A stretch of DNA of 64,000 nt. Origin: Sphaerolaimus hirsutus (taxonomy: Eukaryota; Nematoda; Chromadorea; Monhysterida; Sphaerolaimidae). A model generated the notes under the pieces. It did no database searches. It was not told where the DNA came from and saw nothing but the letters and a program-made list of their open reading frames with translations. A program made the position numbers and the translations under genes. The stretch is from positions 3,847,504 to 3,911,503 of the forward strand of contig OZ038460.1 of NCBI GenBank assembly GCA_964036195.1, written 5' to 3'. Every line of letters begins with the position of its first letter. Within the stretch, counting starts at the first letter, position 1. Below, piece by piece: positions 1 through 64,000 of this stretch.

Positions 1-188
1 AAGAAAGAATTGGGAGCAAAGCATAAAAGGGAATTTACCTCGATTTTAACACCTCTGCTTTTATTCGATGTATTTAGGCATCTATTTTTATAAAGTCTAC
101 CCTAATATTTATCAATATTTATTCAGTTGCCTCAAAATTGATCAACTGCAGTGTCGATTTCATCTTATTATAACACTTTTTTATTATC

Positions 189-412
189 ATGGTTGGTGCT
201 TTTTGGCGCCATTTAAAATGTCGGCGCCAGGCGCCAATAGCGCCACCAGAAAATGGCGCCAAGCGCCAAAAGCGCCATGGCGCTTTCTCAGACCCCAGCG
301 CCAAGCGCCAATGGCGCCAGAGCGTTTTAGCGCCAAGCGCCAAAGGCGCCATGGCGCTTTTTGCTTTGGCGCTAGCGCCAGGCGCCAGCGCCATGGCGCT
401 TTTCCATCAGTA
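189..412. repeat. GGCGCC/GCGCCA word array (family E-like)
   Basis: About 220 bases built almost wholly from GGCGCC, GCGCCA and their complements, so the stretch can fold on itself in many registers. The right edge reads TTTTCCATCAGTA, close to the TTTTCACATCACTA end of better preserved copies at 11946, 45345, 48848, 52003 and 61281. I see no clean left end or target duplication, so this copy is probably truncated. All long frames across it come from the repeat words and are not genes. Confidence 0.75.
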
Positions 413-562
413 ATCAAAAGCGAAGAAAAAAAAAGAAAAAGAAAAAGTACTTTCTCTTCGCTTTCACAATTTCACTTGCCATTTCACTTCGCCTTTGCGC
501 TTTTACTTTGCTTTTGCTATTTATGTCACTTCTCACTTCTCATTTTGCGGAACTGGCACCAG
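413..562. repeat. Right half of a GTGCCAG-ended fold-back element (family B)
   Basis: The stretch is made of iterated TTCACTT, GCCATTTCACTT and CTTTTGC words and ends in GCGGAACTGGCACCAG. That is the same right end as the complete copies at 42513-42745 and 50102-50344. The matching left end is missing, apparently replaced by the GCGCC array. The CACCAG terminus is the one that acts as a splice acceptor when members of this superfamily sit in the receptor gene. Confidence 0.6.
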
Positions 563-2553
563 TTACTTTCCGCATTTTGTCTTTCAGAAACTGAAATAAC
601 AAAAGTGAACACATCTACTCATCCGGAATTTTGAACGGGGCATGCCTAATACGCACATCTGCCCGTTACGCACATTTGCCGCCCGTTTTTTCACTTGACA
701 CTTTTTCAAGTGATGTTCAAAAATGAGTGGAGTGAAAAAAATTTGCGCAATGACATTAGTGAACTTTTTTCACTTCACTCATATCTGAAAATCACTTGAA
801 AAAGTGTCAAGTGAAAAAACGATCAAAAATAGCAATTTTTCACCATTTTTCACTTGACACTTTTTCAAGTGATTTTCAGATATGAGTGACGTGAAAAAAG
901 TTCAATAATGTCATAGTGTGAGCAAAAGTGGGTGTCCAAAAATTGTAAAATTTCAAAAATTTTAAGTGTAAATGTATATATAGTTCACTTAATGAATTTA
1001 TGTAGAGGGTTGTTTACACTTCCGAGCTTACAATAATTTAAACATTTCAGTTCTACTTCGACGATGGTTTTGGGCGATTCGGTGGGCGAACGTGGCGTTG
1101 ACGTTTTCGGCTACGTCGGCAACGGCAACGTGGCACGTGCATTTCCGTTTTTCCGGTGCCCCATTGTGTTATGTGTGTCTTTTTTGGCCAAGGAAAGGAT
1201 TGGAGGTATTGAGGATCTGACACAAAGTTGACGCTGTGATGTAAATAGTTGTTTTTATTTGTTTAGAATTTTTTAATTAGGTAGTTTTTTTAAGAAAGTG
1301 AGACAAGTGAATTGGCAACAATTTTAATTGTGACAGTTTAATTTAAAAGTATTTTTTCTATTTTCTACTAGCGGTTTAGATTGCATAACAAAGTTTCAGT
1401 TATTTTCTCTAAGTAAAAAGAGTGACGCTGCAGTTACGTGTCGTAGTGCGTGAATGGTCAGTGATAACTGAGGGCACATAGGTTGAATTTTGACTAACTT
1501 TCGTTGCATTTTTTTGACGTGAGGGCCGCGGCTATTGATCTAGTATGTACTGTGCATTCCTGCATTTCCGAATTGAGAAACAAAAGTTAATTTACAAGCG
1601 ATTTTACAAAGGTACACTGATTATAGAGGTGCGATGATGATTGGTGTTGAAAATGAGAGGTAATTAAAAGAATCGAGTCTAACTCGACAGGCATGATCGC
1701 ATGTCTAAATGCTTACTCCCTTGGCTTGTTGTGAGAACAGCCCAGTCCGCCGATCTCATCGAAACAAGCACCCATACAGTGACAAGTGTACTTATTTTTG
1801 AGTGAATTGAGCAGTTCGGTATTTTCGGGGTGTGGTTTTTGCACAGTGCGTATGGGATCAAAAAGCCGTGGCTGACTAATTAATATTCTGGTAGCAGAAT
1901 GAGTGGTGTAGCAGCGAGAGTGGTCATTTTCGTGATAAGTGCCTTCGGTAGTTAATGGCTGTTGCGTTTCGGCATGTGGCAGTGGATTCACTTGAGTTTG
2001 TTTTTAGTTTTAAACTTCAAAAAGTCATGCAATCTAAACATGCATTTAAGCTACAAAGATTGAAATTTATAAACTTTCAAGTTGCCAATCATTTGCGTTC
2101 GTATTTCTATTAAGCGTTATACCGACTTCATATTCATTTTAACTTTAGGTTTGGTAGGGAATAGGTAAAACTCGAGTATGTTAATTTTTATTTGATTTTA
2201 CGTTTGCAACTTCGCTATTTTTTTTATCTACCTAATCCTAGATTGATTTTTTTTGTATTTCCTTTTCCCCTAGAAAACTGATAACTTGACATTTGGATAT
2301 TTAGGAATTTATGCAAATTTCGTGGTTGATCTTTATTATACAAAGAGATGAAATAATAAGCCGCTTGTTTTTCCTGTTTTTTCCCCGAATATTTTGATAA
2401 GTGTAAAGGTGATCTGATTTGAGTGCGTATTTATTTTATCACTCTGGTGGAATTTCCGTTAAGCGTCTTTAAAACGGTACCGTAATTCATTTGTTCCTTG
2501 ACAGTCAGTGTGAAAGTTAATTTTGTTCGCCTTACCGGTATCCTAATCTCATC

Positions 2554-2760
2554 ATGGATTATCCCACTTACGACATTTTTTCGTTGTGCATTAATAATAC
2601 GTGTGCTTCTTACGCTTTGGATATCAACGTCATTTTCGTTTATTATACGCTCTTTTTGCTGATGGGATTATTGTTCGCGTGCTTATTTGTTTCGCTAATT
2701 GCTGTGTGTTTCCCCGTTCGTGGAGGAGGTTTTGGGATTTCGGTAGAGTTCGCTGAGTAA
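2554..2760 (+). CDS. Small open frame, 68 codons, one hydrophobic segment (doubtful)
   Basis: It starts with ATG in a fair context (TCATC before the ATG) and encodes a short N-terminal part, then a strongly hydrophobic stretch of about 25 residues (roughly residues 27-52) that could span a membrane. It ends with TAA inside the carried part of family C. I recognise no family. It could equally be chance, or the first exon of a gene whose other exons are not visible. No neighbouring exon with matching phase was found. Confidence 0.15.
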   Translation: MDYPTYDIFSLCINNTCASYALDINVIFVYYTLFLLMGLLFACLFVSLIAVCFPVRGGGFGISVEFAE

Positions 2761-3080
2761 AATTTGAATCGCCCGCCATTTTTTTCGCGCTAAAACAAGT
2801 TTTTACAGTATCTCGTGTGTTTTTCCTGTTCTTTTTATTCTTGTCGCATTCGTTCATTTTCTTATTTTTCTATTTTTATCCTCGCTCTTGTTCCCAACCC
2901 GATTTTTGGCGCGTGAATTCTTTGTGTTTTTGTGTAGTTGATCGACGTATCCTGTAAACTGACGCCGTGAATAATTTTAGGTATGCCCGTTTTAAAATTC
3001 CGTGTGTCCGTAAAGTCGTTTGTAAGCATGCTTCTCGTGGTATGTGGAAGTGTTGTCTGGACTTGGCTTATGTTGTTGCG

Positions 3081-3088
3081 TATAAAAG
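3081..3088 (+). promoter_or_regulatory. TATA-box-like octamer inside family C element
   Basis: TATAAAAG is followed about 35 bases later by TCAGTC, which resembles an invertebrate initiator. Downstream (3250-3275) lie AATAAA-like words. This could be a Pol II promoter carried by the element, but no coding frame follows it. Confidence 0.2.
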
Positions 3089-3685
3089 CGTACCGTAATT
3101 TAGAGTAGGGGTCGATTCAGTCGAAATTGCTTCGGTTTCATTTTCTTGGAGTTTTTTCGAAGGTTTTGTACCGCTGGTTAGAAACTCGCTCTCAGTGTGT
3201 TCCCTGTGTTCTATCTAAATGTGTGAATTCTGAGTCTAAAAAATCGCCTAAAATAAAATCTCTTCTAAAAACTTCGGACCCCTTGGTGTAAATTAGACAT
3301 TCAACTAATTGCTGGTGCGTTGATAAAAACGCCATTCGCTAAAAAGCTAACTTAATTGACGTAGCGTACACCTGTGATATTCACTTCGGTGAATTCACCA
3401 TTGTGCGTTGCGAATTCAATCGGTAGTCGCTTTTCCGTTGCCTTACTTTGTCGCTCATCCAACGAGTAGGTGTGAGATCGGTAAAACTTGGCAATTTGCC
3501 ATAGTGGAATTTGGTTGAGTAAAAAGTAGCCGGTGAAAATTCATGACAATAGCACAACTTTTTTAACTTCACTCATATCTGAAAATCACTTGAAAAAGTG
3601 TCAAGTGAAAAAAACAGGCAAATGTGCGTAATGGGCAGATGTGCGTATTAGTACTACACCCTCTTTTGAACCAGGACCCGGGGAC

Positions 3686-4481
3686 CATGGTTGGTTTTAG
3701 TAAAAATATTTTTACTAAAATTGTATTTTATTTTTATTAAAATTGTATTTTATTTTTATTTTATTCATGTTTCAGTTTATTTTATTTTATTTTATTATGA
3801 AATGTCATTAATAAAATAAAATGAAACCATTTTACAAAAATTTTACAAAAAATCGGAAATCTTGGATGCAAGGACATACTACAATGTGCATGCTAGAAGC
3901 ATGCAGATGAATACCAAAAAAATTTTATTTAAACTTTTGACACGAGTTGTGAGGTAGGCATTTTGTATTTTGACCCTCAGAGGTCCTGGATATATGCATT
4001 GAATTGCTCCTCCCAAGGGAAGATACCTAAAATTTGGTTGTTTTTTTTTGGGTGGGGGGAGGGCTTGCGGGGTTCAATATATAGGCTTTTTCAAGGTATG
4101 GAACGAAGAAAATGGGAAACAAATCACATAAATTAGTGATATTTAAGGTGAAAATATTTTTAAAATGTGAAAATTTGCAATTTTGTGCAACAATATGTTT
4201 CAATCACAACAATGAAAGATACAACAAGGCACTAGTTCTGCAAATTGGCAGCTAGGAACTTAAGCAACATGATCGAAAACTTTCTAAAGAATTTAACAGA
4301 CACTCAAGTTTTTGTAAAATTTTACTAAAATTGTACAAAAATTCGAATTATTGTACAATTTTACTAAAATTTTACAAAAACTCGAATTTTAGTAAAATTG
4401 TATTTTTATTTTATTAATTTTCCATTTTAAGCTCTAATTTTCCATTTTTTTTATTTTTTTGCTGAGATTTTGCCAACCCTG
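3686..4481. mobile_element. hAT-like MITE, family D (CATGGTTGGTTTT / GCCAACCCTG ends)
   Basis: The interior is TTTTACTAAAATTG, TTTTATTTTATT and similar words. The right end is TTTTGCCAACCCTG. The 8 bases before the left end (CCGGGGAC) and after the right end (CTGGGGAC) differ at one position, as expected for an 8-bp hAT target duplication. Sister copies lie at 11940-14638 and 15844-16156. There is no coding capacity. Confidence 0.75.
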
Positions 4482-5046
4482 CTGGGGACACATTCATAAT
4501 AATAAATATCCTTTTTTAATATAGCGACAGTAAACACGAACACAAACAAATGAAAAACCACCGAACCGAGAGATCACAAATTCAATGAAATATGTACACG
4601 CGAATAAGTGAGCAACGAGCATCACAGTGAATGTAAAACCTGTCAATTTTATTTACATACCTACTGAAAATTATAGGGAATTTTTGGGAACTCGGGGTAA
4701 CGAGTGCAAACCCTCCGAAAAAGTTTTTAAATTTTGTGTGAAAACTAGTGTGCGCAGGCACATTGACAAAAGTAAAATACTAGAATGATTGGCGAAATGA
4801 CGTTTATTACACCTGACCTGAAATGTTTGATATTGGCGCCTTGGGGTCATAAATCTTTACAACTATTCAATTTCACATTTAGATTACCATGCATGTAGAA
4901 TTTACATATATGACTGAGTGTTTGACATAATTTTGATAGCGTAAAAGTAATTTTCAGGACAACAAACATATTTTACGCACAAAAAGGATGTAATCCATCC
5001 GATCCAGTGCATTAATCAAGCAAACACGGTAAATATATTTCTGTCA
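4482..5046. other. Receptor gene 3' flank, no other gene seen
   Basis: AT-rich single-copy DNA downstream (on the minus strand) of the receptor stop codon. On the minus strand it holds AATAAA words, the nearest clear one at 4803-4808. I see no other frame or repeat. Confidence 0.4.
4803..4808 (-). terminator. Candidate polyadenylation signal AATAAA of the receptor gene
   Basis: The hexamer AATAAA reads on the minus strand about 240 bases after the receptor stop codon. That is a plausible 3' UTR length. It is one of several such words in AT-rich DNA, so the assignment is tentative. Confidence 0.3.
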
Positions 5047-5297
5047 TCACAAATTGGTTACGCCCATTCCAAAATGGCCCATCTTAATGTGCGTCTTGTC
5101 GTCGATCAGCTCGCAGTGCTGCTCGAGCAGCCTGGCGCTGTCCTGCGTGTTGTAGTCGGGCGCGCTGCTGCGCCGGTACGGCTGGCTCGATGTGGGCGGA
5201 GCCAATAAGTCCATCTCTCTGTGGTGGGGACGGATGGGCGGTGGGCGGATTGAATGTGGTTTTTTGGTCTTGGTGAATTGTGTTGTGTTTGTTGTAG

Positions 5298-5333
<36 letters not shown>

Positions 5334-8300
5334 ATTCACTGGAAAAGTCGAGGGTCGTTTGCATATTCAGATCTGGTGCATATCCGAGACCCTGTAAAAT
5401 GTAAAATGTCATGTAAAGTGTCAAAAGTCATGTAAACTGCCTGGTAAAATGGCACGTTTGCCATTTCACCGGGCATTTTACATGACATTTGATACTTTGC
5501 AATTGCATGCCATTTGGCATTTTACAGGGTCTGGGACTGCCCCCAGATCGCAGCGTCAAAGACTCAAGGCAGCGTTGATGTTCGGCACTATTTTGGCGCT
5601 TTATCCCTCTAAACGAAGCCAAAGCTTACATTAAATATTTTTAATAACTGATCCCATCCCATGAACCACCGAAAAAATGAACCACAAAACGTGAAACATC
5701 CCTTATCACCTGTTCAGATTGCCCCTACTCGGCGACACCACGTTGATAGTCTGAGTCTGCACGGGCGCCGCTCTATAAGCCGCGTTTCTGGTGCCCCGAT
5801 CCGTGGTGCCGCCCAATCTGAGCCGGGGGCAGTCCCAGACCCTGTAAATGCCATGTAAAATGTCAAATGTCACGCAAAGTGTCAGAAGTCATGTAAAATG
5901 CCCTTCAAAATGGCAACCGTGTTGCCATTTTGCAGGGCATTTTACATGACTTTTGACACTTTGCTTGACATTTGACATTTTACGGGGCATTTTACAGGGT
6001 CCGGGATTGACACCTGGTGCCATTCTGCTGGTTTTGCGTGGTGTTGTTTTTGGCGCCGAATTTGCACCGCACCGTGCGCCAGAGTATGGCGCGGAAGCGC
6101 TCCGAGCACACCGTGTACACGACCGGGTTGCACACCGAGTTGGCGTAGCATAGGGCGTTCATGGCCATCACCGCGCTGCGAGATTGTGTGAATTGTGTAA
6201 TTGTAGGCTGTGGGTGCTTGAATTAGGCTTTAAGTGAATATTTAAGTGAATACCTAATTTATTGCCAAACCCCGCGCGGAAAGTTCGCACCCCCCGATTT
6301 TTCCCCGATTCGTATCGTACCCGGTGTGGCTATCAAAAGTACCCAGATATTTCTAAACCAATGTAAACAATTTTCAGCCGCCTAGTTTGACATGCCCCAA
6401 TTGTGAGCCTCGCAAAGAAAATGTGCGTGGACAGAAGTTAGGGCGCGCTTCTGCCGCACTCTCTCAATGTTTTAACGGGAATACTCCCTATGAGGTTGGA
6501 AGCCCCCCAAAAATGTCGAATTCACTATAAATATAAATAAAATAGGCTAAAAATAGGTATATATCCATGTATATAGACGAAAATAGCGATGACGGCAAAT
6601 GGCAACATTTTTAGAGAAAAAAATAAGGGGAAAGTCACTCAAAATTTGTTACGGTGTATCCAAAAATCACGCGAGTTTTGCAACAAAAAAAGTCAAAATC
6701 AGTCCCAAACCCAAATCAACTTTCGCAATCAAACGTTCAATCGACCTGAAACTCTTGGCGATGCCAATGCGAATGTGCAGCAGCTGGGTGAGGAACAGGA
6801 GCTGTATGGGCGAGTAGCACACGAAGTAGATGGCCACGCAGGTGCACAGCAGGCACACTACCCGCCGGCGGACTGGATATTTTTGGGGGTTGGGATTGGG
6901 TGTGGATTGGTGGATGGGTGAGATTGAGTGCGAATTTATGTTGGAGGTTGTTTAAGAAATCAATTTCACAGATTTTTTCAACTTTTTTTGGTGATCGCAA
7001 ACCATATTTCCTCTCACCGCTTAGAAGAAATATGATACCGATATAGGTATAATATTACCAACCACTTACATATCTCAATTGTTACAATCTTGAATGCTTA
7101 AATTCTCCTCTGACTTACTGTAGAAAATTCTGACATTTCAAAAGTAGAAGATACCTATACCTTCCAACTCAAAAAATAGAGAATATCACTAAATAAAAAA
7201 CTTCACCCCTCTCCCCCCAACGCACCAGTCAGCTGATGAAAAAGTTGTTTATTACTCGCACTGTTTGTACAGCGGCCACCCCCAACCAAAGTCACAGTGT
7301 CGCTTTTTGCATTATTTTGATCAAAAACTCTCGCGCGGACTGAAGTGTTCCTAGTAACTTCAGCATCTGGGCAAGTTCCACAAGTGGGCAAGTGACAAAT
7401 AATGTGATAAGTGGTAATTGAAGTAATACGTGGTTCTAAGTTTTAACTCAAGTTAAGTTGAAGTGACAAGTAAACTCGAATATGTGTCAAGCACATTTTT
7501 CTATATACTTGTCACTTCTATGTCTACTTGTCACTCGACTATTTTTATACCAGTTATGACATTACTTACAACTTACTACCTTTATCGTCACTTGTCAACT
7601 TGTGGAATTGGCACCTGTCTGCGACAAGTGATTCAACATGCTCGGGGGAACCCATAGCGCCCTACCCACCATGGAATATCCCCAGAATATTGATAAGCAG
7701 GGTAGGGCATAGTAGATTACCATTTCTAGTAATTTGTACCATGTGGGAGGGCGAGGTTCGGCCGTGCAGATTGGTCTGAGAGTAGGGATTATTTGTTAGT
7801 TGTCATAGATGCTGGGTTTTTATGAAAAAAAGATGGCATAAGAGTGTAGTCACTTTTTCTGTCTGATATTGGAATTTTTGAAATACATTTTCTGTACTTG
7901 GGTACTTTTCATAAGTATGCATAAAGGTGAGTACTGTACTCGGAGTACAAGTACTGATTTTACAGGAAATGTGAATGTACCTATATCTACTCAGTACTCA
8001 AGTATGTGTATTTTTCAGGTTCACGTAGGTAAATACATTTTAAATAACAACTGTTATGCGCTAAGCACTCAGTACACTCGCTGCTTCGAAACCATTCACA
8101 AAAAAAGGAAGATAAACGCCTCACCTGCCGCCAGTAGCGTGGTACCTATAAACGGCGGAATTAATTGCGTAGGGCAACGCAAAAAGTGCGCTGCTCACCC
8201 AAATCGTAGTTACAGTAGCCGCCAGCACCGGCCTGGGGGCACTCCCAGACCCTGTAAAATGTCAAACATCACGCAAAGTGTCAAAAGTCATGAAAAATGC

Positions 8301-10510
8301 CCTGCAAAATGGCAAACGTACGTTTGCCATTTTCCAGGGCATTTTAGAAGACCTTTGACACTTTGCTTGACACTTGACACTTGTCATTTTCCAGGGTCCG
8401 AAAATGGCACCTGGTGAGCAGTCTGGCCGCGTGCAGGGGCTTCTTGGTGGCCACGTAGCGCTCGACGCACACGGCCAGCTGGGTCTGGATGGACGCGTAC
8501 AGGCACACCATGCCCGCGTAGCGGGACGCGGGGCACACCCACGTGGGCCAGAATGTCCACCAGGGACCCCTGCGGGAAGGGGGTTTATGGGGTTGGTTTT
8601 TCGAGGAGCCGATTTCGGGACTTTAAAAAAACTTTTTTTCTTTTTGAATTGCAGGTAACTACCGTATTTACTCCAGGGGGTTTATTTTTCCAGAGTGCAT
8701 ATTTTGTAGGGGGGGGGAGTTAATCGAGGGAGGAGTATTTCGAGAGGTTATTATTTCGCCAGAATTTACCGGAACTACCAGTACTTTTTTGTTGTTTATA
8801 ACGTACGCAGACCTGCGTTTAACCCCCCTCAAATCAAAGTCCGTAACTCAATCATTGTCTTTATCGTGTGTTCTGATTAAGCCGGAGTTACAGCAGAACG
8901 ATATATGGAAGGTGATACGACAACCAAAACGTCTTCATGCAATGACCGTCGACAAATTGATTTTAGGGCATCACCGTGAAATTGATTTGTCGGCGGACCA
9001 TTTTTCATCGAACGTTTTTCTTTCAAATCAGAATTTAACATCTCCCATACGAAATTCGAGTATTGAACATTTATTTTCGATAAAAAACTTGAAAACATGA
9101 AAATAATGGATTTATCGGTGACGTTTTATTTGTCATATCACCTTCTATCAAGGACGTAGCCGGGGGGGGGGGCGGGGGGGGCGGCCGCCCCCCCCCCTTC
9201 CCGGGCCAGACTAAAAATGTGCCAGAAATGGCACTTCCGGAGGATGGTTTTGCCACAATTTGAAAAAATTTTGCGCGCGAGCGCGCATTTTTCTCTCGCC
9301 CAACATATATTTTTGTCTGACCGGTCTCCGCGGCCGAAACGCCAGTGAAAAACCTAAATTCCTGTTCATGTCGCTGTATATTCCTGTAAGATACATACAT
9401 ATACAGCTGTTTTGGCGCCAATACCGACGCCAGTGGCGCCATGGCGTCGCGCCTACGAATGGCGCCAGCGCCATGGCGCCATTCCGTTACTACCGGAGCA
9501 AAATTTGAGGGGGGGGGGCGCCGCCCCCCCCCGTTCGCCGGGCTCCGTATACAATCCGCCCCCCCCGCTCAAAAATCCTGGCTACGTCCCTGCCTTCTAT
9601 TTATCGTTATGCTGTAACTCCGGCTTTACACAGATCACAAACTGCAGTTTTTGACAATTGCACTCTCCTTCACTCATTTTGGGTGGGGCTATTTGAGGGG
9701 GTATATTGCTTCAGCGTGCTTATATCGAGGGGGTTATTTCGAGGGTGTATTTCGAGGAAATACGATATGCATTGAGTCACCGTTTTTCTCATTTCTTTCA
9801 TGTTCACTTCTTCCCTTCGTACTCATCTCTCAAAACAACGAAACAACTACCTAGTTCAATCAATCTCCCCTACCTATTCGCCAGTGTTTGCGTCCAATCG
9901 GGCACCGCCACCAACACGTTGCCCAAATCGGCCAGCGCCAGGTACGCCAACAAGCTGTTCATGATGCCGCGCCGCATCCTCGCAGATGGGAACACCGCCA
10001 GCACTACGAACGCGTTGCCCTGGGGGCAGTCCCGGACACTGTAAATGCCCTGTAAAATGTCAAATGTCATGCAAAGTGTCAAAGGTCGTGTAAAATGCCC
10101 GGTAAAATAGCAACCGTACGTTTGCCATTTTACCGGGCATTTTACATGACCTTTGACACATTGCATGACATTTGACATTTTGCAGTGCATTTTACAGGGT
10201 CTGGGAATGACACCAGTGTCCCAACCACGGCTAGACAGGTGAAGATGGGCCAGAATATGGCAGCCTGCCAAGCGGACAGCTCGCGCCCCGGCGCCACGTT
10301 CGGCAAGCTCGGCAGCGAGCTGTCCGACGTTGATGAGATGTCCGTGAGTCCGCCGGCGCTGGTCGTCATAGAGGAAAATAAATCTAGGGGATTTTCTGAT
10401 GTGTTTAGAAAGGTTTCCCGCACCATGGCGTCCAGTGGGTCGTTAGTCATCGTAGTCATTTTGGCGCTTCTGTGTGAAATTGCCTGTGAATCTTTTGGTT
10501 TAAATTTCAT
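5047..10510 (-). CDS. Rhodopsin-family (class A) neuropeptide-type GPCR, complete, 11 exons, 601 aa
   Basis: A seven-helix cell-surface receptor that should couple a ligand, probably a peptide, to G proteins. Exons on the minus strand: 10510-10214, 10019-9874, 8569-8411, 8232-8125, 7775-7615, 7366-7226, 6872-6746, 6175-6014, 5817-5710, 5608-5538, 5372-5047. Phases agree at every junction and sum to 602 codons with the TGA stop. Landmarks: N-glycosylation site N36; TM1 about 80-107 with N101 (GN pair); D130 in TM2; C160 and E-R-Y 184-186 in TM3, exactly 25 residues from Cys to Arg; W212 in TM4; C240 in loop 2; P262 and Y270 in TM5; P359 in TM6 with CYSP instead of CWxP; NPVVY 396-400 in TM7. 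The tail has an 11-Asn run and ends T-N-L, a possible class I PDZ ligand. The GRALW after TM5 recalls ghrelin/neuromedin-type receptors; the ligand is unknown. Exons 9-10 (tail) are least certain, including the GTCCCAG donor. Confidence 0.9.
5373..5537 (-). mobile_element. Introner: GPCR intron 10 made of family A element in the opposite orientation
   Basis: The intron is 165 bp (phase 1) before the last exon. The element lies reversed relative to introns 1, 3 and 8: the GGGGGCA|GTCCCAGACC end is upstream and GGATATGCACCAG is at the acceptor. The acceptor gives an in-frame join to the long C-tail exon. The donor GTCCCAG is weak and is chosen because it alone keeps phase with exon 10. AGATC flanks both ends and may be a target duplication. 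Confidence 0.65.
5818..6013 (-). mobile_element. Introner: GPCR intron 8 made of family A element
   Basis: The intron is 196 bp (phase 2) directly after the TM7/helix-8 exon. It starts GTGTCAATCCCGGACC. Its element end reads GGGACTGCCCCC, here followed by a short GGCTCAG that supplies the acceptor, where introns 1 and 3 use CCCCCAG directly. The arms carry the usual TGTCAAATGTCAAGC, AAAAGTCATGTAAAATG and GGCAAC words. Confidence 0.85.
6500..6605. repeat. Dispersed repeat (AAAATAGGCT...CATGTATATA) inside GPCR intron 7
   Basis: The stretch with ATAAATAAAATAGGCT, CCATGTATATA and AAAATAGCGAT is repeated with differences at about 10815-10915, outside the gene. Its nature is unknown. Confidence 0.45.
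7367..7614 (-). mobile_element. Introner: GPCR intron 5 made of a second, related fold-back family
   Basis: The intron is 248 bp (phase 1) between the TM5 exon and the intracellular-loop-3 exon. It starts GTGCCAATTCCACAAG and ends CTTGTGGAACTTGCCCAG, an inverted repeat. Its interior is iterated CAAGTGACAAG and TTGTCACTT words, unlike family A. The ends resemble the GTGCCAGTTCCGC ends of family B (42513, 50102), so the splice signals are again supplied by the inverted termini. Confidence 0.8.
7865..8060. repeat. AGTACT/AAATAC word repeat inside GPCR intron 4
   Basis: Iterated GTACTTG, GAGTACTG and AAATACATTTT words end in TAAATAACAACTG. The same words make up 53845-54325 (ending ACGTTTTAACAACT) and 58600-58650. 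No clean ends were found here. It lies inside intron 4 (7776-8124). Confidence 0.45.
8233..8410 (-). mobile_element. Introner: GPCR intron 3 made of family A element
   Basis: The intron is 178 bp (phase 2) between the TM3 exon and the TM4 exon. It starts GTGCCATTTTCGGACCC and ends GGGAGTGCCCCCAG. The arms share the TGTCAAA, AAAGTGTCAAAAG and GGCAAACGTACG words of the other copies, and the loop centre is ACGTACG. Splicing at the element termini joins codon 201 (ACC AG|G) in frame. The donor and acceptor lie at the element ends, not in flanking exon DNA. Confidence 0.9.
8660..9766. mobile_element. TACCGTATTT-ended MITE (family F), interrupted by a hAT-like MITE
   Basis: It begins TACCGTATTTACTCC and ends TTTCGAGGAAATACGATA, inverted copies. 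Near the ends are the family words GGGGGTTTATT, TATTTCGAGG and ATTATTTCGCCAG. The middle (9149-9592) is a separate insertion with its own target duplication. The bases TA next to both ends suit a Tc1/mariner-type TA target. Confidence 0.7.
9149..9592. mobile_element. hAT-like MITE with ...GGACGTAGCC / GGCTACGTCC... ends and 8-bp duplication CCTTCTAT
   Basis: It starts CAAGGACGTAGCC and ends GGCTACGTCCCTG. CCTTCTAT occurs immediately before (9141-9148) and after (9593-9600). The interior holds long C and G runs at both ends and a short GCGCC array (9412-9483). A sister copy with the same ends lies at 34232-34694. Confidence 0.85.
10020..10213 (-). mobile_element. Introner: GPCR intron 1 made of family A element
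   Basis: The intron is 194 bp. It starts GTGTCATTCCCAGACC and ends GGGACTGCCCCCAG on the coding strand, and lies between L99 and G100 in the middle of TM1 (phase 0). The whole intron is a fold-back: the left arm words TGTCAAATGTCATGC, GTGTCAAAGGTCATG and GTAAAATG reappear inverted in the right arm around a centre containing ACGTACG. Removing it precisely restores the conserved GN motif, so it must be spliced. The same family forms introns 3, 8 and 10. Confidence 0.9.
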
Positions 10511-11931
10511 GTAATGTCGGCGGACATTTCACCCTACAAAATCGGAGAGTTAGAATTCGCTCGTGAATAGAGCGAACAACGAAACTTGTGTCCCACGCGG
10601 ACGCTAGAAATTGAAAAAGAAAATCATATTAAAAGAAAAATGGACGTTTCGCTGCGTCCGCGCGTGCCACGCCCTAGTTATCTACATTTTCAACATTGCT
10701 CGTAAAGAATTTGACCGTTCAAACTACCGTTTTACCGTTCAAACTACCGTTTTTGTTTTTATTTTATTTTTCATTCGTTGGCTCCGTTCCAACAAACGAG
10801 AACTTGGCAGCCAGCCAAAATTTCGAAATCCGCTATTAATATGAATAAAATAGGCTCACAATAGCTATATAACCATGTATATAAACAAAAATAGCGATTA
10901 TGAAGGTGGAAATTGGCAAAGCGACGCAAATTTTAACGATTTTTAGCTAACTTTCAGTTTTCACTCTCATTTGTATAATACGCAACTGGTAACTGGGATA
11001 AGAGCCAAGTTTTCATACGTGACCCGATCTATTCCAATCGTTAAAATATTGCGTCACAACTCACAATACCTAATGCCGTCATGCACTCTCCACTGGAGAG
11101 ATTGACGCAAATGTTTGTAGGGCGATACGTCTGCCGACTTTAATGGAGATTTCGTTCAAAGTGCAAAAAAAGTTGAGCCACCGCATTAATTTGCGACGTT
11201 TGAGAGGGAAGTAGGTATACAACAGCGCTTTCACTGTCAGTGCCAAGTAACGATGGCAAACCCTCTGAAAATATGTCTTTTAATTTTTAAGGGTTTTTTT
11301 CTAAAATGACTTTTCAAATTTCGAACTTTTCCAAAAAATATTTTTTGAATTTTCAAAATTAATTTTCGAATTTTTGTTTGCCAGCGTTAGTGCCAAATGC
11401 ATTTCGTGTTTACTCAATTTACAGGTGCTTTTGAATAAAAAATCTACCTAATACTTTTTAGATTGGCTACATGGTGCCACGAATGGATATGACATATCCG
11501 TCCAAATTGCAAGGTTATGTTTAATCAAATTTTTCCTCGCATCGGTGAATATTTCATTCAGCCTATCTTGCCTCCTGCGCATGCTAGTTTACGGCCAAAA
11601 TTTCAGAAAATTAATTTGTTTAAAACGCATTTGAGCTTACAAGGATAACGAATTTTCGATCTCCGTCAACTGTAGTTGGCGGACTCACATCCTAAACCCA
11701 GAGCGCTCAAAGCTGATTTATAAGTTTCCGAAGTTTCCGCTGTAAACTAGTGCAGTGTGTAGGTATATTGGGTGTAGCACCTTTAATCAAAAAAATTTTT
11801 AAACAACGAGATCAGCTGTCTATGTCAACCAGAAATAGTAAACAGCTATTATACAAACTCTAATTCTAATTTGACAAATTCTAGGTGGTTTTAATATTCT
11901 GTCGATAAATGTCAGACATTTTTTCGGACAT
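10511..11931. other. Receptor 5' flank, mostly unannotated
   Basis: On the minus strand this is upstream of the receptor start and should contain its promoter and any 5' UTR exon, none of which I can place. It holds the second copy of the 6500-6605 repeat and one small hAT-like MITE (11248-11389). A direct repeat of about 19 bases around 10711-10750 (ACCGTTCAAACTACCG) is a local duplication. Confidence 0.4.
11248..11389. mobile_element. hAT-like MITE, AACGATGGC family, 8-bp duplication GTGCCAAG/GTGCCAAA
   Basis: It begins TAACGATGGCAAAC and ends GTTTGCCAGCGTTA. The flanking octamers at 11240-11247 and 11390-11397 differ at one base. The interior is TTTTCAAATTTCGAA-type words. Larger relatives are at 44923-46104 and 46706-47863. 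Confidence 0.75.
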
Positions 11932-11945
11932 CTTCGAGGCAGGGC

Positions 11946-13619
11946 TAGTGATGGAATGGCGCCATGGCGCTGGCGCCATTTGAGGGCGCCAAAGGGCGCC
12001 GCGCCATGGCGCCATTGGCGCTTGGCGCCCTTTTTCTGTGGCGCCCTTGGCGCCTGGCGCCCACATTCTGAAAGGCGCCATGGCGCCCTTGGCGCTTGGC
12101 GCCCTTTTTCCGTGGCGCCCTGCTTTAGAAGGGCGCCAAAAAGGCGCCAGCAAGGTTTCACGGTGAGTGCTGTGTAAACGAAAAAAAAGAAAACCGCATC
12201 CGTGGATGATCTAAATTCGCCAGAAAAATGGACTGAGTGGTGTGAGTGGGTGGAACTCTTTCGTCCATAACGGTTCATCAGATCTGTCTGACGGATCAGA
12301 AGACAAGAATGATGGACCGTCTAACTTGCAAAATCATAAATAAATGGATTTAAATCGTTGCAATTAGGAAACATTGTTTGGAAAGTTCTATTTGTAATGA
12401 ATGGATTGTTGTCAAATGACAATTTCCATTACGTTTGAATTCGTCATGTGGATTTTATTCAAAAATTTTTTGTTCCTATCCTTGTTTTTGTCATTATATC
12501 CTGGAGAACGCGAATTAAGATCTGAATGCGCATATAATGGTGCTGGAGAAACATTTTTAGCACACGCATGGTGTTGTAGGCACTTTTTTATCCTGGCGCC
12601 CTTGGCGCCTGGCGCCCTATTTTCCAAATGGCGCCATGGCTAGGGTGGCAGACGGTACGGCCTTGCGGTAAACCGTACGGTACGGTAAATTTTCCATTGT
12701 GCGGTAAACGGTACGGTACGGTAAATCTTCAATTTTGCGGTAAACGGTACGGTACGGTAAATCCCAAAAGTGCGGTACGCGGTACGGTACGGTACGGTAA
12801 ATTTTCGATTGTCAGAAATGTATAAACTACGGACTACAGACAATTTTTACTTCATTAATTGACACCAAATTCAATTACACAATTTGATAATGGACTTTAG
12901 AACACAATAACAATAGGATGACAGAAAATAAAATTACCTGCAATGCAGGGGCTCAATATATAGGAATTTTCAAGGTGTAGAAGGATAAAAATGGAGAAAA
13001 ATTGCTTAAAGTGGGTGAAAAATTGCTAAAAGTAGGTGAAGAATAGTTGAAAATAGGTATATCAGTAACTATAGCACAAAAATAGCTGAAAATAGGCAAT
13101 AAGGCATGAATGCAATTTCAGTGACACCCCATCCCCCATGCGAAATTTAGAAATTTGCGCGCTTGCGCGCAAAAAATTGCAGAATACAACATTAATTGTC
13201 ATGAATAAATTCAACAATTTGAGGTCAATCCGAGTAAAATTTACCGCAATTTTTGCGGTAAATGAGTGCGGTACGCGGTACGGTACGGTAAATTTTGGAA
13301 AATGCGGTACGCGGTACGGTACAGTAAATTTCTAAAAGTGCGGTAAACGGTACGGTACGGTACGGTAAATTTTCCAAAATAGCGGTACGGTACGGTACGG
13401 TAAATTCTGCCACCCTAGCCATGGCGCCCTTGGCGCTTGGCGCCCTCTTTCCGTGGCGCCCCTGGCGCCTGGCGCCCACTTTCTCAATGGCGCCATGGCG
13501 CCCTTGGCGCCTGGCGCCCTTTTTCTGTGATGCCCCTGGCGCTTGGCGCCCACTTTCCGAATGGCGCCATGGCGCCCTTGGCGCCTGGCGCCATTTTTTC
13601 TGGCGCTTTTCCATCACTA
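11946..13619. mobile_element. GCGCC-word hAT-like element (family E), 8-bp duplication GGCAGGGC
   Basis: It starts TAGTGATGGAATGGCGCC and ends GGCGCTTTTCCATCACTA, flanked by exact GGCAGGGC copies (11938-11945, 13620-13627). GCGCC arrays occupy 11955-12145, 12595-12640 and 13418-13612. About 12150-12590 is non-repetitive carried DNA without a recognisable gene. A second hAT-like element is nested at 12641-13417. Confidence 0.85.
12641..13417. mobile_element. hAT-like MITE with CGGTACGG arrays, 8-bp duplication GCCATGGC
   Basis: It starts TAGGGTGGCAGA and ends TCTGCCACCCTA, flanked by GCCATGGC on both sides (12633-12640, 13418-13425). Next to each end is a tandem array of GCGGTAAACGGTACGGTACG-like units, in the same orientation in both arms. 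The middle (12840-13240) is AT-rich without a gene. Confidence 0.85.
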
Positions 13620-13974
13620 GGCAGGGCTGGTTTAAAAAAAATTATTTGTATACAAATTGTATTTTATTTTAATTTTATTCTTGTTTCATTTTTTTTAATT
13701 TTATTCCCAAAAGTCGTTAATAAAATAAAATAACACCAGTTTACACAAAATTTACAGAAATTTTACAAAAATTTTACAAAAAATCGGAATCATACATGCA
13801 CAACCAGAAAAATGTTATCATTATACCTTTACATGAAAAACAAATGTGACAAATTTTTCCATTACTTTACAAAAGCTTCATGCAGTAGGTATTGTTAGCT
13901 AGCTGCAAGTGTAAACTTTACAATGATTGATAGCAATGGTTTCCATTTCCAGGATAAGAACTAAATACTGGAGT

Positions 13975-14402
13975 GTGCTGGGTGCATTTGTAAAATGTCA
14001 TGCAAAATGTCAAGTGTCATGTCAAATGTCAAGTAAAGTGGCAATAGTCATAAGAAATGTCAAGTAAAGTGGCAATTGTCATGACAAATGTCATGCAAAG
14101 TGTAAATTGTGTATCCAAATCTTATGTTTTTGTATCTAAAGCTTATGTTTTGTATTCAAATCTTATTTTTTGTATCCAAATGTTCACATAAGATTTGGAT
14201 TATAAAACAACAAGAATTGGATACAGAACATAATATTTAAACACAAAACATAAGATTTGGATAAAATTTGCTTGACAATTGACACTTCAGTTGATATTTG
14301 TCATGAAAATTGACAATTTACTTTACATTCGCCATGACAATTGACACTTTGCATGACATTTTATATGACATTTGACACTTTACATAGCTTGGGACTGCCC
14401 CC
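13975..14402. mobile_element. Large divergent family A fold-back element
   Basis: TGTCATGCAAAATGTCAAG words on the left and TGACATTTGACACTTT words on the right are inverted copies, ending GGGACTGCCCCCTG. The centre has a different word, ATCCAAATCTTATGTTTTTG, in both orientations, also present in the copy at 62732-63103. It lies within the family D element and here is not part of any visible gene. Confidence 0.65.
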
Positions 14403-14760
14403 TGTTCCGCGAATAAACCGCAGAAGCTCAAGCAACAAAGTAAAAAAAAATTTTTACAAAAAATATGCATTTTTATACAATTTTACAAAAATATGAATTT
14501 TTATACAATTTTACAATAATTTTACAAAAATTCGAATTTTTATACAATTTTTATTTTTATTTTGAAAATCTCCATTTTATTTTATTCTTAAATTTTCCAT
14601 TTTATTTTTATTTTTTTCCTGAGATTTTGCCAACCCTGCTTCCAGGGGTCACGATTTGAAACTTTACTTGTCGCTGAGGGAACATGGGTATGAATGAGAG
14701 TTTATCGCACTTGTGAATAACATGATGCTGGATCAGTTGCGGGAAATAACTTATTGACAA

Positions 14761-15030
14761 TAGGGTTCAAACGGGATCCCGATCCCGAATTCCGAAAAAC
14801 TTCGGTATTTTCCAATCCCAATTCCGGAACCGCAATCCCGATCCCGAAATTTCAAAATTCCAATCCCGATCCCGAAATTTTCACGATCCCGATCCCGAAA
14901 ATTCAAAAAGCCATTCCCGATCCCGAAAAAATAAATAAATCCCGATCGCGTGAATCCAATACTGATCCCGATCCAAAAAATTCAAAAAGGCAATCCCGAT
15001 CCCGAAAAAAAAGTATCCGTTTGAACGCTA
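14761..15030. mobile_element. hAT-like MITE with CCCGATCCCGAAA array, 8-bp duplication ATTGACAA
   Basis: It starts TAGGGTTCAAACGGGAT and ends ATCCGTTTGAACGCTA. ATTGACAA flanks it exactly (14753-14760, 15031-15038). The interior is a tandem array of ATCCCGATCCCGAAAATTC-like units. A longer, decayed relative lies at about 48650-49098. Confidence 0.85.
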
Positions 15031-15377
15031 ATTGACAATCAAAGGAAACACACCCCTACTACCCGCAAAACAATTTTTAATTAACTTGTGTTCGAACATG
15101 ACAGAATGTGACATTTCCAATCACATTTTAGATTGATGGGACAGTGCCGGTTGATTGCATCTAGCAGCCCTCCCAAAGATGACTGTTTTCAGGAAACAAG
15201 AAAACACGCGTGAATGCCTACTATTGTCAAGTGAAGCGTGCCGACAAAAACAAGTAAACAAAGTAAATTACACATTCGCAAAAACACTTGAAAAAGGAAA
15301 GGACCAAAGTGGAAATCTTTAAACGTGTTATAAGCACAATTAAATTAACACTTAACGGCGCTAAATTAACACGCTGG

Positions 15378-15843
15378 TTTAGTGATGTAAAAGCGCCATG
15401 ATGCTGTTCTGGGTTGGCGCTAGGCTGTCAACTTCCATTTTTCCAAAGGCAAAATTTGTTTGTTTCCACTGCCGATTTCAAACCACCAAGTTCTACAACT
15501 TTTCCATTCTTCCACCTCATTTCCTATTTTTCCACCTTATTTTCCATTTTCTGGCAAATTTTCGATTTTCCAGCTCATTTTCCATTGTCTGGCTCAACTT
15601 TCTGTTTTCTGTTTCAGCCAAACTGGTAATCTGCATGCAGGTTTGACAATTACCTATGCAATTTTTTCAGCAGTTTCCACCAAAATCTCTGCAAATTATT
15701 CCATTTCAAGCAAACTTTCTGCAAGTTTTCTGTTTCTGGCGAACTTTATGCAAAGTTTTTCTGTTTCCAGATTTTTTTACAATTTTATTTTGTTTATGTG
15801 CAAATTTTGCTTTGCGTTTTCCGGAAAGGTGAAACGTCAACAG
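15378..15843. repeat. Partial family E end plus TTTTCCATTTTC word array
   Basis: TAGTGATGTAAAAGCGCC at 15378 is a family E left end without a right end. From about 15430 to 15790 the plus strand is a T-rich array of TTTTCCATTTTCTGGC-like units, the same words as the element at 50476-51982. No gene is visible. Confidence 0.5.
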
Positions 15844-16156
15844 CAGGGTTGGCAAAATCGCAGAAAAAAAAATAAAATGGAAAATTGAAGAATAAAATAA
15901 AATAAAATAAAGTGAAACATGAATAAAACAAAAATAAAATAAAATTTTTATACAATTTTACTACAATTTTGGTAAAAAGAATTTTACAAAAACCAATCCT
16001 GGTCACGAACTAACATAAAAAATAAAAATAAAATGGAAAATGAAAGAATAAAATTAAAAAAATGGAAAATTGAATGATTAAAATAATAATAAAATACAAT
16101 TTTTATACAATTTTACTACAATTTTAGTAAAAAGAATTTGTCTAAAACCAACCATG
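15844..16156. mobile_element. Family D hAT-like MITE, 8-bp duplication GTCAACAG/GTCAAGAG
   Basis: It begins CAGGGTTGGCAAAATC and ends AAACCAACCATG. The flanking octamers differ at one base. The interior is AAATAAAATGG and TACAATTTTACTAC words and appears internally duplicated. Confidence 0.75.
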
Positions 16157-16269
16157 GTCAAGAGAGAAAAGTTATGCAGATCATTTTTTGGTTTTTTGAA
16201 TATTTTTTAGACAATAATAATAATCATTTATTCGTTGTTGTTTTTAAGTTTAATTGCCACTTTCCACCT

Positions 16270-16400
16270 TTCTCTTGAGTAGTGACGAAAAAGCGCGCGG
16301 CGCTGGCGCTTCAAGCGCCGATCGAAAAAGTGTTGTGGCGCTTTTGGTGCTCGGTGTCATTTTACTCTGACGCCTCTGGCGTCTGGCGCTTAGGGTTAGA
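16270..16400. repeat. Decayed GCGCC word array
   Basis: Words such as GGCGCTTCAAGCGCC and TCTGGCGCTT occur without recognisable ends. Probably an old family E copy. Confidence 0.4.
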
Positions 16401-16540
16401 AAAGCTCGTGTAATTAATTTCACGAAAACATTTCACGTCATCATTTCACGTCGAATCGACGCTGAGCTCTAATTCCGGCCTAACGCAGGTAACTAAAAAC
16501 TCTTTGAGTTACCACTTTATTATTCTCTAGGCATCGGATA

Positions 16541-17356
16541 TACCGTATTTTCTCGAAATACCCCCCTTGAATTAACCCCCCCCCCCTCGAAATACCCCCA
16601 GGTGTTTTTGAGCTGGGAAAAAAATAACCCCCCCCCCCACGAAATACCCCCCGTCTGGAATGATGTACATCATGTATACAATGTACATGATGTACTTATT
16701 GCTGCTAGTTTGCATATATATTTACACTATATATACACCACATATTTACATACACAGTTTGTATTTATAGCGATGTTCGTTTATAGGTCCAATATATCCT
16801 ACCGTATTACCTCGAAATACCCCCATGGGGGTTTATTATTTCGCCAGCAAAATTTGAGGGGGGGTTAATTCGAGGGGGGGTTGTTTCGAGGGTTTTTTAT
16901 ATTATTTCGTCAGAAATTTTTGTGAAATTCATAGTAAAGAATACGCTTTTTCATACACAATAACGGGGAAAAACGTGAGAAAATAGGTCATATCTGGGCT
17001 ATAGGTGTACATCTGTACACAAATGAGCGTAACTGCAATGCAAATTAGTAGTAATAAAAACATCATGTACATTGCATACATGATGTTCATCATTCAGGAG
17101 GGGGGTATTTCAAGGGGGGGTTTATTATTTCCCCAGCCCATTTTGAGGTGGGGTTAATTCAAGGGGGGGGGATAATTCGAGGTAATACGTTATTTTGTCA
17201 TGTTGATTACCGGTTTTAGGTATGAAAAAGCGTGTTCCTTACTATGAAGTTCACGAAAATTTGACTGACGAAACAATACCCCCCTCGAAATACCCCCCTC
17301 AAAATTTCCAATCTAAAAAAATAAACCCCCTGGGGGTATTTCGAGGAAATACGGTA
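16541..17356. mobile_element. TACCGTATTT-ended MITEs (family F), at least two nested
   Basis: The outer ends are TACCGTATTTTCTCGAAA and TTTCGAGGAAATACGGTA. Inside are further ends at about 16799 and 17190, so one copy probably sits in another. The interior words are TCGAAATACCCCCC and its complement, with G or C runs of 6-9. A palindromic ACATCATGTATACAATGTACA stretch occurs in both orientations (16665, 17060). Confidence 0.65.
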
Positions 17357-17874
17357 TATTGTCGCCACATATAACGGAATTTGGTGCCCGACGTAAATAA
17401 TTAGTACGAGTCTACATGGAAATTAAAAAAACAACAATTGAAAATCATCACAAATTTGTAAAATTTGCACAAACATAAAAAATTGCGACAGCGTTGCGTA
17501 TGCTGGAGTATGCACACTTGGAATATCCACTTGAAGTGGGATGATCCCGTTATATGTATTTACTTTGTAGATGTTTTTTTTAAATATGTATTTTACCTTG
17601 TTGATTTGGCGCGACGACAAAATACCTGTGTCAATATTTTCACGATAACAAAATACTTAATATTTTAGATCTGTTTTATTCAATCCTAAGTCAGCTTCTA
17701 AAGTCACATTTTGTAGCTAACTCTCGATTTGCCGCAGCAATAAATATATCTATTTGCACCTGTTTCCGTTACGTTCAACTGCTTTTCAAAGGAGGAATGG
17801 ATTATAGCGGGTTGTATTTTAGGCAAAAAAATAAACTCAACACACATGAAACGCTACAATGTGGCCACGCAGAC

Positions 17875-18209
17875 TACCGTATTTGCTTGAATAATCCCCC
17901 TGGGGGATTATTATTTCGTCAGACATTTTTGAGGGGGAACTATTCGAGGGGGGGAATTATTCAAGGGGGGGGGGAATTATTATTTCGTCAAAATTTTCAA
18001 GCATGTTTCCGTCAACTCATTTCTCGAAACATGCCTTATAAACACAATGACGTGCCATTTTTGTTAAAATTAGGTAGAACAAATGAATAAAATCTTTAGA
18101 GGGGGGATTATTCGAGGGGGGAATTATTATTTACTCACTCGTCTTACAGGGGGGGATTATTCGAGAGGGGGAATTATTCAAGGGGGGAACTATTCAAGCA
18201 AATACGGTA
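17875..18209. mobile_element. TACCGTATTT-ended MITE with a variant interior word
   Basis: The left end is TACCGTATTTGCTTGAATAA and the right end TTCAAGCAAATACGGTA. The interior iterates TTGAATAATCCCCC where other family F copies iterate TCGAAATACCCCC. The same substitution runs through the whole element. Confidence 0.7.
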
Positions 18210-18211
18210 GT

Positions 18212-18470
18212 TTTCATGGTTCCAAAATGAAAACTGGTTCCCATCCCAATTCAAAGCTTGCTGAGGAGCCGACGAACGACGTTCAAATCAAAAAGTGTTG
18301 AATCACGTTGCTAATAAAGTTACAGTGTTGAAAAAAATATTGCGGTATGTGCAACGCAATGTAGAAAGCTGGTATGAAAAATATGTGTACAATGATGCGT
18401 TGTATTACTCGTCAGCAAGCTTTGAATTGAGATGGGAACCAGTTGACATTTTGGAACCATGAAAACTAGT
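18212..18470. mobile_element. Inverted-repeat element, about 60-bp ends (TTTTCATGGTTCC...)
   Basis: Left 18212-18275 and right 18405-18470 are inverted copies containing TTTTCATGGTTCCAAAATG and TCAAAGCTTGCTGA. The middle is AT-rich. No gene. Confidence 0.65.
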
Positions 18471-19200
18471 CTGTGTGGCGCCAATGTTGTTGCCTTCAGT
18501 TACCAATGACGTATTTACCTAAATATTATGTTGTCAAATTCAATGTGAACAATGTATTCCATATATTTGGTTCAAGGTAGATCTTTTTAAACCTGATTTT
18601 TATGCGAGAAAACATGAATTTGATGAGCATATCGTCATACGGAATCAGATATTAAGCTAACTTATCGCCGCAGCCCTGACAAATTCCTCCAAAAAGACAT
18701 GACATGTCCAAGTTACGGTTGCGTATTATACGAATGAGTGAAACACGCAGGATTTCCATTCGCGTCACTAATAACGACCGCGGAATGCAATTAAGCGACC
18801 GCAAATAGTCGCTAACGGCGGCCCACACACTAGTTGACACAGGTGTTATTTAAGATAGGTAGTTTGATTGCATTTCGCAGTCGTTATCGTTGACGCCGAC
18901 GGAAATCCTGCATCTTTCACTCTTATGAAAAATTTGAACTGTGCCAAGTTGGACTTGTGCCAAGTTCACATACGCGACATTCGTACGAACATCATGTAGA
19001 ACGTTGTAAATATAGCATAATGTCTGCCAATTTTTTTTACCTAAATACAATGTACCAATTGACAGAAGTTAGATTTTTGGGAAGGGTAACAAAGCATAAA
19101 AGAAAGGTAAAAATCGGCGCAACTTTTCACATTGGTGTAATAAAATCGCAAAAATTCGAAGAATCTACTTATAGAACCACGATAGGCTGCGGGCAGCTTC
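18471..19200. other. No gene or repeat recognised
   Basis: AT-rich DNA with short frames only. Palindromic word CGACTGCGAAATGCAATC occurs around 18870-18890 without a partner I could place. Confidence 0.35.
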
Positions 19201-19221
19201 CTACCGTATTACCTCCTATTG

Positions 19222-19900
19222 TACCGTATTTCCTCGAAATGCCCCTCCCCCTCGAAATACCCCCTCCCCCTCAAAATGGGCACTATGAATTTGTGGTCCG
19301 GGAAATGCATAACATACGTTCAAAACACTTACTGTGTTACGTTAGAACATCGTTTATACCGGGGCAGGCCTGATACACACATTTGCCCGTTTTCGTCACT
19401 TGACACTTTTTCAAATGATTTTCAGATATGAGTGAAGTGAAAAAAGTTGTGCAATGACATTATTGAACTTTTTTCACTTCACTCATATCTGAAAATCACT
19501 TGAAAATGTGTCAAGTGAAAAAAAAACGTGAAACATGGCTATTTTTGACCATTTTTCACTTGACACTTTTTCAAGTGATTTTTAGATATGAATGGCGTAC
19601 AAGTGCACCCCCGTTTATACCATCTACATCCTTATATAAGGCTGTAAAAACTTATAAATGGTGGTTATTGTTGCATTTTTCACGTTTTTCGCTCAAAATT
19701 TTCACTCTGAAAAAATCGACCCCCGGGGGGTAATTCGAGGAAAAACGGTAGGTACTGTATACATACCGTATTTCCTCGAAATACCACCCGGGGGTGATTG
19801 TTTCTGAGTGAGAATTTTGAGGAGGGGTTAAACGAGGGGGGCATTTCGAGGGTGGGCTTATTATCTCGCCAGAAATTTTTTGAACTTCCAGTAAACTCAT
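19222..19900. mobile_element. Family F MITEs enclosing a family C copy
   Basis: TACCGTATTTCCTCGAAA starts at 19222 and TTCGAGGAAAAACGGTA ends at about 19749; another left end TACCGTATTTCCTCG lies at 19766. Between about 19368 and 19600 sits a short family C copy with the CACTTGACACTTTTTCAA palindromes. Confidence 0.55.
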
Positions 19901-21050
19901 CAGACATGAAATGAGTCAGTGATTCGGCCTTTACATACCAATTACAAATTTCGTTAAAATTGTTAAGTTAATTTCGAATTTGAATAAATGGATTCCATGC
20001 ATTTCACGGTAAAACTTATTCAATCCGACATTTTACACGAGAACAGGATAAACTGGACGCACATATTGACATATGAAAGCGGATAGCAAAGTATCTTATT
20101 GTAACAGCTTGACAAATTGTAACAGCTTGACAAATTCCAACAAAAAAGTATGTAAATATGTGAAAATTCACAACTTTTGCTACACATGTCATATAAATCT
20201 GAGATTTTGGATATTGTTAAAGATAGTGTTGGGGATAAATTACCCAATACAAACAAACTTTGTCAAATGTTTCTTTCTAGCACTAAAGAAATTGATAAAA
20301 GTCAAAAATCATCATTTTTCCAGGTGTTTCTTTGGAAATTCAAAACTTTTGTTTGACATTATCTATCAATATAATATTTTGGATTTTCATTAAGATAGTT
20401 TTAAACATTAATTGGCCCATACAATCAAACTTCATCAGACTTTTTATTCTCACTGAAAATCAAAGCTGAAATTTTGAAAATGGCACCAAATTTTCAGTTC
20501 TGAATTGAGAGCTTAGCTTTTTTCATAAAAACTGTGCTCAATTGCATAGTTTATGATAAAAAGATATAATCCAAAAACTAGTCTGCACTTTTTTGCTACA
20601 GCAGTTTGAAAGGATCAACAACACAGATGTCACAATCACAAACGATCCCACTCTGAAGACTCAGATGAAGTTTTATCAAAAAAGTTTACATTATATTCTT
20701 AGGTTATTTTATCATGCTCTTTCATTTGTATATCTCCATTTTTATTAAACATATTTTGGAAGAGTGCTGTGATACAAAAATGTACTTGTTTAGCAAATCT
20801 CACAAGTGTGGTCATGCAATATCCAATAATTACTAATAATGGGGTACTGAAAATGAATTTTTTTGTATTGATCCACCATATTATGAAAACAGTGATCATA
20901 CTCATACAGTAACTCATGTGCAGTACTGATATCGGTACATCAAATGTATTTATACCTATTATATTTACTAGTGTAACTAGTAAAAACTGACAGTGCTTTG
21001 ATTTGACATACATTTTTGGTGAATCTCTTGAAGAAATTGATATTGCATGT
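19901..21050. other. No gene or repeat recognised
   Basis: AT-rich DNA. The 106-codon plus frame (20073-20393) and the 104-codon minus frame (20699-21013) show no domain, no splice partners and biased low-complexity composition. I see nothing supportable here. Confidence 0.4.
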
Positions 21051-21054
21051 GAAG

Positions 21055-21228
21055 CGCTTTTTTGGCGCTTGTAAAATTCTTAGCGCCAAGCGCCATAAGT
21101 GCCATGGCGCTTTTTGAGATCACGGCGCCAAGCGCCACGACAAAAAGGCGCCAAGCGCCAAAAGCGCCATGGCGCTTTTTGCTTTGGCACTAGCGCCAAG
21201 CGCAAGCGCCATGGCGATTTTACATCAC
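21055..21228. repeat. GCGCC word array (family E copy, right end present)
   Basis: GCGCCAAGCGCC-type words end in TTTTACATCACTA. The left end is not recognisable. Confidence 0.6.
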
Positions 21229-22184
21229 TACTAATGGGTATATATTCATTTTCCTACTAATGTTAAAATTTCTGATAGGTTAGAATGCTTATTTGGGATG
21301 CTTAAATTTATGATCATATCAAGATAGCCGCAATGTATGGAGAAGGTCGGATTGTGCAAACATGCGTTTTCGGTTTTGATTGCTGTTTAATTGTCTCATA
21401 AGTTATCTCACCGTTTCAGTAATGAGACCATAACCTACCAAAGTTAGGTACCTACATTTATGTTACAAAATATTTATTAGTGAGAAATAAAAGTTGAAAG
21501 AAAAGTAAACATAGACTTGAGAAGTAAATTAAGAAGTGAGAAGTATTTAGAATAAATTTGAAGGAAAAAGTTAGTTAACAAATAGCCAGTGACAAGCAAA
21601 TAAAAACAAAAAACAAATAATGTAAACATTTTAGCTGTTATTCTACTTCTTACCAGGGATAAAACGTTTTTTTATTAATTCGGGGAAAAACTTTTTCCTG
21701 ACATCTCGCGGGTATCGACGCACTGCGGCGATTAGATTCGGCGGCAGGGTGTGTGAAGGTGTGTTTAGTGGAAAATGAGCATTGTTTGCTCTTGCTACAC
21801 TACGTAGCGTCTCTGGAAAATGCTTCGGCGACTCCAATGAGACATTTACCGTGCTTGGCATCGTGCCAGCTATACGGTAAAACCATACTACAGTTATGGA
21901 CCTCCGTTAGGAGGGAGTCGCTTTCAAAGTTGACTCTATTGTCGAGACTAATGTCCGACAGCACACCATCACGCGTATACACCGCGTTGTTCTCGGACAT
22001 TGAGTTCCGACTTGATTTGGCATCGTGCCAATTCGTTGAAATGGCATTGTGCCAAGATTACGAAATGCATACCTACAATTGTTACCTACTGCTACCTTGT
22101 ATACATACAATAACCATATTGAAACGCAGATACTCGCTGTTGTCTACGCGTCACGGTTCGACTAGCCGGTACGCGTCGGTCGAA

Positions 22185-24038
22185 ATGTCGGGTGATAATA
22201 AGGACGGCGTCCATAAAACGGTTCGTACATTTTTTGGGGAGATTAGTGTTACGTATAAATGCATTTTATCAGTCTCAAGTACTTTTGTGGGTGCTAAATA
22301 TCTGCGTACACAACGGTCCATTGCATTTGGTCATATAACTCAGGTGGCGAGCACCGGCTTAGTGGCGAGGGCGCTTGCAAGCGATAACGTCGATGCAAAA
22401 ACAGGGCCAAATGTGAGCGATGATGCAAATGTCACTAAAAACCGTCGTAGCCGGGCTTCCAAACCTGTTATTAAATTGTCGCGCAGTCAAGAGGGTTCTA
22501 CACCACAGGGCAGTGCGAGAGGTTTGTGTATTCTGATTTGGAACCTTATAGAACGTTTATGTCTCTTCTCAGACATGTGTAAAAATTTAAAAATGAATAA
22601 AAAAATTTTTGGGCAACATCAAGGGGGATGGTATGCTGATATAAAAAATATGTGGTTTTTAAACGTAGATAAAAACCTGGAACCTGAACGACAGTCCAGT
22701 GATGGCTGTGAGTTAATTGGACCGCTGCCAAGAAATGTACTGAACGACGGCATCGATCCAGTCGAAGAACAAAATATGTTGCAAGATATGTGCGATGGCG
22801 AAGAAGTTGTGGACGACCTGAATTACGGCGTGGGATTCGATCCGCGGTGCATAGTGGGAGGCTATACGGTATCTGGACAGATACAGCTATCAAACGGGCG
22901 GGTTATGGAGCTGGACATCAGAGGTCGCTGCAAAACAGTCGGGAAAATGGCATTGGCAATGGGTAAGCTGACCTTTGAAACGGAATCAGATTTTTTGGGC
23001 AACATTTTTTCTTATGAAGAAAAATTGAGATTTTATATGATGAATTTAATGCAACATACAATAGATGGATTGTTCAAAATGTCAACAAATTTAATAATAA
23101 GATTCAATCAACGCGCAAAAATTGGTTATCTTATAAACAAAGTATTATTTACACTTATTAATGAAAACGCAGGATTTGTGCCAAAAAACCCACTATACGA
23201 TTGGGAATGCGCAACGGCCGATTCATGCAATGGCTATTTGGTCGGGGACACTAAGTTGCATCCATTGGAAATGGCCAATTGTATGATAAAGTGTTTTAAA
23301 ACTACCCCTCTGGGGACCCCAAATGCCATGGAAATTGGTTACATGGCGACCCTGATTAGGGACCTAGAAGAGTCGCGGAACATGCAAGGGGATTTTATGC
23401 GTCACGTAAGTATGGGTAGTTGTTATTACACATTCTACTTGGGTTTATCGACATTGATGATATCTACCCTGAAAATACAATGCATGATATTTTTCATATC
23501 AGAACCATGTACATTGATAAATGATAAAGAGTTGAAATTAGTTGAGCTTATTAACATATATGAATTCATGTTGCTGTCAACTAAATCATGGATTTGGGAC
23601 AACTGCCAAATATATTATACATACTTTCAGCTCGAAGTGGAATGCGCGAATGCCTGCGGGCAACTGAAATTCGAAAATAAGGACATCACTTCGCAAATTT
23701 CTACGCTGGCCGATCGGCTTCAGTTGATTGAAACGGGTGTCAAGGAACTACAAAACGTTGGTTACTGGCTACTATTTTGTATAGATCTCTACAAAGGGTG
23801 GGAATTCAAACCTCAACGGTACTTTTCGTTTTTAATCGGATCATATAATATTATATTTTCGGTTAGGCACACAAATAGACCATTAAACAAACCTATGCAC
23901 ACTCAGAGCCACGCATCGCACGCTGAAGAATCAACTCAAAAATCAGCTATGGCTACTACAAAACGGACAGTCGTCATCGACGGGGGTTACCAGCGCGTTG
24001 TCAAACTTGGCAGCGTGCCAGACGGGGAACACGAGTAG
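22185..24038 (+). CDS. Exon-like blocks of an unknown acidic/coiled-coil protein, open through four intron-like segments
   Basis: I do not recognise the family. From ATG 22185 the frame is open to TAG 24036, and open upstream to 21753. Four AT-richer segments inside look like introns: 22221-22343 (123 bp), 22522-22668 (147), 23406-23630 (225, GTAAGT to TTTCAG) and 23757-23906 (150). Each is 3n long with no in-frame stop, so the frame holds with or without splicing. The exon-like blocks encode a Ser/Asp/Lys-rich N-terminus, an acidic stretch around 22770-22820, and a heptad-like helix at 23660-23757, a likely coiled coil. Near 24000 the better frame shifts by +1: the continuation up to 24126 is open one base later. 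The product could be the ORF1-like, RNA-binding part of a retroelement, or a decayed host gene. Confidence refers to its being coding. Confidence 0.5.
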   Translation: MSGDNKDGVHKTVRTFFGEISVTYKCILSVSSTFVGAKYLRTQRSIAFGHITQVASTGLVARALASDNVDAKTGPNVSDDANVTKNRRSRASKPVIKLSRSQEGSTPQGSARGLCILIWNLIERLCLFSDMCKNLKMNKKIFGQHQGGWYADIKNMWFLNVDKNLEPERQSSDGCELIGPLPRNVLNDGIDPVEEQNMLQDMCDGEEVVDDLNYGVGFDPRCIVGGYTVSGQIQLSNGRVMELDIRGRCKTVGKMALAMGKLTFETESDFLGNIFSYEEKLRFYMMNLMQHTIDGLFKMSTNLIIRFNQRAKIGYLINKVLFTLINENAGFVPKNPLYDWECATADSCNGYLVGDTKLHPLEMANCMIKCFKTTPLGTPNAMEIGYMATLIRDLEESRNMQGDFMRHVSMGSCYYTFYLGLSTLMISTLKIQCMIFFISEPCTLINDKELKLVELINIYEFMLLSTKSWIWDNCQIYYTYFQLEVECANACGQLKFENKDITSQISTLADRLQLIETGVKELQNVGYWLLFCIDLYKGWEFKPQRYFSFLIGSYNIIFSVRHTNRPLNKPMHTQSHASHAEESTQKSAMATTKRTVVIDGGYQRVVKLGSVPDGEHE

Positions 24039-24280
24039 ATCGGTGGCGCCAAAGAGACGAATTGACCTAGGCCTGTCAGCCAGTACACAAGCGAAATGCG
24101 TGCATACCGTTCGGGTGGGAAGTGAGGTGAGCAACATAATTTTGGCCGAATGCCAAGAAATTTCAGATTATGAAAACCATTTATGTAGTAAACTTCTACG
24201 TATACATACATATCGACAACTTTTTTGTAGGGTACGCACGTAAAATGAACACAAAAGTTATCAAATTGTTCTTTACACAG

Positions 24281-26614
24281 ATGGCAACTCCGATGGCAAC
24301 GCCCACGCTGGCCTGCCAACCAGTGGTACCGTTCAAGCCGAACACAGCCGACATTGTGATCGTGCTAGACGATCCTAGTGATCCCTTCAGCGGCTTCTAC
24401 CCGTGGCAGGTCAGCGTACACGGTGAAGTCTTTGAGTGCATCCTGAACGGCATGATATTTGTGAGTGAGAGGGACTTCTACTACACATCTCGCTTGAAAT
24501 GGGTAAATAAAATGGTTTACTACGACATTAAGTACGCAAAGATACAAAATTTTATCATAAAATTGGGACAGTTGGTCGGAACATTTACACCTACGTTTAA
24601 ATTTTATATATACGTCAGGGGAGCTATTTTTATTGCAAGGAGGTACATATTATATATCACGCAGGCCGAAGCCATCGCTTGCGCCCCGACCCATATGTCC
24701 AGTATGGCGCGGGCTTTGAACAACAGATTTGGGCAAAATGATGGAACCAAATGGTCTCCAGAATTCCACGAATTCAAGCGTGAATTGCTGCGCGTCTGGC
24801 AACAAGTAACGCGCCACGTCAAAGGCTTGAAATTGGATGTGTCGGAAAAGTGGTTCAAAACGGGCAACGGCAGGGACACTGTTTCCGGCCAGCTTTATGA
24901 GTCGAGAGAAGACGCGATGGATACAGTGGCATACGCGACACTCAAAAGTATCATACAAAACGCTGTGGACAATAACGCGGGACTTCGGTTAGTAACATAT
25001 CGAAAGCAAGGGGTTTTGTTTGTTCTATCGGTAGTGTGTATACAAGGACAACTGTGTAAAACGTTATCCACATCTAGGATATCTCTCCACTTATGGGTAG
25101 TTGTCCAATGGGTTGTCGTAAGGGTGTCGTGGATTATCCAGAGAGCGTTAAGTGTTGTCCAGGGGGACAACAGACGATTTGCCATCCATGAATCAGACAT
25201 GGATGTAAATGCAAATTCTGACGTTGTTGTCACGAGGGTATCTTGGGTTGTCCAGAGGGCCTCACGTGTTGTCCAATGGGTCAACAGTCTTTTTTGCTTA
25301 CAGGGATTGAATATCGATATAAACGTAAACTCTGATGTTGTTGTCATGAGGGTGTTATGGGTTGTCCAGAAGGCCTCACATGTTGTCCAGGGGGACAACA
25401 CACCTTTTCGCTTACAGGGAGTATATATCGATATAAACGTAAATTCTGACGTTGTTTTCGTGAGAGTGCTATGGGTTGTCCAGAGGGTCTCATGTGTTGT
25501 CCAGGGGGACATGACACTTTTTTGCTTACAGGAATCATATATCGACTTAAGCGTAAATTCTGACATTGTTGTCGTGGGGGTGGCATGGGTTGTCCAGAGG
25601 GAGTCAAGTGTTGTCCAGGGGGACAACACAGTTTTGTGTTTACAGATAATAAACAGCATGTTAAGTACAGTTTTGAGTAAAATGTTTAACAACACACTCA
25701 GACAACTTTTATGGTCGTCCGGAAACACGCGCGGATCAAACGGCTGGGTACAAACCAACCGCGTTATCCGCTGCGCGGGCGAATTCCCGGCTCTGGGCTG
25801 GCAGGGTGCACTTGTCTGCGGTGGGATCAAGGGCAAACTAGAGGTTTGTTGTATTGCTATTCTTTATACAAAAACATTGAAAATAGAGAATCTCATATGC
25901 ATAGATAACTTTAAAACGGAGAATTTACGTGTAATTATTGATGTCTATAAAAACTATCTGCATATAGAAATATTGAATTGTGGGATGCTTCCATTAAACG
26001 TTGCCCTAATTAACTCGCAGTGTGCCATTCCGACTTCCCACGGACCGTACTATATGGCGCCCTATATGAACTTATATGGCACCGCCTGGATGGAGGTAAG
26101 GGACACAATCACGGAACAAACAGCGTTCAGCCACAGAACCGATACTGGGGAGATAGAAGAATTGGCCGACGAGGGGTTATTTGCCGCCTTCGATGACGCG
26201 AAACAATGGGATGCAAGAGACACTGCCAACGTGTATGCGCAAATGCAGAAAAATCTCATGGCGCCGGATGACTACATAGAAAAGGTTTATCTTGGGGGGG
26301 TCCTGAATTTCAATATGTCGATAAAAATAACTGAGAACCATCTTGTTTTACGAGTAAATAGCGATGTCGAACGTGATGCACCTTTCACGGAAATGCTTAA
26401 TCGGGGAAATCCGGCTACGTTTCCGCCTGATCACTTAAACTCCGCCTTAAATTTGCAGCAACGCACCAATGCCACACTCCGACGCAGATACATGCCCGCG
26501 ATCCTGGAAACAGTAGCGAAGCAGCAAGCACCAAATACGAGCGGTACTTCGCGTGGCCGCAGTAAAGGTTCGGACAGGGGTGGTGGTCAACAGCTCAGCA
26601 ATAACCGCGGCTAA
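24281..26614 (+). CDS. Possible NADAR-like and RG-rich protein blocks, open through three intron-like segments
   Basis: The first block starts at the acceptor TTTACACAG|ATGGCAAC (24281). FSGFYPWQVSVHG (about 24381) followed by AEAIACAP..., a W-x-E/F region and a final LRQLLWSSGNT recalls the NADAR (YbiA-like) fold, which binds or hydrolyses N-glycosidic nucleotide derivatives. The match is by eye and partial. Intron-like segments: 24461-24664 (204 bp, GTGAGT), 24988-25701 (714, with a 114-bp tandem repeat) and 25844-26020 (177, TCGCAG). All are multiples of three and stop-free. The end is Gly/Arg/Gln-rich, typical of RNA binding, and is cut by TAA at 26612 although RG-rich sequence continues in the same frame. 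Confidence 0.5.
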   Translation: MATPMATPTLACQPVVPFKPNTADIVIVLDDPSDPFSGFYPWQVSVHGEVFECILNGMIFVSERDFYYTSRLKWVNKMVYYDIKYAKIQNFIIKLGQLVGTFTPTFKFYIYVRGAIFIARRYILYITQAEAIACAPTHMSSMARALNNRFGQNDGTKWSPEFHEFKRELLRVWQQVTRHVKGLKLDVSEKWFKTGNGRDTVSGQLYESREDAMDTVAYATLKSIIQNAVDNNAGLRLVTYRKQGVLFVLSVVCIQGQLCKTLSTSRISLHLWVVVQWVVVRVSWIIQRALSVVQGDNRRFAIHESDMDVNANSDVVVTRVSWVVQRASRVVQWVNSLFCLQGLNIDINVNSDVVVMRVLWVVQKASHVVQGDNTPFRLQGVYIDINVNSDVVFVRVLWVVQRVSCVVQGDMTLFCLQESYIDLSVNSDIVVVGVAWVVQRESSVVQGDNTVLCLQIINSMLSTVLSKMFNNTLRQLLWSSGNTRGSNGWVQTNRVIRCAGEFPALGWQGALVCGGIKGKLEVCCIAILYTKTLKIENLICIDNFKTENLRVIIDVYKNYLHIEILNCGMLPLNVALINSQCAIPTSHGPYYMAPYMNLYGTAWMEVRDTITEQTAFSHRTDTGEIEELADEGLFAAFDDAKQWDARDTANVYAQMQKNLMAPDDYIEKVYLGGVLNFNMSIKITENHLVLRVNSDVERDAPFTEMLNRGNPATFPPDHLNSALNLQQRTNATLRRRYMPAILETVAKQQAPNTSGTSRGRSKGSDRGGGQQLSNNRG
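25070..25645 (+). repeat. 114-bp tandem repeat, five units, each 38 codons
   Basis: The word GGGTTGTCCAGAGGG or a close variant recurs at 25131, 25245, 25359, 25473 and 25587, exactly 114 bases apart. In the reading frame of the surrounding block each unit encodes about 38 residues ending in N-V-N-S-D. Because 114 is a multiple of three, every frame open in one unit stays open in all; the minus strand is open too. It lies in the 714-bp intron-like segment. Confidence 0.85.
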
Positions 26615-27598
26615 CATGGTGGGCGCGGCAACTATCGCGGTGGCCAGCGAGGTTCGACACACTTCTTCAAATTATTTCTTACATTATTTTCATATGTATC
26701 ACTAGTAACCGCTAGCTGTAGAGGTAACGACAACACGGGGTTTTTACGTGCAGGCAGAGGGTTTGGACCGGTGCCAAAAGAAAAAACAGCGTATCAAAAG
26801 ACGCAGCACGTCATGGCGGCCCTTCGCGAACCCGTTTTGGAAAGTGATCAAGTTGTTGTGGCTGGCTCTCAGCAGCCTGTTGGCGGTGAGTTGATTTTAG
26901 GGGGGCGTCGATTTGGCACGCTCCTTAGACAGGTTAATGAACTAATATTATGCACCACTTCGGGGAGTTGTTTCAACCAGGAAATGTATTATGATGTTAC
27001 AATGCGAATTATGTCAACCAAAGGAATGAGTACTAAGAAAACGGATATAGTAGGAGATAACGAGCTTTGTAAACGTTGTTACGTAACATTTCGGAAACTT
27101 GCAGAAAATCGCTTCCAATTCGGTGGCGGCGGTGCTGTAGCCGAACAGGTGGGAGCTGATGCCGGTGCTGATCGGTGGGGCGAAGCTGATGTGGTGCTAT
27201 GTGGGGATGCGGATGAACACAGAGGTACAACTTTTGCATATAGTGCACTCCTTATATTAAGGAGTAAATACTACGTGATAAATTCAGACCCGGTGAACGC
27301 TACTGGTGCCGCGGCGGCAGCGGCTACGGCTGACGGCACGTATGCCGGGCATGCGCAGGCAAGCGTTGCTGCTACTTTACGAACTTCTCATCTCCACGCC
27401 AAATTAACCAAACAGGTGCATGGGGCGAATTGGAAAACGATGAAAACGAAACTGTGCAAGCCATTCCGACTACATCTGCTTTCTGCCGGGATCAAACAGA
27501 AATGCGCAAAAAGCTTTGCGCATTATGTCGAGACCCCACAATTGATAGATGATGCCACTCAACTTGCTGATCCGTCGTTTGGCAGAAGGCCAAAATAA
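26615..27598 (+). CDS. RG-rich and Ala-rich continuation, open through three intron-like segments
   Basis: It is in the same frame as the previous block after its TAA. It encodes H-G-G-R-G-N-Y-R-G-G, then 26652-26753 (102 bp), 26886-27104 (219, GTGAGT donor) and 27225-27287 (63), again 3n and stop-free. From about 27330 to 27555 an alternative frame reads more like a protein, with Cys pairs and an acidic stretch, so a frameshift is likely. The block ends with TAA at 27596, directly followed in frame by the SGNH-type frame. I assign no function beyond likely nucleic-acid binding of the RG part. Confidence 0.35.
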   Translation, partial: HGGRGNYRGGQRGSTHFFKLFLTLFSYVSLVTASCRGNDNTGFLRAGRGFGPVPKEKTAYQKTQHVMAALREPVLESDQVVVAGSQQPVGGELILGGRRFGTLLRQVNELILCTTSGSCFNQEMYYDVTMRIMSTKGMSTKKTDIVGDNELCKRCYVTFRKLAENRFQFGGGGAVAEQVGADAGADRWGEADVVLCGDADEHRGTTFAYSALLILRSKYYVINSDPVNATGAAAAAATADGTYAGHAQASVAATLRTSHLHAKLTKQVHGANWKTMKTKLCKPFRLHLLSAGIKQKCAKSFAHYVETPQLIDDATQLADPSFGRRPK

Positions 27599-30169
27599 AT
27601 GACGGATGTTATTAGAATGATGAACAACGGCATCAATATGGGTCCGACATGCCCATATCGCGATGTCGACCATACCTGTGCAATCAGAGTAGATCCTCCG
27701 ACGTTTAAAGTAGAAAATACTTCGCCCTATGACTACTTTTATACGGTCCTTCTAGTTGGAGATAGTACCGGCAGTTCACTGAATAACGTGCTGTCACGCA
27801 ATTGCGCGAAATACAATTTACCACTAATAGTGCACTCTTCGAAGGCGCTTTTTCGTGGTAAACGGCTTCCGACAATTGCTGCAGCATTCAGTGAGCTGTC
27901 GCTATCAAGCTGTTATGACGCAGTTATTTTACGCTGTGTGCTGAACGCCTGCGACGCTGAAAATTTTTTTACAGCTGGATTAGGTGTTGCGGCAGTAGAA
28001 AAATACTTTATGACTGGCGTTTCCCAATGTCTGTACGAAATACAAAATTCAATGGGTGTCTCGTTGCAGCCTTATGGCAAGGTTATTCTAAGTTTAATCG
28101 GCCCAACACTGCCCAGGCACATGAAAAACGGATGGAGTAGGGAGTTATTAGTCGAGTGTTTTGACTTTTTTTATAAACTGGAATGCGCATTAGTAGATCT
28201 GATTTCCGAAGGTTTTTCTGATGTCGCCATTTTGCCTTTGATGTCTTTCCTGCGCACAAATTACACTGAATTGTCATGTGATACCGAAACGGACGCTTTT
28301 TTGCACATGGTTTGTCGCGACGGGCTGCATACATCGCGCGTAGGAAACGTGGTTTTATGCCATCTGATCCGATCAGAGCTGTTGAAAATGTGGGTTATTA
28401 ATTGGATTTCACACTTTTCCTTGCAAAATATCACAGTGACATCGTCTCTTACAGGGCGCCGGAAAGGGGAGAGCCAGTGGACAACCAGGACCCTCAGGTG
28501 TGATGTGTACACCAGCAAATACATTGCCGCTCAGCCAACATTTTGCTCGCCAGCAATAAATAGTACGCTAGGTGTAACATGTTCAATTGTTGTTTCTTCT
28601 TTGAGTTCGTGTGTTTTACATTTGGCACTGAGCCAAACAGTTCAAAATTTAAGTTTTTTCTGTAGCCATGAATGGTTAAGGTCATTCGCGCTAGTTTTCT
28701 TTATTTTATCACACGTGTTATGCCAATTCAAAACGCAGAAAGGGTTTAAATTAACCGAAGTAACACGGCTTCTTGTGGTATTGGTGAAAATTCTGTACTT
28801 ATATTCATATTTAATTGAGTCGACACTAAATATTTTGCTCTGGGTATATTGTTGGTATATAGCAATCACTGTGCTTTATTTTGGCATAACTACTGGCGAT
28901 CTGAGTATCCGCATACCTAAAATTCGGGTACTAAAGGGTTTTTCAATTGTCGGAAAGTCGAGCATGACGCTGTGGTTATTTTTGATGGTTTTCTTTTCAC
29001 TGCTGGGGTTGGTAGAAGGAATAAACTTGGTACCTGAAGTTGACACAATAGTTGAGACAATATCACCGATAGGGTCAATCATACCCTTTACCATACTTTA
29101 TCAAAATGCGAGACATCTAAAATGGAAATGCGAGGAGGTCTATGCGGCCGTTCGAAACAGTGGTTGTAGTATACTTTGTTTTGTAGAAATGCATTTCCGA
29201 TGCGCTACAGATGCAATTACAATACCAGGATATAATGCCTCTCACACCTACAAAAAAGGTAAGGAGGCAGGGGGTATTTCTATTTATGTGAAAAAATCTA
29301 TAAAATGTAACGTCATAGACTGTATTTTCTCAGATAATGTGAAGGGTGTGGTTTTTTCACTAAACTGTACACGATACACTGTGATGACATGTTATCTAGA
29401 AAATAATAGCAAAGTGCGTAAGTCACGCATGATTTTGAGAAAAAATATTGAAATTTTGGATGGAATAGGTAATTATTATGATAAATGTACCCAAAAAAAT
29501 GACAAATTCATAGTCCTAGGTGATTTTAACGGGCATATAGGTAGTGACATGTGTGGGATTGAGGGGAATCGATCGGAAATCAATGAAAACGGAAAATTGA
29601 TCAGAGACTGGATTTGTAATCACGATCCAGTGGTTTTAAATAGACAATTCATCTACCCTTGGACATTTGAAAGAACGGGTTGCAAGACCATAATTGACTA
29701 TGTATTTACAAATATACGAGATGATTTTATCTCTGGAGAAATAGATAACTGTGGAACAATATGCCCACTCATCTTGGATCACCATGCTATAGTGATAAAA
29801 TTGTCTGGAACAGCGGCTACTAAGCTTCAACCACAAAAACTTGTTAAACCAAAGGGGGATGAATGGCCAGTTTTTTCAGAAAATTTTGGCTCAACCCACA
29901 CATGTGACTATCTGGAATTTATAGACTGTATAAAATCAGCAGCGGAAAATGCTACCACAGATAGAAGTAAGGTAGGCGAAAAAAATATCCATGTACCAAT
30001 TTCAATTAAAAGGCTTCATCGCAAATTGGCTAAATTAAGAAGAAAATACAAGAAAAATAAGTACACTGAGATTAAAGAGCAAATTGATCATTTAAAATGG
30101 CAACTTAATAAGGAAAAAAGACTTTTGAACAAAAAAAAGGAAAGATCATCAAATCTTACAATTAACTGA
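27599..30169 (+). CDS. LINE polyprotein part: SGNH-esterase-like domain, hydrophobic region, EEP (AP-type) endonuclease
   Basis: 856 codons without a stop. Residues about 49-250 form an SGNH-hydrolase-like domain: GDS at 54-56, a V-I-L-R-C-V-L-N-A block and D-G-L-H at 241-244. Such esterase domains are known from CR1-type LINEs. Residues about 360-480 hold three or four hydrophobic segments that look membrane-spanning, odd for a retroelement protein. Residues about 500-745 are an exonuclease-endonuclease-phosphatase domain: Q-N-A-R near the start, catalytic V-E-M-H, G-D-F-N-G-H at 641-646, I-D-Y-V-F-T, and D-H-H-A near the end. This enzyme nicks target DNA to prime reverse transcription. A basic Lys-rich tail follows. 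The frame breaks just before the RT, at a run of eight A around 30131-30138. An alternative splice reading near 28390-28502 would end the SGNH part earlier. Confidence 0.85.
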   Translation: MTDVIRMMNNGINMGPTCPYRDVDHTCAIRVDPPTFKVENTSPYDYFYTVLLVGDSTGSSLNNVLSRNCAKYNLPLIVHSSKALFRGKRLPTIAAAFSELSLSSCYDAVILRCVLNACDAENFFTAGLGVAAVEKYFMTGVSQCLYEIQNSMGVSLQPYGKVILSLIGPTLPRHMKNGWSRELLVECFDFFYKLECALVDLISEGFSDVAILPLMSFLRTNYTELSCDTETDAFLHMVCRDGLHTSRVGNVVLCHLIRSELLKMWVINWISHFSLQNITVTSSLTGRRKGESQWTTRTLRCDVYTSKYIAAQPTFCSPAINSTLGVTCSIVVSSLSSCVLHLALSQTVQNLSFFCSHEWLRSFALVFFILSHVLCQFKTQKGFKLTEVTRLLVVLVKILYLYSYLIESTLNILLWVYCWYIAITVLYFGITTGDLSIRIPKIRVLKGFSIVGKSSMTLWLFLMVFFSLLGLVEGINLVPEVDTIVETISPIGSIIPFTILYQNARHLKWKCEEVYAAVRNSGCSILCFVEMHFRCATDAITIPGYNASHTYKKGKEAGGISIYVKKSIKCNVIDCIFSDNVKGVVFSLNCTRYTVMTCYLENNSKVRKSRMILRKNIEILDGIGNYYDKCTQKNDKFIVLGDFNGHIGSDMCGIEGNRSEINENGKLIRDWICNHDPVVLNRQFIYPWTFERTGCKTIIDYVFTNIRDDFISGEIDNCGTICPLILDHHAIVIKLSGTAATKLQPQKLVKPKGDEWPVFSENFGSTHTCDYLEFIDCIKSAAENATTDRSKVGEKNIHVPISIKRLHRKLAKLRRKYKKNKYTEIKEQIDHLKWQLNKEKRLLNKKKERSSNLTIN

Positions 30170-32400
30170 TAATAGGGGCAGAGAAATACTTTCAGTATAC
30201 AAGCATATCAATAGAAACTGGCATGAAAGGGCCCATGTAGCACAGATAAAAGATAGTGAAGGCCAAGTAGTTGATACACAAGAAAAAATGAATATAGAAA
30301 TGCGTAAAGTGTGGGACATAATAATAGAACCGAACCCTGGTTCTGATGATTTACCTGAGGTGGAAAAATTGCTGGAACCGTGTGATACCGAAGATATGGT
30401 ACAACCATTTATTATGGCTGAACTAGTCAATGGTATCAAATTGCTCAAAAATAATAAATCAGCTGGTACGACCGAGGTGTACCATGAATTATTAAAACAC
30501 TTGCCTCTTTCTGGACAGGAATCACTTCTAGCTATATACAACAGATGGTTATCAGGTAATGAAATGCCAAATATTGCAAAAGTTTGTAAAATGGTCTTAT
30601 TACACAAAAAGGGGAGTAAGTCGGATATGAAAAACTACCGTACACTTGGCATTAGCTGCAATGTAAAAAAACTGTATATGATACTTTTAAATAATAGACT
30701 TATGAAACTATGTGAGGAAATGAATATTTTTACGGAATTACAGGGTGGTTTCCAACCTAATAGGCGAACATGTGACAATGTTCAGATACTTCAAACTTGT
30801 CACCAATATGCAATATGCAATGGCAACAAATTTGTCACATGCTTTGTTGATGCAGTAAAAGCATTTGATAGGGTGAATCGAGAAAAACTCTGGTACAAAA
30901 TGGGAAAAATGGGTATCCCAGAATCATTGATATCTGCCATAAAAATTGCATATTCAAATATATCTGTACGGATGACATATGATGATTTCACCTCTGATGA
31001 TATGGAATACCCAATAGGGGTAGCCCAGGGGTGCACTTTGAGTCCCACACTTTACACAATCTATATGCATGATCTCGCACATAAGTTGCTACAAACAGGG
31101 TATGGGGCTAAGCTAGGTTGGGGCGAACCTAAATTACCTGGTCTCTTCTTTGCTGATGATATAATAATGATGGCTAATACAGATACAGAACTTCAATTGC
31201 TGTTGCACACCTTTACAGATTGGGCATGGGACTGGAATATTTCCATAAACAAAACAAAATCACATGTGTTAAGATGGGGGGCTAAACCTACTTCTAAAAG
31301 ATGGGAGTTGGGTTACAACTCTGATAAAGAGTTACAGCCAATCAATGAGGCCAATGAGACAAAATATCTAGGTGTCACCTTGACCAGTGACACAGATCCC
31401 TATGAAAAGCATAGGCTTATGGCAGTTGCAAAAATGCGACAGCACAGTTCTCTAGCAATTTTGTCATCATCCAATACTACAAAACCAGCTTTGTTTAGCA
31501 AAATGGCATTTAAAAGTTACATTGAACCAGCTTCAATGTACGGACTTGAGGTGACAGGGATATCAAAATTACATCTTCGTCAATTAGATCGTATCTATTG
31601 GCAAACAATGAAAAAATGTCTTCATATGCCTCCAAGTACAAGTACAGCTAGCCTACTATTAGATTTGGGAGGGGAACTACCCTCAGATAGATATCATCAA
31701 ATGACAATCACTTACATTAACTATATTGAAAAATTAGATGAATCAAGACTGCTAAAAAGAGGTTTAAGGGTAAACAATAACCTAAATTATCCTGCAAAAC
31801 TTGGATCTCAGTTATGCATTGAAGCACGATACAATGAAAGTGCCCAAAATACAGGGTGTGCAACAGCAATGTTAAAAATTCTAACTACAAGAAATGTGAA
31901 ATTAGCTATTAGAAATCATCGGCGTGAAGAATGTATAAAAGTAGTGCAAACTCAGAGTATCAGTACATTGAGAAATGATGTGGGTGTACAATTACATCCT
32001 ACTAAATTACAGTACAATGCTCTAACATGGTTTGGGGCAAGGCATAATGCTGTGAGACAGTTTGGTAAACACGGTAGAAAATACTGTAGAAAATGTAGCG
32101 AAATTCCTGTGAAGGTTGTAGGTGGAGTACTGCACACACTTAACGTGTGTCTGTTTTTAGATAGTGATTGCCAACAGATCTGTGAAACTAAATGCATTAC
32201 AAAATGTGTGCTTTCATCAAACTGGCTCTCAGCAATTATCTGCCCAGTTCATATGGTGCTAATAAACGACATGCTTGTAAAGGGCTTTTCTTGGATGAGT
32301 GATGTTTAATTGTTGACGCGCCAAGGTGTGCAGCTCAGTGGTATTTGTGGCACTAAATAAGGCTAAACTGTTTCCAGTGAGAAATTAACATAGTGGGGGG
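27700..32400 (+). mobile_element. LINE (non-LTR retrotransposon), esterase-endonuclease-RT type
   Basis: SGNH, EEP and RT in this order identify a non-LTR element close in architecture to the CR1/L2 group. The 5' boundary is unclear because the upstream frames are contiguous and in phase. The 3' end lies somewhere after 32309; I see no poly(A) tail or clear terminal microsatellite. I cannot find a target duplication. Confidence 0.75.
30288..32309 (+). CDS. Non-LTR retrotransposon reverse transcriptase (RVT_1)
   Basis: 673 codons from ATG 30288; the frame is already open from about 30141, so the true N-terminus lies in the preceding frame. RT blocks run in order: N-N-K-S-A-G-T near residue 60, a K-N-Y-R block, the Q-G-G-F-Q-P-N-R-R block, D-A-V-K-A-F-D, the G-V-A-Q-G-C-T-L-S-P block, and the catalytic F-A-D-D at 288-291 followed by S-I-N-K-T-K. 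A C-terminal R-K-Y-C-R-K-C cluster suits the zinc-binding tail of LINEs. The enzyme copies the element RNA at the nicked target. It ends at TAA 32307. No RNase H or gag domain follows. The domain itself is undamaged; the only visible lesion is the upstream frame change. Confidence 0.93.
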   Translation: MNIEMRKVWDIIIEPNPGSDDLPEVEKLLEPCDTEDMVQPFIMAELVNGIKLLKNNKSAGTTEVYHELLKHLPLSGQESLLAIYNRWLSGNEMPNIAKVCKMVLLHKKGSKSDMKNYRTLGISCNVKKLYMILLNNRLMKLCEEMNIFTELQGGFQPNRRTCDNVQILQTCHQYAICNGNKFVTCFVDAVKAFDRVNREKLWYKMGKMGIPESLISAIKIAYSNISVRMTYDDFTSDDMEYPIGVAQGCTLSPTLYTIYMHDLAHKLLQTGYGAKLGWGEPKLPGLFFADDIIMMANTDTELQLLLHTFTDWAWDWNISINKTKSHVLRWGAKPTSKRWELGYNSDKELQPINEANETKYLGVTLTSDTDPYEKHRLMAVAKMRQHSSLAILSSSNTTKPALFSKMAFKSYIEPASMYGLEVTGISKLHLRQLDRIYWQTMKKCLHMPPSTSTASLLLDLGGELPSDRYHQMTITYINYIEKLDESRLLKRGLRVNNNLNYPAKLGSQLCIEARYNESAQNTGCATAMLKILTTRNVKLAIRNHRREECIKVVQTQSISTLRNDVGVQLHPTKLQYNALTWFGARHNAVRQFGKHGRKYCRKCSEIPVKVVGGVLHTLNVCLFLDSDCQQICETKCITKCVLSSNWLSAIICPVHMVLINDMLVKGFSWMSDV

Positions 32401-32450
32401 GGTGCTTTTTGGTGCGGAATCTGGACCTCTTTCCAGATAAGCATCTACAG

Positions 32451-33140
32451 GCAAAACATACTCTCTCATATGTGTACTCCGCTGAAACAAGGGCAAAACT
32501 TAGTGCCACATTGCTACAACTGTGCTACACAACTTGGGGCGCGTAAGTAGACATTACCTTTTCCATCCTACCCAAAAAAGAGGTTTTTAATTTAAATAAT
32601 GAATACAATATCTATAATACTCCTCTCGCCATTGACAGAATCCGTATCGACGCGCTTATGCACAACGACACGGCATACCACAGGGAACAATGTGCGCGGC
32701 GATTTATCGACAGCAGGGATCAATGGTGAAGTCCCCTGAAAGATAAAAGTATGTTGTCTAGTTAAGCAGGACTGATTTTGAGTTCAGTGAAGATAAAAGA
32801 TACATAAAATTGTTTGTAAGTTGAAATAAAAATTGTTTGGCGATGGGGTACTTTTACATAAATAGTTGATAGGCTCAACCAGAAAACACTAGAAAAATGA
32901 CACTTACAACACATAGAGCCTGTCTTGTAAAATTCATACCGACGGGCAAGGCATCGTGAAGTTTCATGGCGGTGCTCTGTGTTTAAGGATATGCCAGAGA
33001 ATGGTAATATGAGGTAAAAGTATATATGAGAAGTTTTCCAGTCCTAATGATGTATAAATTAACCTGCAGGTGCTCTGGAGCACCATCATTGGTATGCACC
33101 AGGTGGACAACACATCCGACGTGCGTGCCGTGCTCAGTAG
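32451..33140 (+). other. Three exon-like segments with matching phases, product unknown
   Basis: Segments 32451-32542, 32639-32725 and 33070-33140 are bounded by good signals (ATCTACAG, GTAAGTAG, TTGACAG, GTGAAG, CCTGCAG) and are GC-richer than the spacers. Spliced together they are open in two frames, so the coding frame is undecided. They may be downstream exons of the 22-27.6 kb gene left on the far side of a LINE insertion. No domain is recognised. Confidence 0.3.
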
Positions 33141-34231
33141 ACAACAACAGCTGAGCCCTGACAATGGAAAAATTTTACGGTATGTATGTAAGTCTAAATA
33201 TAAGAAAAAACACGGTAAAACGATTTTGAAAAAATGTATATAAATATGCCCATCTTACTGGTGCATGTTCCCATAGATATTGAGGCCGGAAGGTACATAT
33301 ATCTTGGAAATGTGCTCATCAATACTGATTTTAATCGTAAACTGGCTGGTACGGAAATCGGCCTTATAACTCAGTATATTCGGAGATAAGCCGGAAAAAA
33401 CGGGGCTAATACGGAAAATGGATGACATTTTGTCGTGAAAGGAAGATTCTAACTGATTTGTGAAAAATATGGAAATATTCGGTATACATTTCGTAGATGT
33501 TTATTGTTCATAATATGAATGTATCGAAATAATGGTGAAATCAATTGGGCGTATACGTTAATGGGAAAGTATAAAGATATTTCAAGAATGTGTGTAAAGA
33601 AAAAATGGGGATGTCAAATTATGCATGGAACATTAATCTTAATGATACGAACGCAGGAGCGGCGTGCAACAACACTTGTGGCCGCAGAGTTCACGGCTGG
33701 CATCACGTGATAACAACGTTGACAGCTGGCTGTGATTTCGATCCAAAATTCAAATTTGTATCGTGTATTGTATTAAAAGTTTTTTTAAACCATTTTGAAC
33801 AACTTGTTTTTTGACAAAAAAAATTTTTCTTAAAAGCTCCCAAATATGTTTGAGTCAACATATACAGGTATATCAGCAAGTGCCATGCCAGTACTTTGTG
33901 ATGGTATAACACATAGCGTACTACTAAAATTTTCGCTGTACGTAGTTTAGAAAAAACGGTTTCAATGCTTGCATTTAAAAACGGTATTTTAAAAAACTTT
34001 GAAAAAACACCAGCCATCCCTACTTCTCACTTTTAAATTTACTTCCATTTCAACATTTCACTTCACATTTCTAAATGCACTTCTCTTTTAATCTTTTACT
34101 TCTCACTTCTGGGTAAACTGCTCTTCCTTTTGTTTTCAACTTGCGGAATTGACTCCAGCCTCCAAGACATTGGGAAGTATTTTAAAGTATAAAAAAAACT
34201 TTTCTGCAGAAAAAAATAAACTGCTTGCAAA
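33141..34231. other. No gene recognised
   Basis: AT-rich DNA with short frames. The acceptor-like ACGAACGCAG at 33647-33656 is followed by 18 open codons ending in TGA (33708), possibly a last exon. At about 34020-34158 lies a decayed family B copy (TTCACTTC words, ending GCGGAATTGACTCCAG). Confidence 0.35.
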
Positions 34232-34694
34232 CAGTGGCGTAGCCATGGGGGGGGGATGGGGGGGGGCGACCGCCCCCCCTTCCGGGGTGAGACCTAGAAA
34301 TGTACGGTAATGTGTTCTCGTGCAACGATTTTGGGGTCAATTTTCAAAAATTTTGCGCGCAAACGCGCATTTGTGCTTCACATTACAGGCATTTTTATAT
34401 CACAGGTCGCGATCGGCTCAAGCTGGGTGAAAATGCGCTCAATTCTGTCGATGTCGCTGTATACGTATGTGTAAAATACATACATTTACAGTGGTCTGTG
34501 GCACCAATGGCGCCATGGCGCGGCGCCTACGAATGCGCCAACACCATGGCGTGGCGCTTACGAATGGCGCCAGCGCCATGGCGCAAGTTCCCTACTACAG
34601 GGGTCAAATTTTAAGGGGGCGGCCCGTTCGCCGGTCTCCGTAAACAATCCTACCCCCCCCCCCCCTACGCTCAAAAATCCTGGCTACGCCACGG
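34232..34694. mobile_element. hAT-like MITE, CAGTGGCGTAGCC ends, 8-bp duplication CTTGCAAA
   Basis: It starts CAGTGGCGTAGCCATGG and ends CTGGCTACGCCACGG, flanked by CTTGCAAA on both sides (34224-34231, 34695-34702). It has G/C homopolymer runs inside both ends and a GCGCC array at 34506-34590. Sister of 9149-9592. Confidence 0.85.
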
Positions 34695-35003
34695 CTTGCA
34701 AAGAATTTGAGGCATTACCTAAACTCACAAGCGATTCAGGCAAAATATACACGTTGTCCAGCAACAAAGTGTCACCTCCATGAGCACTATGTATTTATGT
34801 CCAAAATGTTCATAAACGAGTACTTAAAACGTCACACGCTGGTGACGCAAATACATTTACCTAGTAATTAGATACATATGACTAGTTACAAGTGGTTTGA
34901 GAGCTGTAAAAATGCAAGCGTCACATGTTATATACACGGCGGACATCACACTTAGTATGGGAGCCTACCATAACCGATAACCCATCTGAATAGTGACCAA
35001 ATA

Positions 35004-35468
35004 TACCGTATTACCTCGAAATACCCCCAGGGGGTTTATTATTTCGCCAGCTAAATTTTAGGGGGGGATAATTCGAGGGGGGGTTTATTCGAGGGGGGGT
35101 CTATTATTTCGCCAGAAATTTTCGGAAATTCCCCATACGCAGACGTAGAAAAATCGAACAATCACATAGATTTATATGTGTTTATAGGCATATATTACTG
35201 TATATACACAAAAACCCTGTGTTTATAGGCATATATTACTGTATATACACAAAAACCCTTCCCTAACGTCACTTAATCATCAGTTTTAACGTGTGTTCTG
35301 CATAGTACAGATCACAAACTGCGGTATTGTCATGTACGTTCACGTTACACTCAATTTTAGGGGGGGTATTTCGAGGGGGGGGTTTATTATTTCCTCAGCC
35401 GAAATTTAGGGGGGGTATTTCGAGGGGGGGGGTTAATTCAAGGGGGGATAATTCGAGGTAATACGGTA
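35004..35468. mobile_element. TACCGTATT-ended MITE (family F)
   Basis: The left end is TACCGTATTACCTCGAAA and the right end TTCGAGGTAATACGGTA. The interior iterates TATTTCGAGGGGGG and has a direct repeat of about 50 bases (35174-35266, around ATATTACTGTATATACAC). Confidence 0.7.
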
Positions 35469-36844
35469 TACAGTTTTTTATCATAATATTTCTGTTTTAC
35501 TATGCAACCATTAAATACGAAATTTATCACAAACTTTTATTCAGTAAATTATGGTAGGGTTCTGCGCATACTTTGTTGTCCGCCGGGCATAGTGAGAAAT
35601 ATAGAGGGGAGTACGGTAAGTGAAACGTCTTTCCAAGCCCCATAAGGCAAATATTTGTGATGAAAATGCAATGCGATGAAATCTCCAGTAACCAAGAAAC
35701 CGTTATGGAGGGTTTACACTTAACTGTCCATTTTTCACTTCTTCCGTTCTACATAAAACAAAGCAACGTAAGGAGGAAGTAAATATGCTACATCGATTTG
35801 CAAGTAAATAAATATTTCAATGGATCTGGGACTCAAAAGAATTCTAAATTCGAATCTCCCGTGAAAACGCGCTATATGCGAATCATAAGATCACACAGAC
35901 TATTTTACTGTCCTCAACTTTCAGTCTCGCTTTTTTCAATACGATCATGCAACGAGAAAACTGACCATATGTAAATAAACAAAGAGTGCACGCCGGCAGA
36001 CCACACGAACATTTCAGCGCACTGCACTGGTAATACATACATTGCATCGCTATACATTGCATTGCACTGCAATGATCAATTTCACCTGACCGCAGTGGTG
36101 AAAATGGCGACCATTTTTACCTTCCTATCTGCGTTAGGTCCGACCCGAGTTCATTCGTGACTCGAGCCAAAAATTGGTGTTGGACTGATAGTGACAAAGC
36201 CAGTCCGGCACGCTGTAGAAAGTAGATAAAATTTCATGTATAGTCATGTGAAATGTAGAATTTCAAATAAAATTTAAAAATTTCCGGCTTTTTAACATCT
36301 TTCATGACATTTTGCATGGCATTCTACATACATTTCACACGGTCTGGCACCCGAGACCAATTCCTCAAGTGGCAAGTATTCTCGCTAGCGAATTTATTAG
36401 AATTAGAATTGTAATTGCGGTGAATAAGTGCGACCCGAATCCGGAATGAAAACAGATCGCCAAAACGTAAACTCGAGTTGTCGGAGCATCAAATCAGGCC
36501 GGGTCAAAAACGGGTCAAATACCCATCCCTACAAACGCCAGGCCATTATCGCAGTGCAGTGCACTGCTACGCGGTTGAACTTTGGCTCGGAAACAACGCA
36601 CAGCGTCATAATTACAAATACAACGCACGGCATACAAATAACAAGTACAAATATGCGGTGCGCCCACGCGACCAGCGTGTTTCCGTCCAGGGATGGAATG
36701 GCGGAGTGTGAGTGACATATGAAACTTTGAGGGAAAACTTTATTGGTTTAAAGTGAGTGGAAAATTGTGACAGGTGGCCACTGTTAAGGGCACCATGGCG
36801 CCTTTTGGCAATGAAAATGTTTTGTAGGTTGTATTGATGTTATG
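35469..36844. other. No gene recognised; one decayed fold-back element
   Basis: Single-copy DNA with only short frames. At about 36201-36351 lies a divergent copy of the GTGCCAG superfamily (TTTCATGTATAGTCATG on the left, TTCATGACATTTTGCATGGC on the right). The frames at 36428-36718 on both strands show no domain. Confidence 0.35.
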
Positions 36845-37033
36845 GTGCCAGTCCCGGACCCTGTAAAATGCCCTGTCAAATGTCAAATGTCATGCAAAGT
36901 GTCAAAAGTCATGTAAAATGCACGGTAAAATGGCAAACGTACGTTTTAATTTTACCGTGCATTTAACATGACTTTTGACACTTTGCATGACATTTGACAT
37001 TTTACAGGGTCTGGGTCCTGGGACTGGCACCAG
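36845..37033. mobile_element. Intact family A element outside any visible gene, GT...AG ended
   Basis: It reads GTGCCAGTCCCGGACCCTG at the left and GGGTCCTGGGACTGGCACCAG-like sequence at the right, a near-perfect inverted repeat starting with GT and ending with AG on either strand. The arms are the same words as the receptor introns, with the ACGTACG centre. No flanking exons are recognisable, so this copy shows what the element looks like without a gene. Confidence 0.8.
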
Positions 37034-37167
37034 TAAAGCTTGTTTTGTAAAGGTTTGTAAAGAAATGAACCACCAATTCCACAACCCACAAAGCAGCTGC
37101 ATTCACCACGTGTTTACAAGAAATCTGGCCGAAATCCGTGTCAACTGTCCAAGTGCCAGTTTACGTC

Positions 37168-37350
37168 TGGGGGCACTCCAAGACCCTGTAAAGTGCCCTG
37201 TAAAATGTCAAAAGTCATGTAAAATTCCCGGTCAAATGGCAAAGGTATGTTTGCAATTTAACCGGACATTTTACATGACTTTTGACACTTTTGCATGACA
37301 TTTGACATTTTAATGGGCATTTTACAGGGTCCGGACTCCGGGACTGCCCC
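37168..37350. mobile_element. Family A element, GGGGGCACTCC / GGGACTGCCCC ends
   Basis: Same arms and the same altered GGGGGCA end as receptor introns 1, 3, 8 and 10. It lies 135 bases from the previous copy. No coding exon is visible around it. Confidence 0.75.
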
Positions 37351-37434
37351 ATGGTTTCATGGAATGCAGATTATCTGTGTCAATTTACACAGATGAATTG
37401 CATTCGAAGTGGAAATTAACGGTGATATTCACGG

Positions 37435-38054
37435 TGTTATGCCACCATTTTGTAGGCATTTATTTTCCCTATATTTCAATTCATTTTCTTATGGTAGGTT
37501 TGAATTTTCCAACTGCGACAAGTTTTGTATTGCGCCATCACTTAGGTATTCCCCCACGCAGCGCTGTTGCATTTTCATGCCACTATGTATTTATGTATGC
37601 GCTGTGTACTCATGTGCCGCGGAACCGTTCGCGTGTGGTGATTTTTAGGTGTTCTGTTTTCATGTCTATGTATTGCGAGTATGCATTATGTACTCCTGTG
37701 GTGTCGACAAGACATTCTGTCGCCACCGTTTTTTCATGTGTTGCATTAGGTGCCCCCCCCATCCTGTTTGTGTCCAGCCGATATTTTGAATCGGCTGGCA
37801 GTCAATGTTTTCGCTATTTCCGCGTGAATATTTTCTCTATTTTTCCTGACCTATTTATGATTGATTTCCCCCCAATTTCTACCTAATTATTGGACCGATT
37901 TTGCTTAAATGAAGCACCTGAAATTGAAATTGGGCCTTGGAATTTATTTGCGGCACTTGCCCAAACACAATTAAGTGTAGTTCGGCTGCCGCTCATCAAT
38001 CAACAACCCCCCATCAAGCAAAACTTCAATGACCGCAATTTCGCGGTCATTACA
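37435..38054 (+). repeat. Left LTR, 620 bp
   Basis: It ends in a hairpin, AATGACCGC paired with GCGGTCATT (38029-38052), just before the terminal CA. Frames of up to 175 codons across it are duplicated in the right LTR and are not genes. Confidence 0.93.
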
Positions 38055-38073
38055 TGGTGACTGTACTGGGAGC
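38055..38073 (+). other. Candidate tRNA primer-binding site
   Basis: TGGTGACTGTACTGGGAG starts directly after the left LTR. PBSs commonly begin TGG, complementary to the CCA end of a tRNA. Which tRNA ends this way cannot be decided here. Confidence 0.55.
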
Positions 38074-38189
38074 TATTAATTTAGCTCCCATCAATCGACC
38101 CCGGGCCTCCTGTTCGCCCGGCTGTGTGGAAAAATTCCGCCGCGTTTTCATGCCGCGGGACTTTAGCGGCACACGTCGCTCCCGCCCGG

Positions 38190-38795
38190 CCGGCCGCTTA
38201 TCAGCCACTGGGGCTGCGCGGCCAGCTTCGATCAGCCACTGGGGCTGATCGAAATCGTTTTTCGTGTCGCTTTGCCACTGGGGCTAGCGACGTAGCGGCG
38301 ACGCTTTGCGCCGCTTTTCGATCCGATCAGCCACTGGGGCAATTCAACGATTTTCGCGTCACTGTGCCACTGGGGCCAGCGACAGTCCAGCGAGGCGCCG
38401 CGCCACGCGACGACTTGCTTTGATTAGCCACTGGGGCTGATCAAAATCGTTTTTTGGGTCGCTTTGCTACTGGGGCTAGCGACATAGCGGTGCAGCTTCG
38501 CGCCGCTTTATCAACTCGATCAGCCATTGGGGCTGATCGAACCCAACTGGCTGTGTGGTTTTGCTGTTGCTGTGCCACTGGGGCCAGCGACTGTCCGGCT
38601 TGGTGCCGCGCCACACGTTTACCCAATCAGCCACTGGGGCTGACTGGGAACCGTCCGCTTTCCGCTGAGCCACTGGGGCCAGTGGATTTGGCTGCTGGGG
38701 TTGTGCAGACTTTTTCCTGCTGCGTGACGCAGTCACTGTGAGGTGCTGCACCCACAGGCGGTCGCAAGGCGCCACTGGGGCGCCATTTGTGCAGG
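38190..38795 (+). promoter_or_regulatory. Array of about twelve hairpins with invariant loop in the retrotransposon leader
   Basis: The motif GCCACTGGGGC (or one-base variants) recurs about every 50 bases at roughly 38203, 38235, 38273, 38331, 38367, 38426, 38465, 38521, 38573, 38629, 38669 and 38770. Each copy is the tip of a stem: GCC pairs with GGC around the loop ACTGG, and the flanks pair too. Examples are TCGATCAGCC with GGCTGATCGA, GTTGCTG with CAGCGAC, CCGCTG with CAGTGG, and GGCGCC with GGCGCC. Stem sequences differ between units while pairing is kept, including G-U pairs. It lies between the PBS and the Gag start, where packaging signals usually lie, so a role in binding the element's own Gag is likely but inferred. 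Confidence 0.8.
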
Positions 38796-38939
38796 GTGCT
38801 GCGCGCTGTGGAATTTTGGCGCAGTGCCAATTGCTGCAAGTGCTTGCATTCACATTGATTCTCGATTTAGTGACTTCTCATATTTTCTGACATGTCGCAA
38901 TATACGCGAGCGGAACTGGAGCCGGTAGTTGAATCATAG

Positions 38940-41498
38940 ATGGACGAGCCCGTGGACCGGCCAAAATTGTTGCGCCTGCTAAATGTGCTACTGCAGTTTT
39001 GCGTTAACGACGGCGAGTGGCCCACGATTAGCGATCCGCCCCGCCTAGGAACTGGGCGATTGATCCAGCATGTGTGGAAGTGCATGGACCTGTATTTCAC
39101 AGATCCAGATACTGTTGTGGAATTGGTCCTCGACCTTGAAGATCAAGTACCGCCCAGAGGCATTGGGAACGACCCCACGCCGCCTCAAGGCGTTGCGGTC
39201 TCCCAACCACCTGTGGCGCTGACTGTGGACAACCTTTTGCCTGTTCTCCAGCAACTGCTATCTAGCAATCCGGCGTTTGTCCAACAATTTACTTCATCGT
39301 CAGTGCAGGCGCACACGGCACCGGTGCAAAACGTGCCCATGGGGACGCAATCGATACCGGCGCCTGTCACAATCAATTGCTGTCCATCAAGGACCTCTTC
39401 CGCTTCTACGGACCAGTTGGTCGATTCAACTGAAGCTAGGCTGCAGGCCATTTCATCGTTACCTGGTGGTTTGATTGGTCAAATCGCTGCCTACATCGAC
39501 CAATATGTCATGGTACCGGCTGATGGTTTTCCATCCCTCGTGGATACGCTGGGGCAATTGTCGTCTCGCGATCACATGGGCGGTGGCCATGTGGCCAATG
39601 TAGCCAGCAAGCAAACACCGTTCAATGGGGATTCGAGCGCGCCGTCGGGGCCATTTAAATTTTGGCTTCACAATGTGGCGCTACAGGCTCTGAACGTCCC
39701 GCCAGCATACCAACACTTGTTTTGGACTAATGTGTTCCAACAGTGCCTGAAAGGTAGTGCCCAGGATCACTATGCATCTATCCGCCTGGACAAGCGTAAT
39801 TCAATTCTCTACGTTCTGGACAAGTTGGCGCGTGTGCATCGTCTCGACCGCAAGGCGCATTCGGTAGCCGAGTGGTATAGAATTTCTGCTAAATCCTCTG
39901 ATACGGTGTCTTCCCTGTACCGCAAGCTGTGCAGCTCATTCCACTATATCAGCGAGCAAATCGACGATTCACAACGCGAGAAAATGATCGGGGATAAATT
40001 ATTCCTCGAAGTCGAAGACATGGTGCCAACAATGTGTTGGTATCGGTGGCGTGACAAATGGCGGGATGGTGAGATCGAGTTAGCCGACGCTGTTAGTCGC
40101 CTCGATATTGCCCACGAGGAAAACTTGCATCGCCATGTTGAACAGAATAAAAATCGCAATACTAATTGGAAGCCAAAGTCGTCAACGGGCAGAAATGCTG
40201 GCTGGGGCAATATTCCGTCAGCTGAAGCTGCGTCCCAAAGCGCCCCAGGCCGATCTGATGGCCAGAAAAGTGGTTGGGATAGGCAGTCTAAATTTGACCC
40301 AACAACACATCAGGGTCCATGGTGCACCTACTTTTTGCATCGGGCACCCATGCCGCACGAGCCGGCAAAATGTTATTTGAATCCGGCGTCACCTGCCTAC
40401 CAACTGGATCGGGCTGAACGGGCCCGAGAATTTTTGGAAAAGGCTGGCAAAACCAAGCACGACGCTCGGGAAAGGATGCGCACTGAGTGTAAAAATCTCA
40501 ACCTGAAATTTGATGAGCAAATTAACAGCGCTTCGGAATCAGATAATGAATCTGCTAATAATCCTGCTACAAAATTGACTAAAAATGTGTCTAATCCATC
40601 ATCTGATCCCGAGCCCGAGCCCGATTTTGAAACGTGGTTCCCTAGCGGCTATGCAGCTCACAAGCAGATGGGTTGCGCCATGAACCCACCAAGCATGCGA
40701 CACGTCTGCTGTGATTGCCCGCTGGCCAAAGTGGATTTCATGGGCTGCACGCTCACAGGCACACTCGATAGTGGCTGTGAGGAGGGGATCATCATCGAGG
40801 AGCATCTGCTCGAGGATGTATGGAAACGCGCACAGTGCAATGCCAGCACAGAAAAGGCGAAGTACCGGCCATACCCTGATTCAGGTTTGGGGACTGCTGG
40901 CGAGCCAATTCCGGGGCATCACCTGGCATTCTACAAAATGCATTTGCTGCATACCACACCCGGTGGACAACAGCAATCGGCAGACATCTGGGCTGTGGTT
41001 AAACGGAAACCACACTTCCCGCGCACATCGAGCCCGCTTTTATTTGGCCACGAGGCACTCTATGGCACACTCAAAATGAATCGCACCGCCATTTCTGAGC
41101 ATCAGCGACTTGAGGCCAATTTTGTGCCCAAAGCCATGGGCAAATCGATTCGCACCTGCCAGTCCCCAACTAAAGGGGAAATGCTAACACCATCGGTGGT
41201 CACTAAGCTACCACACGATTTAGCGCCAACTGTGGGCCATCCAAAATCACACTTATTGAAGCCCGTTACACTACCGCGCGCCAACTGCACCAAGGTCTAC
41301 GGCAGACCCCCACGGAAAAAGTCTGACACCAGATATTTTTACAACTCTGCCAAATACATGCCACCACATGCCGAGTTCATGTCAGTGGACGTTGCAAAAT
41401 TCGATGGCCGACCGGTGGCCAACTATCAGGGCGAGCCAAGCATGCGTCTCAAGCACAAAGCCAGGCTCAGTTCCAGCGCCCGATGGAATCCAGGCTGA
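38940..41498 (+). CDS. Gag-protease polyprotein of the LTR retrotransposon, 852 aa
   Basis: One uninterrupted frame from ATG 38940 to TGA. Residues about 200-400 are Gag/capsid-like: mostly helical, with an F-W-L-H-N-V-A-L-Q-A-L region, Q-H-L-F-W and a C-L-K-G-S-A-Q-D-H-Y block. Basic Asn/Lys/Gln-rich sequence and a C-x4-H...C cluster near residue 460 may bind RNA; no standard CCHC knuckle is visible. Residues about 595-720 contain the aspartic protease signature L-D-S-G with Asp610, and a later L-L-F-G-H-E-A-L block. The last 130 residues are basic and unassigned. The absence of RT and integrase is not due to a frameshift: no such motifs occur in any frame before the right LTR. Confidence 0.88.
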   Translation: MDEPVDRPKLLRLLNVLLQFCVNDGEWPTISDPPRLGTGRLIQHVWKCMDLYFTDPDTVVELVLDLEDQVPPRGIGNDPTPPQGVAVSQPPVALTVDNLLPVLQQLLSSNPAFVQQFTSSSVQAHTAPVQNVPMGTQSIPAPVTINCCPSRTSSASTDQLVDSTEARLQAISSLPGGLIGQIAAYIDQYVMVPADGFPSLVDTLGQLSSRDHMGGGHVANVASKQTPFNGDSSAPSGPFKFWLHNVALQALNVPPAYQHLFWTNVFQQCLKGSAQDHYASIRLDKRNSILYVLDKLARVHRLDRKAHSVAEWYRISAKSSDTVSSLYRKLCSSFHYISEQIDDSQREKMIGDKLFLEVEDMVPTMCWYRWRDKWRDGEIELADAVSRLDIAHEENLHRHVEQNKNRNTNWKPKSSTGRNAGWGNIPSAEAASQSAPGRSDGQKSGWDRQSKFDPTTHQGPWCTYFLHRAPMPHEPAKCYLNPASPAYQLDRAERAREFLEKAGKTKHDARERMRTECKNLNLKFDEQINSASESDNESANNPATKLTKNVSNPSSDPEPEPDFETWFPSGYAAHKQMGCAMNPPSMRHVCCDCPLAKVDFMGCTLTGTLDSGCEEGIIIEEHLLEDVWKRAQCNASTEKAKYRPYPDSGLGTAGEPIPGHHLAFYKMHLLHTTPGGQQQSADIWAVVKRKPHFPRTSSPLLFGHEALYGTLKMNRTAISEHQRLEANFVPKAMGKSIRTCQSPTKGEMLTPSVVTKLPHDLAPTVGHPKSHLLKPVTLPRANCTKVYGRPPRKKSDTRYFYNSAKYMPPHAEFMSVDVAKFDGRPVANYQGEPSMRLKHKARLSSSARWNPG

Positions 41499-41760
41499 GC
41501 AGTGCTAGCATGATTTTAGGGCATAGATTTGTGCGCTGTGAAAATGCACCCGTCAAATTGTTTTTATAATTATACTGCAATCTGATCCATTTGTGATTCT
41601 GGATATGTCTTTTTAGTTACCGGTCATATTATATTTGGGTAACTTGGAAATTCCACTTAGTTCAATGTGGTTGCAAGTTTTTGTAGCTTTTATGTAAGCT
41701 TTTATCTGACTTCCAGTTCCACTAGTTTTTTTCCAGTTGTAGGTAGTGTAACTGTTGTCA

Positions 41761-41769
41761 TGGGAGGGG
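41761..41769 (+). other. Polypurine tract of the LTR retrotransposon
   Basis: TGGGAGGGG ends one base before the right LTR, where plus-strand DNA priming is expected. Confidence 0.6.
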
Positions 41770-41770
41770 C

Positions 41771-42390
41771 TGTTATGCCACCATTTTGTAGGCATTTATT
41801 TTCCCTATATTTCAATTCATTTTCTTATGGTAGGTTTGAATTTTCCAACTGCGACAAGTTTTGTATTGCGCCATCACTTAGGTATTCCCCCACGCAGCGC
41901 TGTTGCATTTTCATGCCACTATGTATTTATGTATGCGCTGTGTACTCATGTGCCGCGGAACCGTTCGCGTGTGGTGATTTTTAGGTGTTCTGTTTTCATG
42001 TCTATGTATTGCGAGTATGCATTATGTACTCCTGTGGTGTCGACAAGACATTCTGTCGCCACCGTTTTTTCATGTGTTGCATTAGGTGCCCCCCCCATCC
42101 TGTTTGTGTCCAGCCGATATTTTGAATCGGCTGGCAGTCAATGTTTTCGCTATTTCCGCATGAATATTTTCTCTATTTTTCCTGACCTATTTATGATTGA
42201 TTTCCCCCCAATTTCTACCTAATTATTGGACCGATTTTGCTTAAATGAAGCACCTGAAATTGAAATTGGGCCTTGGAATTTATTTGCGGCACTTGCCCAA
42301 ACACAATTAAGTGTAGTTCGGCTGCCGCTCATCAATCAACAACCCCCCATCAAGCAAAACTTCAATGACCGCAATTTCGCGGTCATTACA
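41771..42390 (+). repeat. Right LTR, 620 bp
   Basis: Same length as the left LTR, with one substitution noticed over 620 bases. This implies a recent insertion. Confidence 0.93.
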
Positions 42391-42512
42391 ACGGGAGTTT
42401 GATTATCATCCAGCCACACAAATTAAGTAAACTCTCCCCACATGCATGGGGCAAACATGGCACTATCCATCACAGCGATATGCGGCATAGCTTTGCATTG
42501 AACAACTGCACT

Positions 42513-42745
42513 GGTGCCAGTTCCGCAAATTGAAAAGTGAGAAGTAAAATGGCAAACGCGAAGTAAAATGGAAAAAGTGAAGTTTAATGGCAAGTATATT
42601 GGCAAAAGTGAAGTAAAAAAATTAAAAATAAAGTAATTTCTCTTCAGTTTTGCCATTTTACTAACCAATTCACTTCGCTTTTGCCATTTCACTTCGCATT
42701 TGCCATTTTACTCCTCACTTCTCCAGTTGCGTAACTGGCTCCTAG
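42513..42745. mobile_element. Complete GTGCCAG-ended fold-back element (family B)
   Basis: The left end is GGTGCCAGTTCCGCAAATTG and the right end CAGTTGCGTAACTGGCTCCTAG. The arms iterate GAAGTAAAATGGCAAA and its complement. It starts with GT and ends with AG on the plus strand. Its ends are shared with family A, the interior words are not. Confidence 0.75.
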
Positions 42746-42902
42746 GCGCGGATGGTTGACTGACATGTAAATATTTATACTGGTATTCAAACAGTTATTG
42801 ATGACGTGCACGTTTCAGTTTGAACGTTGGTGTAGATTAGAATTGTTCTCGTAATCAAATATTTAGTGTTAGGGGCTTTGCCGTCGCAGCAGGCAGTGCA
42901 CT

Positions 42903-43288
42903 ATTCCGCATGTAAACCCATCCCGCATGTTGACCCGGAACACATTTAATTATACCTAGCATGTTGAAAATAGGTAATAAAACACATGACCTAGTTATTA
43001 TGAAGGTGAAAATCTATAAGAAGTATGAAAATTAGGAAATTTTGGTGAAAATTAGGGTAAAATTAGCTCAACAGCGCTCCAGATAGCTAGATAGCTAGGC
43101 AATTTGCGGGTGGGGGGGTGGGGGGGGGGGGTGGACAGGGGAATGTAGCCAAAAAAATTTGCGCCAGGGATTGATCGATTGATGGGCGATTTGGGGTGGT
43201 GTTACCCACCCCCCTTTCTTACCCCTGCAGGCATAATGTGTCTATAATGGGTCTACATGCGGAATGGGCTTTGATGCGGAATGGGCCC
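42903..43288. mobile_element. Inverted-repeat element, CCCATTCCGCATG words
   Basis: TTCCGCATGTAAACCCATCC at the left and GCGGAATGGGC words at the right are inverted. The organisation matches 47966-48362, where the same positions read TCCCACATC. The middle includes a G-rich run (43111-43133). No gene. Confidence 0.5.
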
Positions 43289-43334
43289 TAGCCGTCGCAG
43301 CATGCCAGCCCCTTATAGTGTCTAGGGCTCTGCC

Positions 43335-43405
43335 GTCACTGTGGTCTAGCGCTTAGGGTGCTCGTGTTCAATAAGAGAGTTGCGGGTTCCATTCCCGCCT
43401 GTGGC
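43335..43405 (+). tRNA. tRNA-like sequence, anticodon UCA (probably pseudogene or SINE head)
   Basis: 71 bases fold as a cloverleaf: acceptor GTCACTG with CTGTGGC (6 of 7 pairs), A-box-like TGGTCTAGC, anticodon stem CTCGT/AAGAG with loop GTTCAAT (anticodon TCA at 43368-43370), and a perfect T stem GCGGG/CCCGC with loop TTCCATT instead of TTCGANN. The D stem rests on wobble pairs. It is too short for selenocysteine tRNA. A UCA anticodon would read UGA, yet the genes here end in TGA, so a functional suppressor is unlikely. No T-run terminator follows directly. Confidence 0.35.
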
Positions 43406-43431
43406 TGGTGCAATTTTGCACTCTTTCGATA

Positions 43432-43859
43432 TACCGTATTTCCTCGAAATACCCTCCCTCGAATAACCCCCCCTCAAAATGGACACTATGAACTTATAAA
43501 CCCCCCCCCCTCGAAATACCCCCCCCCAATTGAGTGTATAGAGAGCGTAACGCGGTTTGTGATCAGGGAAACGCAGAAAACACGTTAAAAACGATGACTG
43601 TGTTATGTTAGAATAGGGTTTATACCGTCTATTAACTTATATAAGTCTATAGAGTCTTATAAATGGCGGTTTTTGTTGCATTTATTGACATCTGTGTACG
43701 TTACAAACGACAATTTCGTACTGGGATTTTGAAAAATTTCTGGCGAAATAATAACCCCCCCCCCTCGAAATACCCCCCCCCCCTCGTTTAACCCCACCCC
43801 CTAAAAAATCTCACTCTGAAAAAATCAACCCCCTGGGGGTATTTCGAGGAAATACGGTA
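43432..43859. mobile_element. TACCGTATTT-ended MITE (family F)
   Basis: It runs from TACCGTATTTCCTCGAAA to TTTCGAGGAAATACGGTA with C-run-rich interior words. It is the first member of a tandem duplication. Confidence 0.75.
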
Positions 43860-44618
43860 GTATCTTGAGGAGTGAGCGCTGAGTGAAATAAATTAAGCTC
43901 CAACGTTCAAAAATAATTGTTTTCTCATTTTTAGCCGTAACCCATACAAATTGCGACCGTATTTTCTTACATATGATAATATTTGTGGTTAGCGTATGAT
44001 ATGCAAATTTAACGTGACATACCGACCGTATTTCCTCGAAATACCCTCCCTCGAATAACCCCCCCTCAAAATGGACACTATGAACTTATAAACCCCCCCC
44101 CCCTCGAAATACCCCCCCCCCCCCAATTGAGTGTATAGAGAGCGTAACGCGGTTTGTGATCAGGGAAACGCAGAAAACACGTTAAAAACGATGACTGTGT
44201 TATGTTAGAATAGGGTTTATACCGTCTATTAACTTATATAAGTCTATAGAGTCTTATAAATGGCGGTTTTTGTTGCATTTATTGACATCTGTGTACGTTA
44301 CAAACGACAATTTCGTACTGGGATTTTGAAAAATTTCTGGCGAAATAATAACCCCCCCTCGAAATACCCCCCCCCCCTCGTTTAACCCCACCCCCTAAAA
44401 AATCTCACTCTGAAAAAATTAACCCCCTGGGGGTATTTCGAGGAAATACGGTAGTATCTTGAGGAGTGAGCGCTGAGTGAAATAAATTAAGCTCCAACGT
44501 TCAAAAATAATTGTTTTCTCATTTTTAGCCGTAACCCATACAAATTGCGACCGTATTTTCTTACATATGATAATATTTGTGGTTAGCGTATGATATGCAA
44601 ATTTAACGTGACATACCG
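43433..44618. repeat. Tandem duplication, about 592-594 bp units, nearly identical
   Basis: Units 43433-44024 and 44025-44618 each contain a family F MITE plus about 165 bp of flanking DNA. They differ mainly in the length of C runs. A third left end begins at 44619. The high identity marks a recent event or an assembly duplication. Confidence 0.85.
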
Positions 44619-44782
44619 ACCGTATTTCCTCGAAATAAACCCCAGGAGGTCTACTATTTGGCCAGCATATTTTGACAGGGGGTATATTTCGATGGGGGTT
44701 TGTTTGTTACTCAGCTCGCTTAGACCTGTGCGTATTTCGCGGCGAGGGAAATTTAAGGGGGATAATTCGAGGAAATATGGTA
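44619..44782. mobile_element. Short family F MITE
   Basis: It starts ACCGTATTTCCTCGAAA and ends TTCGAGGAAATATGGTA. The interior words have drifted. Confidence 0.6.
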
Positions 44783-44922
44783 GTTCAATAAGAGGACGAA
44801 AAAACTTGGGCAAGGCGTCATCTTTTAAAAATTACCTAAAATCGTGCAATAACCTTAGATGACAAAATTTTAACCATAAATATTATACTCAATATAAATT
44901 ACAGAGAGTATCTGTTTACGTC

Positions 44923-46104
44923 TAACGATGGCAAAAAAAGATTCGAAAATTCGAAAACATTTTCGAATTTTCGAATTTTTTTGGAATTTTCGAATTTTTA
45001 TTTCACCCCTAGAAAAAACACTTAAAAATCGATTTATTTTTGAAAAAATTCGAAAATTCAAAAATTCGAAAATAGTTTTCGAATTTTTCAGGGAATTCAA
45101 TGCAAAAATACACTCTGAAGTTCAACGTGTGAAATAAATCGACAATTGATACGCGGCGCGTATGAAAAAGGGAAACGTTAAGCGGCGTTTACACTGACGC
45201 TGACAAAAAATTTCTGGCTTTCATGTCATGAAAATTGAATATTTGTTGTGTCTGACATGTGTTTTTGGAAGGCATTCAGCCCCAGGGAACATGATGCCGC
45301 ATTGTGCCTCACACACTAGTTTTCACCATGACTTCAGTGAAAACTAGTCATGTAAAGGCGCCATGGCGCTGGCGCCTGGCACTACTGCCAAAGCAAAAAG
45401 CGCCATGACACTTCTGGCACTTGGCACCATTTTGCTCCGGCGCCATTGGCGATTGGCGCTAGGGGTCAGAAAAGCGCCATAGCGCTTGGCGCCAAAGTTC
45501 TGGTGCTTTTCACATCACTAGTGAAAACAGAAAATTTTTCAAATGTAAATTAATCATCACAGTGGGATCATTCAATTTAATTTTAATTAATGAAAGTTTA
45601 AATTAAAAAATTTGAAAACAAAAACACATTTAGCATACAATAACATACAGTAACCTTAATGTCGCCATGACGTCATTTCAGTTTTCACCCATGTCACCAT
45701 GAAAACTAGTGTGTGTAGGCCAATGTGCAAACACGCAATGCAGTACACAGGCCCCATAACTCCTTCCTTCCACCCATAATACCTTCCTTCCACCATTTTT
45801 AATGCTTATTTATGGTGAAAATAAGGTTAAAAAGTTATCAAAACATTAACACAGTCCAACTTCTGTGTTTTAAGCTTCGGATTCAATATTCTTCAAAAAA
45901 AATTCGAAAATTATTTTAAAAAAATTCAAAAAATAGCCAAAAAATTCGAAAATTGCCAAAAAAGATTCGAAAATTCGAAATTCGAAAATTAAATTCGAAA
46001 TTCGAAAATTATTTTGGAGAAAAATTCGAAAATTCGAAAATTCATTTCAGAAAAAAAACACTTAAAAATTTAAATACTTTTTTTCCGACTGTTTGCCATC
46101 GTTA
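44923..46104. mobile_element. hAT-like element, AACGATGGC ends, 8-bp duplication TTTACGTC, with nested insertions
   Basis: It begins TAACGATGGCAAA and ends TTTGCCATCGTTA. TTTACGTC flanks it exactly (44915-44922, 46105-46112). The outer parts iterate ATTCGAAAATTCG. The middle (about 45180-45725) is another unit with GGCGTTTACAC and GTGTGTAGGCC edges, and within it sits the family E copy at 45345-45520. Confidence 0.8.
45345..45520. mobile_element. Family E hAT-like MITE, 8-bp duplication GTGAAAAC
   Basis: It runs from TAGTCATGTAAAGGCGCC to GTGCTTTTCACATCACTA with exact GTGAAAAC flanks (45337-45344, 45521-45528). The interior is GCGCC words. Confidence 0.85.
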
Positions 46105-46112
46105 TTTACGTC

Positions 46113-46705
46113 TCAAAATTGTACGAACCCTGCGAAGCGGAAAAATAGGTAGGCACTAAATGGTATGCTGTGCTTGGTGATGCACATAATATTGATATAC
46201 TCGGCGGACTGCAAGGTATATGCAGAATCTTACCATAATTTGATGAAAAAATCTCGTGATAAATTTCGCAATGAATTTTTCTATAGTATAAACTAAATAT
46301 TATGATGGAAAACATTGTATAATTTTTGGTTGATTATTCAGATGGGTTATGCTAGTTTCCATACTAAGTGATGTCCACTGAGTGTACCTTATATCTTTTC
46401 ACTACAAATGAGTATTAGCTACCTATATAACTAATAAAAGCAATAGTGTCGAGCACTTGAGAGCGGCGGGTAACGATGACAAACGGAAGTAGAAATTACT
46501 GCCCGCTGCAAATCCGTGAAGCTGTTGCAGAACAGTAGGAAGTTTCAAGACCGTCCAAATGCATTCAAAATGTCAGAATCCAGTCCAGTGTTTATACCTA
46601 CGTTAGAAAAAAAATCGAAAATTACAAATGAAATTCGAAAACTCGTAGAAAAAACACATAAAAATTTAAAACAATATTTTCATACAAATTGCCATCGCCA
46701 GTGGC
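46113..46705. other. No gene; one AACGATGAC-ended fragment
   Basis: TAACGATGACAAACGG at 46471 and AATTGCCATCG at 46688 look like the two ends of another hAT-like MITE, without a matching duplication. The rest is AT-rich. Confidence 0.35.
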
Positions 46706-47863
46706 CAACGATGGAAAAAACACAGAAATTGAACACAGAAACTCATTGAGTTTCTGTGTTTTTGTTTTACCCAGAAACACGGAAACTCATAAATTTTGAA
46801 AAACTCAAAACTCAAATGAGTTTTTTTTTGGAGAACACAGAAACACAGAAACACGGAAACACAGAAAAGTTTTTTGAGTTTTTGTGTTTTTTTCAGCGAA
46901 GTGGTTGAATGCACATTAATTCAATTAAACAAAACATAATAAGATAAGCATCTATAGTATGTAAATATGTACATAATGTATTCATATTTTATAATGGTAC
47001 AAAAAAAGAAATTTAAGATGGCATGCACATCTCATGGTGGATTTGACAATTCAAGTTTCGACATTTAAGTATACCTTATTACCTTGAATAAACCCCCCCT
47101 TGAATTAACTCCCCTCAAAATGGACTGGTGAAATAATAAGCCCCCTCGAAATACCCCCCTCCGGGATGATGTACATCATGTATCCAATGTACATGATGTA
47201 TTTATTACTGCTAATTTGCATCGCAGCTACACAGACTGTACTAGGTTGTGTAGCTGACTACATGTTTATTTCAAATATATCCTGTTTGTATGCATTTATA
47301 ACCTGTTTTGGGTATGTAAATGTCTACTATTTTCTATGATCCTTACAAAACTTTCTGACAAAATAATAATGCCCATGGGGGTATTTTGAGGTAATATGGT
47401 AGTTGTAGTTCAAATCAATTCCGTAGTCTTCCATACAGTGCACATCCATTGTAGAATTTTGGAGTACTGCGTAAATTGTTGTTTCTGGGCATTTTGTTGC
47501 TGGTGTTGTGATGTTGATGTCCTCATTGTGGACATTTTTAAGGACTTTTTTAACACTTGAATGAATACACAAATGTTATGTGGGGTTAAAACATGTGCAA
47601 AACCAATATTTTATAAGAAAACCACTGTTTCCAGATCAAAATGCTGTAAATCAAAATTTTGGGGGGAAAACTCGAATTTTTAGTAAAAAAACTCAAGTTT
47701 TTTTGAAAAAACTCAAAGAACTCAAGTTTTTACAAAAAAACACAGAAATAAAAACAGAGTTACTCAAGTTTTTTTCAAGAAAAAAACTCAAAACACAGGT
47801 ATTCATTTTTGAAAAACTCAAAACACAGAAAGTGTTTTTTTTTGGAGAACTTACCCATCGTTG
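46706..47863. mobile_element. hAT-like element, CAACGATGG ends, 8-bp duplication CCAGTGGC
   Basis: It starts CAACGATGGAAAAAACACAG and ends TTACCCATCGTTG. CCAGTGGC flanks it exactly (46698-46705, 47864-47871). The ends iterate AACACAGAAACTCAAA and its complement, a different word from 44923-46104 although the termini are related. A family F copy lies inside (47072-47401). Confidence 0.8.
47072..47401. mobile_element. Family F MITE nested in the preceding element
   Basis: It begins TACCTTATTACCTTGAATAA and ends GAGGTAATATGGTA. It has GTACATCATGTATCCAATG palindromes like 16541-17356. Confidence 0.6.
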
Positions 47864-47965
47864 CCAGTGGCAGGTGGCAGAGAAGGAAATGTTTGAGCAT
47901 CTCAATTCTCAATCAATTCATGTTTACCGAATTACTGTATTAGCCAGTCGCGAAGGTGTCGACGG

Positions 47966-48362
47966 GTATGTGCCATCCCACATCTAAACCCATCCCACAT
48001 CCTGGCCCAGAAGTTGGATGCCTGTCATATTTGATGCATATGCATATTCCTTGCATTGTTGGTGGATAACGGATGCAAAAAAATGTTGATGATGAAAAAG
48101 TGCTACATTAAGAGCCACTTTCGATGACTCGGTGATTTCGCAGGTCAAAGTTGTACTCAATAACACTGACTGCACTCAATAGTTGTCAACTGTCATGTTT
48201 TAACACATGTGGTGTCAAATTGCCTTCAAACACTCTAACATGTTATATTAGATTACCTTGTGTCATCATGACTTTTTTTGAAATTCCCTAAATTAAAACA
48301 GTCTATTTGAGAGGCAAAGTAGATTTAGATGTGGGATGGGTTTAGATGTGGGATGAGCCTAC
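47966..48362. mobile_element. Inverted-repeat element, CATCCCACATCTAAACCC ends
   Basis: CATCCCACATCTAAACCC followed by CATCCCACATC at the left is inverted exactly at the right (48332-48357). The middle has no gene. Confidence 0.65.
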
Positions 48363-48847
48363 GTCGGTGTCAACTAGGGCTCAAAACTTGTTTTTTTTTA
48401 ACGCGAGTAAAAGCCACAGCCACCAAAATTTTTCACTTGATTTGTGAGTCAAGTCAGTGAGTCAGTGAAAATCGAGTCTCGACTCTCGAGTCAAGCAAAA
48501 GTTCGAGTCGAGTCGTTCTTGTGTTGTGTGTGGTAGAATCTTTTGAAAAATTTTTTTAGCCGAATGCGAAACAGAGTAGTAAACACCTTCCCGGACAAGT
48601 TCACCACCCAATTTTTTATTTTACTCTTGACGCAATATCTGCGGCTATGGGGGGATTAAAGAGCCCACAATCCCGACCCCAGAAACTAAACACAAATCCT
48701 GATCCCAAATAATTATAAAAAATTTCATCAAACATTTGAAAAAAACTATTCAGACCCTGAACTAGTCCTGATCCCAATCTTGAATAATTCAAAAAGTATC
48801 CAATATGAAAAATCTGAATGAAAAACTATCCAGAATGACCCCCACCC

Positions 48848-48949
48848 TAGTGATGTAAAAGAGCCATGGCGCTGGCGCCTGGCGCTAGCGCCAAAGCAAA
48901 AAGCGCCATGGCGCTTGGCGCCAAAAGTCTGGCACTTTTTACGTCACTA
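48848..48949. mobile_element. Short family E hAT-like MITE, 8-bp duplication CCCCACCC
   Basis: It runs from TAGTGATGTAAAAGAGCC to GGCACTTTTTACGTCACTA, with exact CCCCACCC flanks (48840-48847, 48950-48957). At 102 bp it is the smallest clean copy and defines the family ends. Confidence 0.9.
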
Positions 48950-49158
48950 CCCCACCCCAATACCGCACACAGACCCCAGTCACGATCCCTATCTCAAAAA
49001 AATAAAAAAATCCCGATATGAAAAAAATATGATCCCAGAAACCCTCCAGTAACGATCCCAATCCCAGAAGAAAAATTATATCCAGTTTGAACCCTAGATC
49101 TCCTGATCGAAATTTTCTCTGTATACTCGGCGTACGTGATACTCTGCCCTCGCACTGA

Positions 49159-49405
49159 TTTATGTCTCGTGTTGGAAGCGTGCCAATGATTATTAAATCA
49201 TGCGATTTCTGTAAAAATACGAATAAAATTCATCAATGTGAATATGTTAATGAATAACATTATAACAACAATCAATTTTGTCATCTTTTTATGAAACTCG
49301 GACGCGTTAACCATCGTTGGCACACTTCCAGCATGAACCACGCGTGCAGGGTGTAAAGTAACCGGAGTATAGGCACTGGCAAACTTGAATGGGACACTCA
49401 CCCCC
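49159..49405 (-). repeat. Element unit shared with 55860-56155
   Basis: On the minus strand it contains TACTCCGGTTACTTTACACC and GTGTGCCAACGATGG, matching TACTCCAGTTACTTTACCCC and GGGTGCCAATGATG at 55955-56010 on the plus strand. The translated frames (49198-49401 minus; 55865-56125 plus) also align. It is probably a MITE edge, since GGAAGCGTGCCAATGAT occurs inverted at both ends of each copy. Confidence 0.5.
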
Positions 49406-50101
49406 TCCCTAAATGGCAGACAAAAAATTCACTTTACACCACATTTTTGTTTCACAATTGAAAAGTTGGTTTACAAAGTCCCATAGAGAAGTGTTTAAGG
49501 TTCAATATTGCGTAAACAACATAACCTCTAAAATGCCTCCTTAATGAAATTTATTTATTTATTTCCCCATGGACGGAGATATTGCGTATGAAGTGAAATA
49601 AAAAAATGGGTGGTGAACTTGTCCGGGAAGGTGTTTAATTGATTGAAATTGAACTTACCTGGTTAAATCAACTACTAGAATAGGGTTACTATTTATTTAG
49701 GACTCTACGTCGAATGTTGAGTGGAGCATTTACAGAGAGACAATATCATTTTATGTGCCTCACAGAAAGCGTGGTGAAGTTTACGTGGGAGTGGGAGGAA
49801 CACAAAAATTAACACCTGCCATGCTGAAATCCATTATCAACAATACATTTGAGAGACAAATGCAATTGATTAAACACCAGTTGTTCTGACCAGTTTTTCG
49901 GGCCGGGACCGGGACATGAAATTTTTGTTATCGGGACCGGAATCGGGACAGCGACTAAGGGATCCTATATGGACCCGGACCGAGACTAGCATATTGTTTT
50001 ATCGGGACCGATACCACTTCAGTACCGGAATTTCGCCGAACCATCTAGTATTTCTATTTCCAGCCGAACCATCTAAACTATTATTTCCATTAGTATTCTA
50101 G

Positions 50102-50344
50102 GGGCCAGTTCCGCAAATTGAGATATGAGAAGTAAAATGGCAAATGCAAAGTGAAATGAGAAGTGAGAAGTGAATTGAGAAGGAAATTGGCAAAAGCGAA
50201 GATAGATTACGTTTTATTTCTATTTTTTACTTCGCTTTTGCCAATTTACTTGCCATTTCACTTCGCTTTTGCCAATTTTCTTCTCAATTAACTTCGCACT
50301 TGCCATTTTACTTCTCACTTCTTAATTTGCGGAACTGGCACCAG
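50102..50344. mobile_element. Complete GGCCAGTTCCGC-ended fold-back element (family B)
   Basis: It begins GGGCCAGTTCCGCAAATTG and ends CTTAATTTGCGGAACTGGCACCAG-like sequence. The arms iterate GAAGTGAAATGGCAAA words. No exons around it. Confidence 0.7.
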
Positions 50345-50475
50345 GACTGGGACTGAGGTAAAATATCACTTTGGTTTATTTACAGAACCCAGATCTCCAG
50401 TCAGTTGATTGCCCAATTGCGATCACAGATTTTTTTCAACCAGACAAAAAAGCGTTGCCGCCATTTCATCACAAG

Positions 50476-51982
50476 TAGGGTTCCGTTTTCCGATTCCGCC
50501 TTTCCGCAGGAAAATTTTTTACCTTTCCGTTTTCCGTTTTCTGGCAGCTGAAAATTTTTTACCTTTCCATTTTCCGTTTTCCGGCAGCTGAAAATTTTTT
50601 ACCTTTCCGTTTTCCGTTTTCCGGCAGCTGAAAAGTTTTTACCTTTCCGTTTCCGTTTTTCCGGCCCATTTTTCCGTTTTCTGGCTGAACAATTTTTTAC
50701 CTTTCTGTTTCCATTTTTCCAGGCCATTTTTCCATTTTCTGGCTCGATTTTCAGTTTTCTGGCCATTTTCCATTTTTTTCCAATCTGTATTTATTTTTTT
50801 CCACCATGGTGTTTTTTTCTACCAGGTTCTTGTGTCATTCATAATTTTTATCTGTATCCAAATCTGTATCGGACGTGCTCACAAAGGCATGAAGAGAGAG
50901 ACATGCTCACAAAACTTGGAGTCAAGATGTTTGCTGCCAATGGCTCGATTCTGCTTGGAAATCCCAACTACCTGGCCAGTCTGCGCAACATCACCACACA
51001 AACTGATTTGGCTGATTTGTCAACCTGCGACATCAAGTTATGACCACCCGCCTATCAATTTGGGAAGACTGCTGATTCTGCAAATGTTGCTGAATGGTCA
51101 AGCCCTCATGCAACACATCAAGGAAAGTGCAGCAGAAGTCCAAGTTGATGGATGTTGGATAAAAGACCTGCTGTCAATGCAAGACATGAAATTTGTTCAT
51201 TTGATTGAGGAAACTCTTTTGTGTATAAGCTTTTCTGTTTTCCCATGCAAACATTGTTCATTAGGTTTTTGTAACTTCAGATATGTGAAACTTGTAAACT
51301 CTGTTGTATCTCTTACCTTTTTATGATTATCTGAGGTCATATAATCCGGTTACCACCCGAGGAGTTGAGTAGTAGTGTAGATGGGGTTATTACCAAACCT
51401 GCGATTGTTATGTTTCAAGTGCACACCACCTGTGACCTTTTGTGATGCATGTTCAGTTCAGCACTGTGCAATAAACTTGCTCTCCCAACTGTGTCTTGGG
51501 GTTGTGGGCCCCGTGTTAACCCACATCTACTCCAACTTTATTGTTGTTGTAGTGTATTTTTGCTACCTTTGATGATTTTTTGTTGGTTCTGTCAAGCTTG
51601 AACTACAAGTGAAGTTACTGTCATGATCCATAGTTGCAGAATGTACAGCTGCATGCAAATTTGTCCATTTCCGTGCAAATTTCACATTATTTTTTTCTGT
51701 TTCTGTGAAAATTTTGCTTTCCGTTTTCCGTTTTCCGGCATTTCATTTTTCCGTTTTCCATTTTCCAGCTGATAAATTTTTTTTACCTTTCTGTTTTCCG
51801 TTTTCCACTGAGTGAAAAATTTTTACCTTTCCGTTTTCCATTTTCCAGCAGAAATTTTTTTTTACCTTTCCGTTTTCCGTTTTCCGTAAAATGAAAAAAT
51901 TTTACCTTTCCGTTTTCTGTAAAGTGAAAAAATTTTACCTTTCCGTTTTCCTTTGTCCGTAAAACAAATTTTTGACACCCTA
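50476..51982. mobile_element. hAT-like element with TTTTCCGTTTTCCGG arrays and carried DNA, 8-bp duplication ATCACAAG
   Basis: It starts TAGGGTTCCGTTTTCC and ends TTTTTGACACCCTA, flanked by ATCACAAG exactly (50468-50475, 51983-51990). T-rich word arrays occupy 50476-50800 and 51680-51960. Between them lies about 850 bp of non-repetitive DNA. It has frames up to 164 codons (50832-51326) but no domain I recognise, so it may be captured host sequence. Confidence 0.8.
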
Positions 51983-52002
51983 ATCACAAGTTATATCCTA
52001 GT

Positions 52003-52228
52003 TAGTGATGTAAAAGTGCCATGGCGCTGGCGCCTGGCGCTAGCGCCAAAGCAAAAAGCGCCATTGCACTTTTGGCGCTTGGCGCTATCTTGCCTTGGCG
52101 CCATTGGCGCTTGGCGCCATGCTCATGAAAAGCGCCATGGCGCTTCTAGCGCTTGGTGCCGTTTTTCTCTGGCGCCATTGGCGCTTAACGCTGAGTTCAT
52201 AAAAGCGCTGGCGCTTTTTACATCAGTA
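52003..52228. mobile_element. Family E hAT-like MITE, 8-bp duplication ATCCTAGT/CTCCTAGT
   Basis: It runs from TAGTGATGTAAAAGTGCC to GGCGCTTTTTACATCAGTA. The interior is GCGCC words. It landed 20 bases beyond the end of the previous element. Confidence 0.85.
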
Positions 52229-52268
52229 CTCCTAGTGCATTGCACCGCAGCAGACAAGCATGGCCAAC

Positions 52269-52725
52269 TACCGTATTTCTTATAATAGAAGGGCAGTTCT
52301 CCAATAGAAGGGTGTCTCCAATAGTAGTGCGTCTCCAATAGAAGGTACACTTTTTCAACTTAATTTAGGCCATGAAATAAATAGAAGAGCAGTCTCCAGT
52401 AGAAGGTAGACAAAGTGCTGGAATTGTGCCAAATGCATAACAAATAAAGAATATCAGCGGGCGCTTTGGTTCGTTGATTTTATGCTTTTTTTCATATCAA
52501 ATCTTGTATTTATGAAGTATGAACTCTATGTATCGTCATTCTATGAACTGTCTGTGATGTAACACATTGAAAAACCGGGGTAGAAGTTGAAAACAATTGA
52601 CTGAAAGGTTGACGAAAAAATAGAAGGGTGGTCTCCAATAGAAGGGCATCTCCAATACAAGGGCGGGTAAAATGTTGACAAAAAAATAGAAGGGCTCCCT
52701 CCCTTGTATTAGAACAAATACGGTA
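52269..52725. mobile_element. TACCGTATTT-ended MITE with AATAGAAGGGC words
   Basis: It begins TACCGTATTTCTTATAATAG and ends TTAGAACAAATACGGTA. The interior iterates TCTCCAATAGAAGGGC. The ends equal those of family F but the internal word is unrelated. Confidence 0.7.
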
Positions 52726-53215
52726 GTAGCCGTTATTTGAAGTGGAAACTCGCAAATTTAGTAGATACACAGCGATCAAAAAACATGATGTTCACTGTAT
52801 ACGAACTGCGCAGTGCTTTAGAATGATGTTTCTTTTGCGATGCTATTCAGACTGTGCTGCAAATGTTTCCATGCAAGCTTAAAAAAGGGAGAATTTTCTG
52901 TTGACAACTTGTTGGGACGGCGGCGTAAAAATTACCTAAAATAACTCTATTGTGTTTGTGTGTTTACCTTTTAAGCGGAAACGATGATTTATTCATTTGA
53001 CAACGGGAGCGCGGCTAGGGGCAGATGCAAATGCATCTTTAAAAAGTACACAAATTACAAATTAATATGTGCATTTATAGTCTCCATTTATCCCGCTTTC
53101 GAAATTAATTGCGAAAGAGTTGTTGGCTTCGATAAGAGTTATTCTAATTACATTCAATATATCCTTCCAATTAAACGATGTGAATAGCACTTCAAATTCC
53201 GTGTCCCATTTACCT
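52726..53215. other. No gene or repeat recognised
   Basis: AT-rich DNA with short frames (longest 67 codons, 52984-53187). Nothing supportable. Confidence 0.35.
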
Positions 53216-53221
53216 AGTTAT

Positions 53222-53834
53222 GTACCTTATTTCCTCGAAATACCCCAGGGGGTTTATTTTTTGGAGTGAGACTTTTGAGGGGGGGGGGTTAAACGAGGGG
53301 GGTATTTCGAGGGGGGTTATTATTTCGCCAGAAATTTTCGAAATCTCAATATTAAATTGTCGTTTGAAACGTATGCAGACATCGGAAAATGCGACAAAAA
53401 TCGCCATGTATAAGTATACCGTATTACCTCGACATACCCCCATGGGGGTTTATTATTTCGCCAGCAAAATTTGAGGGGGGTTTATTCGAGGTTTTTTTAT
53501 TATTTCGTCAGAAATTTTCGTAAGGATCGTAGTAAATAGTAGGCATTTGCGTACCCAAAATAGGTAATAAATGTGTCCAAACAGGATATATTTGGACATA
53601 AAAACGTAGATAGCTACACAAACTACTCTATGTGTAGCTGCAATGCAAATTAACAGTAATATACATCATGTACAGTGCGTACATGACGTATTTATTATGT
53701 ACATGACGTACATCATTCCGAAGGGGGGGGGGGTATTTCGAGGGGGGTTTATTATTTCCCCAGCCCATTTTGAGGGGGGGTTAATTCGAGGGGGGGTTAA
53801 TTCAAGGGGGGGGATAATTCGAGGTAATACGGTA
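53222..53834. mobile_element. Family F MITEs, one complete (53416-53834) and one half
   Basis: TACCTTATTTCCTCGAAA at 53222 lacks its right end. TACCGTATTACCTCGACA at 53416 pairs with TTCGAGGTAATACGGTA ending at 53834. A G-run-rich interior and the TACATGACGTA palindromes lie between. Confidence 0.6.
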
Positions 53835-53844
53835 GACTTGTATA

Positions 53845-54325
53845 GGTATGTAGCAGAGTTGTTTAAAGTACCGAAATTTTTTCAAAGTATACATAAACGT
53901 AAAGTATTTATTGTTTACTCACCCATTAGTACAGAAAACAAAGTAATTTTTTTACTTTTACTCGTGAGTAAACGTACTTTTCCCCACATAAAACGTAAAC
54001 ATGAGTACTTTTGATAAATGTCGCCAAAACTTTCCAGTAATGTCACTCAAAATCACTCATTTTCATGACTTTTTGCCTATTTTACGCAATTTTAGACCGT
54101 ATATTTGGTTCTATACCCATTTTCGACTAGTTTCCCATATTTTTAGCACATTTCTCCCTTTTTTCTGTTCTATGCCTTTGAAAATCTGTATAAAAGGCAA
54201 CCTAAAATACGTTTTCTGTACTCAAGTACTTTCACAAAGTATTCGTAAAAGTAATGTAAACGTATTTACTCTGTACTCAAGTATACGTATTTATCGAGTA
54301 AAAGTAAATACGTTTTAACAACTAT
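53845..54325. repeat. Inverted-repeat unit of AAAGTA/TACTTT words
   Basis: AGAGTTGTTTAAAGTA at the left and TACGTTTTAACAACTATG at the right are inverted edges. The inside iterates AAACGTAAAG and AGTACTTTT. Related fragments lie at 7865-8060 and 58600-58650. Confidence 0.55.
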
Positions 54326-54419
54326 GGTATGTAGACGTCATCAACACTGTTCTCACATAACACAGTCATTGTATTCTGCATTCCCCGGATGACAAACCGC
54401 AGCTTTTGTCATTTACATC

Positions 54420-55165
54420 CTCTATACACTCAATTGGGGGGGGGGTATTTCGAGGGGGTTTATAAGTTCATACTGTCCATTTTGAGGGGGGGGGGGGGGT
54501 TCGATGGGGGTATTTAGAGAAAATACGGTAAATAACTGTAGACAGAACGATGCATGGAACCAGGCTGACCGCGAAAGTATACCCCGTGTTATACGTACGT
54601 GGTATACCGCCACGCGAACGACATTTTTTCATAACGCGCACCAGTATTCATTGCGCGGTATTGTTTACGCTAATTTCGCTAACGCGTCACATTACGGGTT
54701 AAGTGGGCGCGCGCGAAATAGGGGTCAATCCGTTTAGCGCGGTACTTATTTTCACTAACACGCATCTTTGGAACAAATCGGGTTAGATCATTTGTCATAC
54801 CCTGAAGAAAATATTTTTTGCGGGTTAGACCGTGTTATGAACTTGTGTTAATTATAAAACTTGTGACAGAACTAGGCTTCATTGTTGGTTTGGGTGTGGT
54901 TTCATTGTTGGGTGTGGTTTCATTCAGGATTGGGACTGCAAAATCCACCAAAAAATGGGGATTTGAGAACGAGATTGAAAATCACACATACTGTATTACC
55001 CTCTAATTTACCCCCCCCCCACCTTCGGGCTCCCCTCCATGGTAATGGGTCAATGAAACTTGGCGCCAGCGCTGTTTGCATCAAACCGTATATTTACATG
55101 GCTGCAGTAATTGATGTTGAGTCGGGATGGCTGCTTTTGCAGAGCATTTTACCAGAGTTGCGATA
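54420..55165. repeat. Family F half-copy, then CGTGTTATA-word unit
   Basis: 54420-54531 ends TTTAGAGAAAATACGGTA without a left end. 54575-54845 contains CGTGTTATACG, ATAACGCG and CGGGTTA words in both orientations, similar to 57385-57700. The remainder is non-coding, with a short GGTTTGGGTGTGG duplication at 54888-54915. Confidence 0.4.
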
Positions 55166-55172
55166 GTGTATT

Positions 55173-55536
55173 TACCGTTTTTCCTCAAAATACCCCCCCT
55201 CGAAATAGCCCCCCCCCTTCGTTTGACCCCCCCCTCTCGGGACCACTATGAAACAATCAACCCACTCCCTCGAAATACCCCCCAAATTGAGTGTAAAGGG
55301 ATTTTGTGGACAGTTTGAAAAAGCCGCAGGAACCAATTTATTACAATTACAACTGCTGCAACGATTGCGTGTAAATTGTGTACGATAAATTCATTTATAT
55401 ATCCATCCAGGTAAATATCTGAAATAATATCCGTAAGCGATAGATACCCGTGCCGTAACATATGAAGGGTGTGCTTCTAAAAGTACAGATGTACAAAAAA
55501 GCGATATTGAGATTCGAGGTTTGAGGTAATACGGTA
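55173..55536. mobile_element. Family F MITE
   Basis: It begins TACCGTTTTTCCTCAAAA and ends TTTGAGGTAATACGGTA, with a C-run-rich left arm. The right arm is largely replaced by other DNA. Confidence 0.55.
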
Positions 55537-55859
55537 TATTTCGAGTATTTAGGGTATTTCGAGAAAATATATGCAAAGTTAGCACAGTTTGTGATGTTGT
55601 AAAGTAACATATTGTTTAAAAAAACGTTCTATACTGGGTCATGAAAATTATTTCGTGAAAATTGCATAAAATACACGTGGCTGATCCATGAAAAACAATA
55701 GAAAAAGTGAAAAATGCATGGAAAAAAACAAAAACATTGCCATGAGAAAGAAAACGATCACGCTGAATGAAAACCAATAGAAAGAAAAATGTGTATTATG
55801 CAAAATTTGAGTGTGGGATTTAATGTGGTGATACAATACAACATTTACATCCCAAGTCT

Positions 55860-56155
55860 ATACGGTGTTTAATGGTCCAGTCGAGACAAGTGTCTCAGCC
55901 CACAAACAACAGTGCGAGCTGGCCGAAAAAGCGTGGCGGTTTTTACCCAACTGTTATACTCCAGTTACTTTACCCCTTGCATGCATGGTTCCCACTGGAA
56001 GGGTGCCAATGATGTTTATTGCAGACAATTTTCATAAAAAGTTGAGAAAATCTATTGCTGTTGTAACGCTTACTTATTCAAACAATGAATTTTGTTCATC
56101 TTTTATCAAAAATTTCACGCTTTAATCATCATTGGCACGCTTCCAATGTGAGACA
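55860..56155 (+). repeat. Element unit shared with 49159-49405
   Basis: See the partner copy. The right edge ATCATTGGCACGCTTCC is the inverse of internal GGAAGGGTGCCAATGAT. The 86-codon frame is shared but has no recognised domain. Confidence 0.5.
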
Positions 56156-56159
56156 TAAC

Positions 56160-56240
56160 GAAAGCGCCCGGCCTGGCGCCCATATTTCGAATGGCGCCAT
56201 GGCGCCCTTGGCGCTTGCGCCATTTTTGCTGGCGCCAATT
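56160..56240. repeat. GCGCC word array, short
   Basis: Family E-type words without clean ends, followed by a family F-like GGGTTTATTCGAGG fragment. Confidence 0.45.
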
Positions 56241-56699
56241 GAGTGTGGGTTTATTCGAGGGGGGGGGGTTTAGTTGGAGTTTTTCACTCGAACTAGCAAT
56301 TAAAAGGCTAGGTGGGTCACCACAGCTATCCTCAAGTACAACTCGTTGCCCAGCGGCATGCTAGCGTCCAGTTAGATCACGGCTGCACCAATCACGAAAA
56401 TACGACGTGTGCTCAGAAAATAACATGTATGAGAAATTCAAAAGTTCAAACTTGTTAAAATAACCATGGTCGAGCCGGGTGGTCGCGTCGGGTCGTGTCT
56501 GGCTCTGGTCGTGTCGTGTGTTTGTTTGAGTTGAGTCGAAGTTGTGTTTTTCATTTTCGGACGACTGGATTTTGTGCGCCTATCACTGATTCGTGTCACA
56601 CAACTTGTGTGTTGGGTCTTGTTGAGTCTGGAAGTTGAGTTTTTCATGTTCGGACGGGCATGTGGACACCGGCGACTCGAAGTCGAGCAGCAATTCTAT
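56241..56699. other. No gene recognised
   Basis: 56450-56680 has GTCGTGTCTGG, GTTGAGTC and GTGTTTTTCAT words repeated in an inverted layout, probably another small element. Short frames only. Confidence 0.3.
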
Positions 56700-57216
56700 T
56701 AACGTATTTCTCCGATCAAAGCACCCCCCCCCCCCCCCCGTTCAAAGCTCCCGGGGTGTTATGCTGTGCAAAATGTTCCGTGTAAAGCACCCAGGTGCTT
56801 TACTTCTCATCCGAAAAAAATTTGGTGATCATCTGTTAGCGTAAATAATATTGCAGAGAGAGAAGATCAAAGCTCATTTAAAAATGATTTTTTTGCATGG
56901 TGCGCTGCATTCTTTTAGCTCACATGCCTATTGAATTGCAAGCTGCGGCTAAATCAAAGCCTTCTGGTGTGATTCATCAGGGAATCTTCAAGTGGTACTT
57001 GTGTTCATAGAGTTTTGGGTTGTGGTCTTCAAAGTCAAAAATCGATCAGTCAGTATTATTACCTAGTATAGTATCTATCAGTATCAAGCAAAACATAGTA
57101 TAGCACCCCATGATTCGCATTGCACCAGGGTGCTATACACGGCACTTGAAAAGTATTCCGAAAAGTGCTTCAATTTCATAAAGCACCAGGGGTGCTTTGA
57201 TTGGAGAAATACGGTA
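56700..57216. mobile_element. ACGTATTTCTCC-ended MITE with CAAAGCACCCC words
   Basis: The left end is TAACGTATTTCTCCGATCAA and the right end TTGATTGGAGAAATACGGTA. The interior iterates CAAAGCACCCC and GGGGTGCTTTG. Terminal bases match family F, the internal word does not. Confidence 0.65.
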
Positions 57217-57384
57217 GGTCGTACTTGTAGTCGTAGTAGAAGTACGGCTGTGTATATCATTTTTCGGAACTGGCCCCAGTGCATTCCCTGCCCATGTCGT
57301 GCAGCACTCCAAATTTTTCATGAAAACATGTTATTTACTAAACACACGTCCAACCCAATATTAATCAGTTCTTCATGTTGCAAA

Positions 57385-57700
57385 AATTTTTTTACGTGGT
57401 ATACAACCTCGGTATCACACGTTTTCCGCTTTTTACAAATAATTGGACGGGTTGTACGTTTTTTCTATAATGCGCAAGTCTTCTAATAATGTGGTATACA
57501 AATACGTATAACCCGCCCTGTTGCGTGTTATTGAAACATAAATTGTCTGCGCACGCGCTCATTTGCGCGTTAGACGGGTAAGATATCGATTTCCAGGTGA
57601 CCTCTTTTTACGTAATAAACAAAAGAACGTGTTGGCACGGGGTACATATGGAATAATTAGCGTGTTACGTGGTATACCGAAATAACCTAAATTTCGCGGA
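57385..57700. repeat. CGTGGTATAC/CGTGTTA word unit
   Basis: Iterated ACGTGGTATAC, GCGCGTTAGACGGG and CGTGTTAC words in both orientations, similar to 54575-54845. No clean ends. Confidence 0.4.
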
Positions 57701-57897
57701 CAGCCTGCATGGAACTTCAACCATTTCTCAGTAAATTTTTGTCAATGAACACTGAATGAAAGTGATAAATTCAGAATAAACTGGAGATACCATTTTTATT
57801 CTCAGATTATATACATGCATAAGTTATCTCCAGAGTTGTGAAAAACAACGAACTTTTTTGCGCCGAGGTCCTCACATTGGTTTCATCACACACCAAT

Positions 57898-58215
57898 AAC
57901 GATGGCCAAAAAAATCCGAAAATTCCAAAACGTTTTCGAATTTTGTTGAACTTTTCTAATTTTTAATGACGCGGTTAAAAAAATACACAAAAATCGATTT
58001 TTTTTTTAAAGATTCGAAAATTCGAACGCGTTTTCGAATATTCGAATTTTTTTGGGATTTTTTGTTGAAAAATAGTAAAAAAATTCAGAAACTTCATTAA
58101 AGAACATCATAGGTAATCATATGGATTTTTCTGTAGCAGTAGAATCAAAATATGTACGTGGTAACAGCGGTAAGGCTGTAAAATATAAAGATGTATTCAA
58201 AATTCAGACCAAAAA
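57898..58215. repeat. AACGATGGC-ended fragment with ATTCGAA words
   Basis: TAACGATGGCCAAAAAAATCC opens an array of TTTTCGAATTTT words as in 44923-46104. The right end is missing. Confidence 0.5.
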
Positions 58216-58598
58216 TTCGGGGTATTTCGAGGGGGGTGGGCTTATTATTTCGCCAGAAATTTTTTGAAATCCTGGTACAAATTTGTCATTTGTAACGTAC
58301 GCAGATGTCGAAAAATACACAAATAAACACCATGTCATAGAGTCTATACACTTACATAAGTATGTAGATGGTATAATAAGGTTCTAATGTAACACAGTGG
58401 TTCTTTTTAACGTCTGTTCTGCATTGCCCAGATCACAAACCGCAGCTTTAGTCATTTGTGTTCCCTTTATATACAATAACGGGGGGGGGGTATTTCGAGG
58501 GGGTGGGTCATTATTTCATAGTGTCCATTCTGAGGGGGGGGGGGGTATTTCGAGACAGGTGGTATTTAGAGGGGGGAGTATTTCGAGGAAATACGGTA
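58216..58598. mobile_element. Family F MITE, left end missing
   Basis: GGGGTATTTCGAGGGGGG words run to TTTCGAGGAAATACGGTA at 58598. The central DNA resembles other family F copies (GTAACGTACGCAGATGTC). Confidence 0.55.
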
Positions 58599-58649
58599 TG
58601 CAGTACTCGAGTATATGTATTTATCAGGTAAATGTAAATACGTTTTAAC

Positions 58650-59665
58650 AACTTTGGAGTGGTTAAAGATATGGTATTGAAACGGCAATCAAAGAAATGT
58701 AGATGCAGATGTTTCTTGTGTCCGAAGCTAATATGTGTTTGTTCTAAGTGTACTAGGAGTTATTTAGGTATTTTTTAATTATGCGGCGTGATTTACGTAA
58801 ATGTGACACTGAGTCGAATTTTACGTCGAGAGCTATAATCGACCCTTAACGGACTCTGGGTAAATTATCACCAGTTTGCAAATAAAGCCAATGCTGATCG
58901 CTAACGGCACAAAGCAGTATCGCTGTAAAGCCAACTGACAGATAGCTTTCCATGTAGGTACAAAAAAGTCTACTGACAATGAAATCTACCATATACCATC
59001 TGAATAAGCGAACACAGAAAAAATTTCTCATCATATTTATTCGTTGCTCCCACATTGATTTGGTGCACAATTTTTACTCGACCTTATTCAGAAAAATATG
59101 GTATAATAAATTGTATAGCTTTCTGTCCATCCGGTATACACTGAAAACGCGAAATGCAAATAAATTGGCAAAACAGGTGAAAAAAACCCATACAGACTAA
59201 ATACGACAAAAACGTTTACTTCTGTGTAAATAAATAAGCTCTGTATTTGATACATTTAAATCGTTCTGATTGTAAAAATGTTAACTGAATTGCATGCTTA
59301 AAAACAAAATTGACGGATTAAATTCTCGTATACAATAACACGGGTCAGCGCGCAACGGCCGGAAATAACTAAAAAAAATTGACGGTGCACAAAACGCACA
59401 GATATCATTGACAAGCGGTTTCCGCAAGCTTTTTCCGCCATACTTGAGGAAGGAAGTAGTTGCTAAGTTTTACTTTTCGTGTGTCACTTTTTAAGCTGAT
59501 TGATTTTTCCACTGTGCAAAAATAGACCTCAACATGTAGACTGTAAAAGTGCAACTCAGCGCTTCAAAAAAAAAGAACTTCTCTCGCACATGCTTCCGTT
59601 TTACCCAATTCTGTTCATTCATGCGCAATGTTCCTAGCGATGGTGACAAGTTGGTACCATGTAAT
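58650..59665. other. No gene or repeat recognised
   Basis: AT-rich DNA. The 73-codon and 74-codon frames near 58850-59200 show no domain or splice context. Confidence 0.35.
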
Positions 59666-59669
59666 TGTG

Positions 59670-60180
59670 TACCGTAGTTCTTCTAATAGAACGGCATACC
59701 TCCAATAAAAGGGCACCTCCAATGAAATAGAAATGTCGCATCCCGCGCACCGAAGAATACCTAAAAGCAGCTTACCGTATTTCTTATGATAGAACAGCAT
59801 ACCTCCAATAGAATGGCACCTTCAATAGAAACGCAAGTTTTGGCACGTTTTTGTGCTCACTAAAACAATAGAACGGCAGCCTCCGATTGAAAGGCACCTA
59901 AATAGAGCGGCACATAGAAAATATGTTGGTTGTGTGCCAAACACAAAAATAGATATATTTAAAAAAGGAATGGTGAGAACGTTCAAAGCATTCAAATGGA
60001 GAGTAAATATCAAACTGATGTTCTGATATATTAAAATATTGCTAAAGCTTCTTTAAAAAATGTTCAAGTGAGAAATGTGTGAAAAAATTGGTGAAAAAAA
60101 GAACGACAGCCTCCAATAGAACGGCAGGTAAAAAAGTTGATGGAAAAATCTCTTCTCTTCTATTAGAAGAAATACAGTAC
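59670..60180. mobile_element. TACCGTA-ended MITE with AATAGAACGGCA words
   Basis: It begins TACCGTAGTTCTTCTAATAG and ends CTATTAGAAGAAATACAGTA; another left end at about 59774 suggests nesting. The interior iterates CCTCCAATAGAACGGCA. Close relative of 52269-52725. Confidence 0.65.
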
Positions 60181-60404
60181 TTGTTATTTTGAGGACACCT
60201 AAATACCTGTATGTCATTGGAATGAGTTGTTTTGTGTGTAGGTATTTCATTTAAGGCAAGGCAAAGGAGGCAGGTGAAATTCTTAATTGAAACATGATTC
60301 ATTAACTCAATTTTATGGTTGTTTTCGGAGTGATATCTGGGGGTGCTGGGGGTTGCCATGATCTTGATCACCCTCATTGCCTTAAACAAATAATTATTTT
60401 CATA

Positions 60405-60575
60405 GATGATGTAATCATGCACAACAATTCACATTTTTATTGTTGTTTTTGGTGGGTCAGGTTATTTGTTCTAGCCTCATTAATGGGGCTGTATAGAACA
60501 AATACCCCAACAACCACCAACAACAATAAGAAAATGTAATCTTGTGCATGATTACATACTTTTTGAAAATTTATT
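60405..60575. repeat. Fold-back unit (TGTAATCATGCACAA...)
   Basis: The left arm with TGTAATCATGCACAACAA and TTGTTGTTTTTGG pairs with the right arm containing CCACCAACAACAATAAG and TTGTGCATGATTACA. The loop has inverted TTGTTCTA/TAGAACAA. Confidence 0.65.
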
Positions 60576-60689
60576 TGTGTCCCTGGTGGCTCCTAGGCAA
60601 TGAGAGTGATTTAAATCAATCACAATGTGCCTGACACAAAAATCTTAAATTTTTATAACAAAAATATATATAATTTAAAGGCTATTTAC

Positions 60690-61280
60690 ACAGGTCCCGG
60701 CCGGGGACCGGGACCCGGCAAAAAATAAATTTTTTCAAAAGTTGATAATTGGTGTCTATGTGTTATTTGCATGTTAATTAGGTGAATTATCACCAAATTA
60801 GCATGCACAAAATTTTCGCAAGATGGTTACATGCTCTGATGTATTTTCTTTGGGGGAGTGTCAAATTTTCGTTCGATTTGTCTGAATTTTTGCATGCATG
60901 TACTCCTGCATGTAGTGAGTGTGCATGCAAAATTTCAGCTCAGGGCGATAAGCGGTTCTTATTTTTTTAATGCTACTATTTTTGTTAATCACTGTATTTT
61001 TCTATAGTGCATGTAATCTTGCCGGGGTCCGGTCCCCGGCAATATCGAAATGTCCCCGGTCGGGGCCAAACGACCCCGGTGAGAAAAATTTTTTTCAGTA
61101 TACAACAAATTTTGGTCCCCGACCGGGGTCGTTTGGCCCCGGTACCACACGAAAATTTATGGCACTTTTTGATGCTTTGTGGTATTGTCCCCGGTCGGGG
61201 CCAAACGACCCCGGTGAGAAATTTTTTTTTCGGTATACAACAAATTTTGGTCCCCGACCGGGGTCGTTTGGCCCCAGTAC
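60690..61280. repeat. CCCCGG-rich inverted repeats, duplicated unit
   Basis: CGGCCGGGGACCGGGACCCGG at about 60698 pairs with CCGGGGTCCGGTCCCCGG at about 61021. Then a unit of about 95 bp (61052-61147), beginning GTCCCCGGTCGGGGCC and ending CGTTTGGCCCC, is repeated at about 61186-61280, each copy self-complementary. No gene. Confidence 0.65.
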
Positions 61281-61592
61281 TAGTGATGTAAAAGCGCCAT
61301 GGCGCTGGCGCTTGGCGCTAGCGCCAAAGCAAAAAGCGCCATGGCGCTCTTGGCGCTTGGCACCATTTTCCCGTGGCGCTATTGGCGCTTGGCGCTATTT
61401 TTGCGTGACGCCAGGAACAAAACGCCTGGCGCTGGCGCTTGGCGCTAGCGCCAAAGCAAAAAGCGCCATGGCGCTTCTGGCGCTTGGCGCCATTTTGCTC
61501 TGGCGCCATTGGCGCTTGGCGCTGAGGGTTGAAAAAGCGCCATGGCGCTTTTGGCGCTTGGCGCCAAAGTTCTGGCGCTTTTCACATCACTA
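61281..61592. mobile_element. Family E hAT-like MITE, 8-bp duplication CCCAGTAC
   Basis: It runs from TAGTGATGTAAAAGCGCC to GGCGCTTTTCACATCACTA, with exact CCCAGTAC flanks (61273-61280, 61593-61600). The interior is two diverged repeats of the GCGCC array. Confidence 0.9.
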
Positions 61593-61600
61593 CCCAGTAC

Positions 61601-62731
61601 CACACGAAAATTTATGGCAATTTTTGATGCTTTGTGGTTTTTGTCAGTATTTTTATCAGTTATTTTTTCAGTACACAGAGAATTTTTGGACATTACAAGG
61701 TCCATTCGTCATGATCGTCATTCAAATGAAAAAATGTGATCAACAGGTGGATCACCTTTGGATCCGCACACAAATAAGTTATGGAAAACTTATGGATAAG
61801 TTTATTAAAATTAATATGCAAATCAGGGTGATGTGCAAGAAACGTGGGAACTGTGATGGATGTTTTGGTAATCATCTGAGATCATATTCTATTGCAGTGA
61901 TTTTAATGTTGTTTTGAAATGTGCAGTAAATAATTATGTCAATTGAATTTCATTTGTGTTTCATTACTAATCTGTACTGGACACATTACCTGTGTTCAAC
62001 AGCAGTGTGCATGCAAAATGATGATATAGGCTGATGATATCATAGATAATGTTGTTTAGTGCTGGCACATTGCCAACACTGGTGGCTTACACTAGCCAAA
62101 GTTTCATGATCACAACTTAAAGCAGTGTTGAGCTAGAGCACCATGTGTACATCAGTACAAAATGACCGAAATTGTAACCCCCACAGTTCCGCAGTGGGTG
62201 GAGCTAGATGGGTGAAATTTTGGATGAAAACTCAAAACACCTTATATATTAACGTGTTACGATTTTATGACCATAGCGAACGGCAAACACTGTCCAGGGA
62301 CTTTTTACATGCTGTTGTACATTGGCCGATTTTGATGTCATTAAAGTATGTTGGGGTTTGGGGTCTGGGCTATGACCAAAAATTATAGTTTGCTCAAATA
62401 ATCCCCCAGTCCTGAGATAAGGGGGGTCTATACAAAGGTGTTCATTTTGTATGCCTAATCTGGACATTGATTTTGAAGCTTAAAAAGTTGGTCATTTATG
62501 GGCTGTTTTGGATCGGTCAACACTTAAAATCACCAGGACAGCGTGCAGATTCAATTTTTGTGGTTGGATTAGTGATGTGTAAATTTCAAATGCTGATTTG
62601 ATCCAGTTGAATGAAAATGCATGCAATTTCAGAACTCAATATCTCAGCCATTTCTCAACCGATTTTCACCAATAAACACTTAAAATGATCATAATCACCT
62701 GGAGCTTCCATATTTATGTTCTGATTCTCAG
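61601..62731. other. No gene recognised
   Basis: AT-rich DNA with short frames. A CACACGAAAATTTATGGCA stretch (61601) repeats 61146-61165. Nothing else supportable. Confidence 0.35.
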
Positions 62732-63103
62732 CTGCCATTCCTAGACCCTGTAAAAGACCCTGAAAAGTGTCAAAGACCCTGTAAAATGTCATGTGTCATG
62801 TAAAATACCCTGTAAAGTGTCATGTGTATCCAAATCTTTTCTTATCATATCCAAATCTTATGTTTTTGTATCCAAATCTTACTGTTTACATAAGATTTGG
62901 ATACAAAAACATAAGATTTGGATACAAAAACATAAGATTTGGATACACATGGTACTTTACAGGGTATCTTACATGACATTTGACAACTAACTGGGTCTTT
63001 TACATGACACATGACGCTTTACAGGGTTTTACATGACACATGACATTTTACAGGGTCTTTGACACTTTACAGGGTCTTTTAAAGGGTCTGGGAGTGCCCC
63101 CAG
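62732..63103. mobile_element. Large family A fold-back element with TATCCAAATCTTATG core
   Basis: Left GCCATTCCTAGACCCTGTAA and right AAAGGGTCTGGGAGTGCCCCCAG ends. TGTCATGTGTCATG words form the arms, with ATCCAAATCTTATG repeated in both orientations in the centre as in 13975-14402. It is not in a visible gene. Confidence 0.7.
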
Positions 63104-63443
63104 CATGTGGTCTATGCCCATTTCTAGTTTACACACTATTATTATGTTGCATATGGCCTGCAGAAACATTTTTTGATCTCCAAATGATCGAGATTGTGAT
63201 TTATGATGATCTGTGGTGCACAGCAATAATTACTTTGAATGGCTATGTAAGTGACAGATTATTCTTACAATTGTTTTTTACAATGGGGTATTTATTGTGG
63301 CATAAACTGTATTTTGCAATGGGACACACTTGTAAATTGAAAAAGTTCACATTGATGCGATTGAGTAGTCAATGTTCAATTAATCAAGTGGAGCATTTGA
63401 TGTTTGCATGTGTTTTACTCTGCTCCAACATAATAGGCACGTG

Positions 63444-63635
63444 TAGTGATGGAAAAGCGCCATGGCGCTTTTGGCGCCTGGCGCTAGCACCATAGCAAAA
63501 AGCGCCATGGCGCTTTTGGCACTTGGCGCTAAAATGCTCTGGCACCATTTGCGCTTGGCGCCAGCATCTGAGAAAGCGCTATGGTGCTTTTGGCGCTTGG
63601 CGCCATTTTCTATTTGGCGTGCATTTAATATGGTG
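63444..63635. repeat. Family E array, left end TAGTGATGG
   Basis: TAGTGATGGAAAAGCGCC opens a GCGCC-word array. The right end is degenerate, so no duplication can be assigned. Confidence 0.6.
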
Positions 63636-64000
63636 TGTTGACTGTAGTGGAATGGATGGATAGAGAATACAGAGAAGTAACAATTAGGAGTAATTTGTCT
63701 ATATTTATTTCATGCACTGTGTAATTTATCTGCACAAACTATTTCTATTCATGCACTATATTATTTTACCACAACTAATCTTCAGTTTTCATACACTATA
63801 TTATTTCTCCATAGAAAATATTTGAGTAAGAAAGTGTCTTATAAGTTATTGTAGGATTATTGAGAATATTCAGGTTAAAAGGTCAATTATGTTATAATTA
63901 GGTTTATGGATATAAAATTAGGCTCATTCGACTCACCATAATTTTCTGGTTATTATATATATATATACATTTGTATGGTTTACATGTAAAATGGAAGCAT
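63636..64000. other. No gene recognised
   Basis: AT-rich DNA with a near-direct repeat (ATGCACTATATTATTT, 63752 and TACACTATATTATTT, 63792) and a TA run near 63957. Confidence 0.35.

Follow-up and report, generated by a model that had tools for sequence, protein, structure and literature searches.

The window analysed here, a 64,000-nucleotide stretch of contig OZ038460.1 from the nematode Sphaerolaimus hirsutus, carries on its minus strand (10459-5047) an 11-exon, 10-intron gene for a class A (rhodopsin-type) receptor. The spliced open reading frame of 566 codons has no internal stop and matches 7tm_1 with an E value of 3.8e-30, and all ten introns run from GT to AG, in phases 0,2,2,2,1,1,2,2,2,1. 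This gene model, proposed by an earlier sequence-only reading, was reproduced exactly. The receptor is NPR-15-like: its best matches come from Syphacia muris (35%) and Mya arenaria (an NPR15-like protein, 33%), and an SDTVT stretch that it has in common with both homologues backs exon 6.

Introns 1, 3, 8, and 10 had been described as end-to-end copies of one fold-back element. They do belong to a single family, here termed E1, with approximately 78-87% identity to one another in direct orientation; the element covers most or all of each intron, and its arms are 92-93% complementary in introns 1 and 8. The element ends are also the splice sites in intron 1 (10020..10213; sense, target copies CTG/CAG, 6.3% from the consensus), which lies in TM1 and separates GTL from GNAFVV, and in intron 3 (8233..8410; sense, CAG/CAG, 12%). 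The exact fit does not extend to the other two. The acceptor CTCAG of intron 8 (5818..6013; sense, CAG/CGG, 8.0%) is 5 nt past the mutated target copy, CGG, and in intron 10 (5373..5537; opposite orientation, 14.9%) the donor GT is 6 nt inside E1, with GGGGCA kept in the mRNA, in frame, according to the gene model.

Intron 5 (7367..7614) was correctly assigned to a second family with related termini. It is a sense copy of this family, E2, as judged by its termini; CAG precedes it, and its terminal CAG has 1 nt in common with the element. Eight E2 copies are found in 257 kb, intron 5 among them, and the family search placed two others in the window at 42514..42741 (plus strand) and 50102..50341 (minus strand). 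Genome-wide, the other matches to intron 5 are partial or weak (76% over 96 bp; one of 67% over positions 16-248). The further E1-like copies reported in the window were also recovered by sequence match: one not placed in a gene (36845..37023, minus strand), a degenerate copy (37167..37334, plus strand), and a degenerate, longer copy with CAG on both sides (62732..63100, plus strand).

Anatomy and target sites of E1 and E2

The E1 consensus, the majority sequence of 50 copies, is a near-perfect palindrome of 192 bp, identical to its own reverse complement except at positions 2 and 4 counted from each end, and this lasting asymmetry includes the GT donor. E1 starts with GTGCCA and finishes with CCCC; E1 and E2 have GTGCC as first terminus, and the second is GGGGC in E1 and GGGCC in E2. 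A search for exact E1 left ends with a 31-mer found 278 across the 348-Mb genome, 163 preceded by CAG and 115 by CTG, and the reversed control found none. Hundreds of E1 copies are directly counted, and the total probably reaches thousands. For COX1 of this genome, the best 120 of 7999 hits include unnamed proteins at 89, 79, and 70% and named insects at 64-67%.

Among 40 copies sampled through their exact left ends, 36 have CWG on both sides if a 1-nt shift is allowed, and in 31 of the 36 it is the same CWG. The target pairs are CAG/CAG (18), CTG/CTG (13), CTG/CAG (4), and CAG/CTG (1), the remainder being two other pairs and two copies without a right end; the matching of the pairs is significant over the four CAG/CTG classes (Fisher p 1.5e-5). 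E1 thus has CWG as its 3-bp target duplication and combines this with terminal inverted repeats, as do DNA transposons and MITEs. For E2, CWG is present on both flanks of some copies only. Because E1 starts with GTGCCA and finishes with CCCC, insertion at a CAG target yields CAG|GT...CCCCCAG|, an intron whose splicing would leave no trace. AG is present at the 3′ end of copies with a right-hand CAG (22/40) and absent in CTG/CTG copies (13/40).

E1 copies as putative introns of other genes

One and the same sequence recurs as predicted introns, up to the splice sites, in the receptor and in unrelated genes, as is characteristic of introners. Outside the receptor gene of the window, GT-AG junctions lie within five Pfam domains that score above cut-off (7tm_1, Glyco_transf_92, UCH, I-set, and Sec23_helical), and removal of E1 in silico restores coding sequence in the alignments of Sec23A, which runs across the junction once the copy is taken out, and NDUFS3. 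Most of the AG junction peptides match no Pfam family across the junction, an above-cut-off domain crossing it in 2/20 and 3/21. Open frames in the GC-rich flanks of E1 discriminate poorly: a shared open 75-nt frame was found at 15 of 22 unselected junctions (15 and 11 with the right side shifted by 1 or 2 nt) and at 28 of 29 selected ones (23 and 21 when shifted). Frame agreement among uniquely open flanks (5/6, 5/7, and 6/8 at three widths) is a weak signal, that of the shifted control being weaker. Divergence by codon position in the duplicated copies L024/L044, L021/L033, and L029/L030 involved too few differences to be informative.

The inverted repeats, the CWG duplication, the genome-wide copies, and the domains restored in unrelated genes make it well supported that intron gain here is of the introner type and driven by DNA transposons, which is what the sequence-only reading had proposed from the receptor gene.

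Copies at CTG targets

E1 copies with CTG targets are seamless within conserved exons of NDUFS3, BCKDHA, OSCP1, and Med8, where they would give GT...TG introns. Such junctions fall within seven above-cut-off domains (Complex1_30kDa, E1_dh, Trypsin, Oscp1, Calpain_III, PK_Tyr_Ser-Thr, and Med8), and a domain of this kind spans the junction at 5/9 unselected and 2/4 selected sense loci. In NDUFS3, 80 residues align gap-free across the junction (E 7.3e-41), each of the six AGs that lie between −70 and +45 relative to it shifts the frame, and a genome search matched a single locus, as two halves, and no second one. Antisense introns were considered for the CTG/CTG copies and rejected for those that could be placed, because there the conserved proteins are read in sense orientation; the only inverse copies among those placed are window intron 10 and L048, a copy in a Myb domain. 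Many copies ending in TG seem to be cut out exactly, like those ending in AG. With 14 CTG/CAG pairs and 2 CAG/CTG pairs, it looks as though TG acceptors were maturing into AG ones.

We consider it somewhat probable that the genome harbors a large family of GT-TG introns, in which every insertion at a CTG target is spliced precisely at its TG acceptor, the hairpin probably fixes the 3′ site, and a single T-to-A change matures the intron to GT-AG. A literature search found no report of GT-TG introners in animals. They were previously known in a green alga: the Micromonas IE-B and IE-D families are likewise repeated introner introns with GT-TG ends, although they have 25 and 6 members and very variable length, and target sites were sought for Micromonas introners and none found (PMC3879977, as far as its account goes). 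The same source describes noncanonical TG and CG acceptors, mostly EST-validated, in other Micromonas introns.

That genic CTG-flanked copies are instead disruptive alleles, use other splice sites, or are removed from DNA in the manner of ciliate IESs is rather unlikely. Irrespective of the end dinucleotide, cutting at the duplication leaves a single CWG, just as DNA excision would, and L048, seamless as well, lacks a GT both at its boundary and 6 nt further in. TG 3′ splice sites of human U2-type GT introns, which also have AG nearby, are reported in 36 genes and only as alternatives to AG (PMC2374985, in the portion that treats them), whereas here TG would be the productive site of a repeated family. 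In-frame AGs occur in the scanned range at L051, L054, L064, and L067, with one each at L053 and L041, so TG use is not forced at these six loci. Against this alternative, such copies sit in seven above-cut-off domains, and a second NDUFS3 locus was not found. Divergence from the consensus was measured for eight sense TG copies; at 3-9% it is similar to that of other E1 copies, so they are not fresh. Of 18 placed cases, 16 have the GT end upstream (p 0.0013, a value biased by that orientation having mainly been tested), and TG and CG acceptors are EST-validated in Micromonas.

Origin and spread of the elements

Insertion of transposons into introns is generally common, and the window has copies not placed in genes, so the elements might have landed in pre-existing introns that they happen to fill. 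This is very improbable: in introns 1 and 3 the splice sites fall at the element ends, intron 10 lies wholly inside its element, the CWG duplication directly adjoins both sides of the element in 36 of the 40 sampled copies, and the coding halves of conserved genes (Sec23A and NDUFS3) are separated by the element alone. Equally remote is an RNA-based multiplication in which the elements spread by reverse splicing, a route considered for introner-like elements of fungi. Placed E1 copies are mostly sense, and the symmetrical stwintron-related introns of Hypoxylaceae fungi have near-symmetrical RNAs without target duplications (PMC8469720, in what it says of these introns). E1 differs in having a CWG duplication with matching W; its terminal inverted repeats, its inverse copies, and the copies not placed in genes also speak against an RNA route.

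We therefore prefer DNA transposition. From the observed anatomy, target duplication, genome-wide spread, and in silico seamless coding junctions we infer, with a probability of about 0.88, that E1 and E2 are non-autonomous MITE-type DNA transposons, most like the NuwaI group (PIF/Harbinger relatives), acting as introners. A transposase supplied in trans would insert them at CWG and duplicate it, a step well documented by the flanks for E1 and in part for E2. Given the termini GTGCC and GGGGC or GGGCC, the donor would come with the element itself on the GT strand (CWG|GTGCC), and the final three bases of the intron would come from the duplicated target (CCCC-CWG|). A CAG target would give a canonical GT-AG intron whose splicing returns the original mRNA. 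At a CTG target the same cut would be made with TG as the acceptor, perhaps aided by a hairpin that brings both ends together, and some TG acceptors would later become AG by T-to-A change, as in the CTG/CAG copies.

Known introners are similarly non-autonomous, intron-creating DNA elements with terminal inverted repeats and target duplications that carry one splice site, take the other from the duplication, and in some cases add codons; the account of Gozashti et al. (2022, PMC9860276) that we draw on does not describe TG acceptors or a whole-element palindrome. Amoebophrya introners also form hairpin introns with inverted and direct boundary repeats and noncanonical ends, but these are from a dinoflagellate and their boundaries are described as very diverse (PMC7789003, boundary description), in contrast to the single CWG rule here. 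NuwaI, of the PHIS (PIF/Harbinger) group, is given as restricted to animals, with 5′-CWG-3′ target duplications, which E1 shares, and usually terminal GGG (PMC4482050, in its NuwaI entry). It differs in that autonomous copies encode a transposase and a Myb/SANT protein, for which E1 and E2 are too short, and in that one E1/E2 terminus is GTG, the other being GGGG (E1) or GGG (E2).

Where new introns come from has long been asked, and for animals and land plants together introners are listed from two groups only, both animal (PMC9860276). Here, fresh and decayed copies of one element at CAG and CTG targets occur in one genome. If the TG copies are spliced, an animal, too, would show a large-scale relaxation of the AG rule, acceptor evolution would be directly countable through the CTG/CTG to CTG/CAG series, and intron birth would be caught together with its stepwise canonization.

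With a short terminus pattern, no transposase with E1 termini was found at the three DDE_Tnp_4 loci inspected, and in two of them the family has other termini. An introner within a transposase was considered, since a DDE domain extends over 633 bp and so exceeds its own length by 192, and rejected; the locus has two intervals resembling ordinary introns and no E1 match inside. A PIF/Harbinger-type partner of E1 would have GGGGCAGTCCCAGACC termini and a CWG duplication, and DDE_Tnp_4 genes are abundant in the genome, with at least 163 matches (150 of 306 candidates scored).

The receptor gene and the E1 and E2 families

The spliced model of the class A receptor gene in the window (minus strand, 10459 to 5047) has 11 exons encoding 566 residues. 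The sequence-only reading had proposed a gene with ten introns, and this was borne out, with GT-AG ends at 10/10 and consistent phases. The protein matches 7tm_1 (Pfam, E 3.8e-30), and the top two of five homologues detected come from Syphacia muris (35% identity) and from Mya arenaria (NPR15-like, 33%). The proposal of a single fold-back sequence, E1, copied in introns 1, 3, 8 and 10 also held, as did the assignment of intron 5 to another sequence family, E2.

The genome comprises 348 Mb in 762 contigs, at least 11 of which are 24-34 Mb long. A genome search with intron 1, in which 40 of 4458 first-pass candidates were scored, gave 80 rows, which correspond to 40 loci (the window's included) because the palindrome is listed on both strands. 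The other 39 loci were taken with about 2.2 kb per side; together with the window and a further stretch of 10 kb they made up 257 kb of scanned sequence, which contained 56 paired-end E1 copies. The 192-bp majority consensus, GTGCCAGTCCCAGACCCTGTAAAATG...CATTTTACAGGGTCTGGGACTGCCCC, derived from 50 copies of 160-200 bp, differs from its own reverse complement solely at the second and fourth bases counted from either end, and its RNA is predicted to fold as a single hairpin (-168.6 kcal/mol). One of these two persistent asymmetries therefore creates GT at one terminus. The layout of E2 resembles that of E1: seven of eight copies pair a GTG terminus with a GGG terminus, and some E2 copies, e.g., at L015 and L045, have CWG on both sides.

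Insertion of E1 clearly entails a 3-bp CWG target duplication. Flanking trinucleotides (left/right on the GT strand) in the first set of 56 were CAG/CAG in 22, CTG/CAG in 10, CTG/CTG in nine, CAG/CTG in one, and other in 14; once copies had been filtered by length and duplicated flanks discarded (n=44), the counts were 18, 9, 7, and 1, respectively, for the four classes (p 0.013). Because the 39 loci had been selected by score to intron 1, a second set was chosen by exact left end only. Exact 31-mer left ends occur genome-wide at 115 places with CTG and 163 with CAG, and a reversed-pattern control for these 31-mers found 0 places. Twenty copies of each kind were retrieved. With the right-hand CWG allowed to be displaced by 1 nt, they comprised 18 CAG/CAG, 13 CTG/CTG, four CTG/CAG, one CAG/CTG, two other, and two without a right end (Fisher test on the four pair classes, p 1.5e-5). 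CTG/CAG, the class of window introns 1 and 10, exceeded CAG/CTG by 10 to 1 in the first set and by 4 to 1 in the second, where the numbers are small taken alone.

Protein domains across the insertion junctions

For CAG copies, the element and one CAG were removed in silico, and the joined peptides were scanned for Pfam domains. Among 20 first-set peptides, 7tm_1 (L023) and Glyco_transf_92 (L026) cross the junction above cut-off, FYVE_2 (L046) and Tmemb_cc2 (L038) cross it below cut-off, and a PDZ domain (L020) starts two residues past it. The second-set scan covered 21 of the 22 copies with a right-hand CAG; UCH (L070), I-set (L091), and Sec23_helical (L086) cross above cut-off, and Kelch_6 (L055) stops at the junction. 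L086 aligns with Sec23A (PDB 3efo) across its junction, which reads FDQECAAVLMA|RMACWRA; a single gap of one residue occurs further along the alignment. Frames of at least 25 codons were open on both sides in 20/22 first-set CAG/CAG copies, compared with 29.7% of random points. Frame openness is nevertheless weakly informative, since shifted controls are also open in the GC-rich flanks: 28/29 in frame against 23 and 21 when frame-shifted in the first set, and 15/22 against 15 and 11 in the second. It is the domain junctions that support the putative GT-AG introners.

When the element and one CTG were cut in silico from CTG copies, in the same orientation as the CAG copies, conserved proteins were restored, and introns at CTG targets would run GT...TG. 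Nine of the 13 second-set CTG/CTG loci were scanned, and five gave above-cut-off matches over the junction: Complex1_30kDa (L069), E1_dh (L053), Trypsin (L064), Oscp1 (L051), and Calpain_III (L054). 7TM_GPCR_Srw (L067) lies over the junction below cut-off. The first-set scan took in 5/9 CTG/CTG copies, namely four in sense, two of them with above-cut-off matches over the junction (PK_Tyr_Ser-Thr in L039 and Med8 in L041), and the inverse copy L048. L069 aligns gap-free to NDUFS3 of PDB 5xtb over 80 residues across the junction and is the sole NDUFS3 locus in the genome search, matched as two halves; between -70 and +45 of its boundary there is no in-frame AG, all AGs shifting the frame. L053 aligns to BCKDHA over the junction, and the single in-frame AG within -70 to +45 would insert 19 codons. 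L039 has no in-frame AG in the range scanned, L041 has only one, 30 nt inside the exon, and L067, L051, L054, and L064 have alternative in-frame AGs.

These eight sense copies lie 3-9% from the E1 consensus, and in all of them (8/8) AGs precede the boundary by about 19 and 31 nt (L064: 18 and 30). Human TG acceptors are reported to be used solely in alternation with an AG close by, and the proposal is that AG is inspected early and TG picked late (PMC2374985). With the upstream AGs kept in 8/8 copies, this route is possibly open to E1 copies too. If TG acceptors do function but with low efficiency, selection would favour changing the acceptor T to A, which could produce the CTG/CAG excess.

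The element is reversed in two of the placed copies, L048 and intron 10 of the window gene. For intron 10, using the GT that lies 6 nt within the element would leave two additional codons in frame, and exact removal of the element would likewise preserve the frame. The L048 copy (2221-2412) lies in a Myb/SANT domain (Myb_DNA-binding) that exact removal restores, even though GT is absent at the boundary and 6 nt inside, the GTs within 30 nt being only at 18 and 30 nt inside.

Published precedents and transposase genes

Horizontal transmission of introners is reportedly the subject of a 2025 paper, and the E1 family may already have been reported in print. A 2022 survey describes introners in two groups among animals and land plants, both animal, and also covers introners that add codons (PMC9860276). 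For Micromonas, a further study describes two introner classes with GT-TG ends (25 and 6 members) and 34 further introns with TG or CG acceptors, mostly EST-validated, and its authors term the spliceosome permissive toward newcomer introns (PMC3879977). GT-TG introners are therefore already known from an alga.

CWG duplication, as seen for E1, is the hallmark of NuwaI, a PIF/Harbinger-related transposon group whose termini mostly begin with GGG (PMC4482050). PIF/Harbinger-type DDE transposase genes are plentiful in the genome (163 matches). In one such family (L092, L093), many copies are near-equal in score and two are 98.9% identical across 2.7 kb, so the family was probably recently active. 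E1 termini were not present at the ends of the two transposase copies examined.

The mitochondrial contig and repeats of the window

The last contig (C762, 14.75 kb) is mitochondrial. AGA codons in its COX1 sit at positions that are serine in the COX1 of other animals, so the invertebrate mitochondrial code fits and the host is likely a protostome. Among the best 120 COX1 matches, those with names are insects at 64-67%. Positions 1-5000 are 82% A+T; one strand carries frames resembling nd2 and nd1, the other has cox1 and an atp6-like frame with hardly any gap between, and a tandem-repeat region starts at about 4000; a bacterial-code scan of this stretch found no tRNA. In the window, GC-rich repeats with frames like APWRLWRLAP occur at 9170-9600, 11900-12200, 13300-13650, 34400-34700, and 61000-61500. 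Long open frames at 21700-32300 and 38940-41495, some reverse-transcriptase-like or gag-like by eye, are probably retroelements.
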